Positions 1-64,000 of a stretch of 64,000 bases of DNA are shown in pieces. The position numbers and the translations under genes were made by a program. The stretch covers positions 3,916,001 through 3,980,000 of the forward strand of contig OZ014413.1 of assembly GCA_963965975.1 (NCBI GenBank). The letters run 5' to 3'. Below the pieces are notes generated by a model. That model saw only the letters and a list, made by a program, of their open reading frames with translations, was not told where the DNA came from and made no database searches. The first letter of the stretch is position 1. Every line of letters starts with the position of its first letter. The DNA comes from Xestospongia bergquistia (taxonomy: Eukaryota > Porifera > Demospongiae > Haplosclerida > Petrosiidae).

Positions 1-402
1 ACAATCATGTATTCTTGTAATTGTTTGGGATGTACAGCTACATGGTCTTTATGAGATACTTTGAGAATACGATGTACAGCAATGTTCAGCAAAGTAAAAG
101 AACAAGTCGCACCATTGTTTTTAATAATGGATAGTGTATGCTCTTCTTTTTTATGTTCTCATTACTTGGATTATAGCTGATGTGTGGACAGGATGTTATA
201 AGATCATTGTTACTGGTGTCTGTTTGTGTTCCAAGCATATCATTTGAGAAATGACAAGTAATTAATCAAAATTCATTATTCATTTCTGTCATATGTATGT
301 ATTTCATAATACATTAGCAATTAATAGTATTATGTTACGTCTGATAGCTGATGTGCAGACAGGGCGTTATAAGATCATTGTTACTGGTGTCATTTTGTGC
401 AT
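1..402. other. AT-rich DNA upstream of the SLC15-like relic
   Basis: No gene is recognised here. The stretch resembles 51,230-51,420 in copy C: both share the text around CATTACTTGGATT and a following segment that ends in TATAAGATCAT. In copy C that segment leads directly into an SLC15-like exon, so this is probably the degenerate upstream or intronic part of the same transporter relic. Confidence 0.4.
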
Positions 403-1629
403 TTTTGCTTGGATAATTTCTGGTATGAATTTTATTATTACAGCATATTGACAAAATAATCCATTACTTTTTGTAGTATATGTCTTTGGATATCTTTGTG
501 CTGATATTGGATACATTGGTTTAGAGCAAACATTGTACAGTTCAACATTGATCAACTTGTCGAAGCCTCAGCAGATTAACTAATTGCTATGATATACTGG
601 CATAGTATTAATGTGCAAGTTGGACTCACTATATTTGAACTTGGACGATATTCTTTTAATTTTTTTCTTATACTATCATTCATAACATCAGGAATAACAG
701 TGTCTGTGGTATTAATAAGGCACTCACTTTTCAAACACTGGCTAGAAACTTCTCCTCTCATTATCAATCATATCAAGTTGATTGCTAAAGTACTTAACTA
801 TGCCAGGCGTACAAGTACCCAAGGAATCGTAGTGCCTTGACATACTGAGAGGAGGACTACCCTTCCCGACTAGACCTAGGAAAAGAAAAATATGGTGGAC
901 CTTTTACAGTAGAAGAAGTAGAAAATGTCAAAGCAGTGTTTATCATTATTAACTTGTATTGTTGGATTCAGTTGTGCTGCTGAAGTGTTCTGGAGTATAA
1001 CGAAGGGTACTAATCCTATTAATTCATCTTTCAAATCTTGCTTTATTTCAAATAATACAATGATGTTTGTAACTACAGCTTTCCTAGTGTTACTCCATCA
1101 GATCTTAATTTGTCCTTATTTTAATAAATATATTCCTAGTATGTTGAAGAGAATAGGTCGAGGGTTAATCTTTGCTTTGGCAACCACATTATCCCACGTG
1201 GTCATATTCAAGTATGAGAGGAACCCCTTGTCTTATTTCAATGACCTATCACTAATTCCTCAGATATTGTATGGTATTGCTTTTGCACTGATTTTCCCAG
1301 CATCATTAGAGTTCACAATAGCACAGTCTCCCATGCAAATGAGAGGGATGATGGTTGGGATGTGGTTTGCCTCTTTTGGAGTTGGTTATGTTATTAATAT
1401 TAATACAAAATATCCTTTTGGCTGTGATAACAATTCTATTTGTCCAAGTTTCTATTAAAACATTACTAGGAGCTTTATTATACTGATAGTATTCGTAGTA
1501 CAAAAATGTTACAACTTATGTGTGAGAGAGAATGAAATCAATATAGTTCAATTGTTGATGAACACTATGAAAGGTATATTGGACCAGGAAGAAGAATATG
1601 AAAGACAAATGGAACTTTCTACTGACTGA
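403..1629 (+). pseudogene. SLC15/POT-like peptide transporter, broken 3' part
   Basis: This is a remnant of a proton-coupled oligopeptide transporter (SLC15/POT, major facilitator fold), a plasma or lysosomal membrane importer of di- and tripeptides. What is seen: an N-terminal piece around 406-590 that reads FAWIISG, then an in-frame stop, then QFNIDQL and ASAD followed by a TAA where copy C keeps ASADELSA. Next comes YWHSIN (about 595), IKLIAKVLNYARR (about 775-810), a frameshift, then DLGKEKYGGPF and VEEVENVK (about 870-930). An open stretch at 925-1,458 contains the diagnostic LEFTIAQSPMQMRGMMVGMW. A charged tail, QEEEYERQMELSTD, ends at a stop at 1,629. Matching order along the family makes the identity secure. 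At least two stops and several frame changes make it a pseudogene. A normal family member is about 450-700 residues; only the C-terminal half remains. Confidence 0.82.
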
Positions 1630-2114
1630 TACTTTGTTTTTAAAAATTATCATAATTGTGTTAGTTTGTTGTGACAAATAGAGTGGTTGTGATTTTAACA
1701 TGTTATATATATAAATTTGATGACATATTTAAATTATTGATGGCCATCATTAACTTTGTTAAATTTAAGTTGATAAAATGTTTTTTTCTTCTACATGTAA
1801 AGCTTATATTGATAGGAATAAAGTAGACCACACACATAAGCAACTATAATGTTAAAATCAGTTTATGTTTCATTACATTTAACATAATGTACTGTAAAAT
1901 CAACAATATATTACTCTATACAAAATCAATGCACAATTAAAAAACCCTTTGAAATATAAATTGAATACTGCTATATACAATCTTCAGTTTATGTATTCTG
2001 AATTGACTTGTAAATTAATTCCGATAATTATTGGCCATTTAATTACGGATCAGACAGAATGGATTGATGGTCAGTGAATAGAAAAGAATTTGGATGTATT
2101 GATGGTTTGATGGA
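1630..2114. other. AT-rich intergenic DNA
   Basis: No coding potential or structured repeat was found. Several short AATAAA-like strings occur, as expected from base composition. The segment is absent from copy B, which jumps from a transporter remnant and a satellite footprint straight to the sequence equivalent to about 2,118. Confidence 0.4.
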
Positions 2115-3004
2115 AGAATAAATATATAGTGTAGATTAAAATAATAGATTGAGATGTAAATGTTAGATGACACACAGAAAGATATAAACAATAAAAAACT
2201 AAGAAATGTAAATATTATCTCTTTCATTTTCATTTATTTATATCATATATTCACAACCTATGTAGTATTGAAAATGTAAAATGAGTAAAGATCAACCTTT
2301 GATAATAATTTTTGTGATTGAAAAAGGACTTTCTTTCTTAAATCATTTTAATAACTTTATATAAAATATTTGCTTTCTATAAATATCAATTCAGTTGATC
2401 AACCACATCTCGTGTTACACTAGGCATTAAATAAATAAGACAGTAATGACATTACTTTCTGTGAACAGTTATTTTCTTACAACACAAACTATATTTATGA
2501 ACCAGTTCATTATTTTGTTTTCTAAACAACACAGGTAGTTGTTACAAATCTAACAGATGTAGAACATTGTAAATAAACATTGAAAAAAATTTTCATACAT
2601 TTTGAGAAGTTGGATGACAAACATCCACAGATCCCCTTAACTTATTATAAAAAGTGGATACTCCAGCAATTGGAAAGCAAAGCTGGTATCAACATCCTAC
2701 ATGGGAGCTTGGATTTTTAATATATATTCTGTGTTCTTATTTATGGAATTGAAGGTTTTATATCTGTCAATATCTGAGAATAAACAAAAGCAATAAATGA
2801 GGGATTACTAAAATATCTAAAACCCTTCAGTCTTGAATCAATTTATTGGCCCAAATTGTCTCATGATGTCAACTAAGTGCAGAATCAGATGCACTTTAGA
2901 TCTCTTTGAATACTCAGTTAATACACTATAATTTGGCTTATTGGCTCAACTGTATAAAAAATAACATATACAATTAATAATATAAATAATTAATATATAA
3001 ATAT

Positions 3005-3054
<50 letters not shown>

Positions 3055-4389
3055 AGCTTTACTTTAAAGTCCTAATATATCATCTTCTTTGCCATGCTGG
3101 ATGTCAGATTGAACTAATGCAGGAGTCTGAATTTTATCTAAAAATGCACAATGTACTTCTCAAGAAACAGCATTGTCTATGTAACATGACCTCAAATAAA
3201 ATAGATCTATTCAGTTTGAAAATCTATTGTATTCCTTGTATGCATATGTATCATAGATCCTATGATCTGCATTGATTCATGCCAATATTTGAAATGACTT
3301 TTAAATGATGAATGTTGTATTTGAATCACATTTGTTAATAATTAGCTGTGTATGGGTCATATGATGATCACATGCAGGCTTCTATGATGACAGGAAATTT
3401 GATATACTGTGATTACTTTTAACATCTCATTAATTTTACTTGGCACATCTATAGGTCAGTAAAGTAGCTACTAATAACAAGACATGTAGTTGATTGTCAG
3501 AGCTTTAAGAATCCTTCTACTATCTCATAAGATAGGAACTATCCACTTACTATATATACACAATATAGTCTATATTCTATTTGCACTTGAATTATAAAAG
3601 TATGTGATGTTAACTACTATATTATGTATTATGTGCATTAAAAATGATGAAGGGTTAGTTAAATAAGCCTATCTTTTGTGACAATTAATACAACACAGTT
3701 TAGTAAGTTATTATGTCACACTCTTTGTGACATGAACTTTCACATTATATTTGAAATATTGAGAATCTTCTCTGTATAGCCTATAATTGTAGACTACCAG
3801 TGTCAGTACATATCTAGTCTAAGTCTCAATAGTTTGACAGAAATGGTTCATTATTATAAAACTGTCATATATGACGTATTATTATTACAATATATATAAA
3901 TTATGTACCAAAACTGTAAAAGTTGATTGATTGCAAATTGATTTAATTTTAAATACAGTGTATACAGGTTGCATAGTTATGAAAAATATCAACATGATAT
4001 TATTAATTATTAATGTATTACGAAAGTGAAGGTAATGTAGCCACACAAACAGGAGTACATTATTAATAGCAACAGTTTATACTTATTTTCAACAAAAAGA
4101 AATTTGTAATTGCAACCTGTACAAATAACAAATGATAATTATACAGTTGTATATCACCAGTATAGGTGTGAAGTAGTTCATATTTTTTAAGTGTAGTCTG
4201 TTAAGTTCGTATCTGATTATTGTTACAATAGGGAATTATAAGATTTGATGAATAGCCTTATGTATTTTTTAGGTTTTATTTTTTGAAGTAGGACATCAGA
4301 GAAATGACAAGTCATTACTCAAGACTGTTTAGTCACTTCTGTCATTTGTCTTCACAATCAGCTATTAATAATAACTCATTCCTTTTAAA
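2115..4389. other. AT-rich part of copy A, no gene recognised
   Basis: The sequence is matched at 21,025-23,200 in copy B with small indels, and its right part (3,776-4,320) again, more diverged, at 20,270-20,830. No long open frame or recognisable protein is present. It looks like old non-coding DNA. Confidence 0.5.
3003..3051. repeat. Compound (TA)n(TG)n microsatellite
   Basis: An uninterrupted run of TA dinucleotides is followed directly by a run of TG dinucleotides. Copy B at the matching place (22,050-22,075) has only the TA run, so the TG expansion is specific to copy A. Confidence 0.95.
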
Positions 4390-4470
4390 AATTGCTAGAA
4401 ACTACTCCTCTCATGAATTTTATCAAGTTGATTGCTAAAGTACTCAACTATGCAAGGAAGAACAAGTGTG
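4390..4470 (+). pseudogene. SLC15-like fragment in copy A
   Basis: About 80 bp encodes a piece of the transporter loop (LETTPL, then IKLIAKVLNYARK). The same exon piece lies in a longer context at 51,728-51,850. In A the preceding roughly 520 bp, including the QFNIDQL exon, is missing, so this is an internally deleted relic. Confidence 0.7.
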
Positions 4471-4699
4471 ATTGCAGCATAATTCTTGCGTTACTCCTGC
4501 TCTGCTCAACTAAATGGCATTTTAAAAGCCACCATCACAGAAGTTGTGCTGTTCTTTACTAGAAAGGGACTGTAGCTGATTAGAAAATATATGTTGCACA
4601 CTGCTCTATTAAGTATTCTTTAAATCAATAAACTGAGACTTTATAAGACAGTATCTTTCATACTGAAGCCCTTTCCTTCTCTGTCATGCACTTATTCTC

Positions 4700-5620
4700 A
4701 CTCTCTTTTTTTCTCATCTTGTCTAATATGTCAGTTAATTTTTGCCTCCTTTTATATGGACTCCAACTAAACCTTGTTCTCTTGCATTCGCAATTTCATA
4801 ATAGTATAATTTGTTGTTAAGCTGCATTTAAATGTGACAACATGCACGTTTAACTAATATTATTATACCTCAGCAGTAGTGACAGCACAGTTGACCTCTC
4901 CACTATAAGCACCCATAATTATATCAAAACCTTTCATTACTCCAGACGCTTTGGTTAAATGAATATTATCCCAACACATAATATGTCACTGTGGATTAAG
5001 GACAACTAACCAAAGAGGTTCACAGTGAGATCAGAATACTTCATTTCTTTTAAAACATCACTAACAGCGACTAAAGATGAGTAAGTATTAAAATAGCATT
5101 TATCTTAATTATTTACTTTGTTTCTGTTCTGATGGTAGGGTTATTAATAAAACCAGAGAGAGCTGGTGAATCTTGCATCAGTTTCTATAAAATTAAGAAA
5201 TCCATTAATTTTTTAAAAATTGTATAACCCGTTACATGTACATATACACTTCATTATAAATTTTACATTAGCAGTTATAATAAGATTTTCCTCAAGCAGA
5301 GATTCAAACAACTCATAACAGAATATGTGATATTATCAACTGAAGTCATGTTTAGTTCTATTTCATTATCATCATTAACTGGAATATTGGACTGTGTTTT
5401 AAAAAACTTTTTAATTCTCTTTTGTAAATAGGACTTTAAAATTGATTCCAGACATGATAGATCAAAATACCACAGAATACTACAAATGCTAGTGATATTA
5501 ATATCTATCTATTACCTGAAAGTCTTTTAGTTCCTCTTCGACTTTCTCTAATAATGCTTTTTTACTAGCAGCTTGAAACAAGGCATGAGCATATCTTCTT
5601 CTAATCTATACTTTGACATA
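4700..5620 (-). pseudogene. ATP synthase OSCP-like pseudogene, copy A
   Basis: This is a multi-exon relic of the oligomycin-sensitivity conferral protein (subunit O), the stator subunit linking the F1 head to the peripheral stalk in mitochondria. Minus-strand exons in order: 5,516-5,620 (RRRYAHALFQAASKKA, then EKVEEELKDFQ, with a good GT donor); 5,117-5,184 (KLMQDSPALSGFINNPT); 5,011-5,070 (DVLKEMKYSDLTVNLFG); 4,869-4,960 (GVMKGFD, then GEVNCAVTTAE). This follows the OSCP pattern RYA.ALYSAA, FL.NPT, LT.NLL and RGEV.C.VTTA. The first exon has an in-frame TAG at 5,606-5,608. The splice between the second and third exons does not keep frame, and the NGRL-containing segment is missing. A further exon-like stretch (4,700-4,821, LNNKLYYYEIANAR) does not match OSCP, so the true 3' end is unclear. 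It is probably a dead copy. Confidence 0.72.
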
Positions 5621-5753
5621 CTGCAACATAATGTCAGGGCTTCATATATGTGTGATTAATAAACTTATATTCAGAAAGACAACGTTCATTGTATACTAGA
5701 TAAGATATAGGCAGTTATATTGTTGTTACTATCATGGTGCAATATCCATGATC

Positions 5754-5797
5754 AACTGAACATGCTCAGTTCGATTAGCCGCTCTTGTGGCGCCAAA
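5754..5797. promoter_or_regulatory. Near-palindrome plus E2F-like site (copy A)
   Basis: At 5,754-5,771 the sequence is one change away from the perfect palindrome AACTGAGCATGCTCAGTT seen in copies B and C. GGCGCCAAA follows at 5,789-5,797; read on the other strand, TTTGGCGC fits the E2F consensus TTTSGCGC. This is GC-richer than its surroundings and conserved in three copies. A promoter role is inference. Confidence 0.35.
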
Positions 5798-5825
5798 TTT
5801 GTACTAGAAAATAATAAACTTAGAT

Positions 5826-6000
5826 GCCATTACTTCATTTTAGCAACTAGAGTGTCAGGACTTTACTTCTGCAAGGCTGTGTAGCAAGACCAGATGAAGG
5901 AATTGGATTCCATTACTTCATTTTAGCAACACGTTTGTTGGGACTTTTCTTATGCAGGGCTCTTTAGGAAGACAAGAGGAAACTGGATTCCATGCAGTCA
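5826..6000 (+). repeat. Short tandem repeat of about 85 bp (copy A)
   Basis: Two to three partial units each carry CATTACTTCATTTTAGCAAC, a GGGACTTT-like box, GCAGGGCT, and GGATTCCAT. The last unit leads into a 61-codon open frame (5,952-6,137). Equivalent repeats lie at 24,547-24,730 and 53,414-53,600. Confidence 0.75.
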
Positions 6001-6137
6001 GGCCATTTGACAATGTTTTCTGTAGTAAATCTGAGACGATGCCCCTGGCTACAACAAAAGAGAAAGACACTAGTAACAAATACGGTCAGAGTAGCAGTAC
6101 TCCATGTGTGTTAGTATATCTAGCTTGCCCAACTTAA
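5952..6137 (+). CDS. Hypothetical 61-residue frame, copy A
   Basis: A 61-codon frame starting MQGSLGRQEETGF and ending CVLVYLACPT. It is kept open at 24,677-24,862 (B) and 53,544-53,729 (C). I recognise no domain. It lies just downstream of the palindrome/E2F-like block, so it could be part of a transcript. Against it being a real protein: most nucleotide differences between copies change amino acids (V/A, T/M, G/A, P/L), and the frame starts inside a tandem repeat. It may be only a chance open frame in recently duplicated DNA. Confidence 0.2.
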   Translation: MQGSLGRQEETGFHAVRPFDNVFCSKSETMPLATTKEKDTSNKYGQSSSTPCVLVYLACPT

Positions 6138-6454
6138 CTTTTAAATTTAGTGAGCTTTAGCCCTTAGTTTTAGTGGATCTGTTATCTGAACTAAGCCTGT
6201 CATAAGTCATTTTTAAACATAATATATCACTAGTACTTTTCTTTGTAATATATAGACTTTAGTAACCAGTATATTAATTACAATGTAGCAAGTCTGAATA
6301 AAATTAGTCAAATGTCTTTATTTCGTACAAGCCTATTTTCCCCTATTGTGTCTACTTTTGTATCAGTATCAGCTTGTAATGGTCAGACAATTCTTCTTCT
6401 CTTGCACTTGTTGTGTAGTGCATTACAGCATATAAGACCTCTATATTATTGATA

Positions 6455-9205
6455 GCCTATTATCTGTCTACTGTTTCTGAATGTAACTGTCTCATCTATT
6501 GTGTCTAGCATAAATATCCTGTCTACACAGTGTCCTAGTATAATTGTCCTGTCTAATGCATACTAATATAATTGTCCTATCAGCTCAGACCTAATATAGC
6601 TGTCCAATCTACTGTGTTCTAATGTCCTGTCTACTATATTCTATTGTAATCATCAGGGCTACTGTATCCTAGTATAATTGTCTGGTGTACTGTGTCCTAA
6701 TTTAGTTGTCTAATCTGCTGTGTCCTATTGTAGCATTCCATTCTAATATGTTTTAACGTAATACCTTGTCCTAATGTAACACCCCTGTCTACTGTGTCCT
6801 AATGTAAGTGTCCAATCTACTGTCTCCTAGTATAATTATCCCATTTACTATGTCATAACATATTTTTAGTAACTATTGTGTCCTTATCTAACCATCTGTT
6901 TACTGTCTTTAATTTAACTGTCCTATCTACTGTGTCCTAAGGTAACTGTCCCATCTACTGTGTCCTAATGAAATTGTCTCATCTTGCATTTTCTTAATAT
7001 AAAATTCCCTTCCACTTTGTCCTAATGCAATTGCTGATGTAACTTGTCTGTCCTAATGTAACAGTCCCATCAACTGTGTCTTAATGTACCAGTTTCTTTT
7101 ACTCTGTCCTAACGTAATTGTTCTTTCTATTCTGTATAATGTAACTATTCAACCTATCGTGTCCTAGTGTAATTGTCCTGTCTAATATGTCCTAAAGTAA
7201 ATGTCCCATCTACTATGTCTTAATGTAACTGACTTGTGTACTGTGTTGTAACATAATATCTACTGTGTCTTATAGAATTATCCTATCTACTGTGTTTGTA
7301 TCTGTCCTGTAGTGTCCTAATGTAGACAGGTGTCCTATTATAACATTCTATTCCACTAAATGTCCCATTGACTGTGTCCTAATGTAACTGCTTCTTTCAC
7401 TGTGTCCTAACATAAGTGCCCATCTACTGTGTTGTAATGTAATTGTCCCATCTACTGTCTCCTAATTTAATAGCCTTGTCAATTCTGTCTGATATAACTA
7501 TGCAACTAAGTGTGTCCTAGTGTAATTGTCCATCTACTATGTCTTAACATAATTGTCCTAACCACTGTGTCCTAACGTAATTATCATGTATACCTTGTCA
7601 TAATATAAGTAATTGTTGTGTCCTAATGTATCTGTACTATCACATTTACTGTGTTCTAATGTAACATCCAGTCTACTGTGTTGTTGTGTCCTTAGTAAGA
7701 TTGCCCCGTTTACTGAGGTAACTCTACCATTTACTGTGTTCCAATGTAATATCCAATCTACTGTATTGTGATGTAATTGTCCTATCTACTGTGTCCTAAC
7801 GTAACTCCCCCATTTACTGTGTCATAATGTAAACATCCTGTCTACTGTGTTGTGATGTAATTGTCCTTTCTACTGTGTCCTAAAATAACTGTGTGTCCTA
7901 ATGTAACATTCTGTCTACTGTGTTGTAATGTAATTGTCCTATCTACTGTGTCATAACGTAGCTGTCTCATTTACTGTGTCCTAATGTAACCATCCTGTCT
8001 ACAGTGTTGTTATGTAGTTGTCCTATCTACGGTCTCTGTAATTGTCCCATTTACTATGTCCTTATGTAACCATCCTTTGTGGCGTAATTGTCTTCTCTAC
8101 TGTGTGCCAACATAACTGTCCCGTCTACCTTGTCCTAACATAATTCTCCCATCTGCTATATACTGATGTGTAACTTTCCCTTCTACTGTGTCCTAGCACA
8201 ATCGTATCAACTACTTTGTGTTAATGTAATTTCCAATGTCACTGTCCAATGGTCTTTGTCTTAGTATAACTGTCCTCTCTACTGTCTCCTATTGTGACTG
8301 TCTTGTGTCCTAATGTAATTGTGCTGTCTGCTTTTAATGTAATTGTGCTGTCTGCTCTTAATGTAATTGTGCTGTCTGCTGTGTCCTATTCTAACTACTT
8401 GTCTACTATCTCCTAATGTAATTGTCCCATCGACTATGTCCTACTGTAATTTTCCTGTTTACTGTATCCTAATGTATTTGTCTGTCTAATGTGTTCCATT
8501 TGTAATTGTCCCTTCTACTGTGTTCTATAATTGTCAATATACTGTGTCCTAATGTAACTGTCACTTCTACTGTGTTCTATAATTGTCAATATACTGTGTC
8601 CTAATGTAACCTCCCTTCTACAGTGTGCTATAATTGTCAATGTACTGTATCTTAATGTGTCTTGTCTACTATATTCAAATGTAAATGTCTCTTCTAATGT
8701 GTCCTACTATATCCAAATCTAAATGTCCCTTCTACTGTGTTCTAATGTACTTGTCTCGTATGCTGTGTCCAAATGTAATTGTCTCTTTTATTGTGTCATA
8801 ATGTAACTCTCTCATGTCTTAATATAATTGTCCTCTCTGCTGTGTCCTAATGTAACTGCTCGTCTACTGTCTCCTAATGTATTTGTCTCATCTACTGTGA
8901 CCTAATGTAATTTTCCATTTACTCTGTCATACTGTATTTATCCTCTCTACTGTGTACTAAAGTAATTTTCCTATCTACTGTGTCCCTATTTAATTGTTCC
9001 ATTGTGCTAATGCTGACTTTCTTGTTTACTGTGTTGTAATAATTGTCTTATCCAATTTGTCCTAATATATCAGTCCTGTCTAATGCGTCCTAATGTAATT
9101 GTCCCATCTACTGTGACCTAATGTAACTTTACTGTCTACTGTATTTTGTTTTCTAATGTAGCTGTCGTCATTACTGTGTCCTTATGTAACCATCCTGTCT
9201 ATTCA
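6455..9205. repeat. 28-bp minisatellite, first array, copy A
   Basis: About 2.75 kb of degenerate tandem units. The consensus begins TCTACTGTGTCCTAAT and ends GTAACTGTCCCA, 28 bp in all, with frequent unit-length changes. Units are quite diverged, implying an older array than the second one downstream. Because 28 is not a multiple of three, no frame stays open, so it is not coding. Confidence 0.92.
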
Positions 9206-10090
9206 AACTTGTTATATTGTTCTAAATCTACTGGTTACTTATTGTCAGCTAAAATTGAAATAATGTCCCTCAGAGTACTAAGCATGACGTTATTAACTGT
9301 TTACTTGTTAAGTAGATGATCATTGTTTGTTACCGTGCTTTCATTTAATGTTATATATCTAGTAAAACTAAACTGGTTGTGAGTTGTGTATATAACATTC
9401 TAACCAAAGTTATCCAACACTATATATTTCATTATGTAGTTAGATTTTTATCTTCTAAGATGATCTGGTGATGTTCTCTCAACTGTTACCTTGTAAGTTT
9501 GATATATTCTACCTGCAATAATTGTTTTTTATAATTATATTACTGGTAGTCTCTTAGCTACATAATTTAATATATACAGCCACTACAATATAATTCTGAG
9601 TGATACATAAATTTTTAACAAAATAATCACTGTTATTTTTTACATATATACATATATATAGAAAGAAAATTTATATATCTATAAGGAAACCCTGGCTACT
9701 GGTAAGTTATACCTCATAACAGATAGTAAATAATAAATTTATAATCATTTAGGAACATATATTGAAGATGATGTTCTTTTAATGGTGAGTTAGGACAAAT
9801 AATGTATTTGTTTCTTTTCTATGGTTGCTGTTCTATATCATGGACTTTCTATGGTTGCTGCTCTATATCATGGACTATCTATCTCCTGGAGGCTCTCAGT
9901 CTCACCAACATCTTGTAAGTTATACCTACCGCTTATTGGATGTTATTAATAATTTACTTAAGATATAATTCTCTGATAACTGCTGTGAAATAATTCTTTT
10001 ACTACCTCTACAGTGATGTTGGTATTTCGTTTCTACAACAAAGATGGTGATCTAAGGAGTATTTAGTCAAGAGTAACTGTAATCACAAAT
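9206..10090 (+). other. Conserved core between arrays with splice-like sites (copy A)
   Basis: This is non-repetitive DNA kept in all three copies. It carries several strong donor-like GTAAGT strings (9,702; 9,915) and GTGAGT at 9,785, and acceptor-like TTTAG (9,752) and CTACAG (10,013). One candidate exon, 9,753-9,784, is flanked by an AG and a GTGAGT. In A it is 32 nt against 33 nt in B and C. It may be a relic of a host gene whose introns the minisatellites invaded. The protein is not recognised. Confidence 0.35.
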
Positions 10091-10097
10091 TATATGT

Positions 10098-10398
10098 GAC
10101 AAGCCTTTATCTTAGCTTTTCTAGAGCATTTTAATTTTACTTATATATGCATGTCTTAACTGGGAAGCCTTTATCTTAGATTTTCTAGAGTATATTAATT
10201 TTACATGTATATGCATCTCTTAACTGACAAGCCTTTATCTTAGCTTTTCTAGAGCATTTTAATTTTACTTGTATATGCATGTCTTAACTGGAAAGCCTTT
10301 ATCTTAGCTTTTCTAGAGTATATTAATTTTATTTGTATATGCATGTCTTAACTGACAAGACTTGGTCTTAGTTTTTCTAGAGCTTATTAATTTTACTT
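10098..10398. repeat. 64-bp tandem repeat, copy A
   Basis: About five units, each beginning TGACAAGCCTTTATCTTAGC and running through TTTTCTAGAGCAT to ATGCATGTCTTAAC. Copy B has about eight units and copy C about five, so unit number has changed since duplication. Confidence 0.92.
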
Positions 10399-10499
10399 GA
10401 GTTGGTACATACACCGATACTAACAATTTTCTTTGCATGCTTGGAATGTGCAATAAACCTTAAAGTACATGTATAATATGATATGTCTTAGCATTCCCT

Positions 10500-13400
10500 T
10501 TAATAGCATAACTGTCCAATCTACTGTGTTTTTATATAACTGTCCCATCTACTGTGTTCTAAAACAGTCCCATCTACCATGTTATAAATCTGTCCCATCT
10601 ACCGTGTTCTAGCGTAACTGTCCCATCTACTGTGTTCTAATGAACTGTCCCATCTACTGTGTTCTAACATAACTGTCCCATCTAATGTGTCCTAATGAAA
10701 CTGTCCTGTCTACTGTGTCCTAATGTAACTGTGTGATGTAGTGTGTTCTAAATTGATTTTCCTATCTAATGCGTTCTAATGTAACTCTCACATCTACTCT
10801 GTTCGAATGTAATCATCCTGTCTATTGTGTTCTAACATAACTGTCCCATCTACTGTGTCCTAAAGTAATTGTTCCATCTAGTGTGTTCTAATGAATCTGT
10901 CCAATGAACTGATTTCTAATGTAACTGTCCCATCTAATGTGTTCTAATAAAACTGTACCATCTACTGTGTTCTGATGAAACTGTCCCATCTACTGTGTTC
11001 TAATGAAACTGTCTCATCTACCGTGTCCTATAGTAACTGTCCCATCTACTGTGTTTTAATGTAACTCTCTTGTCTACTGTGTCCTAATGTAACTTGTCTG
11101 ATCTACTGTGTCAAAAATCAATCTATTGTGTTCTAATGTAACTGTCCAATGAGCTCATTTTTAGTCTTCTAATGTAACTGTCCAATGAACTGATTTCTAA
11201 TGTTTAATTTAATTGTCCCATCTAGTGTGTTCTAATAAAACTGTCCCATCTAGTGTGTTCTAATGAAACTGTATCATCTACTGTGTTCTAATGAAACTGT
11301 CCCATCTACTGTGTCCTATAGTAAGTGTCATATTTACTGTCCTTTAATATAACTCTCTTGTCTACTGTGTCGTAATGTAACTTGTCTGATCTACTGTGTC
11401 CTAAATCCATCTACTATGTTCTAATGTAACTGTCCAATGAGCTCATTTCTAGTGTTCTAATGTAACTGTCCAATGACTGATTTCTAATGTCTAATTTAAC
11501 TGTAACATCTAATGTGTGTTCTAATGAAACTGTCCAATCTACTGTGTTCTAATGAAACTGTATCATCTACTGTGTTCTAATGAAACTGTATCATCTACTG
11601 TGTTCTAATGAAACTGTCCCATCTACTGTGTCCTATAGTAACTGTCATATCTACTACCTTTTAATGTAACTCTCTTGTCTACTGTGTCCTAATGTAACTT
11701 GTCTGATCTACCGTGTCCTAAAGTAATTGTCCACTCTACTGTCTTCTAATGTAACTGTCCAATAAACTGATTTTTACCATAACTGTCCCATCTACTGTGT
11801 TATAATGAAGCTGTCCCATCTACTGTGTCCTAATGAAACTGTTCCAAAGTAATTGTCCCATCTACTGTGTTACAATGAAACTGTTCCATCTACTGTGTTC
11901 TAATGAAACTGTCCCATCTACTGTGTTCTAATGAAACTGTTCCATCTACTGTGTTCTAATAAAACTGACCCATCTACTGTGTCCTAATGAAACTGTTCCA
12001 AAGTAATTGTCCCATCTACTGTGTTCTAATGAAACTGTCCCATCTACTGGGTTCTAATGAAACTGTCATATCTACTGTGTTCTAATGAAACTGTATCATC
12101 TACTGTGTTTTAATAAAACTGTCCTATCTACTGTGTTCTAATGTAACTGTGCAATTAAATGATTTCTAATGTAACTGTCCCATCTACTGTCTTTTAATGT
12201 AACTCTCTTGTCTACTGTGTCCTAATGTAACTTGTCTGATGTACAGAGTCCTAAATCCATCTACTATGTTCTAATGTAACTGTCCAATGAGCTCATTTCT
12301 AGTGTTCTAATGTAACTGTCCAATGAACTGATTTCTAATGTCTAATTTAACTGTCCCATCTAGTGTGTTCTAATGAAACTGTCCCATCTACTGTGTTCTA
12401 ATGAAGCTGTATCATCTACTGTGTTCTAATGAAACTGTCCCATCTACTGTGTCCTACAGTAACTGTCATATCTACTGCCTTTTAATGTAACTCTCTTGTC
12501 TACTGTGTCCTAATGTAACTTGTCTGATCTACCGTGTCCTAAAGTAATTGTCCACTCTACTGTCTTCTAATGTAACTGTCCAATAAACTGATTTTTACCA
12601 TAACTCTCCCATCTACTGTGTTATAATGAAACTGTCCCATCTACTGTGTTCTAATGAAACTGTATCATCTACTGTGTTCTAATAAAACTGTCCAATAAAC
12701 TGATTATTACTATAACTGTCCCATCTACTGTGTTATAAAGAAACTGTCCCATCTACTGTGTTCTAATGAAACTGTTCCATCTACTGTGTTCTAATGAAAC
12801 TGTATCATCTACTGTGTTCTAATAAAATTGTTCCATCTACTGTGTCCTAATGAAACTGTTCCAAAGTAATTGTCTCATCTACTGTGTTACAATGAAACTG
12901 TCCCATCTACTGTGTTCTAATGAAACTGTCCTATTTACTCTGTTCTAATGAAACTGTATCATCTACTATGTTCTAATAAAACTGTATCATCTACTGTGTC
13001 CTAATGAAACTGTTCCAAAGTAATTGTCCCATCTACTGTGTTCTAATGTAACTGTGCAATGAAATGATTTCTAATGTAACTGTCCCATCTACTTTGTTCT
13101 AATGAAAATGTCCTATCTACTGTGTCCTAATGAAACTGTCAATCTCTTAATGTAACTCTCCTGTCACTGTGTCTTATTGTAACTGTCCGATCTACTGTGT
13201 TCTAATATAACTGTCCCACCTACCGTGTTCTAAAGTAACTGTGTAATTGTCCCGTCAAATGTCTTTTAATTTATCTCTCCCATGTACTGTGTCCTAATGT
13301 AACTGTCCCATCTACTGTGTTCTAATGTAACTGCCCTATCTCCTGTGTCCTAACGTAACTGTCCTGTCTACTTTGTCCTATTGTAACTGACTGATCTACT

Positions 13401-14147
13401 GTGTCCTCAAGTAATTGTCCCATCAACTGTGTTCTTATGTAACTATCCCATCAACTGTGTCCAAACGTCCTATCAACTGTGTCCTATTGTGACTGTCCCA
13501 TCAACTGCATCCTAGTTTGACTGTCCTATATACTGTGTTATCTACTATGTCCTAATGTGACTGTCCCATCTAATGTGTCCTCTAACGTAACTGTCCTGTC
13601 TATTGTGTTCTAATGTGACTGCCCTATCTACTGTTCTAAAGTAACTGTTGTGTCTACTATGTCCTTGTACTGTGTCCTAAAGTAATTGTCCCATCAACTG
13701 TGTTCTAACGTAATTGTCCCATCAACTGTGTTCTAGTGTAACTGCCCCATCTACAGTGTCCTATTGTAACTGACTGATCTATTGTGTCCTCAAGTAATTG
13801 TCCCATCAACTGTGTTCTTATGTAACTATCCCATCAACTGTGTCCTAACGTCCTATCAACTGTGTCCTATTGTGACTGTCCTATCAACTGTGTCCTAGTT
13901 TGACTGACCAGCTAATGTGTTCTCTAATGTAACTGTTCTGTCTTTTGTGTTCTAATGTAACTGCCCTATCTACTGTTCTAAAGTAACTGTTCTTGTCTAC
14001 TATGTCCTTGTACTGTGTCCTAAAGTAATTGTCCCATCAACTGTGTTCTAACGTAATTGTCCCATCAACTGTGTTCTAATGTAATTGTCCCATCTACTGC
14101 TTTGTAATGCAACTGACCCATCTACTGTGTCCTAATGTAACCATTAC
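10500..14147. repeat. 28-bp minisatellite, second array, copy A
   Basis: About 3.6 kb of the same 28-bp family as the first array, but more homogeneous. Local higher-order blocks of several hundred bases recur, for example the block containing CCAATGAGCTCATTT at about 11,140, 11,430 and 12,285. Variants GTTCTAATGAAACTGT and CATCAACTGTGT dominate the middle and right parts respectively. No long open frame exists. Confidence 0.93.
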
Positions 14148-14563
14148 AAGATGATCATGTTAGGCCTTTAAAAGATGATCAATGTTAGGCCGTTGAAAGA
14201 TGTATTTCGAACATATTAGGCCATCAAAAGATGTATTTGAGCATATAAGGCCATTAAAAGATGTATTTTGAGCATATTAGTCCATTAACAGATGTGTTGT
14301 GAGCATATTTGTTCATTAAAAGATGGGTTTTGAGCATATTAGGCCATTAATCGATGTATTTTGAACTTATTAGGCCATTAAAAGATGTATTTTGAGCATA
14401 TTAGGCCATTAAAAGATGTATTTTGAGCATATTAAGCCCTTAAGAGATGTATTTTGAGCATATTGGGCCATTAATTGATGTATTTTGAGCATATTAGGCC
14501 ATTAACAGATGTATTTTGAGCATATTAGGCAATTAACAGATGTATTGTGAGCATATTAGGCTA
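14148..14563. repeat. 31-bp tandem repeat, copy A
   Basis: About 13 units. The consensus begins TTAGGCCATTAAAAGATG and ends TATTTTGAGCATA. The array abuts the 135-bp inverted-repeat element. Matching arrays: 33,430-33,838 and 62,012-62,390. Confidence 0.92.
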
Positions 14564-14700
14564 ATAAAAAGGAATGAGAGGTGGAAGGGTGGGTGGACGG
14601 CAATACAGTACCACCTCCACGTTGGTGTCGTCTGGAGCATCATAGGTATCCTAGCTATGATGTACTGAGAGTACTGTCGATCCTCAACTCATTCTTTTTT
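14564..14700. repeat. Nested inverted-repeat element, copy A
   Basis: Outer arms are GAATGAG (14,572-14,578) and CTCATTC (14,688-14,694), extended by A and T runs with one mismatch in this copy. Inside are GAGGTGG with CCACCTC, CATCATAG with CTATGATG, and GTAC-TGAGA-GTAC. The layout is an outer stem with internal hairpins, like a small MITE or a structured RNA gene. It is well conserved in copies B and C. No known RNA family is recognised. Confidence 0.6.
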
Positions 14701-16557
14701 GAAGCGTATATTATAGTGCCTCTGTAGTAGATTGTAAAATTTGAAATTGTTAGGGCAAAAAGTTGTATCAATAATATAGCAAATGTGGCCAGCCTCATAA
14801 CTTGAATGTTTTTTTCACAGTTATACTAAAGCCTCTTTTTAATTGGCTTGCTTTATTCTTTGTCATTTTTTGGTTTTTTTTAACAATTTGTACAGTTTCT
14901 GTTATAGTTGGAGAATGCATGTTCAAATGCTTGTTAACACTGGAACGTAAACAGTCTCTTTTACATATTACCTGCGCTTTGTATATTTTAAACACCATTT
15001 CAAAGGCTGTTAAATAATCCAAGCCATTTCTCAATAACATACATGTTTAGCAAAAAATATATAGAATCAGATCAAATTCGACTTGAAAGGGGTATGTTTG
15101 TTATATATATATAAATGTAATTGCTTACATTTTCTATAGAATCTTACCAAATTAGATTATGTCTAAAAGCTGGTGGAAGTTAGCTATTACAGTAGTGCAG
15201 TATATCAGCATGTTTTGCTACATAAAAGGTACAATAATTTATAAATTAGTTTGTTAATATATCTCTTTTGTTGTTAGGATTTAAAGAAATTTTACCATCC
15301 ATTTTACTTCCCTATAGCCCTGTAGTGATGTATATGGTACAGAAGTTTATATGACTTTTGAGATTTTACTAAAGACTGTTAATTACTCTGGAACTTTGAT
15401 GCAGTGTGTGTACTTTAACAAACGACTTCTCAGAAAAAGGACATATTACATGTGATGTCTATTATAAACTATATGGTATAGTGCTTGCATTTCTATTTTC
15501 AGTTCAGTGACAATCATTATGTTACTGTTTGTGCTGTCAAGATAGTAGGATGTACCATCAAGTACATACTACAAGAACTGGTAAACTGCCCATCATGACC
15601 ATCTTTTGATTTATTCAATTTATTTGATAATGTGTTGTTTTTGTTACATTCTCCACATAAAATTTGCCATGACAAAACTGAGTCTGTATTTTAGTTTCTG
15701 TTGTTAGAAGTCTTTTAAAACAAATGATAATTGCTTACAGAAATAAGACAAAGGAACATAATGGATATGCAGAATCCTATTAAATTGTCCTAAAAAATGA
15801 ATCATTTTAAGATAAAATCTGCAGTATAGTAGTGCTCCAGTGTATACAGTTATAACAGATTAGGAAAAGGAGACAGAAATCTCTAAACTTCAAGAATCCT
15901 TACAATTCCAAGGATATTATTGATAGTCTACACCAGCAAGTCCATTGGAACGGAAAGAAGACCGTGCCCACAATGAGGGATATATAGGTGGTTATTCTGA
16001 ATATGATCATTTCAATGACAATTATAAACTGGTGTGTGGCTCCAAAAACAGGTTGAGCTATATGTGCCATATGTATTATCTGACTCACTTGTACAAAACC
16101 TAAACTATTTAGTCATTTTCCCATGTGATTGACGCATTCTTTACCTCAAATTTTAGTCAAAATTTTGACTACTCAATAGTGAAGTGTTACCCCTGTCTGA
16201 TTATCCCATTTTGCCAACACCCAGTCACATGATTTCAACACGTAAATATAAAGGATAAAACTAGGCTGTGGTTTTATGGGTAAATGTTTCCTCTGTTTGA
16301 GGAACTCTTGAGAGAGAGAGCAATTTAAATTGTCTCATATTATACTCTGCCATTGGTACAAAATAGCTATAAGACAAAAGCAAATTGTTTAAAATATTAT
16401 TGTTATAGGTGTTTGGTGGTAGTGTGTTTTATTAGCCACATATTGAAAGCTAAACAAACCAGTGCTATTGTACTGTTAAGAATAAAGATCTGATACCCTA
16501 ACTGTGGCCAATCTGGTCATTTAATAGTAGGATTCTCTAAACTAGTCGGACTTTAAA
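14701..16557. pseudogene. Possible remnants of a multi-exon gene, copy A
   Basis: This section is shared by all copies. On the plus strand a TTTTCACAG acceptor-like site at about 14,820 precedes a hydrophobic frame (LKPLFNWLALFFVIFWFF). Later 15,160-15,230 reads MSKSWWKLAITVVQYISM and ends at a GTACAA donor; an acceptor GTTAG then joins in frame to FKEILPSILLPYSP. A further frame at about 15,480-15,610 ends PIMTIF. These look like exons of a membrane protein, but I do not recognise the family and frames are broken between copies. Minus-strand open frames at 14,795-15,040 and 15,900-16,088 also exist, with many amino-acid changes between copies. No intact gene is supported. Confidence 0.3.
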
Positions 16558-18299
16558 GCAGTTCCTTTTAGTTTTTAACTGTAGTCTGTCGCTTATCAAA
16601 TTAAATTACAATTAGGAGAGTCATTTGAGTAATAGGGGATAACAAGATTCACAGTTTACATTGCACATGTATAATATATGGTCAGATTTACATGTAGATA
16701 TAAATGCAAAGTACATCTATAGTTACATTAATGAGGATTCGCTAAATTGGATAAGTATCATATCACTATTATAAATTACATACTATTATATAATGTAGTA
16801 CTTTAGTAAAAACCTCTCTGATGGACTTCTTAATATTGATTAAAAAACTAGAAAAATGGACTACAACAAGTGTCCTGAATATAGAGGGGTCTTTAATACA
16901 GGAGTGTTAATAAATTATTCAACTGTGTCATGTAATATCTTACTAAACTAAACACTTCTATACACATTACACTTGTCCCAGTATCATGCTAACATTAATA
17001 TACTGCACTAATTGTAATAATACCAATAATGATCCTATAGAAAGACTTACAGGTGATTACAAACATGAACCATTTAAACTAACTGACAGCTTGAAAGTAG
17101 GCTAATGGTTTCTTTTAAGCACATGGAAATTACATAATGCAAAGTAGCATATAAATGAAAAATATAACAACTATGAAAAAAAAGAATCCTTATAACATCT
17201 TGAGAAACAAAACACTATGTAAACATTTAATTGGAAAGGTGTGTTTTCTTATTAATATGGTTAGATATATATTGTAAAGTCTATCAAGGTTCGTTTATCC
17301 TGTCCTAAACTAATGGTTATTTAACTACAACTTCTGTATGGAAGATACCTCCAATACATTGTATATATGTTTTGTAATGCAATCAATAATCATTTGGTAT
17401 TTAAATTAATTTTAATAAAATTTGTGATAGACAAAATCAAATTTCTCCAGACGTTCCAAAAAAGTAACTTAAAAAATGATAAAAATACAAGAATAAAAGA
17501 TCTTTGTGAATCCTTATAGAAATCAGCCCTAATAATTTCTAAATGATTCCTTCTGCATGGGATACTTAGCAATATAGTGTACAGTTATCACTTTTAGAGT
17601 TTAATACCAAACATTAATCATAAATGACAAAATCTTGTGTCAACATTACGTTATTAGTTTACGGATTAACTGATTTGTTGATGTATCTTTAGCAACTGCC
17701 ATCATTACACTAAACCTGTTTACCATTTTATACACAGAAATACCCTATACTTCATAGTTAACCAATTATAACTACAAAAATCCAAAGCCATTACAAACTG
17801 GACTAGCTAAAGTTAAACAAAGATTACAAAATTCACCTCAAGACATATATTTAATTGACAGGTACCACCAATCTAGACTCACGCTTACAGGTATATCATA
17901 AAACCATTTGGTATGCTATTAGTCAAAACTCTATGCTCATTAATATCCATTTGGAATGGACCTAAAGGAAGTCATTGGTATACAGGTTTGGGCATTTTTT
18001 GAGGAGATATTCTTGAGAGCTCCAGTAACTGAGGTTTCCTTGAAACAGTCTAATGTGTACAATATACAGACATAATGTATTAAGGTATACCAATATGTAT
18101 ATAATATAGTTTTGCATAAACTTATAGTGTAGGTAATGGACATATCATACATTTGAAAGTAATAACCACCACAATAAAATGCTTCAAAAGTATATGTGCA
18201 TTTTGTAATAGTAAGGACTGATTTGCATCATTTAAGTAGATTTATTATTCAATATGTAAAAATAGCATTGTTTCTATAGCAACATAAGATACAATATTT
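16558..18299. other. Unique AT-rich DNA, no gene seen
   Basis: This stretch is not part of the triplicated unit. No open frame longer than about 70 codons, no recognised protein and no tandem array was found. It begins exactly where copy B instead enters the 126-bp exon array, after CTAAACTAGTCGGACTT. Confidence 0.5.
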
Positions 18300-18530
18300 C
18301 AACATGTACGTATGTATTTGTGGTATATTAGTGGGAGAATGATTCAGTTCATTTACAAATTATTGTAGGTAATGTATATATATAATAGTATTGGTTTCCA
18401 TAACAATATAAGCTGGACTATCTTCACATATACACCTTGATGCATATAGTAAATGAGGCTTATTAGTGATAGAATGATTCAGTTCATTTATGAATTATAT
18501 ATAAAATATAGTTTCCATAACAACATAGAC
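18300..18530. repeat. Degenerate repeat of about 120-130 bp, two copies
   Basis: Two units share GAATGATTCAGTTCATTTA followed by TTTCCATAACAA, at 18,330-18,410 and 18,450-18,525. The first-unit text also resembles 18,240-18,290 (CTATAGCAACATAAG). They are diverged and small. Confidence 0.6.
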
Positions 18531-18867
18531 ATCTATATTAAACACTATATGACTGGTGTGTGGTTAATACTGGTTACTAAGTTTACAAGCTGCAATACTC
18601 ATATTGAAAAATCTCAGTCCATGCATGGACTAACATTATTTATAAAAGTTAATTATTATTATTCCATTTTGAAACTGTAATGGTGAAAACTAGAGAATGC
18701 ACAGAATGTCATATATAATAAGTGAACATTTTTTAAAACATTATAGTTTTACAGTGGTGGGGAACAAACATAATAAGAGAAATAAGAAGGTAGGGCCACT
18801 AGGTCCAGCAGGGAGACCATACTTTGTTGTGTATTAAATTGATCCACACTTCCTACAACACATCAAA

Positions 18868-19392
18868 ATGTGGCTTTATGCTTGACCTATTGGCACTACT
18901 CATGCCTAGACTTAGGTAAAGAGAAGTATGGAGGCTCATTCTCAGAGGAACAAGTAGGGAATGTCAAAACAGTACTACGGTTGATTCTAATATTTCTTTG
19001 TTTAGCAGGAATGATCATAGCTTGGGAAACATCTTTTAACCCTCTAATACAAATTTAACCTTCATATGGTCATCTTAAAGATATTGATACATTTCTATTA
19101 AGTGGCTGATTGTTAGTATTTATTTCAACAGTTTTAATTCTCTTCCATCAGTTTCTAATGTACCCATGTTTTTACAAATACATTCACAGTGATGCTCTTT
19201 AGAAATAGATTTGGTCTGGTAATTGTTTCAATATACTCCTTATCTTCTTTAGTACTTTATATTGTATGGTATTATCAAGACAGATTCGCAAAGGATTCTT
19301 GCACATTTGTTGGTATTTCCAATACTACTACTGATATATTAGTGACTGGTAATTACTGGAAATTATTGTGTAGATGTTACTGTTATGGATGA
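18868..19392 (+). pseudogene. SLC15-like fragment in unique spacer
   Basis: A second, independent relic of the peptide transporter. It reads YWHYSCLDLGKEKYGGSF, then EEQVGNVKTVLRLILIFLC (18,885-19,000) and a stop at about 19,058. The frame resumes with STVLILFHQFLMYPCFYKYI (about 19,130-19,188), then a stop, then FGLVIVSIYSLSSLVLYIV and FVGISNTTTDI up to 19,392. This parallels residues also present in the 403-1,629 relic (DLGKEKYGG, FLVLLHQ, NKYI, then the helix before the TIAQSP motif), but it ends before that motif. Multiple stops mark it as dead. Confidence 0.78.
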
Positions 19393-19990
19393 CTTGACGT
19401 TACGTAATATTTTCTTAAAATGCCGTCAACTTGGGTGATATCAATAAAGTCTTATAATGGTCAACACAAAAAGATGGAAGTTAGGATTGGACACATTATC
19501 ATTTTAAACACAGATCTAAAATTTATAACACAGGGTACTACTGCTATATATGTTTGATAGAGAGAGAGAGAGAGAAGTTTACAAAAAAATATCTACCTTT
19601 TGTAACAAAGATGATACTGCTATATATGTTTCTATACAGACTCCATGGTGTGCTATATCATATCTTGGAATTGATGAAAATATAAATGAGAGACACACAG
19701 ACACATGCTTGGGGCAAATTGATAGTTGACAGTATTTAGTAGCCATAGTTCATATGTGAACTGCTAATAATAAGTGTGTTAGTAGTTCAATACATGTAAG
19801 TCTGCATACTCAATATTAGTCATCTTACATTTAGTAGTACTGTGTTGACAGTACATTATAGTTGGTAGTCTAGTGCTTTCTCAATTGTTTTTGTTCTTTA
19901 CAGCTTTTTTTATGAAGAAAACTTCAACATCTCTGCTGTCAATACTATCAATATACCTTTAATGTTAGAAGATAGTGAATGGATCGTTTT
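19393..19990. other. AT-rich DNA with a short (GA)n run
   Basis: A GA dinucleotide run lies at about 19,559-19,576. A single early relative of the following 58-60-bp repeat is at about 19,850-19,890. No gene is recognised. Confidence 0.5.
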
Positions 19991-20215
19991 ACATTTATTT
20001 ATACTACATCAACAATACATTATAGTTGGTAGTGCTTTCCCAATTAATTTATTAGTACTACATCAACAATATATTATAATTGGTAGTCTAATATGCTTCC
20101 CAATTAATTTATTAGGACTACATCAACAATACATTATAGTTGGTAGTCTAGTGCTTTCCCAATTAATTTATTAGTACTACATCAACAATACATTAAAGTT
20201 GGTAGTCTAGTACTT
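19991..20215. repeat. 58-60-bp tandem repeat, about four units
   Basis: Each unit contains ACTACATCAACAATA, then TTGGTAGTCTA, then TTCCCAATTAATTTATTA. Because the period is close to a multiple of three, a 70-codon frame (19,962-20,174) stays open across it by repetition. I do not consider it a protein. Confidence 0.9.
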
Positions 20216-20989
20216 TGAGAAGTTGGATGATGAGGATCCACACAGACTTAATCATATATTGTTAACTGATAAACACTGCCTATAGTTGTAGACTACCAGT
20301 GTCTCAACATGTTTTGTCTAAAGTCTCAAGTACATATACCAACAGTTTGACAGAAGTGGCACGTTATTACAAAACAAGTTATATATTACACATTGTTACA
20401 TAAATTATATATAAAAATTGTAAAAGATGGAATAATCCCAAATTGATTCAATTAATAAATAATATACAGGTTACATAATTATGAAAAATGGAAACATAAT
20501 ACTATTAATTACTGACGTATTATGACATTGAAGGTGATGTAGCTACACAAACAGTAGTACATTAGTAATAACAACACTTTATGCTTATTTTTCAATAAAA
20601 ATAAGTTTGCAATTGCAACCTGTACATAAAACTAGTGGTAATTATTCAGTTTTATATAATATTTTAGTCTGTGTAGTGAATTATCCCCTCATTTATATAG
20701 CGTGAGTAGTTCATTTATTTTATGTGTAATTTGTTAAGTTCATATAAGGTCATTGTTAAATTTGGGAATTATAAGAGTTGATGAATAGTATTTTATATTG
20801 TTAGGTTTCTTTGTTTCCAAGTATAACATTTGAGAAATGACAAGTCATCAATCAAAATTCATTATTCATTTCTGTCATATGTATGTATTTCATAATATAA
20901 TAGTAATTAATAGTATTATGTTACGTCTGATAGCTGACGTGTGTATAACAGCATATTGGCAAAATAATCCATTATTTTTTGTAGTAGAC
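20216..20989. repeat. Diverged extra partial copy of the duplication unit
   Basis: The segment around 20,280-20,830 matches 3,776-4,320 of copy A, with many differences, including TAGTTGTAGACTACCAGTGT and the CAATTGCAACCTGTACA string. It then passes into sequence like 230-480. At 20,943-20,985 it keeps a short transporter piece that reads ITAYWQNNPLFFV. It is older than the A/B/C copies. Confidence 0.65.
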
Positions 20990-21024
20990 TACTGAGACAG
21001 GTTAAAACTTTTAATAACTAGATA
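20990..21024 (+). repeat. 35-bp remnant of the 126-bp exon-array unit
   Basis: The string ACTGAGACAGGTTAAAAC followed by TTTTAATAACTAGATA is the exon end, donor and first part of the intron of the 126-bp unit (compare 36,580-36,612). It is isolated here, exactly at the left edge of copy B, about 15 kb from the arrays. Confidence 0.8.
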
Positions 21025-23200
21025 GATATATATAGTGTATATTAAAAGAATAGATTAACAGACATGTAAATGGTTAGATGACACACAGAAAGATACAAAC
21101 AATAAAAAATAAGAGATGTAAATATTATCTCTTTCATTTTCATTCATTTATATCATAATATTCACAACCTATGAATTATTGAAATGTAAAATGAGTAAAG
21201 AAAGATCAACCTTTGATAATAATTGTTTTGATTGAAAAAGGACTTTCTTTCTTAAATCATTTTAATAACTGTATATAAAAATATTTGCTTTCTTTAAACT
21301 TCCATTCAGTTGATCAACCACATCTTGTGTCACACTAGGCATTAAATAAATATGACAGTAATGACATTCAATTCTGTGAACAGTTATTGTCTTACAACAC
21401 AAACTATATTTATGAACCAGGTCATTATTTTGTTTCCTAAACAACGAAGGTAGTTACAAATCGAACAGATGTAGAACCTTGTAAATAAACATTGAAAAAG
21501 TTTTTAATACATTTTGAGAACTTGGATGACAAAGATCCACAGATCCCCTTAACTTATTATAAAAAGTGGATACTCCAGCAATTGCAAAGCAAAGCTGGTA
21601 TTAACATCCTACATTGAAGCTTGTTGATTTTTATACATACACTGTCTTCTTATTTATAGAATTTAAGGCTTTATATCTGTCAATATCTGAGAATAAACAA
21701 AACCAATAAATGTGGGATTACCAAAATATCTAACCCTTCAGTCTTGAATCAATTTATTGGTCCATATTGTCTCATGATGTCAACTAAGTGCACAATCAGA
21801 TGTACTTTACATCTCTTTGAATACTCAGTTTATATACTCTAATTTTGAATGTTTATAATACTGACAAATCTATTGATATTCATCTGCTTTTACTACCAGT
21901 GTCTTTGTATAATCACAAACCCAAAAATAATCTTGTGACAGAACACTAAACTTGTCTTGTTCTCCTTTTTAAAAATTAACTCAAACTTATTGGCACAACT
22001 CTATAAAAAGAATAACATATACAATTCACAATGTAAGTAATTAATATATAAATAATATATATATATATATATAAATCATAGTAGTTGACAAAGAAACATC
22101 TATAGCCTTAATGTTTTAGCCTTAAAGTCCTAACATATCATCTTCTTTGCCATGCTGGATGTCAGATTGCAGGAGTCTGAATTTTATCTAAAAATATACA
22201 ATGTACTTCTCAAGAAACAGAATATTCTATGTAACATCACCTCCAATAAAATAGATCAATTCACAGTTTGAAAATCTGTTGTATTCCTTGTATGTATCAT
22301 AAATCCTATGATCTGCATTGATTCATACGACTTGTAAATGTTGAATGCTGTATTTGAATCACATTTGTTAATAATTAGCTGTGTACAAGTCATATGATGA
22401 TCACATGCAGGCTTCTATGATGACAGGAAATTTGATATACTGTGATTACTTTTAACATCTCATTAATTTTACTTGGCACATCTATAGGTCAGTGAGGTAG
22501 CTACTAATAATAAGACATGTAGTTGATTGTCAGAGCTTTAAGAATCCTTCTAATATCTCATAAGATAGGAACTATCCACTTACTATATATACACAATATA
22601 TTCTATACACTATTTGCACTTGAATTATAAAAGTATGTGATGTTAACTACTATATTATGTATTATGTGCATTAAAAATTATAAAGGATTAGTTAAATAAG
22701 CCTATCTTTTGTGACAATCAATACAACACAGTTTAGTAAGTTGTATAAGAATTATGTCACACTCTTTGTCACATGAACTTTCACATTATATTTGAAATAT
22801 TGAGAATCTTCTCTATATAGCCTATAATTGTAGACTACCAGTGTCAGTACATATCTAGTCTAAGTGTCAACAGTTTGACAGAAATGGTTCATTATTATAA
22901 AACCGTCATATATGACATATTATTATATACTATACATATAAATTATGTACCAAAATTGTAAAAGTTGATTGATTGGAAATTGATTTAATTTTAAATACAG
23001 TGTATACAGGTTGCATAGTTATGAAAAATATCAACATGATATTATCAATTATTAATGTATTACGAAAGTGAAGGTAATGTAGCCACACAAATAGGAGTAC
23101 ATTAGTAATAGCAACAGTTTATGCTTATTTTCAACAAAAAGAAATTCGCAATTGCAACCAGTATATATAACAAATGATAATTATACAGTTGTATATAATA
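21025..23200. other. AT-rich part of copy B, no gene recognised
   Basis: Matches 2,115-4,150 of copy A. An insertion at about 21,850-21,990 is absent from A. Nothing coding is evident. Confidence 0.5.
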
Positions 23201-23211
23201 TCTTACTATGC

Positions 23212-23280
23212 CAGAGCAAGTATCCAAAGAATAGTAAAGCCTTGACCTACTGGGAGGAGGACTACCATACCAAATCACTC
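23212..23280 (+). pseudogene. SLC15-like fragment in copy B
   Basis: Only about 70 bp remains. It reads as the transporter text YPKNSKALTYWEEDYHTKS if one allows the reading frame used in copy C (51,815-51,885). The upstream part is deleted. Confidence 0.65.
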
Positions 23281-23639
23281 ATCATCAGCACTTTATATTA
23301 GATAATGTATATAATCTACTTTATATCAGAGAAATTAAAATTTGTTTTAGCTCTTTTAATTTCTTTCCTGTACAGAAAACAACAGACATCCTCAATGTTA
23401 ACTGTGATTGCAGCATAATTAACTCTTGCGTTACTCCTGCTCTGCTCTACTAAATGGCATTTTAAAAGCCACCATCACAGAAGTTGTGCTGTTCTTTACT
23501 AGAAAGGGACTGTGGCTGATTAGAAAATATGTGTTGCACACTGCTCTATTAAGTATTCTTTAAATCAATAAACTGAGACTTTATAAGACAGTATCTTTCA
23601 TACTAAAGCTCTTTCCTCCTCTCTCATGCACTTACTCTC

Positions 23640-24152
23640 ACTCTCTTTTTTCTCATCTTGTCTAATACGTCAGTTAAATCTTTGTCTCCATTTTTATGGA
23701 CTCCAACTAAACCTTGTCCTCTGGCATTCGCGATTTCATAATAGTATAATTTCTTGTTAAGCTGCATTCAAATGTGACAACATGCACCTTTAATTAATAT
23801 TATTATACCTCAGCAGTAGTGACAGCACAGTTGACCTCTCCTCTATAAGCACTCATAATTGTATCAAAACCTTTCATCACTCCAGACACTTTGGTTAAAT
23901 GAATATTTTCATTAATGCACCTTTAAAAACTATTATGACAACACATAGTATGTCACTGTGGATTAAGGACAACTAACCAAAGAGGTTCACAGTGAGATCA
24001 GAATACTTCTTCTCTTTTAAAACATCATTAACAGCAGCTAAAGACGAGTAAGTATTAAAATAGCACTTATCTTAATTATTTACTTTGTTTCTGTTCTGAT
24101 GGTAGGGTTATTAATAAAACCAGAGAGAGCTGGTGAATCTTGCATCAGTTTC
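23640..24152 (-). pseudogene. ATP synthase OSCP-like pseudogene, copy B
   Basis: Minus-strand exons equivalent to copy A: 24,085-24,152 (KLMQDSPALSGFINNPT), the piece with DVLKEKKYSDLTVNLFG (about 23,978-24,040), 23,809-23,900 (GVMKGFDTIMSAYRGEV, then NCAVTTAE). A following exon-like stretch reads LNKKLYYYEIANARGQGLVG after an intron of about 48 nt ending AATGCAG. The N-terminal RYAHAL exon present in A and C is deleted here; the break is at about 24,366. It cannot be functional alone. Confidence 0.72.
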
Positions 24153-24478
24153 TATAAAATTAAGAAACCCATTAATTTTTAAAAAATTGTATAACCCGTT
24201 ACATGTACATATACACTTCATTATAAATTATACATTAGCAGTTATAATAAGATTTTCATCAAGCAGAGGTTCACGTAACTCTTTCATAACAGAATATTTG
24301 ATATTATCAACAGAAGACATGTTTAGTTCTATTTCATTATCATCATTAACTGGAATATTGGATTGTGCATATACGTGTGATTAATAAACCTATATTCAGA
24401 CAGACAACGTTCATTGTATACTAGATAAGATATATGCAGTTATATTGTTGTTACTATCATGGTGCAATATCCATGATC

Positions 24479-24522
24479 AACTGAGCATGCTCAGTTCGAT
24501 TAGCCGCTTTTGTGGCGCCAAA
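24479..24522. promoter_or_regulatory. Perfect 18-bp palindrome plus E2F-like site (copy B)
   Basis: AACTGAGCATGCTCAGTT at 24,479-24,496 is a perfect palindrome. GGCGCCAAA, an E2F-type core on the other strand, lies at 24,514-24,522. The same spacing occurs in copies A and C. Function is inferred only from symmetry and conservation. Confidence 0.4.
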
Positions 24523-24676
24523 TTTGTACTAGAAAATAATAAACTTAGACGCCATTACTTCATTTTAGCAACCAGAGTGTCAGGACTTTACTTCTGCAGG
24601 GCTGTTTAGCAAGACCAGATGAAAGAACTGGATTCCATTACTTCATTTTAGCAACCAGTCTGTCGGGACTTTACTT

Positions 24677-24862
24677 ATGCAGGGCTCTTTAGGAAGACAA
24701 GAGGAAACTGGATTCCATGCAGCCAGGCCATTTGACAATGTTTTCTGTAGTAAATCTGAGATGATGCCCCTGGCTACAACAAAAGAGAAAGACACTAGTA
24801 ACAAATATGGTCAGAGTAGCAGTACTCCATGTGTGTTAGTATATCTAGCTTGCCCAACTTAA
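24677..24862 (+). CDS. Hypothetical 61-residue frame, copy B
   Basis: Counterpart of 5,952-6,137, with V/A and T/M changes relative to A. It has the same position downstream of the palindrome. There is no recognisable domain, and it is weakly supported for the same reasons as copy A. Confidence 0.2.
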   Translation: MQGSLGRQEETGFHAARPFDNVFCSKSEMMPLATTKEKDTSNKYGQSSSTPCVLVYLACPT

Positions 24863-25189
24863 CTTTTAAATTTAGTGAGCTTTAGCCCTTAGTTTTAGTG
24901 GATCTGTAATCTGAACTAAGCCTGTCATGTCATCAGTCATTTTTAAACATAATATATCACTAGTCCTTTTCTCTGTAATATATAGACTTTAGTAACCAGT
25001 ATATTAATTACAATGTAGCAAGTCTGAATAAAATTAGTCAAATGTCTTTATTTCGTACAAGCCTATTTTCCCCTATTGTGTCTACTTTTGTATCAGTATC
25101 AGCTTGTAATGGTCAGACAATTCCTCTTCTCTTGCACTTGTTGTGTAGTGCATTACAGCATATAAGACTTCTATATTATTGATAGCCTA

Positions 25190-28100
25190 TTATCTGTCTA
25201 CTGTTTCTGAATGTAACTGTCTCATCTACAGTGTCTAACATAAATATCCTGTCTAAACAGTGTCCTAGTATAATTGTCCTGTCTAATGCATACTAATATA
25301 ATTGTCCTATCAGCTCAGACCTAATATAGCTGTACAATCTACTGTGTTCTAATGTAACTGTCCTGTCTACTATATCCTATTGTAATCATCAGGGCTACTG
25401 TATCCTAGTATAATTGTCCTGTGTACTGTGTCCTAATGTAGTTGTCTAATCTGCTCTGTCTTATTGTAAACATTCCGTTTCAATGTGTTTTAACGTAATT
25501 GACAATTTACCTTGTCCTAAGGTAACACCCCTGTCTACTGTGTCCTAATGTAAGTGTCCAATCTACTGTGTCCTAGTATAATTATCCCATTTACTATCTC
25601 CTAACATAATTTTAGTAACTATTGTGTCTTTATCTAACCATCTGTTACTGTCTTTTAATTTAACTGTCCTATCTACTGTGTCCTAAGGTAACTGTCCCAT
25701 CTACTGTGTCGTAATGAAATTGTCTCATCTTGCGTGTTCTTAATATAAAATTCCCTTCCACTTTGTCCTAATGTAATTGCTGATGTAACTTGTCTGTCCT
25801 AATGTAACAGTCCCATCAACTGTGTCTTAATGTACCAGTTTCTTTTACTCTGTCCTAATGTAATTGTCCTTTCTATTCTGTATAATGTAACTATGTAACC
25901 TACTGTGTCCTAGTATAATTGTCCCATCTAATATGTCCTAAAGTAAATGTCCCATCTACTATGTCTTAATGTAACTGACTTGTGTACTGTGTTGTGACAT
26001 AATATTCTAATCTACTGTGTCTTATATAATTATCCTATCTACTGTGTTTGTATCTGTCCTGCCTACTGTGTCCTAATGTATACAGGTGTCCTATTATAAC
26101 ATTCTATTCCACTAACTGTCCCGTTGATTGTGTCCTAATGTAGACAGGTGTCCTATTATAACATTCTATTCCACTAAATGTCCCATTGACTGTGTCCTAA
26201 TGTAACTGCTTCTTTTACTGTGTCCTAACATAAGTGCCCATCTACTGTGTTGTAATGTAATTGTCCCATCTACTGTCTCCTAATTTAATAGCCTTGTCAA
26301 TTCTGTCTGATATAACTACACAACTAACTGTGTCCTAGTGTAATTGTTCATCTACTATGTCTTAACATAATTGTCCTAACTACTGTGTCCTAACGTAATT
26401 ATCATGTATACCTTGTCATAATATAAGTAACTGTTGTGTCCTATTGTATCTGTACCATCACATTTACTGTGTTCTAATGTAACATCCTGTCTACTGTGTT
26501 GTTGTGTCCTTAGTAAGATTGCCCCGTCTATTGTGGTAACTCTTTCATTTACTGTGTTCCAATGTAATATCCAGTCTACTGTATTGTGATGTAATTGTCC
26601 TATCTACTGTGTCCTAAAGTAACTGTGTGTCCTAATGTAACATCATGTCTACTGTGTTTTGATGTAATTGTCCTATCTACTGTGTCCTAACGTAACTGTC
26701 CTATTTACTGTGTTCTAATGTAACATCCTGTCTACTGTGTTGTTATATAGTTGTCCTGTCTACTGTCTCCGTAATTGTCCCATTTACTGTGTCTTTATGT
26801 AACCATCCTTTGTGGTATAATTGTCCTCTCTACTGTGTGCCAACATAACTGTCCCATCTACTGTGTCCTAACATAATTGTCCCATCTGCTGTATCCTGAT
26901 GTGTAAGTTTACCTTCTACTGTGTCCTAGCATAATTGTCTCAACTACTTTGTGATAATGTAATTGTCCAGTATATTCTGTCAAATGTACTGTGTCCTTAG
27001 TATAACTGTCCTGTCTACTATGTCCTATTGTGACTGTCTTGTGTCCTAATGTAATTGTGCTGTCTGCTTTTAATGTAATTGTGCTGTCTGCTCTTAATGT
27101 AATTGTGCTGTCTGCTGTGTCCTGTTCTAACTACTTGTCTACTATCTCCTAATGCAATTGTCCCATCGACTATGTCCTACTGTAATTTTCCTGTCTACTG
27201 TATCCTAATGTATTTGTCTTGTCTAATGTGCTCTATTGTAATTGTCCATTCTACTGTGTTCTATAATTGTCAATATACTGTGTCCTAATGTAATTGTCAC
27301 TTCTACTGTGTTCTATAATTGTCAATATACTGTGTCCTAATGTAATTGTCACTTCTACTGTGTTCTATAATTGTCAATATACTGTGTCCAAATCTAACTG
27401 TCCCTTCTACAGTGTGCTATAATTGTCAATGTACTGTGTCTTAATGTGTCTTGTCTACTATATTCAAATGTAAATGTCTCTTCTACAGTGTCCTACTATA
27501 TTCAATTGTAAATGTCCCTTCTACTGTGTTCTAATATACTTGTCTCGTCTGCTATTCAATTGTAAATGTCCCTTCTACTGTGTTCTAATATACTTGTCTC
27601 GTCTGCTGTGTCTAAATGTAATCGTTTCTTCTATTGTGTCCTAATGTAACTGTCCCTTCTACAATGTTTTATAATTGTCAATGTACTGTGTCTTAACGTG
27701 TCTTGTCTACTCTATTCAAATGTAATTGTTTCTTCTACAGTGTCCTACTATATTCAATTGTAAATGTCCCTTCTAATGTGTCCTACTATATTCAAATGTA
27801 AATGTCCCTTCTAATGTGTTCTAATGTACTTGTCTCGTCTGCTGTGTCTAAATGTAATTGTCTCTTCTATTGTGTCATAATGTAACTCTCTCATGTCTTA
27901 ATATAATTGTCCTCTCTGCTGTGTCCTAATGTAACTGCTCGTCTACTGTCTCCTAATGTATTTGTCTCATCTACTGTGACCTAATGTAATTTTCCATTTA
28001 CTCTGTCATACTGTATTTGTCCTGTCTACTGTGTACTAAAGTAATTTTCCTATCTAGTGTGTCCCTATATAATTATTCCGTTTGCTATGTTATAATGCTA

Positions 28101-28290
28101 TTTGTCTTTCTTGTTTACTGTGTTGTAATAATTGTCTCATCCACTTTGTCCTAATGTATCAGTCCTGTCTAATGTGTCCTAATGTAATTGTTCCATCTAC
28201 TGTGACCTAATGTAACTTTATTGTCTACTGTATGTTGTTTTCTAATGTAGCTGTCGTCATTACTGTGTCCTTATGTAACCATACTGTCTA
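25190..28290. repeat. 28-bp minisatellite, first array, copy B
   Basis: Same family and same order of variant units as 6,455-9,205, with extra internal duplications, for example the repeated TTCAATTGTAAATGTCCCTT blocks at 27,490-27,800. The array is about 350 bp longer than in A. Confidence 0.92.
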
Positions 28291-29180
28291 TTCAAACTTG
28301 TTATATTGTTCTAAATCTACTGGTTACTTATTGTCAGCTAGAATTGTAATAATGTCCCTCAGAGTTCTAAGCATGATGTTATTAACTGTTTACTTGTTAA
28401 GTAGATGATCATTGTTTGTTACCGTGCTTTCATTTAATGTTATATATCTAGTAAAACTAAACTGGTTGTGAGTTGTGTATATAACATTCTAACCAATGTT
28501 AGCCAACACTATATATTTCATTATGTAGTTAGATTTTTATCTTCTAAGATGATCTGGTGATGTTCTCTCAACTGTTACCTTGTAAGTTTGATGCAATAAT
28601 TGTTTTTTATAATTATATTACTGGTAGTCTCTTAGCTACATAATCTAATATATACAGCCACTACAATATAATTCTGAGTTATACATAAATTTTTAACAAA
28701 ATAATCACTGTAATTTTTTACATATATACATATATATAGAAAGAAAATTTATATATCTGTAAGGAAACCCTAGCTACTGGTAAGTTATACGTCATAACAG
28801 ATAGTATATAATAAATTTATAATCATTTAGGAACATATATTGAAGATGGTGTTCCTTTTAATGGTGAGTTAGGACAAATAATGTATTTGTTTCTTTTCTA
28901 TGGTTGCTGTTCTATATCACGGACTTTCTATGGTTGCTGCTCTATATGACGGACTATCTATCTCCTGGAGGCTCTCAGTCTCACCAACATCTTGTAAGTT
29001 ATATCTACCACTTATTGGATGTTATTAATAATTTACTTATGATATAATTCTCTGATAACTGCTGTGAAATAGTTCTTTTACTACATCTACAGTGATGTTG
29101 GTATTTCGTTTCTACAACAAAGATGGTGATCTAAGGAGTAACAATATTTAGTCAAGAGTAACTGTAATCACAAATTATAT
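28291..29180 (+). other. Conserved core between arrays with splice-like sites (copy B)
   Basis: Matches 9,206-10,090. The candidate exon 28,831-28,863 is 33 nt. It is preceded by AATCATTTAG, followed by GTGAGT, and reads TYIEDGVPFN in the open frame. Donor-like GTAAGT strings lie just upstream (about 28,780) and at about 28,995. The host gene is not recognised. Confidence 0.35.
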
Positions 29181-29181
29181 G

Positions 29182-29690
29182 TGACAAGCCTTTATCTTAG
29201 CTTTTCTAGAGCATTTTAATTTTACTTATATATGTCATGTCTTAACTGGCAAGCTTTTAAATTAGCTTTTCTAGAGCATTTTAATTTTACTTGTATATTC
29301 ATGTCTTAATTGACAAGCTTTTATCTTAACTTTTCTAGAGTATATTAATAATTTAATTGTATATGCATGTCTTAATTGACAAGCCTTTATCTTAGCTTTT
29401 CTAGAGCATTTTAATTTTACCTGTATATGCATGTCTTAACTGGGAAACCTTTATCTTAGATTTTCTAGAACATATAAATAATTTAATTGTATATGCATGT
29501 CTTAACTGACAAGCCTTTATCTTAGCTTTTCTAGAGCATTTTAATTTTACTTGTATATGCATGTCTTAACTGGGAAGCCTTTATCTTAGCTTTTCTAGAG
29601 TATATTAATTTTATTTGTATATGCATGTCTTAACTGACAAGACTTGGTCTTAGTTTTTCTAGAGCTTATTAATTTTACTTGAGTTGGTAC
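29182..29690. repeat. 64-bp tandem repeat, copy B
   Basis: About eight units of the 64-bp family, against about five in A and C. Two units carry the variant AATAATTTAATTGTATATG. Confidence 0.92.
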
Positions 29691-29787
29691 ATACACCGAT
29701 ACTAACAATTTTCTTTGCATGCTTGGAATGTGCAATAAACCTTAAAGTACATGTATAATATGATATGTCTTAGCATTCCCTTTAATA

Positions 29788-32700
29788 GCATAACTGTCCA
29801 ATCTACTGTGTTTTTATGTAACTGTCCCATCTACTGTGTTCTAAAACAGTCTCATTTACCATGTTCTAAATCTGTCCCATCTACCGTGTTCTAGCGTAAC
29901 TGTCCCATCTACTGTGTTCTAATTAAACTGTCCCATCTACTGTGTTCTAACATAACTGTCCCATCTAATGTGTTCTAATGTAACTGTCTTGTCTACTGTG
30001 TCTTAATGTAACTGTGTGATCTAGTGTGTTCTAAATTGATTTTCCTATCTCATGCGTTCTAATGTAACTCTCGCATATACTCTGTTCGAATGTAATCATC
30101 CTGTCTATTGTGTTCTAACATAACTGTCCCATCTACTGTGTCATAACGTAACTGTCCCATGTACTGTGTCCTAAAGTAAGTGTCCTAAAGTAATTGTTCC
30201 ATCTACTGTGTTCTAATGAATCTTTCCAATGAACTGATTTCTAATGTAACTGTCCCATCTACTGTGTTCTAATAAAACTGTACCATCTGCTGTGTTTAAA
30301 TGAAACTGTCCCATCTACTGTGTTCTAATGAAACTGTCTCATCTACCGTGTCCTATAGTAACTGTTTCATCTACTGTGTTTTAATGTAACACTTATGTCT
30401 ACTGTGTCCTAATGTAACTTGTCTGATCTACTGTTTCCTAAAATCCATCTATTGTGTTCTAATGTAACTGTCCAATGAGCTCATTTTTAGTGTTCTAATG
30501 TAACTGTCCAATGAACTGATTTCTAATGTCTAATTTAACTGTCCCATCTAGTGTGTTCTAATAAAACTGTCCCATCTACTGTGTTCTAATGAAACTGTCT
30601 CATCTACTGTGTCCTATAGTAACTGTCATATTTACTGTCCTTTAATATAGTTCTCTTGTCTACTGGGTCCTAATGTAACTTGTCTGATGTACCGTGTCCT
30701 AAATCCATCTACTATGTTCTAATGTAACTGTCCAATGAGCTCATTTCTAGTGTTCTAATGTAACTGTCCAATGAACTGATTTCTAATGTCTAATTTAACT
30801 GTCCCATCTAGTGTGTTCTAATGAAACTGTCCCATCTACTGTGTCCTATAGTAACTGTCATATTTACTGTCCTTTAATATAGTTCTCTTGTCTACTGGGT
30901 CCTAATGTAACTTGTCTGATGTACCGTGTCCTAAATCCATCTACTATGTTCTAATGTAACTGTCCAATGAGCTCATTTCTAGTGTTCTAATGTAACTGTC
31001 CAATGAACTGATTTCTAATGTCTAATTTAACTGTCCCATCTAGTGTGTTCTAATGAAACTGTCCCATCTACTGTGTTTTAATGAAACTGTATCATCTACT
31101 GTGTTCTAATGAAACTGTCCCATCTACTGTGTCCTGTAGTAACTTGTCTGATCTACTGTGTCCTAAAGTAATTGTCCACTCTACTGTCTTCTAATGTAAC
31201 TGTCCAATAAACTGATTTTTACCATAACTGTCCCATCTACTGTGTTCTAATGAAACTGTCCCTTCTACTTTGTTCTAATGAAACTGTATCATCTACTGTG
31301 TTCTAATAAAACTGACCCATCTACTGTGTCCTAATGAAACTGTTCCAAAGTAATTGTCCCATCTACTGTGTTCTAATGTAACTGTGCAATGAACTAATTT
31401 TTAATGTAACTGTCCCATCTACTTTGTTCTAGTGAAAATGTCCCATCTACTGTGTCCTGATGAAACTTTCCCATCTAGTTTTTTTTTAATGTAACTCTCC
31501 TGTCTACAGTGTCTTAATGTAACTGTCCGATCTACTGTGTTCTAATATAACTGTCCCATCTACTGTGTTCTAAAGTAACTGTGTAATTGTCCCATCAAGT
31601 GTCTTCTAATTTAACTGTCCCATGTACTGTGTCCTAATGTAACAGTCCCATCTACTGTGTTCTAATGTAACTGCCCCATCTACTGTGTCCTAAAGTAACT
31701 GTCCTGTCTACTGTGTCCTATTGTAACTGACTGATGTACTGTGTCCTCAAGTAATTGTCCCATCAACTGTGTTCTTATGTAACTATCCCATCAACTGTGT
31801 CCTAATGTCCTATCAACTGTGTCCTATTGTGACTGTCCCATCAACTGTGTCCTAGTTTGTCTGTCCCATACTGTGTCATCTACTATGTCCTAATGTGACT
31901 GTCCCATCTAATGTGTCCTCTAAGGTAACTATCCTGTCTATTGTGTTCTAATGTAACTGCCCTATCTACTGTTCTAAAGTAACTGTCATGTCTACTATGT
32001 CCTTGTACTGTGTCCTAAAGTAATTGTCCCATCAACTGTGTTCTAACGTAATTATCCCATCAACTGTGTTCTAATGTAACTGCCCAACATACTGTGTCCT
32101 AAAGTAACTGTCCTGTCTACTGTGTCCTATTGTAACTGACTGATCTATTGTGTCCTCATGTAATTGTCTCATCAATTGTGTTCTTATGTAACTATCCCAT
32201 TAACTGTGTCCTAACGTCCTATTAACTGTGTTCTATTGTGACTGTCCCATCAACTGTGTCCTAGTTTGTCTGTCCCATATACTGTGTCATCTACTATGTC
32301 CTAATGTGACTGTCCCATTTACTGTGTCCTAAAATAACTGTCCTGTCTACAGTGTCCTATTTAATTGACTGATGTACTGTGTCCTCAAGTAATTGTCCCA
32401 TGAACTGTGTTTTTATGTAACTATCCCATCAACTGTGTCCTAATGTCCCATCAACTGTGTCCTATGTGACTGTCCCATCAACTGTGTCTTAGTTTGACTG
32501 TCTCATATACTGTGTCATCTACTATGTCCTATTGTGACTGTCCCATCTAATGTGTCCTCTTTCGTAACTGTCCTGTTTATTGTGTTGTAATGTAACTGCC
32601 CTATCTACTGTTCTAAAGTGACTGTCGTGTCTACTATGTCCTTGTACTGTGTCCTAAAGTAATTGTCCCATCAACTGTGTTCTAACGTAATTGTCCCATC

Positions 32701-33429
32701 AACTGTGTTCTAATGTAACTGCCCAATCTACTGTGTCCTAAAGTAACTGTCCTGTCTACTGTGTCCTATTGTAACTGACTGATCTATTGTGTCCTCATGT
32801 AATTGTCCCATCAACTGTGTTCTTATGTAACTATCCCATCAACTCTGTCCTAACATCCTATCAACTGTGTCCTATTGTGACTGTCCCATCAACAGTGTCT
32901 TAGTTTGTCTGTCCCATATATTGCGTCATCTACTATGTCCTAATGTGACTGTCCCTTCTACTGTGTCCTAAAATAACTGTCCTGTCTACTGTGTCCTATT
33001 GTAATTGACTGATGTACTGTGTCCTCAAGTAATTGTCCCATCAACTGTGTTCTTATGTAACTATCCAATCAACTGTGTCCTAATGTCCTATCAACTGTGT
33101 CCTATTGTGACTGTCCCATCAACTGTGTCCTAGCTTGACTGTCCCATCTAATGTGTCCTCTAACATAACTGTCCTGTCTATTGTGTTCTAATGTAACTGC
33201 CCTATCTACTGTTCTAAAGTGACTGTCCTGTCTACTATGTCCTTGTACTGTGTTCTAACGTAATTGTCCCATCATTTGTGTTCTAACGTAATTGTCCCAT
33301 CATTTGTGTTCTAACGTAATTGTCCCATCAACTGTGTTCTAACGTAATTGTCCCATCAACTGTGTTGTAATGTAATTGTCCCATCTACTGCTTTCTAATG
33401 CAATTGACCCATCTACTGTGTCCTAATGT
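29788..33429. repeat. 28-bp minisatellite, second array, copy B
   Basis: Matches 10,500-14,147. Higher-order blocks are visible: the block containing GTTCTCTTGTCTACTGGG occurs at about 30,650 and 30,890, and the block with TCCTATTGTGACTGTCCCAT recurs four times in 31,820-33,120. Confidence 0.93.
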
Positions 33430-33838
33430 AACCATTAAAAGATGATTATGTTAGGCCATTAAATCATGATCAATGTTAGGCCATTAAAAGACGATCAATG
33501 TTAGGCCATTAAAAGATGTAGTTTGAGCATGGCCATTAAAAGATGATCATGTTAGGCCATTGAAAGATGTATTTCGAACATATTAGGCCATCATAAGATG
33601 CATTCGAGCATATTACGCCATTAAAAGTTGTAGTTTGAGCATATTAGGCCATTATCAGATGTGTTTTGAGCATATTTGGCCATAAAAGATGTTTTTTGAG
33701 CATATTAGGCTATTAATCGATGTATTTTGAGCATATTAGGCCATTAAAAGATGTATTTTGAGCATAGTAGGCCATTAAAAGATGTATTTTGAGCATATTA
33801 AGCCCTTAACAGATGTCTTTTGAGCATATTAGGCCAAT
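33430..33838. repeat. 31-bp tandem repeat, copy B
   Basis: About 13 units of the TTAGGCCATTAAAAGATG family. It has a first block with GATGATCATGTTAGG-type units not expanded in copy A. Confidence 0.92.
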
Positions 33839-33973
33839 AAAAAAGAATGAGAGGTGGAAGGGTGGGTGGACGGCAATACAGTATCACCTCCACGTTGGTG
33901 TCGTCTGGAGCATCATAGGTATCCTAGCTATGATGTACTGAGAGTACTGTCAATCCTCAGCTCATTCTTTTTT
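33839..33973. repeat. Nested inverted-repeat element, copy B
   Basis: The outer arms are a perfect 13-bp inverted pair: AAAAAAGAATGAG (33,839-33,851) and CTCATTCTTTTTT (33,961-33,973). Inside, CATCATAG pairs with CTATGATG around a 9-base loop, GTAC-TGAGA-GTAC forms a second hairpin, and GAGGTGG can pair with the CACCTC side with one mismatch in this copy. The total is 135 bp. Confidence 0.65.
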
Positions 33974-35866
33974 GAAGCGTATATAATATAGTAGCTCTGT
34001 AGTTTGGCTAGTAGATTGTAAAGTTTGAAATTGTTATGGCAAAAAGTTGTATCAATAATATAGCAAATGTGGCCAGCCTCATAACTTTAATGTTTTTTTC
34101 ACAGTTATACTAAAGCCTCTTTTTAATTGGTTTGCTTTATTTTTGTCCTTTTTTCCACTTTTTTAACAATTTGTACAGTTTCTGTTATAGTTGGAGAATG
34201 CATGTCGAAATGCTTGTTAACACTGGAATGCAAACAGTATCTTTTACATATTACCCGCACTTTGTGTATTTTAAACACTATTTCAAAGGCTGTTAAATAA
34301 TCAAAGCCATTTCTCACTAACATACATGTTTAGCAAAAAATATATAGAATCAGATCAAATTCGACTTGAATGGGGTATATTTGTTATATATATATAAATG
34401 TAATTGCTCACATTTTCTATAGAATCTTACCAAATTAGATTATGTCTAAAAGCTGGTGGAAGTTAGCTATTACAGTAGTGCAGTATATCAGCATGCTTTG
34501 CTACATAAAAGGTACAATAATATTTATAAGTTCGTGCGTTAATATATATCTTTCGTTGTTAAGATTTAAAGAAATTTTACCATCCATTTTACTTCCCTAT
34601 AGCCCTTGTAGTGATGTATATGGTAAAGAAGGTTATATGACTGTTGACATTTTACCAAAGACTGTTAATTACTCTGGAACTTTGCTGCAGTGTGTGTAAT
34701 TTAACAAACGACTTCTCAGAAAAAGGACATATTACATGTGGTGTCTATTATAAACTATATGGTATAGTGCTTGCATTTCTATTTTCAGTTCAGTGGCAAT
34801 CATTATGTTACTGTTTGTGCTGTCAAGATAGTAGGATGTACCATCAAGTACATACTACAAGAACTGGTAAACTGCCCATCATGACCACCTTTTGATTTAT
34901 TCAATTTATTTGATAATGTGTTATTTTTGTTACATTCTCCACATAAAATTTGCCAAGACAAAACCGAGTCTGTATTTTAGTTTCTGTTGTTAGAAGTCTT
35001 TTAAAACAAACGATAATTGCTTACAGAAATAAGACAAAGGAACATAATGGATATCCAGAATCCTATTAAATTGTCCTAAAAAATGGATCATTTTAAGATA
35101 AAATCTGCAGTATAGTAGTGCTCCAGTGTATACAGTTATAACAGATTAGGAAAAAGAGACAGAAATCTCAAAACTTCAAGAATCCTTACAATTCCAAGGA
35201 TATTATTGATAGTCTACACCAGCAAGTCCATTGGAACGGAAAGAAGACCGTGCTCACAATGAGAGATATATAGGTGGTTATTCTGAATATGATCATTTCA
35301 ATGACAAATATAAACTGGTGTGTGGCTCCAAAAACAGGTTGAGCTATATGTGCCATATGTATTATCTGACTCACTTGTACAAAACCTAAACTACTTAGTC
35401 ATTTTCCCATGTGATCGACGCATTCTTTACCTCAAATTTTAGTCAAAATTTTGACTACTCAATAGTGAAGTGTTACCCCTGTCTGATGATCCCATTTTGC
35501 CAACACCCAGTCACATGATTTCAACACGTAAATATAAAGGATAAAAGCAGGCTGAGGTTTGATGGGTAAATGTTTCCTCTGTTTGAGGAATTCTTGAGAG
35601 AGAGAGAGAAATTTAAATTGTCTCATATTATACTCTGCCATTGGTACAAAATAACTATAAGACAAAAGAAAATTATATTATGTATTGTTTAAAATATTAT
35701 TGTTATAGGTGTTTGGTGGTAGTGTGTTTATTAGCCACATATTGAAAGCTAAACAAACCAGTGCTAGTGAACTGATCAGAATAAAAATCTGATACCCTAA
35801 CTGTGGCAAATTTGGAGAGCAAACTCATTTAATAGTAGGATTCTCTAAACTAGTCGGACTTAACAT
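33974..35866. pseudogene. Possible remnants of a multi-exon gene, copy B
   Basis: Same content as 14,701-16,557. The plus-strand exon-like piece 34,442-34,511 (SKSWWKLAITVVQYISMLC) ends in a GTACAA donor, but its acceptor has changed from GTTAG|GATT to GTTAAG|ATT, which breaks the frame on splicing. The minus-strand frame 34,123-34,323 is shortened by a frameshift compared with copy C. These changes argue for decay. Confidence 0.3.
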
Positions 35867-38800
35867 TGTATATATAACTGTAACATTAGGTGCTACTGAT
35901 ACTATTGTAAGAAGTAATGGAGCTGGAACTCGTAGAGGACAAAGGTGTAATACTGAGACAGGTTATAACTTTTAATAACTAGATGCTAATATTGTATATA
36001 TAACTGTAACATTAAGAGCTACTAATACTACTGTAAGAAGTAATGAAACTTCAACTCGTAGAGGACAAAGGTGTAATACTGAGACAGGTTATAACTTTTA
36101 ATAACTAGGTGCTAATATTGTATATATAACTGTAACATTAAGAGCTACTAATAATACTGTAAGAAGTAATGGAACTTCAACTCGTAGAGGACAAAGGTGT
36201 AATACTGAGACAGGTTATAACTTTTAATAACTAGATGCCAATATTGTATATATAACTGTAACATTAGGAGCTACTAATACTACTGTAAGAAGTAATGGAA
36301 CTCCAACTCAAAGAGGACAAAGGAGTATTACTGAGATAGGTTATAACTTTCAATAATTAGATACTAATATTGTATATATAACTGTAACAATAGGAGCTAC
36401 TGGTACTATTGTAAGAAGTAATGGAACTGGAACTCGTAGAGGACAAAAAAGTATTACTGAGACAGGTTATAACTTTTAATAACTACATAATAATATTGTA
36501 TATATAACAGTAACATTAGGAGCTACTGATACTACTGTAAGAAGTAATGGAACTATAACTCATAGAGGACGAAAGTGTAATACTGAGACAGGTTAAACTT
36601 TTAATAACTAGATACTAATAATGTATATATAACTGTAACATTAGGTGCTACTGATACTATTGTAAGAAGTAATGGAACTGGAACTCGCAGAGGACAAAGG
36701 TGTAATACTGAGACTGGTTATAACTTTTAATAACTAGGTGCTAATATTGTATATATAACTGTAACATTAAGAGCTACTAATACTACTGTAAGAAGTAATG
36801 GAACTTCAACTCGTAGAGGACAAAGGAGTATTACTGAGATAGGTTATAACTTTTAATAACTAGATACTAATATTGTATATATAACTGTAACATTAGGAGC
36901 TACTGGTACTATTGTAAGAAGTAATGGAACTCCAACTCAAAGAGGACAAAGGAGTATTACTGAGATAGGTTATAACTTTTAATAACTAGATACTAATATT
37001 GTATATATAACTGTAACATTAGGAGCTACTGGTACTATTGTAAGAAGTAATGGAACTGGAACTCGTAGAGGACAAACAAGTATTATTGAGACAGGTTATA
37101 ACTTTTAATAACTACATACTAATATTGTATATATAACAGTAACATTAGGAGCTACTGATACTACTGTAAGAAGTAATGGAACTCCAACTCATAGAGGACA
37201 AAGGTGTAATACTGAGACAGGTTATTACTTTTAATAAGTAAATACTAATATTGTATATTATAACTGTAACATTAGGTGCTACTGATACTACTGTAAGAAG
37301 TAATAGAACTGGAACTCGTAGAGGACAAAGAAGTATTACTGAGACAGGTTATAACTTTTAATAACTAGATACTAATATTGTATATACAACTGTATCATTA
37401 GGTGCTACTGATACTACTGTAAGAAGTAATGGAACTGGAACTCGTAGAGGACAAAGAAGTATTACTGAGACAGTTTATAACTTTTAATAACTAGATACTA
37501 ATATTGTATATACAACTGTATCATTAGGTGCTACTGATACTACTGTAAGAAGTAATGGAACTGGAACTCGTAGAGGACAAAAAAGTATTACTGAGACAGG
37601 TTATAACTTTTAATAACTACATAATAATATTGTATATATAACAGTAACATTAGGAGCTACTGATACTACTGTAAGAAGTAATGGAACTATAACTCATAGA
37701 GGACGAAAGTGTAATACTGAGACAGGTTAAACTTTTAATAACTAGATACTAATAATGTATATATAACTGTAACATTAGGTGCTACTGATACTATTGTAAG
37801 AAGTAATGGAACTGGAACTCGCAGAGGACAAAGGTGTAATACTGAGACTGGTTATAACTTTTAATAACTAGGTGCTAATATTGTATATATAACTGTAACA
37901 TTAAGAGCTACTAATACTACTGTAAGAAGTAATGGAACTTCAACTCGTAGAGGACAAAGGTGTAATACTGAGACAGGTTATAACTTTTAATAACTAGATG
38001 CCAATATTGTATATATAACTGTAACATTAGGAGCTACTAATACTACTGTAAGAAGTAATGGAACTCCAACTCAAAGAGGACAAAGGAGTATTACTGAGAT
38101 AGGTTATAACTTTTAATAACTAGATACTAATATTGTATATATAACTGTAACATTAGGAGCTACTGGTACTATTGTAAGAAGTAATGGAACTGGAACTCGT
38201 AGAGGACAAACAAGTATTATTGAGACAGGTTATAACTTTTAATAACTACATACTAATATTGTATATATAACAGTAACATTAGGAGCTACTGATACTACTG
38301 TAAGAAGTAATGGAACTCCAACTCATAGAGGACAAAGGTGTAATACTGAGACAGGTTATTACTTTTAATAAGTAAATACTAATATTGTATATTATAACTG
38401 TAACATTAGGTGCTACTGATACTACTGTAAGAAGTAATAGAACTGGAACTCGTAGAGGACAAAGAAGTATTACTGAGACAGGTTATAACTTTTAATAACT
38501 AGATACTAATATTGTATATACAACTGTATCATTAGGTGCTACTGATACTACTGTAAGAAGTAATGGAACTGGAACTCGTAGAGGACAAAGAAGTATTACT
38601 GAGACAGTTTATAACTTTTAATAACTAGATACTAATATTGTATATACAACTGTATCATTAGGTGCTACTGATACTACTGTAAGAAGTAATGGAACTGGAA
38701 CTCGTAGAGGACAAAGAAGTATTACTGAGACAGTTTATAACTTTTAATAACTAGATACTAATATTGTATATATAACTGTAACATTAGGTGCTACTGATAC

Positions 38801-41800
38801 TATTGTAAGAAGTAATGGAACTGGAACTCGCAGAGGACAAAGGTGTAATACTTAGACTGGTTATAACTTTTAATAACTAGGTGCTAATATTGTATATATA
38901 ACTGTAACATTAAGAGCTACTAATACTACTGTAAGAAGTAATGGAACTTCAACTCGTAGAGGACAAAGGTGTAATACTGAGACAGGTTATAACTTTTAAT
39001 AACTAGATGCCAATATTGTATATATAACTGTAACATTAGGAGCTACTAATACTACTGTAAGAAGTAATGGAACTCCAACTCAAAGAGGACAAAGGAGTAT
39101 TACTGAGATAGGTTATAACTTTTAATAACTAGATACTAATATTGTATATATAACTGTAACATTAGGAGCTACTGGTACTATTGTAAGAAGTAATGGAACT
39201 GGAACTCGTAGAGGACAAACAAGTATTATTGAGACAGGTTATAACTTTTAATAACTACATACTAATATTGTATATATAACAGTAACATTAGGAGCTACTG
39301 ATACTACTGTAAGAAGTAATGGAACTCCAACTCATAGAGGACAAAGGTGTAATACTGAGACAGGTTATTACTTTTAATAAGTAAATACTAATATTGTATA
39401 TTATAACTGTAACATTAGGTGCTACTGATACTACTGTAAGAAGTAATAGAACTGGAACTCGTAGAGGACAAAGAAGTATTACTGAGACAGGTTATAACTT
39501 TTAATAACTAGATACTAATATTGTATATACAACTGTATCATTAGGTGCTACTGATACTACTGTAAGAAGTAATGGAACTGGAACTCGTAGAGGACAAAGA
39601 AGTATTACTGAGACAGTTTATAACTTTTAATAACTAGATACTAATATTGTATATACAACTGTATCATTAGGTGCTACTGATACTACTGTAAGAAGTAATG
39701 GAACTGGAACTCGTAGAGGACAAAGAAGTATTACTGAGACAGTTTATAACTTTTAATAACTAGATACTAATATTGTATATATAACTGTAACATTAGGAGC
39801 TACTGATACTACTGTAAGAAGTAATGGAAATGGAACTCGTAGAGGACAAAGAAGTATTACTGAGACAGGTTATAACTTTTAATAACTAGATACTAATATT
39901 GTATATATAACTGTAACATTAGGTGCTACTGATACTACTGTAAGAAGTAATGGAACTGGAACTCGTAGAAGACAAAGGTGTAATACTGAAACAGGTTATA
40001 ACTTTTAATAACTAGATGCTAATATTGTATATATAACTGTAACCTATGAGCTACTAATACTAATGTAAGAAGTAATGGAACTGGAACTCGTAGAGGACAA
40101 TGAAGTATTAATAAGACAGGTTATAACTTTTAATAACTAGATACTAATATTGTATATATAACTGTAACATTAGGAGGTACTGATACTACTACAAAAAGTA
40201 ATGGCACTCCAACTCATAGAGGACAAAGGAGTATTACTGAAACAGGTTATAACTTTTAAAAACTAGATACTAATATTGTATATATAACTGTAACATTAGG
40301 AGCTACTGATACTAATGTAAAAAGTAATGGAACTGGAACTCGTAGAGGACAAAGAAGTATTACTGAGACAGGTTATAACTTTTAATAACTAGATGCTAAT
40401 ATTGTATATATAACTGTAACATTAGGAGCTACTAATACTACTGTAAGAAGTAATGGAACTCCAACTCATAGAGGACAAAGGAGTATTACTGAGATAGGTT
40501 ATAACTTTTAATAAGTAGATACTAATATTGTATATATAACTGTAACATTAGGAGCTACTGATACTAATGTAAGAAGTAATGGAACTGGAACTCGTAGATG
40601 AGAAAGAAGTATTACTGAGACAGGTTAATACTTTTAATAACTAGATACTAATATTGTATATATAACTGTAACATTAGGTGCTACTGATACTATTGTAAGA
40701 AGTAATGGAACTGGAACTCGTAGAGGTCAAATGTGTAATACGACAGGTAATAACTTTTATAACTAGATGCTGATATTGTATATATAACTGTAACATTAGG
40801 AGCTACTAATTCTAATGTAAGAAGTAATGGAACTGGAACTCGTAGAGGACAAAGGAGTATTACTGAGACTGGTTATAAATTTTAATAACTAGATACTAAT
40901 ATTGTATATATAACTGTAACATTAGGAACTACTGATACTACTGTAAGAAGTAATGGAACTCCAACTCATAGAGGACAAAGGAGTATTACTGAGACAATTT
41001 ATAACTTTTAATAACTAGATACTAATATTGTATATATAACTGTAACATTAGGAGCTACTGATACTACTGTAAGAAGTAATGGAACTGGAACTCGTAGAGG
41101 ACAAAAGGTGTAATACTGAGACAGGATATAACTTTTAATAGCTAGATACTAATATTGTATATATAACTGTAACATTAGGAGCTACTGATACTACTGTAAG
41201 AAGTAATGGAACTCCAACTCATAGAGGAGAAAGGAGTATTACTGAGATAGGTTATAACTTTTAATAACTAGATACTAATATTGTGTATATAACTGTAACA
41301 TTAGGAGCTACTGATACTACTGTAAGAAGTAATGGAACTGGAACTCGTAGAGGACAAAGAAGTATTACTGAGACAGGTTATAACTTTTAATAACTAGATA
41401 CTAATATTGTATATATAACTGTAACATTAGGAGCTACTGATACTACTGTAAGAGGTAATGGAACTGGAACTCGTAGAGGACAAAAGGTGTAATACTGAGA
41501 CAGGATATAACTTTTAATGGCTAGATACTAATATTGTATATATAACTGTAACATTAGGAGCTACTGATACTACTGTAAGAAGTAATGGAACTCCAACTCA
41601 TAGAGGAGAAAGGAGTATTACTGAGATAGGTTATAACTTTTAATAACTAGATACTAATATTGTGTATATAACTGTAACATTAGGAGCTACTGATACTACT
41701 GTAAGAAGTAATGGAACTGGAACTCGTAGAGGACAAAGAAGTATTACTGAGACAGGTTATAACTTTTAATAACTAGATACTAATATTGTATATATAACTG

Positions 41801-42754
41801 TAACATTAGGTGCTTCTGATACTACTGTAAGAATTAATGGAACTGCAACTCGTAGAGGACAAAGGAGTATTACTGAGATAGGTTATAACTATTAATAACT
41901 AGATACTAATATTGTATATATAACTGTAACATTAGGATCTACTGATACTACTGTAAGAAGTAATGAAACTGGAACTCGTAGAGGACAAAGAAGTATTACT
42001 GAGACAGGTTATAACTTTTAATAACTAGATACTAATATTGTATATATAACTGTAACATTAGGTGCTTCTGATACTACTGTAAGAATTAATGGAACTGCAA
42101 CTCGTAGAGGACAAAGGAGTATTACTGAGATAGGTTATAACTTTTAATAACTAGATACTAATATTGTATATATAACTGTAACATTAGGATCTACTGATAC
42201 TACTGTAAGAAGTAATGAAACTGGAACTCGTAGAGGACAAAGAAGTATTACTGAGACAGGTTATAACTTTTAATAACTAGATACTAATATTGTATATATA
42301 ACTGTAACATTAGGAGCTACTGATACTACTGTAAGAAGTAATGGAACTGCAACTTTTAGAGGACAGAGAAGTAATACTGAGACAGGTTATAACTTTTAAT
42401 AACTAGATACTAATATTGTATATATAACTGTAACATTAGGTGCTACTGATACTACTGTAAGAAGTAATGGAACTGCAACTCGTAGAGGACAAAGGAGTAT
42501 TACGTAGATAGGTTATAACTTTTAATAACTAGATACTAATATTGTATATATAACTGTAACATTAGGAGCTACTGATACTACTGTAAGAAGTAATGGAACT
42601 GCAACTCATAAAGGACAAAGAAGTAATACTGAGACAGGTTATAACTTTTAATAACTAGATACTAATATTGTATATATAAATGTAACATTAGGTGCTACTG
42701 ATACTATTGTAAGAAGTAATGGAACTGGAACTCGTAGAGATACTAGTGATACTG
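35866..42754 (+). repeat. 126-bp exon-intron array 1 (about 55 units)
   Basis: Each unit is a 72-nt exon and a 54-nt intron. The first exon is 35,890-35,961. Its intron starts GTTATAACTTTTAATAACTA and ends AACTGTAACATTAG. In the single frame that crosses the phase-1 junctions (G|GT or G|GA) the exon reads GATDTTVRSNGT, then a two-residue variable pair, then RRGQRSITET. The distance from first to last exon start (35,890 to 42,692) is 54 times 126 within 2 bp, so about 55 exons encode about 1,300 residues if all are used. The unspliced frame stops at once at TAATAA inside the intron. Some units carry lesions: TAG at about 38,851 and 42,503, TGA at about 40,099 and 40,596, +1 shifts at about 41,100 and 41,490, and GT lost at several donors (CAGTTT). 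The array begins abruptly inside an intron at the edge of copy B. Confidence 0.85.
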
Positions 42755-42951
42755 GTAATAACTTTTAGTAACTTCATACTATTTTTAATGTGTTAGTTTC
42801 TTGTCTTAGTGGTAATTGTGCTCATCCTCGTTCTAGTACTTGTATTATGTGTTCACTTTGCCAAGAATGGATGCATTGCATTTGTGTGCCTATACCACAA
42901 CAGAAGGCCAAGTCTAAGAGTTTTGTTTTTATTTGTAAGAAATGTGAATGA
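42692..42951 (+). CDS. Terminal array exon plus PHD-like finger exon
   Basis: The last array exon, 42,692-42,754, is 63 nt and diverges at its end (RRDTSDT). A 42-nt GT-AG intron (42,755-42,796) joins it in phase 1 to 42,797-42,951, which ends in TGA. That exon encodes 50-odd residues starting SCLSGNCAHP, with cysteines and a histidine in C4HC3 order: Cys-x4-Cys, Cys-x2-Cys, then x4-His-x2-Cys (inside SLCQEWMHCICV), then a C-terminal CKKC pair. This is a PHD-like zinc finger, of the kind carried at the C terminus of many pogo/Tigger-type transposases in invertebrates. An AATAAA lies at 43,026-43,031, about 75 nt past the stop. It is the 3' end of a gene whose upstream part is array 1; no DDE domain remains on that side. 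Confidence 0.75.
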
Positions 42952-43593
42952 TGTATTAGCTCAATTACTATGATATTTATGAGTATAACTATCTAATGTT
43001 ACATATTAATATTTCTTTTGAGGAAAATAAACAACTATATTAGAATAAAGGTGGAGCTATAATTAAAATCAGGCTATGCTTGGTATTTGAGTGTTTGTTT
43101 ACACTTTATATAATACCTACCACTATAGTTGTAACGTCTTTGTGTTGAAATTCCTAGTGGTATTGACAGCAAAAAAAGAAAGCGTTTTCAGTCCGTACAT
43201 CGGGTGTCTGAATATTGGCCACGTAGATGCCTCCAAAGTAATGCTAATTTTGCAGAAACAGAGTGAAAGGGAGTTATTATTGTTTGCTGTTATTATAGTG
43301 CAATAACATTCCTACCTGCTGATGGTAGCAACCGTGCAGTTGTTTCTTTCCTTGCGAGAGGAAAGTCCATGTCCGTCATTTAGAATTTTTGTCCGAACAA
43401 GGGGCAGTCCGAAAATTAGGGTTTGAAAGCGTTTATCTCTGGCACCCAGAGCTATTTCATTTCAATATCGTGGATACTATATTGCTTCTTTCAGTTCTAC
43501 CTGGAAATAGTAAAAGAATGTCTGGAGGATGTACTATGTTAGTGCTAGCACGTCCGATTGATGGGCGTGTCCGATAATTGGCCGTTTACTCAG
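42952..43593. other. Spacer with TIR-like motifs before the transposase
   Basis: Non-satellite DNA, higher in GC than its surroundings. An open frame at 43,389-43,577 has no recognisable domain. It overlaps the GTCCGA motifs, so it is probably not protein. The 5' part expected of the transposase (DNA-binding helices and the first catalytic Asp) is not found here on either strand. Confidence 0.5.
43189..43583. repeat. Three bipartite GTCCGA motifs, TIR or transposase-site-like
   Basis: Three spaced copies of a 30-32-bp motif made of two GTCCGA-like half sites: 43,189-43,220 (CAGTCCGTACATCGGG, then TGTCTGAATATTGGCC), 43,391-43,421 (GTCCGAACAAGGGG, then CAGTCCGAAAATTAGGG), and 43,552-43,583 (GTCCGATTGATGGG, then CGTGTCCGATAATTGGCC). 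They resemble the terminal or subterminal sites of pogo/Tigger elements, which start with CAGT. No inverted partner was found on the right side of the transposase. Confidence 0.45.
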
Positions 43594-44776
43594 TAAACCA
43601 CCACTTGTCATTTTTGATAGAAAGACGTTGAAACTTGACTTGACACATGGAGAGGTCCCCGGCACCATGTATGGTCTTAGTGACAGTGGGTGGATGGATG
43701 CAGAAATTTTTGAGTGGTGGTTTACTAGCCACTTTTTGGTTTATGCTCCTCCTGCTCGACCACTGCTTTTTCTCATGGATGGACACTCTAGTCAATTTTC
43801 ACCAGTATTTGTCAACAAAGCAGCAGAAGAGCAAGTTATTGTCTTTTGTCTTCCTCCATATAGTACACACAAGACTCAACCTTTAGATAAAGGTGTATTC
43901 AGTCCGCTGAAGAAAGCATGGAGAGAGGAGTGTCATTCATACATGGTTAATAATCCTGGCAAAGTTGTGACTCAATATCAATTCTCTCTGTTGTTTAACT
44001 GTGCTTGGATGAAAGCAATGACTCCACACAATAACATATCTGGTTTTATGGTTACTGGTATTTACTCAATTGACAGGTGTGCAAATTAAACTTTTATTAT
44101 TATTTTCTTTTCATTAGGTTCAAAGTATTAACCAAGAGTCCACCCAAGCACCCCACCATGTGTGAACGAACTGGTCTGAAGTTTATTCCACTGTTCACTC
44201 CTCTTCGCCATTCAGTGCAATCAGCAGCTACTGGTATTACTCCTGTCTCAACTCCTTATGATAATGTTCAAAGTGATGAGTCAATGTCTGTTGAGTCAGA
44301 AAATGATTATACAGTGCTTGAAGAGTCATTACTATACCACAACTCTAGTTGTCATCAACAATCTTCTGACACTGTACACCAACGCTTTACTCATGATGAG
44401 ATAGTGAGATTCTCTCGACGTAAGGCAGAAGGATATAACATCAAAACTGATCCCAGATACAATTATTGGTTGTCACTTCAGAATGGAGCAACAGCACCTG
44501 CACCTTCATCTCCTACACCAGTTCTACAACCTTCATCTCATTCAGTAGTGTCTAAGCTAATTGCTGCAATGCCTCCTGAAAGAGTAATTCCAAAATTTAC
44601 AGCAAAGTCAAGTGCACGTGTGTTGACCAGTGAAGAATGTAGAAAGGAAATAAATGAGAAAAAAAGGAAAAAAGCAGAAGCTTTGAAGCAGAAAGAAGAG
44701 AGAAAACTTGAGCATAAGCGTAAACAAGAGGAGAAACGAAAGATTTTAGAAGAAAAGCTAAAGAAAAAACATAAAA
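43594..44776 (+). pseudogene. Pogo/Tigger-type DDE transposase, 5'-truncated
   Basis: Exon 1 opens after CAG at 43,593 and reads KPPLVIFDRKTLKLDL, with GLSDSGWMDAEIF, the second catalytic Asp in FLMDGHSSQF, then LPPYSTHKTQPLDKGVF with the third acidic site, and AMTPHN near the end. These are DDE_1 (pogo/Tigger/jerky) hallmarks. A 41-nt intron (44,077-44,117, phase 2) joins exon 2, 44,118-44,776, which has the family's spacer (CERTGLKFIPL, RFTHDEIVRFSRRKAEGY) and a long basic coiled coil beginning ARVLTSEECRKEI. The N-terminal DNA-binding region and the first Asp (usually in a DETG-type motif) are absent, so it could not cut DNA on its own. It continues by splicing into array 2. It is the probable origin of the gene whose tail became the arrays. 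Confidence 0.82.
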
Positions 44777-44866
44777 GTAAGAAAATAATCCTTTATTTTT
44801 ACATTTCAATACTTTTAGTTTGTACTACTATGAGTCAGAGAAGACAAAAGAGTATTACTGAGACAG
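44777..44866 (+). CDS. Short intron and 48-nt linker exon into array 2
   Basis: A 42-nt intron (44,777-44,818; donor GTAAGA, acceptor TTTTAG) leads to a 48-nt exon, 44,819-44,866, phase 1 at both ends. It encodes ICTTMSQRRQKSITET followed by the G of the next junction. Its second half matches the end of the 24-residue repeat (RRGQRSITET), and its donor is GTAATAAC, as in the last intron before the PHD exon. It looks like the ancestral neighbour or founder of the repeated exon. Confidence 0.75.
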
Positions 44867-47800
44867 GTAATAACTTTCAATAACTAGATAATAATATTGC
44901 ATATATAACTGTAACATTAGGAGCTACTGATACTACTGTAAGAAGTAATGGAACTGCAACACATAGAGGACAAAGAAGTAATACTGAGACAGGTTATAAC
45001 TTTTAATAACTAGATACTAAAATTGTATATATAACTGTAACATTAGGTGCTACTGATACTACTGTAAGAAGTAATGGAACTGCAACTCATAGAGGACAAA
45101 GGAGTATTACTGAGACAGGTTATAACTTTTAATAACAAGATACTAATATTGTATATATAACTGTCACATTAGGTGCTATTGATACTACCGTAAAAAGTAA
45201 TGGAACTGCCACTCATAGAGGACAAAGGTGTAATATTGAGACAGGTTATAACTTTTAATAACTAGATGCTAAAATTGTATATATAACTGTAACATTAGGA
45301 GCTACTGATACTACTGTAAGAAGTAATGGAACTACAACTCGTAGAGGACAAAGAAGTAATACTGAGACAGGTTATAACTTTTAATAACTAAATACTATAA
45401 TTGTATATATAACTGTAACATTAGGTGCTACTGATACTACTGTAAGAAGTAATGGAGCTGGAACTCGTAGAGGACAAAGGAGTATTACTGAGACAGGTTA
45501 TAACTTTTAATAACTAGATACTAATATTGTATATATAACTGTAACATTAGGTGCTACTGATACTACTGTAAGAAGTAATGGAGTTGGAACTCGTAGAGGA
45601 AAAAGGAGTATTACTGAGACAGGTTATAACTTTTAATAACTAGATGCTAATATTGTATATATAATAACTGTAACATTTGGAGCTACTAATAAGAAGTAAT
45701 GGAACTGCAACTCGTAGAGGACAAAGGAGTATTACTGAGACAGGTTATAACTTTTAATAACTAGATGCTAATATTGTATATATAATAACTGTAACATTTG
45801 GAGCTACTAATACTACTGTAAGAAGTAATGGAACTGCAACTCGTAGAGGACAAAGGAGTATTACTGAGACAGGTTATAACTTTTAATAACTAGATACTAA
45901 TATTGTATATATAACTGTAACATTAGGAGCTACTAATACTACTGTAAGAAGTAATGGAACTGCAACTCGTAGAGGACAAAGGAGTAATACTGAGACAGGT
46001 TATAACTTTTAATAACTAGATACTAATATTGTATATATAACTGTAACATTAGGTGCTACTGATACTATTGTAAGAAGTAAAGGAACTGCAACTCGTAGAG
46101 GACAAAGGTGTAATACTGAGACAGGTTATAACTTTTAATAACTAGATGCTAATATTGTATATATAACTGTAACATTAGGAGCTACTGATACTACTGTAAG
46201 AAGTAATGGAACTGGAACTCGTAGAGGACAAAGAAGTATTACTGAGACAGGTTGTAACTTTTAATAACTAGATACTAATATTGTATATATAACTGTAACA
46301 TTAGGTGCTGCTGAAACTACTGTAAGAAGTAATGGAACTGGAACTCGTAGAGGACAGAGAAGTAATACTGAGACAGGTTATAACTTTTAATAACTAGATA
46401 GTAATATTGTATATATAACTGTAACATTAGGAGCTACTGATACTACTGTAAGAAGTAATGGAGCTGGAACTTGTAGTGGACAAAGGAGTATTACTGAGAC
46501 AGGTTATAACTTTTAATAACTAGATACTGATATTGTATATATAACTGTAACATTAGGAGCTACTAATACTACTGTAAGAAGTAATGGAACTCCGACTCAT
46601 AGAGGACAAAGGAGTATTACTGAGATAGGTTATAACTTTTAATAACTAGATACTAATATTGTATATATAACTGTAACATTAGGAGCTACTGATACTACTG
46701 TAAGAAGTAATGGAACTGGAACTCGTAGAGGACAAAGAAGTATTACTGAGACAGGCTATAACTTTTAATAACTAGATACTAATATTGTATATATAACTGT
46801 AACATTAGGAGCTACTGATACTACTGTAAGAAGTATGGAACTGCAACTCGTAGAGGACAGAGAAGTAATACTGAGACAGGTTATAACTTTTAATAACTAG
46901 ATACTAATATTGTATATATAACTGTAACATTAGGTGCTAGTGATACTATTGTAAGAAGTAAAGGAACTGCAACTCGTAGAGGACAAAGGTGTAATACTGA
47001 GATGGGTTATAACTTTTAATAAGTAGATGCTAATATTGTATATATAATAACTGTAACATTTGGAGCTACTGATACTACTGTAAGAAGTATGGAACTGCAA
47101 CTCGTAGAGGACAAAGCAGTATTACTGAGACAGGTTATAACTTTTAATAACTAGATACTAATATTGTATATATAACTGTAACATTAGGTGCTACTGATAC
47201 TATTGTAAGAAGTAATGGAACTGGAACTCGTAGAGGACAAAGGTGTAATACTGAGACAGGTTATCACTTTTAATAACTAGATAAAAATATTGTATATATA
47301 ACTGTAACATTAGGAGCTACTGATACTACTGTAAGAAGTAATGGAACTGGAACTCGTAGAGGACAGAGAAGTATTACTGAGACAGGTTATATCTTTTAAT
47401 AACTAGATACTAATATTGTATATATAACTGTAACATTAGGAACTACTGATACTTTTGTAAGAAGTAATGGAACTGGAACTCGTAGAGGACAAATATGTAA
47501 TACTGAGACAGGTTATAACTTTTAATAACTAGATACTAATATTGTATATATAACTGTAACATTAGGAGCTACTAATACTACTGTAAGAAGTGATGGAACT
47601 CCAACTCATTGAGGACAAAGGAGTATTACTGAGATAGGTTGTAACTTTTAATAACTAGATACTAATATTGTATATATAACTGTAACATTAGGAGCTACTA
47701 ATACTACTGTAAGAAGTAATGGAACTGGAACTCGAAGAGGACAGAGAAGTAATACTGAGACAGGTTATAACTTTTAATAACTAGATACTAATATTGTATA

Positions 47801-50800
47801 TATAACTGTAACATTAGGAGCTACTGATACTACTGTAAGAAGTAATGGAACTGGAACTCGTAGAGGACAGAGAAGTAATACTGAGACAGGTTATAACTTT
47901 TAATAACTAGATACTAATATTGTATATATAACTGTAACATTAGGAGCTACTGATACTACTGTAAGAAGTATGGAACTGCAACTCGTAGAGGACAGAGAAG
48001 TAATACTGAGACAGGTTATAACTTTTAATAACTAGATACTAATATTGTATATATAACTGTAACATTAGGTGCTAGTGATACTATTGTAAGAAGTAAAGGA
48101 ACTGCAACTCGTAGAGGACAAAGGTGTAATACTGAGATGGGTTATAACTTTTAATAAGTAGATGCTAATATTGTATATATAATAACTGTAACATTTGGAG
48201 CTACTGATACTACTGTAAGAAGTATGGAACTGCAACTCGTAGAGGACAAAGCAGTATTACTGAGACAGGTTATAACTTTTAATAACTAGATACTAATATT
48301 GTATATATAACTGTAACATTAGGTGCTACTGATACTATTGTAAGAAGTAATGGAACTGGAACTCGTAGAGGACAAAGGTGTAATACTGAGACAGGTTATA
48401 ACTTTTAATAACTAGATAAAAATATTGTATATATAACTGTAACATTAGGAGCTACTGATACTACTGTAAGAAGTAATGGAACTGGAACTCGTAGAGGACA
48501 GAGAAGTATTACTGAGACAGGTTATATTTTAATAACTAGATACTAATATTGTATATATAACTGTAACATTAGGAACTACTGATACTTTTGTAAGAAGTAA
48601 TGGAACTGGAACTCTTAGAGGACAAATGTGTAATACTGAGACAGGTTATAACTTTTAATAACTAGATACTAATATTGTATATATAACTGTAACATTAGGA
48701 GCTACTAATACTACTGTAAGAAGTGATGGAACTCCAACTCATTGAGGACAAAGGAGTATTACTGAGATAGGTTGTAACTTTTAATAACTAGATACTAATA
48801 TTGTATATATAACTGTAACATTAGGAGCTACTAATACTACTGTAAGAAGTAATGGAACTGGAACTCGAAGAAGACAGAGAAGTAATACTGAGACAGGTTA
48901 TAACTTTTAATAACTAGATACTAATATTGTATATATAACTGTAACATTAGGAGCTACTGATACTACTGTAAGAAGTAATGGAACTGGAACTCGTATTGGA
49001 CAGAGAAGTAATACTGAGACAGGTTATAACTTTTAATAACTAGATACTGATATTGTATATATAACTGTAACATTAGGAGCTACTAATACTACTGTAAGAA
49101 GTAATGGAACTCCGACTCATAGAGGACAAAGGAGTATTACTGAGATAGGTTATAACTTTTAATAACTAGATACTAATATTGTATATATAACTGGAACATT
49201 AGGAGCTACTGATACTACTGTAAGAAGTAATGGAACTGGAAATCGTAGAGGACAAAGAAGTATTACTGAGACAGGCTATAACTTTTAATAACTAGATACT
49301 AATATTGTATATATAACTGTAACATTAGGAGCTACTGATACTACTGTAAGAAGTATGGAACTGCAACTCGTAGAGGACAGAGAAGTAATACTGAGACAGG
49401 TTATAACTTTTAATAACTAGATACTAATATTGTATATATAACTGTAACATTAGGTGCTAGTGATACTATTGTAAGAAGTAAAGGAACTGCAACTCGTAGA
49501 GGACAAAGGTGTAATAATGAGATGGGTTATAACTTTTAATAACTAGATGCTAATATTGTATATATAATAACTGTAACATTTGGAGCTACTAATACTACTG
49601 TAAGAAGTAATGGAACTGCAACTCGTTGAGGACAAAGGAGTATTACTGAGACAGGTTATAACTTTTAATAACAAGATACTAATATTGTATATATAACTGT
49701 AACATTAGGTGCTACTGGTACTACTGTAAGAAGTAAAGGAACTGCAACTCGTAGAGGACAAAGGTGTAATACTGAGATGGTTTATAACTTTTAATAACTA
49801 GATGCTAATATTGTATATATAATAACTGTAACTTTTGGAGCTACTAATACTACTGTAAGAAGTAATGGAACTGCAACTCGTAGAGGACAAAGGAGTATTA
49901 CTGAGACAGGTTATAACTTTTAATAACTAGATACTAATATTGTATATATAACTGTAACATTAGGTGCTAGTGATACTATTGTAAGAAGTAAAGGAACTGC
50001 AACTCGTAGAGGACAAAGGTGTAATACTGAGATGGGTTATAACTTTTAATAAGTAGATGCTAATATTGTATATATAATAACTGTAACATTTGGAGCTACT
50101 GATACTACTGTAAGAAGTATGGAACTGCAACTCGTAGAGAACAAAGCAGTATTACTGAGACAGGTTATAACTTTTAATAACTAGATACTAATATTGTATA
50201 TATAACTGTAACATTAGGTGCTACTGATACTATTGTAAGAAGTAATGGAACTGGAACTCGTAGAGGACAAAGGTGTAATACTGAGAGAGGTTATAACTTT
50301 TAATAACTAGATAAAAATATTGTATATATAACTGTAACATTAGGAGCTACTGATACTACTGTAAGAAGTAATGGAACTGGAACTCGTAGAGGACAGAGAA
50401 GTATTACTGAGACAGGTTATATCTTTTAATAACTAGATACTAATATTGTATATATAACTGTAACATTAGGAACTACTGATACTTTTGTAAGAAATAATGG
50501 AACTGGAACTCGTAGAGGACAAATGTGTAATACTGAGACAGGTTATAACTTTTAATAACTAGATACTAATATTGTATATATAACTGTAACATTAGGAGCT
50601 ACTAATACTACTGTAAGAAGTGATGGAACTCCAACTCATTGAGGACAAAGGAGTATTACTGAGATAGGTTGTAACTTTTAATAACTAGATACTAATATTG
50701 TATATATAACTGTAACATTAGGAGCTACTAATACTACTGTAAGAAGTAATGGAACTGGAACTCGAAGAGGACAAAGGAGTATTACTGATATAAGTTATAA

Positions 50801-51005
50801 CTTTTAATAACTAGATACTAATATTGTATATATAACTGTAACATTATGAGCTACTGATACTACTGTAAGAAGTAATGGAACTCCAACTCATAGAGGACAA
50901 AGGAGTATTACTGAGATAGGTGATAACTTTTAATAACTAGATACTAATATTGTATATATAACTGTAACATTAGGAGCTACTAATACTACTGTAAGAAGTA
51001 ATGGA
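44867..51005 (+). repeat. 126-bp exon-intron array 2 (about 49 units)
   Basis: The first intron is 44,867-44,920 (54 nt) and the first exon 44,921-44,992 (72 nt, GATDTTVRSNGT, then ATHRGQRSNTET). The last exon starts at 50,974 and is cut after about 32 nt, where copy C begins. The distance is 48 times 126 within about 5 bp. Lesions recur: a 1-nt loss in AAGTATGGAACTG (about 46,832; 47,087; 47,968; 48,219; 49,353; 50,118), CATTGAGG stops (about 47,607; 48,740; 50,637), CGTTGAGG (about 49,623), and a short exon at about 45,683. Some introns are 57 nt, with ATAATAACTG, and lose the TTAG acceptor (ACATTTGGAG), where the next AG sits exactly 3 nt on. There is no PHD exon downstream. Confidence 0.85.
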
Positions 51006-51399
51006 ATAGGTGTGAAATAGTTCATATATTTTAAGTGTAGTCTGTTAAGTTCATATCTGGTTAGTGTTACAATGGGAAATTATAAGAGTGGATGAATAGC
51101 TTTATGTATTTTTTTAGGTTCTATTTTCAAGTATGACATCAGAGAAATGACAAGTCATTACTCAAGATTGTTTAGTCACTTCTGTCATTCGTCTTCACAA
51201 TCAGCTATTTTGGTAATTGTCTGAGATGATCTAATGTACGACTACATTATATTTATATATAAGATATTTTGGAGCTGCTATGTACAGCAAAGTCAGATAT
51301 CAAATAGTGCCAGTAATATTATTTTTAATAACGGATATTTAATGGGTTTTCTTTGTTCTCATTACTTGGATTGATAGCTAATGAGGTGGACAGGACATT

Positions 51400-51885
51400 A
51401 TAAGATCATCTTCTGCTTTTTTGGCTTGGACACAATCTTCTGTGTGCTTTATTATAGCAGCATATTGCCCTAATAATCCATTACTTTTCGCAATATTTGC
51501 ACTTACGTATCTTTGTATTGTAATTGGATGTGCTGACTTTCATACTAACATTGTTCAGTTCAATATTGATCAACTTACAGGAGCTTCAGCAGATGAACTA
51601 AGTGCTATCATATACTGTCATAGTATTAATGGCCAGATATATTTTGCTACATTTTAACTTAGACAATGTTCTTTCCACCTTTTCCTTCTATTATCCTTTT
51701 TAATAATAGAAGTAACAGTCTCTGTGGTAATAATAACTCATTCCTTTTAAACATTGCTAGAAACTACTCCTCTCATGAATTTTATCAAGTTGATTGCTAA
51801 AGTACGCAACTATGCCAGGAAGAGCAAGTACCCAAAGAATAGTAAAGCCTTGACCTACTGGGAGGAGGACTACCATACCAAATCA
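51400..51885 (+). pseudogene. SLC15-like fragment in copy C, best-preserved piece
   Basis: An open frame at 51,421-51,657 gives a transporter segment: two hydrophobic helices (SVCFIIAAYCPNNPLLFAIF and LTYLCIVIGCADF), then NIVQFNIDQLTGASADELSA and IIYCHSING, the SLC15/POT loop with the DQL..ASADEL signature. After a stop the next parts follow: SVVVITHSF (about 51,715-51,745, with a further stop), LETTPLMNFIKLIAKV, NYARKSKYPKNSKALTYWEE (to about 51,870). The piece ends before the DLGKEKYGG segment. It is more intact here than the equivalent in 403-840, but cannot make a transporter. Confidence 0.8.
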
Positions 51886-52205
51886 CTCATCTTCAGCACT
51901 TTATATTAGATAATGTATATAATCTACTTTATATCAGAGAAATTAAAATTTGTTTTAGCTCTTTTAATTTCTTTCCTGTACAGAAAACAACGGACACCCT
52001 CAATGTTAACTGTGATTGCAGCATAATTAATTCTTGCGTTACTCCTGCTCTGCTCTACTAAATGGCATTTTAAAAGCCACCATCACAGAAGTTGTGCTGT
52101 TCTTTACTAGAAAGGGACTGTGGCTGATTAGAAAATATGTGTTGCACACTGCTCTATTAAGTATTCTTTAAATCAACAAACTGAGGCTTTATAAGACTGT
52201 ATCTT

Positions 52206-53212
52206 TCATACTAAAGCTCTTTCCTCCACTCTCATGCACTTACTCTCACTCTCTTTTTTTCTCATCTTGTCTAATACGTCAGTTAAATCTTTGTCTCCAT
52301 TTTTATGAACTCCAACTAAACCTTGTTCTTCTGGCATTCGCGATTTTATAATAGTATAATTTCTTGTTAAGCTGCATTCAAATGTGACAACATGCACCTT
52401 TAATTAATATTATTATACCTCAGCAGTAGTGACAGCACAGTTGACCTCTCCTCTATAAGCACTCATAATTGTATCAAAACCTTCATCACTCCAGACACTT
52501 TGGTTAAATGAATATTTTCATCTAATGCACCTTTAAAAACTATTATGACAACACATAGTATGTCACTGTGGATTAAGGACAACTAACCAAAGAGGTTTAC
52601 AGTGAGATCAGAATACTTCTTCTCTTTTAAAACATCATTAACAGCAGCTAAAGACGAGTAAGTATTAAAATAGCACTTATCTTAATTATTTACTTTGTTT
52701 CTGTTCTGATGGTAGGGTTATTAATAAAACCAGAGAGAGCTGGTGAATCTTGCATCAGTTTCTATAAAATTAAGAAATCCATTAATTTTTAAAAAATTGT
52801 ATAACCCGTTACATGTACATATACACTCTACATGTACTTCATTATAAATTATACATTAGCAGTTATAATAAGATTTTCATCAAGCAGAGGTTCAAGTAAC
52901 TCTTTCATAACAGAATATTTGATATTATCAACTGAAGACATGTTTAGTTCTATTTCATTATCATCATTAACTGGAATATTGGATTGTGCTTTAAAAAACT
53001 TTTTAATTCTCTTTTGTAAATAGGACTTTAAAATCGATCCCAGACATGATAGATCAAAATACCACAGAATACTACAAATGCTAGTGATATTAATATCTAT
53101 CTATTATCTGAAACTCTTTTAGTTTCTTTTCAACTTTCTCTAATGATGCTTTTTTACTAGCAGCTGAAAACAAGGCATGAGCATATCTTCTTCTAATCTA
53201 CACTTTGACATA
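52206..53212 (-). pseudogene. ATP synthase OSCP-like pseudogene, copy C
   Basis: Minus-strand exons: 53,108-53,212 (IRRRYAHALFSAASKKASLE, then KVEKKLKEFQ); 52,693-52,760 (KLMQDSPALSGFINNPT); about 52,590-52,650 (DVLKEKKYSDLTVNLFG); about 52,419-52,510 (AYRGEVNCAVTTAE). The donor after the first exon has changed from GT (copy A) to AT. The same in-frame TAG as in A precedes RRRYA. One base is lost in the MKGFD segment. A 63-codon frame at 52,206-52,397 covers the downstream exon-like stretch, which does not match OSCP. It is a decayed copy. Confidence 0.73.
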
Positions 53213-53345
53213 CTGCAACATAATGTCAGGGCTTCATATATGTGTGGTTAATAAACCTATATTCAGACAGACAACGTTCATTGTATACTAGATAAGATAT
53301 AGGCAGTTATATTGTTGTTACTATCATGGTGCAATATCCATGATC

Positions 53346-53389
53346 AACTGAGCATGCTCAGTTCGATTAGCCGCTTTTGTGGCGCCAAA
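53346..53389. promoter_or_regulatory. Perfect 18-bp palindrome plus E2F-like site (copy C)
   Basis: AACTGAGCATGCTCAGTT at 53,346-53,363 and GGCGCCAAA at 53,381-53,389 are identical to copy B. They precede the same short tandem repeat and the 61-residue frame. Confidence 0.4.
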
Positions 53390-53543
53390 TTTGTACTAGA
53401 AAATAATAAACTTAGACGCCATTACTTCATTTTAGCAACCAGAGTGTCAGGACTTTACTTCTGCAGAGCTGTTTAGCAAGACCAGATGAAAGAACTGGAT
53501 TCCATTACTTCATTTTAGCAACCAGTCTGTCGGGACTTTACTT

Positions 53544-53729
53544 ATGCAGGGCTGTTTAGCAAGACAAGAGGAAACTGGATTCCATGCAGCCAGGCCATTT
53601 GACAATGTTTTCTGTAGTAAATCTGAGATGATGCCCCTGGCTACAACAAAAGAGAAAGACAGTAGTAACAAATACGGTCAGAGTAGCAGTACTCCATGTG
53701 TGTTAGTATATCTAGCTTGCCTAACTTAA
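53544..53729 (+). CDS. Hypothetical 61-residue frame, copy C
   Basis: Counterpart of 5,952-6,137 and 24,677-24,862, with further changes (S/C, G/A, T/S, P/L). It is kept open but without sign of constraint, and there is no recognisable domain. Confidence 0.2.
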   Translation: MQGCLARQEETGFHAARPFDNVFCSKSEMMPLATTKEKDSSNKYGQSSSTPCVLVYLACLT

Positions 53730-53869
53730 CTTTTAAATTTAGTGAGCTTTAGCCCTTAGTTTTAGTGGATCTGTTATCTGAACTAAGCCTGTCATCAGTC
53801 ATTTTTAAACATAATATATCACTAGTCCTTTTCTCTGTAATATATAGACTTTAGTAACCAGTATATTAA

Positions 53870-56665
53870 TCAGCTCAGACCTAATATAGCTGTCCAATCT
53901 ACTGTGTTCTAATGTAACTGTCCTGTCTACTATATCCTATTGTAATCATCAGGGCTACTGTATCCTAGTATAATTGTCCTGTGTACTGTGTCCTAATGTA
54001 GTTGTCTAATCTGCTTTGTCCTATTGTAAACATTCCATTCCAATGTGTTTTAACGTAATTGACAATTTACCTTGTCCTAATGTAACACCCCTGTCTACTG
54101 TGTCCTAGTATAATTATCCCATTTACTATCTCCTAACATAATTTTAGTAACTATTGTGTCTTTATCTAACCATCTGTTACTGTCTTTTAATTTAACTGTC
54201 CTATCTACTGTGTCCTAAGGTAACTGTCCCATCTACTGTGTCGTAATGAAATTGTCTCATCTTGCGTGTTCTTAATATAAAATTCCCTTCCACTTTGTCC
54301 TAATGTAATTGCTGATGTAACTTGTCTGTCCTAATGTAACAGTCCCATCAACTGTGTCTTAATGTACCAGTTTCTTTTACTCTGTCCTAATGTAATTGTC
54401 CTTTCTATTCTGTATAATGTAACTATGTAACCTACTGTGTCCTAGTATAATTGTCCCATCTAATATGTCCTAAAGTAAATGTCCCATCTACTATGTCTTA
54501 ATGTAACTGACTTGTGTACTGTGTTGTGACATAATATTCTAATCTACTGTGTCTTATATAATTATCCTATCTACTGTGTTTGTATCTGTCCTGCCTACTG
54601 TGTCCTAATGTATACAGGTGTCCTATTATAACATTCTATTCCACTAACTGTCCCATTGATTGCGTCCTAATGTAGACAGGTGTCCTATTATAACATTCTA
54701 GTCCACTAAATGTCGCATTGACTGTGTCCTAATGTAACTGCTTCTTTTACTGTGTCCTAACATAAGTGCCCATCTACTGTGTTGTAATGTAATTGTCCCA
54801 TCCACTGTCTCCTAATTTAATAGCCCTGTCAATTCTCTGTGATATAACTATGCAACTAACTGTGTCCTAGTGTAATTGTCCATCTACTGTGTCTTAACAT
54901 AATTGTCCTAACCACTGTGTCCTAACGTAATTATCATGTATACCTTGTCATAATATAAGTAACTGTTGTGTCCTAATGTATCTGTACCATCACATTTACA
55001 GTGTTCTAATGTAACATCCTGTCTACTGTGTTGTTGTGTCCTTAGTAAGATTGCCCCGTCTATTGTGGTAACTCTTTCATTTACTGTGTTCCAATGTAAT
55101 ATCCAGTCTACTGTATTGTGATGTAATTGTCCTATCTACTGTGTCCTAAAGTAACTGTGTGTCCTAATGTAACATCATGTCCACTGTGTTCTGATGTAAT
55201 TGTCCTATCTACTGTGTCCTAACGTAACTGTCCTATTTACTGTGTTCTAATGTAACATCCTGTCTACTGTGTTGTTATATAGTTGTCCTGTCTACTGTCT
55301 TCGTAATTGTCCCATTTACTGTGTCTTTATGTAACCATCCTTTGTGGTGTAATTGTCCTCTCTACTATGTGCCAACATAACTGTCCCATCTACTGTGTCC
55401 TAACATAATTGTCCCATCTGCTGTATCCTGATGTGTAAGTTTACCTTCTACTGTGTCCTAGCATAATTGTCTCAACTACTTTGTGATAATGTAATTGTCC
55501 AGTATATTCTGTCCAATGTACTGTGTCCTTAGTATAACTGTCCTGTCTACTATGTCCTATTGTGACTGTCTTGTGTAATCGTGCTGTGTGCTGTGTCCTA
55601 TTCTAACTACTTGTCTACTATCTCCTAATGCAATTGTCCCATCGTGTATGTCCTACTGTAATTTTCCTGTCTACTGTATCCTAATGTATTTGTCTTGTCT
55701 AATGTGCTCTATTGTAATTGTCCATTCTACTGTGTTCTATAATTGTCAATATACTGTGTCCTAATGTAATTGTCACTTCTACAGTGTGCTATAATTGTCA
55801 ATGTACTGTGTCTTAATGTGTCTTGTCTACTATATTCAAATGTAAATGTCTCTTCTACAGTGTCCTACTATATTCAATTGTAAATGTCCCTTCTACTGTG
55901 TTCTAATATACTTGTCTCGTCTGCTATTCAATTGTAAATGTCCCTTCTACTGTGTTCTAATATACTTGTCTCGTCTGCTGTGTCTAAATGTAATCGTTTC
56001 TTCTATTGTGTCCTAATGTAACTGTCCCTTCTACAATGTTTTATAATTGTCAATGTTCTGTGTCTTAACGTGTCTTGTCTACTCTATTCAAATGTAAATG
56101 TTTCTTCTACAGTGTCCTACTATATTCAATTGTAAATGTCCCTTCTAATGTGTCCTACTATATTCAAATGTAAATGTCCCTTCTACTGTGTTCTAATGTA
56201 CTTGTCTCGTCTGCTGTGTCTAAATGTAATTGTCTCTTCTATTGTGTCATAATGTAACTCTCTCATGTCTTAATATAATTGTCCTCTCTGCTGTGTCCTA
56301 ATGTAACTGCTCGTCTACTGTCTCCTAATGTATTTGTCTCATCTACTGTGACCTAATGTAATTTTTCATTTACTCTGTCCTACTGTATTTGTCCTGTCTA
56401 CTGTGTACTAAAGTAATTTTCCTATCTAGTGTGTCCCTATATAATTATTCCGTTTGCTATGTTATAATGCTATTTGTCTTTCTTGTTTACTGTGTTGTAA
56501 TAATTGTCTCATCCACTTTGTCCTAATGTATCAGTCCTGTCTAATGTGTCCTAATGTAATTGTCCCATCTACTGTGACCTAATGTAACTTTATTGTCTAC
56601 TGTATGTTGTTTTCTAATGTAGCTGTCGTCATTACTGTGTCCTTATGTAACCATACTGTCTATTC
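53870..56665. repeat. 28-bp minisatellite, first array, copy C
   Basis: Same family as 25,190-28,290. Its left end is missing: the text jumps from GTATATTAAT to CAGCTCAGACC, skipping the equivalent of about 25,010-25,310. Confidence 0.92.
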
Positions 56666-57553
56666 AAACTTGTTATATTGTTCTAAATCTACTGGTTACT
56701 TATTGTCAGCTAGAATTGTAATAATGTCCCTCAGAGTTCTAAGCATGATGTTATTAACTGTTTACTTGTTAAGTAGATGATCATTGTTTGTTACCGTGCT
56801 TTCATTTAATGTTATATATCTAGTAAAACTAAACTGGTTGTGAGTTGTGTATATAACATTCTAACCAAAGTTATCCAACACTATATATTTCATTATGTAG
56901 TTAGATTTTTATCTTCTAAGATGATCTGGTGATGTTCTCTCAACTGTTACCTTGTAAGTTTGATATATTCTACCTGCAATAATTGTTTTTTATAATTATA
57001 TTACTGGTAGTCTCTTAGCTACATAATTTAATATATACAGCCACTACAATATAATTCTGAGTTATACATAAATTTTTAACAAAATAATCACTGTTATTTT
57101 TTACATATATACATATATATAGAAAGAAAATTTATATATCTATAAGGAAACCCTGGCTACTGGTAAGTTATACCTCATAACAGATAGTATATAAAATTTT
57201 ATAATCATTTAGGAACATATATTGAAGATGGTGTTCCTTTTAATGGTGAGTTAGGACAAATAATGTATTTGTTTCTTTTCTATGGTTATATCACTGACTT
57301 TCTATGGTTTCTGCTCTATATGACGGACTATCTATCTCCTGGAGGCTCTCAGTCTCACCAACATCTTGTAAGTTATATCTACCACTTATTGGATGTTATT
57401 AATAATTTACTTATGATATAATTCTCTGATAACTGCTGTGAAATAATTCTTTTACTACCTCTACAGTGATGTTGGTATTTTGTTTCTACAGCAAAGATGG
57501 TGATCTAAGGAGTAACAATATTTAGACAAGAGTAACTGTAATCACAAATTATA
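56666..57553 (+). other. Conserved core between arrays with splice-like sites (copy C)
   Basis: Matches 9,206-10,090 and 28,291-29,180. The 33-nt candidate exon is 57,213-57,245, flanked by TTTAG and GTGAGT. A deletion near 57,285 removes part of the TTTCTATGGTTGCTG repeat seen in A and B. Confidence 0.35.
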
Positions 57554-57554
57554 T

Positions 57555-57862
57555 GTGACAAGCCTTTATCTTAGCTTTTCTAGAGCATTTTAATTTTACT
57601 TATATATGTCATGTCTTAACTGGCAAGCTTTTATCTTAGCTTTTCTAGAGCATTTTAATTTTACTTATATATGCATGTCTTAACTGGCAAGCTTTTATCT
57701 TAGCTTTTCTAGAGCATTTTAATTTTAATTGTATATGCATGTCTTAACTGACAAGCTTTTATCTTAGCTTTTCTAGAGCATTTTAATTTTACTTATATAT
57801 GCATGTCTTAACTGGGAAGCCTTTATCTTAGCTTTTAAAGAGTATATTAATTTTACTTGAGT
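57555..57862. repeat. 64-bp tandem repeat, copy C
   Basis: About five units of the family also at 10,098-10,398 and 29,182-29,690, with a degenerate last unit (CTTTTAAAGAG in place of CTTTTCTAGAG). Confidence 0.9.
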
Positions 57863-57964
57863 TGGTACATACACCGATACTAACAATTTTCTTTGCATGC
57901 TTGGAATGTGCAATGAACCTTAAAGTACATATATAATATGATATGTCTTAGCATTCCCTTTAAT

Positions 57965-60900
57965 AGCATAACTGTCCAATCTACTGTGTTTTTATGTAAC
58001 TGTCCCATCTACTGTGTTCTAAAACAGTCTCATTTACCATGTTCTAAATCTGTCCCATCTACCGTGTTCTAGCGTAACTGTCCCATCTACTGTGTTCTAA
58101 TGAAACTGTCCCATCTACTGTGTTCTAACATAACTGTCCTATCTAATGTGTCCTAATGTAAATGTCTTGTCTACTGTGTCTTAATGTAACTGTGCGATCT
58201 AGTGTGTTCTAAATTGATTTTTTCTATCTAATGCGTTCTAATGTAACTCTCACATCTACTCTGTTCGAATGTAATCATCCTGTCTATTGTGTTCTAACAT
58301 AAGTGTCCCATCTACTGTGTCATAACGTAACTGTCCCATGTACTGTGTCCTAAAGTAAGTGTCCTAAAGTAATTGTTCCATCTACTGTGTTCTAATGAAT
58401 CTTTCCAATGAACTGATTTCTAATGTAACTGTCCCATCTACTGTGTTCTAATAAAACTGTACCATCTACTGTGTTCTAATGAAACTGTCCCATCTACTGT
58501 GTTCTAATGAAACTGTCTCATCTACCGTGTCCTATAGTAACTGTTTCATCTACTGTGTTTTAATGTAACTCTTTTGTCTACTGTGTCCTAATGTAACTTG
58601 TCTGATCTACTGTTTCCTAAAATCCATCTATTGTGTTCTAATGTAACTGTCCAATGAGCTCATTTTTAGTGTTCTAATGTAACTGTCCAATGAACTGATT
58701 TCTAATGTCTAATTTAACTGTCCCATCTACTGTGTTCTAATAAAACTGTCCCATCTACTGTGTTCTAATGAAACTGTCTCATCTACTGTGTCCTATAGTA
58801 ACTGTCATATTTAATGTCCTTTAATGTAACTCTCTTGTCTACTGTGTCCTAATGTAACTTGTCTGATGTACCGTGTCCTAAATCCATCTACTATGTTCTA
58901 ATGTAACTGTCCAATGAGCTCATTTCTAGTGTTCTAATGTAACTGTCCAATGAACTGATTTCTAATGTCTAATTTAACTGTCCCATCTAGTGTGTTCTAA
59001 TGAAACTGTCCCATCTACTGTGTCCTATAGTAACTGTTATATCTACTGCCTTTTAATGTAACTCTCTTGTCTACTGTGTCCTAATGTAACTTGTCTGATC
59101 TACTGTGTCCTAAAGTAATTGTCCACTCTACTGTCTTCTAATGTAGCTGTCCAATAAACTGATTTTTACCATAACTGTCCCATCTACTATGTTATAATGA
59201 AACTGTCCCATCTACAGTGTCCTAATGAAACTTTTCCAAAGTAATTGTCCCCTCCACTGTGTTCCAATGAAACTGTCCCATCTACTGTGTTCTAATGAAA
59301 TTGTCCCATCTACTGTGTTCTAATGAAACTATCATCAACTGTGTTTAATAAAACTGACCCATCTACTGTGTCCTAATGAAACTGTTCCAAAGTAATTGTC
59401 CCATCTACTGTGTTACAATGAAACTGTCCCATCTACTGTGTTCTAATAAAACTGTCCCATCTACTGTGTTTTAATGAAACTGTCTCATCTACCGTGTCCT
59501 ATAGTAACTGTTTCATCTACTGTGTTTTAATGTAACTCTTTTGTCTACTGTGTCCTAATGTAACTTGTCTGATCTACTGTTTCCTAACATCCATCTATTG
59601 TGTTCTAATGTAACTGTCCAATGAGCTCATTTTTAGTGTTCTAATGTAACTGTCCAATGAACTCATTTCTAATGTCTAATTTAACTGTCCCATCTAGTGT
59701 GTTCTAATGAAACTGTCCTATCTACTGTGTTCCAATGAAACTGTATCATCTACTGTGTTCTAATAAAACTGTCCCATCTACTGTGTCCTAATGAAACTGT
59801 TCCAAAGTAATTGTTTCATCTACTGTGTTCTAATGTAACTATCCTATCAAGTGTGTCCTAATGTCCTATCAACTGTGTCCTATTGTGACTGTCCCATCAA
59901 CTGTGTCTTAGTTTGTCTGTCCCATATACTGTGTCATCTACTATGTCCTAATTTGACTGTCCAATCTAATGTGTCCTCTAACGTAACTGTCCTGTCTATT
60001 GTGTTCTAATGTAACTGCCCTATCCACTGTTCTAAAGTAACTGTCATGTCTACTATGTCCTTGTACTGTGTCCTAAAGTAATTGTCCCATCAACTATGTC
60101 TTAACATAATTGTCCCATCAACTGTGTTCTAATGTAACTGCCCAATCTACTGTGTCCTAAAGTAACTGTCCTGTCTACTGTGTCCTATTGTAACTGACTG
60201 ATCTATTGTGTCCTCATGTAATTGTCCCATCAACTGTGTTCTTATGTAACTATCCCATCAACTGTGTCCTAACGTCCTATTAACTGTGTTCTATTGTGAC
60301 TGTCCCATCAACTGTGTCCTAGTTTGTCTGTCCCATATACTGTGTCATCTACTATGTCCTAATGTGACTGTCCCATCTACTGTGTCCTAAAATAACTGTC
60401 CTGTCTACAGTGTCCTATTGTAATTGACTGATGTACTGTGTCCTCAAGTAATTGTCCCATCAACTGTGTTCTTATGTAACTATCCCATCAACTGTGTCCT
60501 AATGTCCTATCAACTTTGTCCTATTTTGACTGTCCCATCAACTGTGTCTTAGTTTGACTGTCTCATATACTGTGTCATCTACTATGTCCTAATTTGACTG
60601 TCCCATCTGATGTGTCCTCTAACGTAACTGTCCTGTCTATTGTGTTCTAATGTAACTGCCCTATCTACTGTTCTAAAGTAACTGTCATGTCTACTATGTC
60701 CTTGTACTGTGTCCTAAAGTAAATGTCCCATCAACTGTGTCCTAACATAATTGTCCCATCAACTGTGTTCTAATGTAACTGCCCAATCTACTGTGTCCTA
60801 AAGTAACTGTCCTGTCTACTGTGTCCTATTGTAACTGACTGATCTATTGTGTCCTCATGTAATTGTCCCATCAACTGTGTTCTTATGTAACTATCCCATC

Positions 60901-62011
60901 AACTGTGTTCTAACGTAATTGTCCCATCAACTGTGTTCTAACGTAATTGTCCCATCAACTGTGTTCTTATGTAACTATCCCATCAACTGTGTCCTAATGT
61001 CCCATCAACTGTGTCCTATTGTGACTGTCCCATCAACTGTGTCTTAGTTTGTCTGTCCCATATACTGTGTCATCTACTATGTCCTAATGTGACTATCCCA
61101 TCTAATGTGTCCTCTTTCGTAACTGTCCTGTTTATTGTGTTCTAATGTAACTGCCCTATCTACTGTTTTAAAGTGACTGTGGTATCTACTATGTCCTTGT
61201 ACTGTGTCCTAAAGTAATTGTCCCATCAACTGTGTTCTAACGTAATTGTCCCATCAACTGTGTTCTAATTTAACTACCCAATCTACTGTGTCCTAAAGTA
61301 ACTGTCCTGTCTACTGTGTCCTATTGTAACTGACTGATCTATTGTGTCCTCATGTAATTGTCCCATCAACTGTGTTCTTATGTAACTATCCCATCAACTG
61401 TGTCCTAACATCCTATCAACTTTGTCCTATTGTGACTGTCCCATCAACTGTGTCCTAGTTGTCTGTCCCATATACTCTGTCATCTACTATGTCCTAATGT
61501 GACTGTCCCATCTACTGTGTCCTAAAATAACTGTCCTGTCTACTGTGTCCTATTGTAATTGACTGATGTACTATGTCCTCAAGTAATTGTCCCATCAACT
61601 GTGTTCTTATGTAACTATCCCATCAACTGTGTCCTAACATCCTATCAACTTTGTCCTATTGTGACTGTCCCATCAACTGTGTCCTAGCTTGACTGTCCCA
61701 TCTAATGTGTCCTCTAACGTAACTGTCCTGTCTATTGTGTTCTAATGTAACTGCCCTATCTACTGTTCTAAAGTGACTGTCCTGTCTACTATGTCCTTGT
61801 ACTGTGTTCTAAAGTAATTGTCCCATCAACTGTGTTCTAACGTAATTGTCCCATCATTTGTGTTCTAACGTAATTGTCCCATCATTTGTGTTCTAACGTA
61901 ATTGTCCCATCAACTGTGTTCTAACGTAATTGTCCCATCAACTGTGTTGTAATGTAATTGTCCCATCTACTGCTTTCTAATGCAATTGACCCATCTACTG
62001 TGTCCTAATGT
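57965..62011. repeat. 28-bp minisatellite, second array, copy C
   Basis: About 4 kb, the longest of the three second arrays. Blocks beginning near TCCTATTGTGACTGTCCCAT recur at about 59,879, 60,290, 61,015 and 61,425, showing higher-order duplication after separation from B. Confidence 0.93.
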
Positions 62012-62390
62012 AACCATTAAAAGGTGATTATGTTAGGCCATTAAATCATGATCAATGTTAGGCCATTAAAAGACGATCAATGTTAGGCCATTAAAAGATG
62101 TAGTTTGAGCATGGCCATTAAAAGATGATCATGTTAGGCCATTGAAAGATGTATTTCGAACATATTAGGCCATCATAAGATGCATTCGAGCATATTATGC
62201 CATTAAAAGTTGTAGTTTGAGCATATTAGGCCATTATCAGATGTGTTTTGAGCATATTTGGCCATTAAAAGATGTATTTTGAGCATATTAGGCCATTAAA
62301 AGATGCATTTTGAGCATAGTAGGCCATTAAAAGATGTATTTTGAGCATATTAAGCCCTTAACAGATGTCTTTTGAGCATATTAGGCCAAT
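62012..62390. repeat. 31-bp tandem repeat, copy C
   Basis: About 12 units with the same variant order as copy B, minus one unit near 62,270. Confidence 0.92.
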
Positions 62391-62525
62391 AAAAAAGAAT
62401 GAGAGGTGGAAGGGTGGGTGGACGGCAATACAGTACCACCTCCACGTTGGTGTCGTCTGGAGCATCATAGGTATCCTAGCTATGATGTACTGAGAGTACT
62501 GTCAATCCTCAGCTCATTCTTTTTT
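62391..62525. repeat. Nested inverted-repeat element, copy C
   Basis: 135 bp with perfect 13-bp outer arms (62,391-62,403 and 62,513-62,525) and the same internal hairpins. It keeps CCACCTC, so all internal pairings seen in copy A are intact here. Confidence 0.65.
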
Positions 62526-64000
62526 GAAGCGTATATAATATAGTAGCTCTGTAGTTTGGCTAGTAGATTGTAAAGTTTGAAATTGTTATGGCAAAAAGTT
62601 GTATCAATAATATAGCAAATGTGGCCAGCCTCATAACTTTAATGTTGTTTTCACAGTTATACTAAAGCCTCTTTTTAATTGGTTTGCTTTATTCTTTGTC
62701 CTTTTTTCCACTTTTTTAACAATTTGTACAGTTTCTGTTATAGTTGGAGAATGCATGTCGAAATGCTTGTTAACACTGGAATGCAAACAGTATCTTTTAC
62801 ATATTACCCGCACTTTGTGTATTTTAAACACTATTTCAAAGGCTGTTAAATAATCAAAGCCATTTCTCACTAACATACATGTTTAGCAAAAAATATATAG
62901 AATCAGATCAAATTCGACTTGAATGGGGTATATTTGTTATATATATATAAATGTAATTGCTCACATTTTCTATAGAATCTTACCAAATTAGATTATGTCT
63001 AAAAGCTGGTGGAAGTTAGCTATTACAGTAGTGCAGTATATCAGCATGCTTTGCTACATAAAAGGTACAATAATTTATAAGTTCGTGTGTTAATATATAT
63101 CTTTCGTTGTTAGGATTTAAAGAAATTTTACCATCCATTTTACTTCCCTATAGCCCTGTAGTGATGTATATGGTAAAGAAGGTTATATGACTGTTGACAT
63201 TTTACCAAAGACTGTTAATTACTCTGGAACTTTGCTGCAGTGTGTGTAATTTAACAAACGACTTCTCAGAAAAAGGATATATTACATGTGGTGTCTATTA
63301 TAAACTATATGGTATAGTGCTTGCATTTCTATTTTCAGTTCAGTGGCAATCATTATGTTACTGTTTGTGCTGTCAAGATAGTAGGATGTACCATCAAGTA
63401 CATACTACAAGAACTGGTAAACTGCCCATCATGACCACCTTTTGATTTATTCAATTTATTTGATAATGTGTTATTTTTGTTACATTCTCTACATAAAATT
63501 TGCCAAAACAAAACTGAGTCTGTATTTTTGTTTCTGTTGTTAGAAGTCTTTTAAAACAAACGATAATTGCTTACAGAAATAAGACAAAGGAACATAATGG
63601 ATATGCAGAATCCTATTAAATTGTCCTAAAAAATGGATCATTTTAAGATAAAATCTGCAGTATAGTAGTGCTCCAGTGTATACAGTTATAACAGATTAGG
63701 AAAAGGAGACAGAAATCTCAAAACTTCAAGAATCCTTACAATTCCAAGGATATTATTGATAGTCTACACCAGCAAGTCCATTGGAACGGAAAGACCGTGC
63801 CCACAATGAGGATATATAGGTGGTTATTCTGAATATGATCATTTCAATGACAAGTATAAACTGGTGTGTGGCTCCAAAAACAGGTTGAGCTATATGTGCC
63901 ATACGTATTATCTGACTCACTTGTACAAAACCTAAACTATTTAGTCATTTTCCCATGTGATCGACGCATTCTTTACCTCAAATTTTAGTCAAAATTTTGA
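62526..64000. pseudogene. Possible remnants of a multi-exon gene, copy C (cut)
   Basis: Same content as 14,701-16,557, up to the window end. The plus-strand piece SKSWWKLAITVVQYISML (62,997-63,065) keeps both its GTACAA donor and the GTTAG acceptor, so it still joins in frame to FKEILPSILLPYSP. The minus-strand frame 62,631-62,876 is open, but the one near 63,720-63,910 has lost bases compared with A and B. Confidence 0.3.

What the first reader, a model, noticed from the sequence alone, without database searches (positions are those of the whole stretch)
35866..51005. A satellite whose unit is a complete exon plus intron: about 104 symmetric 24-codon micro-exons
Seen: the 126-bp unit splits cleanly into a 72-nt segment open in one frame and a 54-nt segment starting GTTATA or GTAATA and ending TTAG, with branch-like TACTAAT and TTAATAAC inside. 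Joining the 72-nt segments leaves one continuous frame in which all introns are phase 1. Unspliced sequence hits TAATAA immediately after each exon. Inference: this is exon amplification inside a transposase-derived gene, able to encode a linker of over a thousand residues made of GATDTTVRSNGT...RRGQRSITET repeats. I do not know of a described case with this many tandem copies of an exon-intron unit.
Basis: partly seen in the sequence, partly recalled or inferred. Interest (0 to 1): 0.92.

Follow-up and report, generated by a model that had tools for sequence, protein, structure and literature searches.

The report
Transposon gene exon repeated as satellite
A stretch of about 100 near-identical 126-base repeats turns out to be one small coding segment plus its intron, copied over and over inside a dead jumping gene of an unnamed eukaryote, and related jumping genes in the same genome carry their own, differently worded repeats of the same design at the same place.

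Summary
The 126-bp repeat is real (54 and 48 full units), but it is two arrays. A 2.1-kb piece between them holds a PHD exon with stop, a transposon end and part of a pogo/Tigger (DDE_1) transposase: two truncated elements, head to tail. The exon-intron origin is supported. Five copies elsewhere run DDE - array - PHD with about 4 to 40 units, both splice sites intact in 47 of 47 distinct units. A thousand-residue coding linker here is not supported: 59 of 77 distinct window units keep both splice sites, 9 of 102 units are frameshifted, 8 have stops, and variation over all sampled 126-bp arrays is neutral. The larger finding is outside the window: other unit sequences fill the same place in related pogo elements, in 12 of 12 loci chosen by DDE alone. 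One family (at least 15 copies, 13 examined) has 6-12 in-frame micro-exons per copy; one copy reads as a 19-exon, 985-residue gene with phase-1 GT-AG introns. Splicing is inferred; no RNA data. Whether the array is selected or tolerated is open.

The parts
35861..35889 (+). Left edge: truncated 3' end of an intron unit; the element's 5' half (transposase) is missing
   Evidence: the segmental copy of the left flank at 14627-16553 aligns only up to 35861
35890..42691 (+). Array 1: 54 full 126-bp units (72-nt exon plus 54-nt intron)
42692..42754 (+). Last exon of array 1, 63 nt, unit-derived with a different 3' end
42755..42796 (+). 42-nt GT..AG segment, phase 1, read as the intron joining array 1 to the PHD exon
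42797..42951 (+). Terminal exon: PHD finger (PF00628, 24.1 bits, cut-off 24) with stop codon
43065..43591 (+). Right terminal inverted repeat of element 1 (93-96% to inverted repeats of seven other copies; 98% to a 209-bp piece in L024 and 96% to a 369-bp piece in L025)
43597..44076 (+). Element 2, 5'-truncated: DDE_1 transposase exon (PF03184, 1.6e-18)
   Evidence: exon end read
44118..44776 (+). Exon for the lysine/glutamate-rich C-terminal part of the transposase, between a 41-nt GT..AG segment (44077-44117, phase 2) and a 42-nt one (44777-44818, phase 1)
   Evidence: one search printed the exon end one base too far
44819..44866 (+). First exon of array 2, 48 nt, unit-like 3' half
44921..51006 (+). 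Array 2: 48 full 126-bp units and a truncated last exon; the PHD exon and right end of element 2 are missing

Best explanation
The window holds two truncated, dead copies of a pogo/Tigger-like DNA transposon. Its transposase gene carried, between the DDE domain and a C-terminal PHD finger, a run of tandem units each made of one symmetric phase-1 micro-exon and one short intron. Because every unit begins and ends in the same phase and its intron carries splice sites, units can be gained or lost by unequal exchange without breaking the frame, so the linker length drifts from copy to copy. In live elements the units would be spliced into a long, mostly Thr/Ser/Gly/Arg-rich flexible linker. Once a copy is broken the same DNA goes on amplifying as an ordinary satellite without coding or splicing constraint; that is the state of both arrays here. 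Shown: the order of parts, copy-number differences between elements, phase and splice-site patterns, decay in the window, and different unit sequences at the same place in related elements. Inferred: that the introns are spliced, that the linker is made, and that exchange is the mechanism.
For: Copies with DDE - array - PHD on one strand, about 14, 5, 12, 40 and 4 units (L021, L022, L023, L025, L026); long TIRs (L022: 428 + 117 bp arms, 97%); TA on both sides in L022 and L026. Both splice sites intact in 47 of 47 distinct units of these five against 59 of 77 in the window and 186 of 244 in arrays with neither DDE nor PHD in the fetched stretch (p 1e-4 and 1e-5). Family F103: 140 parsed units in 13 loci, 139 of them 3n and open, GT 139, AG 140; the one exception (first exon of L050) still reads AACAA|GTACA, so its donor GT is present and the parse slipped. 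Gene model of L035: 19 exons, 18 GT-AG introns all phase 1, ATG to TAA, 985 residues, inside 406-bp TIRs 99% alike flanked by TA. Arrays at the same place in 12 of 12 loci chosen by DDE match alone. HTH_psq, HTH_Tnp_Tc5 and DDE_1 in L035; PHD in three families above cut-off.
Against: No transcript, so splicing is not shown. Units are homogenised by amplification, so shared frame and splice sites are not independent observations. The five complete copies are also less diverged: at their own intron rate 2.9 splice mismatches were expected and 0 seen, which alone is weak. In the sister families pooled, splice bases are not clearly more conserved than the rest of the intron (5 of 72 against 64 of 765 possible changes). 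Frameshifted units occur in L021 and L023 (2 of 13 and 3 of 11); in L054 and L055 the first matched exon is 41 nt and puts the joined read out of frame. No intronless processed copy was found (one search warns that its empty answer shows nothing).
Confidence: 0.83

Rival explanations
1. The linker array is a tolerated by-product: this genome duplicates units of about 100-250 bp in tandem readily, and a symmetric exon-intron unit in a disordered linker is simply a place where such duplications do no harm.
For: Seven unit sequences compared show no convincing DNA similarity between families (plus strand, best E 0.01 and out of register) while DDE identity between five of the families is 57-76%. 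Exons vary at least as much as introns: nonsynonymous 121 of 733, synonymous 33 of 284, intron 64 of 765 possible changes. Many other tandem arrays lie in the window, and an EGF-like exon plus intron is repeated in tandem in L034.
Against: The array recurs at the same place in 12 of 12 loci chosen by DDE alone, and in 13 F103 loci 139 of 140 parsed exons are 3n and open.
Confidence: 0.45
2. The array is selected: a long repeated linker between the catalytic part and the PHD finger, or the many introns, helps the element.
For: Recurrence at one place with different unit sequences; nonsense variants 2 of 36 possible against 121 of 733 nonsynonymous in sister families (small numbers); exon length types mostly in threes, intron ones mostly not (12 of 16 against 1 of 9, p 0.004). 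The types were tallied by hand, leaving out the window and isolated 126-bp arrays, the introns of the 248-bp family, L058, and odd parses in L037, L039, L050 and L056.
Against: No synonymous bias; amino acid sequence varies freely.
Confidence: 0.4
3. The units serve alternative splicing: exon skipping yields many protein variants, as reported for flatworm micro-exon genes.
For: All 12 array exons of the L035 model are 3n and phase 1, so any subset keeps the frame.
Against: The exons are near copies, so skipping changes length more than sequence; no RNA data.
Confidence: 0.1
4. An ordinary satellite in which the exon-intron look is chance.
For: Such a split is possible in 46% of shuffled units; variation in the pooled 126-bp arrays is neutral.
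Against: Phase-1 junctions to transposase and PHD exons, the same order in five copies, splice-site intactness there, and the L035 gene model.
Confidence: 0.03
5. The window locus is a domesticated host gene that still encodes a long repeat protein.
Against: Missing 5' and 3' parts, an intervening stop and element end, frameshifts and stops.
Confidence: 0.03

Closest known systems
pogo/Tigger superfamily DNA transposons (PMC7386202, PMC7325037: seen as search listing and passages found by terms)
   Same: HTH_psq, HTH_Tnp_Tc5 and DDE_1 domains, TIRs, TA duplication; that this set defines pogo elements is recalled
   Different: C-terminal PHD finger with a tandem micro-exon array before it; in these two papers PHD, intron and tandem have no occurrence in the main text
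Micro-exon genes of flatworms (PMC7653826, passages read; the term is credited there to Schistosoma mansoni work)
   Same: Runs of short exons whose lengths divide by three, able to be skipped in frame
   Different: Here the exons are near-identical tandem copies with near-identical introns, inside a transposase gene, and copy number differs between elements
Flagelliform spider silk gene, titin PEVK exons, LPA kringle IV-2 repeat (recalled, not read)
   Same: Tandem repetition of exon plus intron units that keeps the frame
   Different: Those are host structural genes, with larger units in the silk and LPA cases; here units are about 100-250 bp, in mobile elements, with different units in different families, and they spill into satellite DNA
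Satellite DNA derived from transposon parts (recalled)
   Same: Fate of the two window arrays and of the large arrays near C9:4.42-4.58 Mb
   Different: The satellite unit is exactly one exon plus one intron of a coding linker

Membership tests
pogo/Tigger DNA transposon | DDE_1 catalytic domain | tested here: met
   PF03184 1.6e-18 in the window, 4.7e-21 in L035
pogo/Tigger DNA transposon | N-terminal psq / Tc5-type helix-turn-helix domains | tested here: met
   L035 only: PF05225 30.1 bits (cut-off 20.4), PF03221 23.1 bits (cut-off 22.2); the window copies lack this part and other families were not scanned for it
pogo/Tigger DNA transposon | Terminal inverted repeats | tested here: met
   L035 406 bp 99%, L022 428 + 117 bp 97%; exact end sequences not found in L023 and L028, one end only in L025 and L034
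pogo/Tigger DNA transposon | TA target-site duplication | tested here: met
   TA on both sides in L022, L026, L027, L033, L035; L021 has GA on the left
pogo/Tigger DNA transposon | Transposition activity | not testable with these tools
   At least 15 F103 copies at different places, 9 with a 639-codon open frame, suggest recent movement
Micro-exon gene (criteria in PMC7653826: at least seven exons, half or more under 70 nt and 3n, runs of four or more) | Number, length and run of micro-exons | tested here: met
   L035 model: 15 of 19 exons under 70 nt and 3n, 12 consecutive array exons of 54 or 60 nt
Micro-exon gene | Exon skipping seen in transcripts | not testable with these tools
   no RNA data
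PHD finger | Pfam PHD match above its cut-off | tested here: met
   24.1, 24.4 and 26.8 bits against 24 in three families; a fourth, 20.6 bits on a 35-residue piece of L036, falls below
Functional coding array at the window locus | Open frame, intact splice sites, synonymous bias | tested here: not met

The most novel reading that the evidence does not exclude
A lineage of DNA transposons keeps a renewable, splice-dependent protein repeat: in each family a new exon-intron unit arises at the same point of the transposase gene and multiplies there, because its length or its introns benefit the element, for instance by tethering a PHD finger at adjustable reach, or by making the gene look intron-rich to host surveillance that silences intronless mobile DNA (as HUSH does in human cells, PMC8770142, passages read; the same passages say spliced stuffer sequences did not protect, which weighs against very short introns doing so). 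Dying copies then seed satellite DNA.
Probability: 0.33. Interest if true: 0.87.

Novelty: new variant of a known kind. Interest (0 to 1): 0.72.

Why it matters
It gives a worked example of how a coding repeat can change length without frame damage when each unit carries its own intron, repeated with different sequences in related mobile elements of one genome. It also shows a path from a coding exon to satellite DNA. If the array is selected, it raises a testable question about why a transposase would need a long spliced linker, or many introns.

Tried and rejected
The idea that the exon-intron split alone proves coding was dropped after the shuffle test. A search for intronless joined exons found none: one search gave 41 matches, each a 163-bp span at 80-83% identity at the 15 F103 places, as expected of exon-intron-exon; one search was empty. 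Relatives of the transposase in viral and prokaryote contigs: none confirmed. Solved structures: none at E 0.01. An empty insertion site from the window's segmental copies was not clean. Literature searches for tandem exon-intron units, micro-exon arrays and pogo with PHD listed no such case that I could recognise from titles and abstracts; most subscription papers and all preprints are not held. My first linked/isolated split put the window arrays with the isolated ones although each touches a PHD or DDE exon; one search repeats the main test with separate classes. The excess of splice-site changes in isolated arrays shrinks to 30 events against about 20 expected when counted per array and base type, so it is only noted. 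The organism was not identified; I suspected a sponge from recall, and one search listed sponge genome papers without deciding it.
Full report
WHAT IS IN THE WINDOW. Tandem Repeats Finder gives two 126-bp arrays, 35,861-42,739 and 44,839-51,006, 91% matching, 54.6 and 48.9 copies. Parsed against a cyclic consensus they hold 54 and 48 full units, each a 72-nt segment open in one frame plus a 54-nt GT..AG segment, with partial units at the edges. Between them, 42,740-44,838 is different. The last unit-like exon (42,692-42,754) is followed by a 42-nt GT..AG segment and a 155-nt exon that reads as a PHD finger and ends in TGA. Then comes a terminal inverted repeat up to 43,591, mostly 93-96% like the inverted repeats of other copies. 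From 43,597 a second element begins inside the transposase: a DDE_1 exon to 44,076, a lysine/glutamate-rich exon to 44,776, a 42-nt phase-1 GT..AG segment, and a 48-nt exon that leads into array 2 (one search printed the exon end one base too far). So the units belong to two truncated elements in the same orientation, not to one array.

THE SAME ELEMENT ELSEWHERE IN THE GENOME. The window lies on a 146-Mb, 21-contig assembly with at least 1027 matches to the unit. Nine DDE copies, the window's own included, are 86-99% like the query, and eight PHD exons, the window's own included, are 84-100% like it. In five loci the order is DDE, basic exon, array, PHD on one strand, with about 14, 5, 12, 40 and 4 units (L021, L022, L023, L025, L026). 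L027, L028 and L024 are partial or rearranged. L029-L032 and L040 are long arrays with neither part in the fetched stretch. All nine DDE copies are interrupted or short (open frames 134-312 codons), so this family looks dead. Coordinates given here for loci on the minus strand are of the reverse complement of the fetched piece (L022, L025, L028, L029, L033, L034, L037, L039, L041-L044, L047-L049, L052, L053, L056-L058).

SISTER FAMILIES. More distant DDE relatives carry arrays at the same place with other units. F103 (L033-L035): 54- or 60-nt exons with 49-nt introns. F106 (L036, L038): 57 + 46-49. F110 (L037): 60 + 50. F102 (L039): 60 or 84 + 40 or 42. Eight further loci chosen only by their DDE match also all have a downstream array: 115 bp (L051, and 114 bp in L057), 248 bp with two exons and two introns per unit (L052-L055; mostly 90 and 51 nt), 96 bp (L056) and 137-164 bp (L058, which has a stop in the frame I tried by eye). 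With L036-L039 that makes 12 of 12 loci chosen by DDE alone. In L052 and L053 the exons my patterns caught read open when joined; in L054 and L055 the first caught exon is 41 nt and throws the joined read out of frame. Seven unit sequences (126, 103, 106, 110, 102, 115, 96) were compared on the plus strand and show no convincing similarity between families (best E 0.01, out of register); the 248- and 137-bp units were not in that comparison. DDE identity between five of the families is 57-76%. The seven encoded peptides hold 40-70% T, S, G, A and N and have net charge 0 to +4.

A READABLE GENE. F103 has at least 15 copies, nine with a 639-codon open frame around the DDE match. In 13 examined loci the array has 6 to 12 exons plus a terminal one; ten of the 13 were fetched at places picked from their PHD match. 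Of 140 parsed units 139 are 3n and open, 139 have GT and 140 have AG. The exception is the first exon of L050, where the parse slipped: AACAA|GTACA still has a donor GT. Other sister families, units that are 3n and open of all parsed: F106 17 of 17 (AG 16), F110 8 of 9, F102 15 of 17 (AG 15), F115 13 of 14, F96 5 of 6 (GT 5); some of the misses are parse slips. One copy, L035, gives a full model: 19 exons, 18 GT-AG introns, every junction phase 1, ATG to TAA, 985 residues, with HTH_psq, HTH_Tnp_Tc5, DDE_1 and PHD domains, inside 406-bp inverted repeats 99% alike flanked by TA. A single diverged unit also sits near its 5' end as exon 2, and the same sequence lies in L033 and L034.

IS THE WINDOW ARRAY CONSTRAINED? 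Over 314 distinct ungapped 126-bp units from the 15 arrays examined, variant types are 36 synonymous, 112 nonsynonymous and 6 nonsense, against 36.1, 112.1 and 6.3 expected from intron rates. That is neutral. Both splice sites are intact in 47 of 47 distinct units of the five complete copies, 12 of 12 in partial copies L024, L027 and L028, 59 of 77 in the window, and 186 of 244 in arrays with neither part nearby; complete against window p = 1e-4, complete against neither p = 1e-5, window against neither p = 1.0. Openness of exons does not differ (42 of 47, 65 of 77, 203 of 244). Caveats: complete copies are less diverged in the intron (0.015 against 0.022 and 0.029), at their own rate 2.9 splice changes were expected and none seen, and units share descent. 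In the window, 9 of 102 full units are frameshifted and 8 have stops. The window arrays therefore behave like free satellite.

SISTER-FAMILY VARIATION. Pooled over F103, F106, F110, F102, F115 and F96, changes seen out of possible changes are: nonsynonymous 121 of 733, synonymous 33 of 284, intron 64 of 765, nonsense 2 of 36, splice bases 5 of 72. Exons are at least as variable as introns, so amino acid identity is not preserved. Few nonsense changes hint at an open frame being kept, but the numbers are small, and splice bases are not clearly spared. Exon length types are mostly in threes (12 of 16), intron ones mostly not (1 of 9), p 0.004; this is a hand tally whose inclusions are given under the second rival.

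HOW IT LIKELY WORKS. A unit that starts and ends in phase 1 and carries its own intron can be gained or lost in any number without frame damage. Copy number differs between copies (6 to 12 in F103, about 4 to 40 in the window's family), and the L025 array repeats blocks of about ten or eleven units, as unequal exchange would give. Splicing would then yield a flexible linker of up to hundreds of residues between the catalytic part and a PHD finger. In dead copies the unit keeps amplifying as satellite. Splicing, protein and mechanism are inferred.

WHAT IS KNOWN. Two dedicated pogo surveys have no occurrence of PHD, intron or tandem in their main text (passages only). Flatworm micro-exon genes share 3n short exons (passages) but are not described in those passages as tandem exon-intron copies in transposons. 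Tandem exon-intron repetition itself is known from host genes such as flagelliform silk, titin and LPA (recalled). I found no described case in mobile elements (listings).

LIMITS. No RNA data. Two of 15 F103 copies were not examined.

Noticed in passing
window 5,800-14,600; 24,500-33,900; 53,400-62,500: Three blocks of degenerate 28-bp minisatellites with other short arrays, which look like large segmental copies; the left flank of the 126-bp array (33,900-35,861) has copies at 14,627-16,553 and 62,452-64,000.
   Followed up: partly
L034, reverse-complement positions 1754-2280: An EGF-like exon plus intron of 147 bp repeated about 3.6 times at 92% (the EGF reading is by eye), perhaps a host gene, suggesting exon-intron tandem duplication is not confined to transposons here.
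   Followed up: no
G000 C5 4.57-5.19 Mb, C6 3.37-4.24 Mb, C7 4.74-5.18 Mb, C13 3.30-4.15 Mb, C15 2.44-3.10 Mb: DDE copies of about 52-54% identity recur at spacings mostly of about 100-220 kb on these contigs, with like frames and stops, as if inside very large repeat units.
   Followed up: no
G000 C9 4.42-4.58 Mb: Large 126-bp arrays spread over about 150 kb with many matching positions offset by 38,779 bp, i.e. a higher-order duplication of satellite blocks.
   Followed up: no
L029-L032, L040, window arrays: In arrays outside complete elements the four splice-site bases differ more often than interior intron bases (85 of 1276 against 381 of 15631); counted per array the excess is small. Unexplained.
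   Followed up: partly
L035 3200-3253: A lone diverged copy of the 103-bp family exon near the 5' end of the transposase gene, in frame as exon 2, far from the array.
   Followed up: partly
L026 1-425: A 114-bp exon-intron-like array resembling the L051/L057 unit, not far from an oppositely oriented DDE fragment.
   Followed up: no
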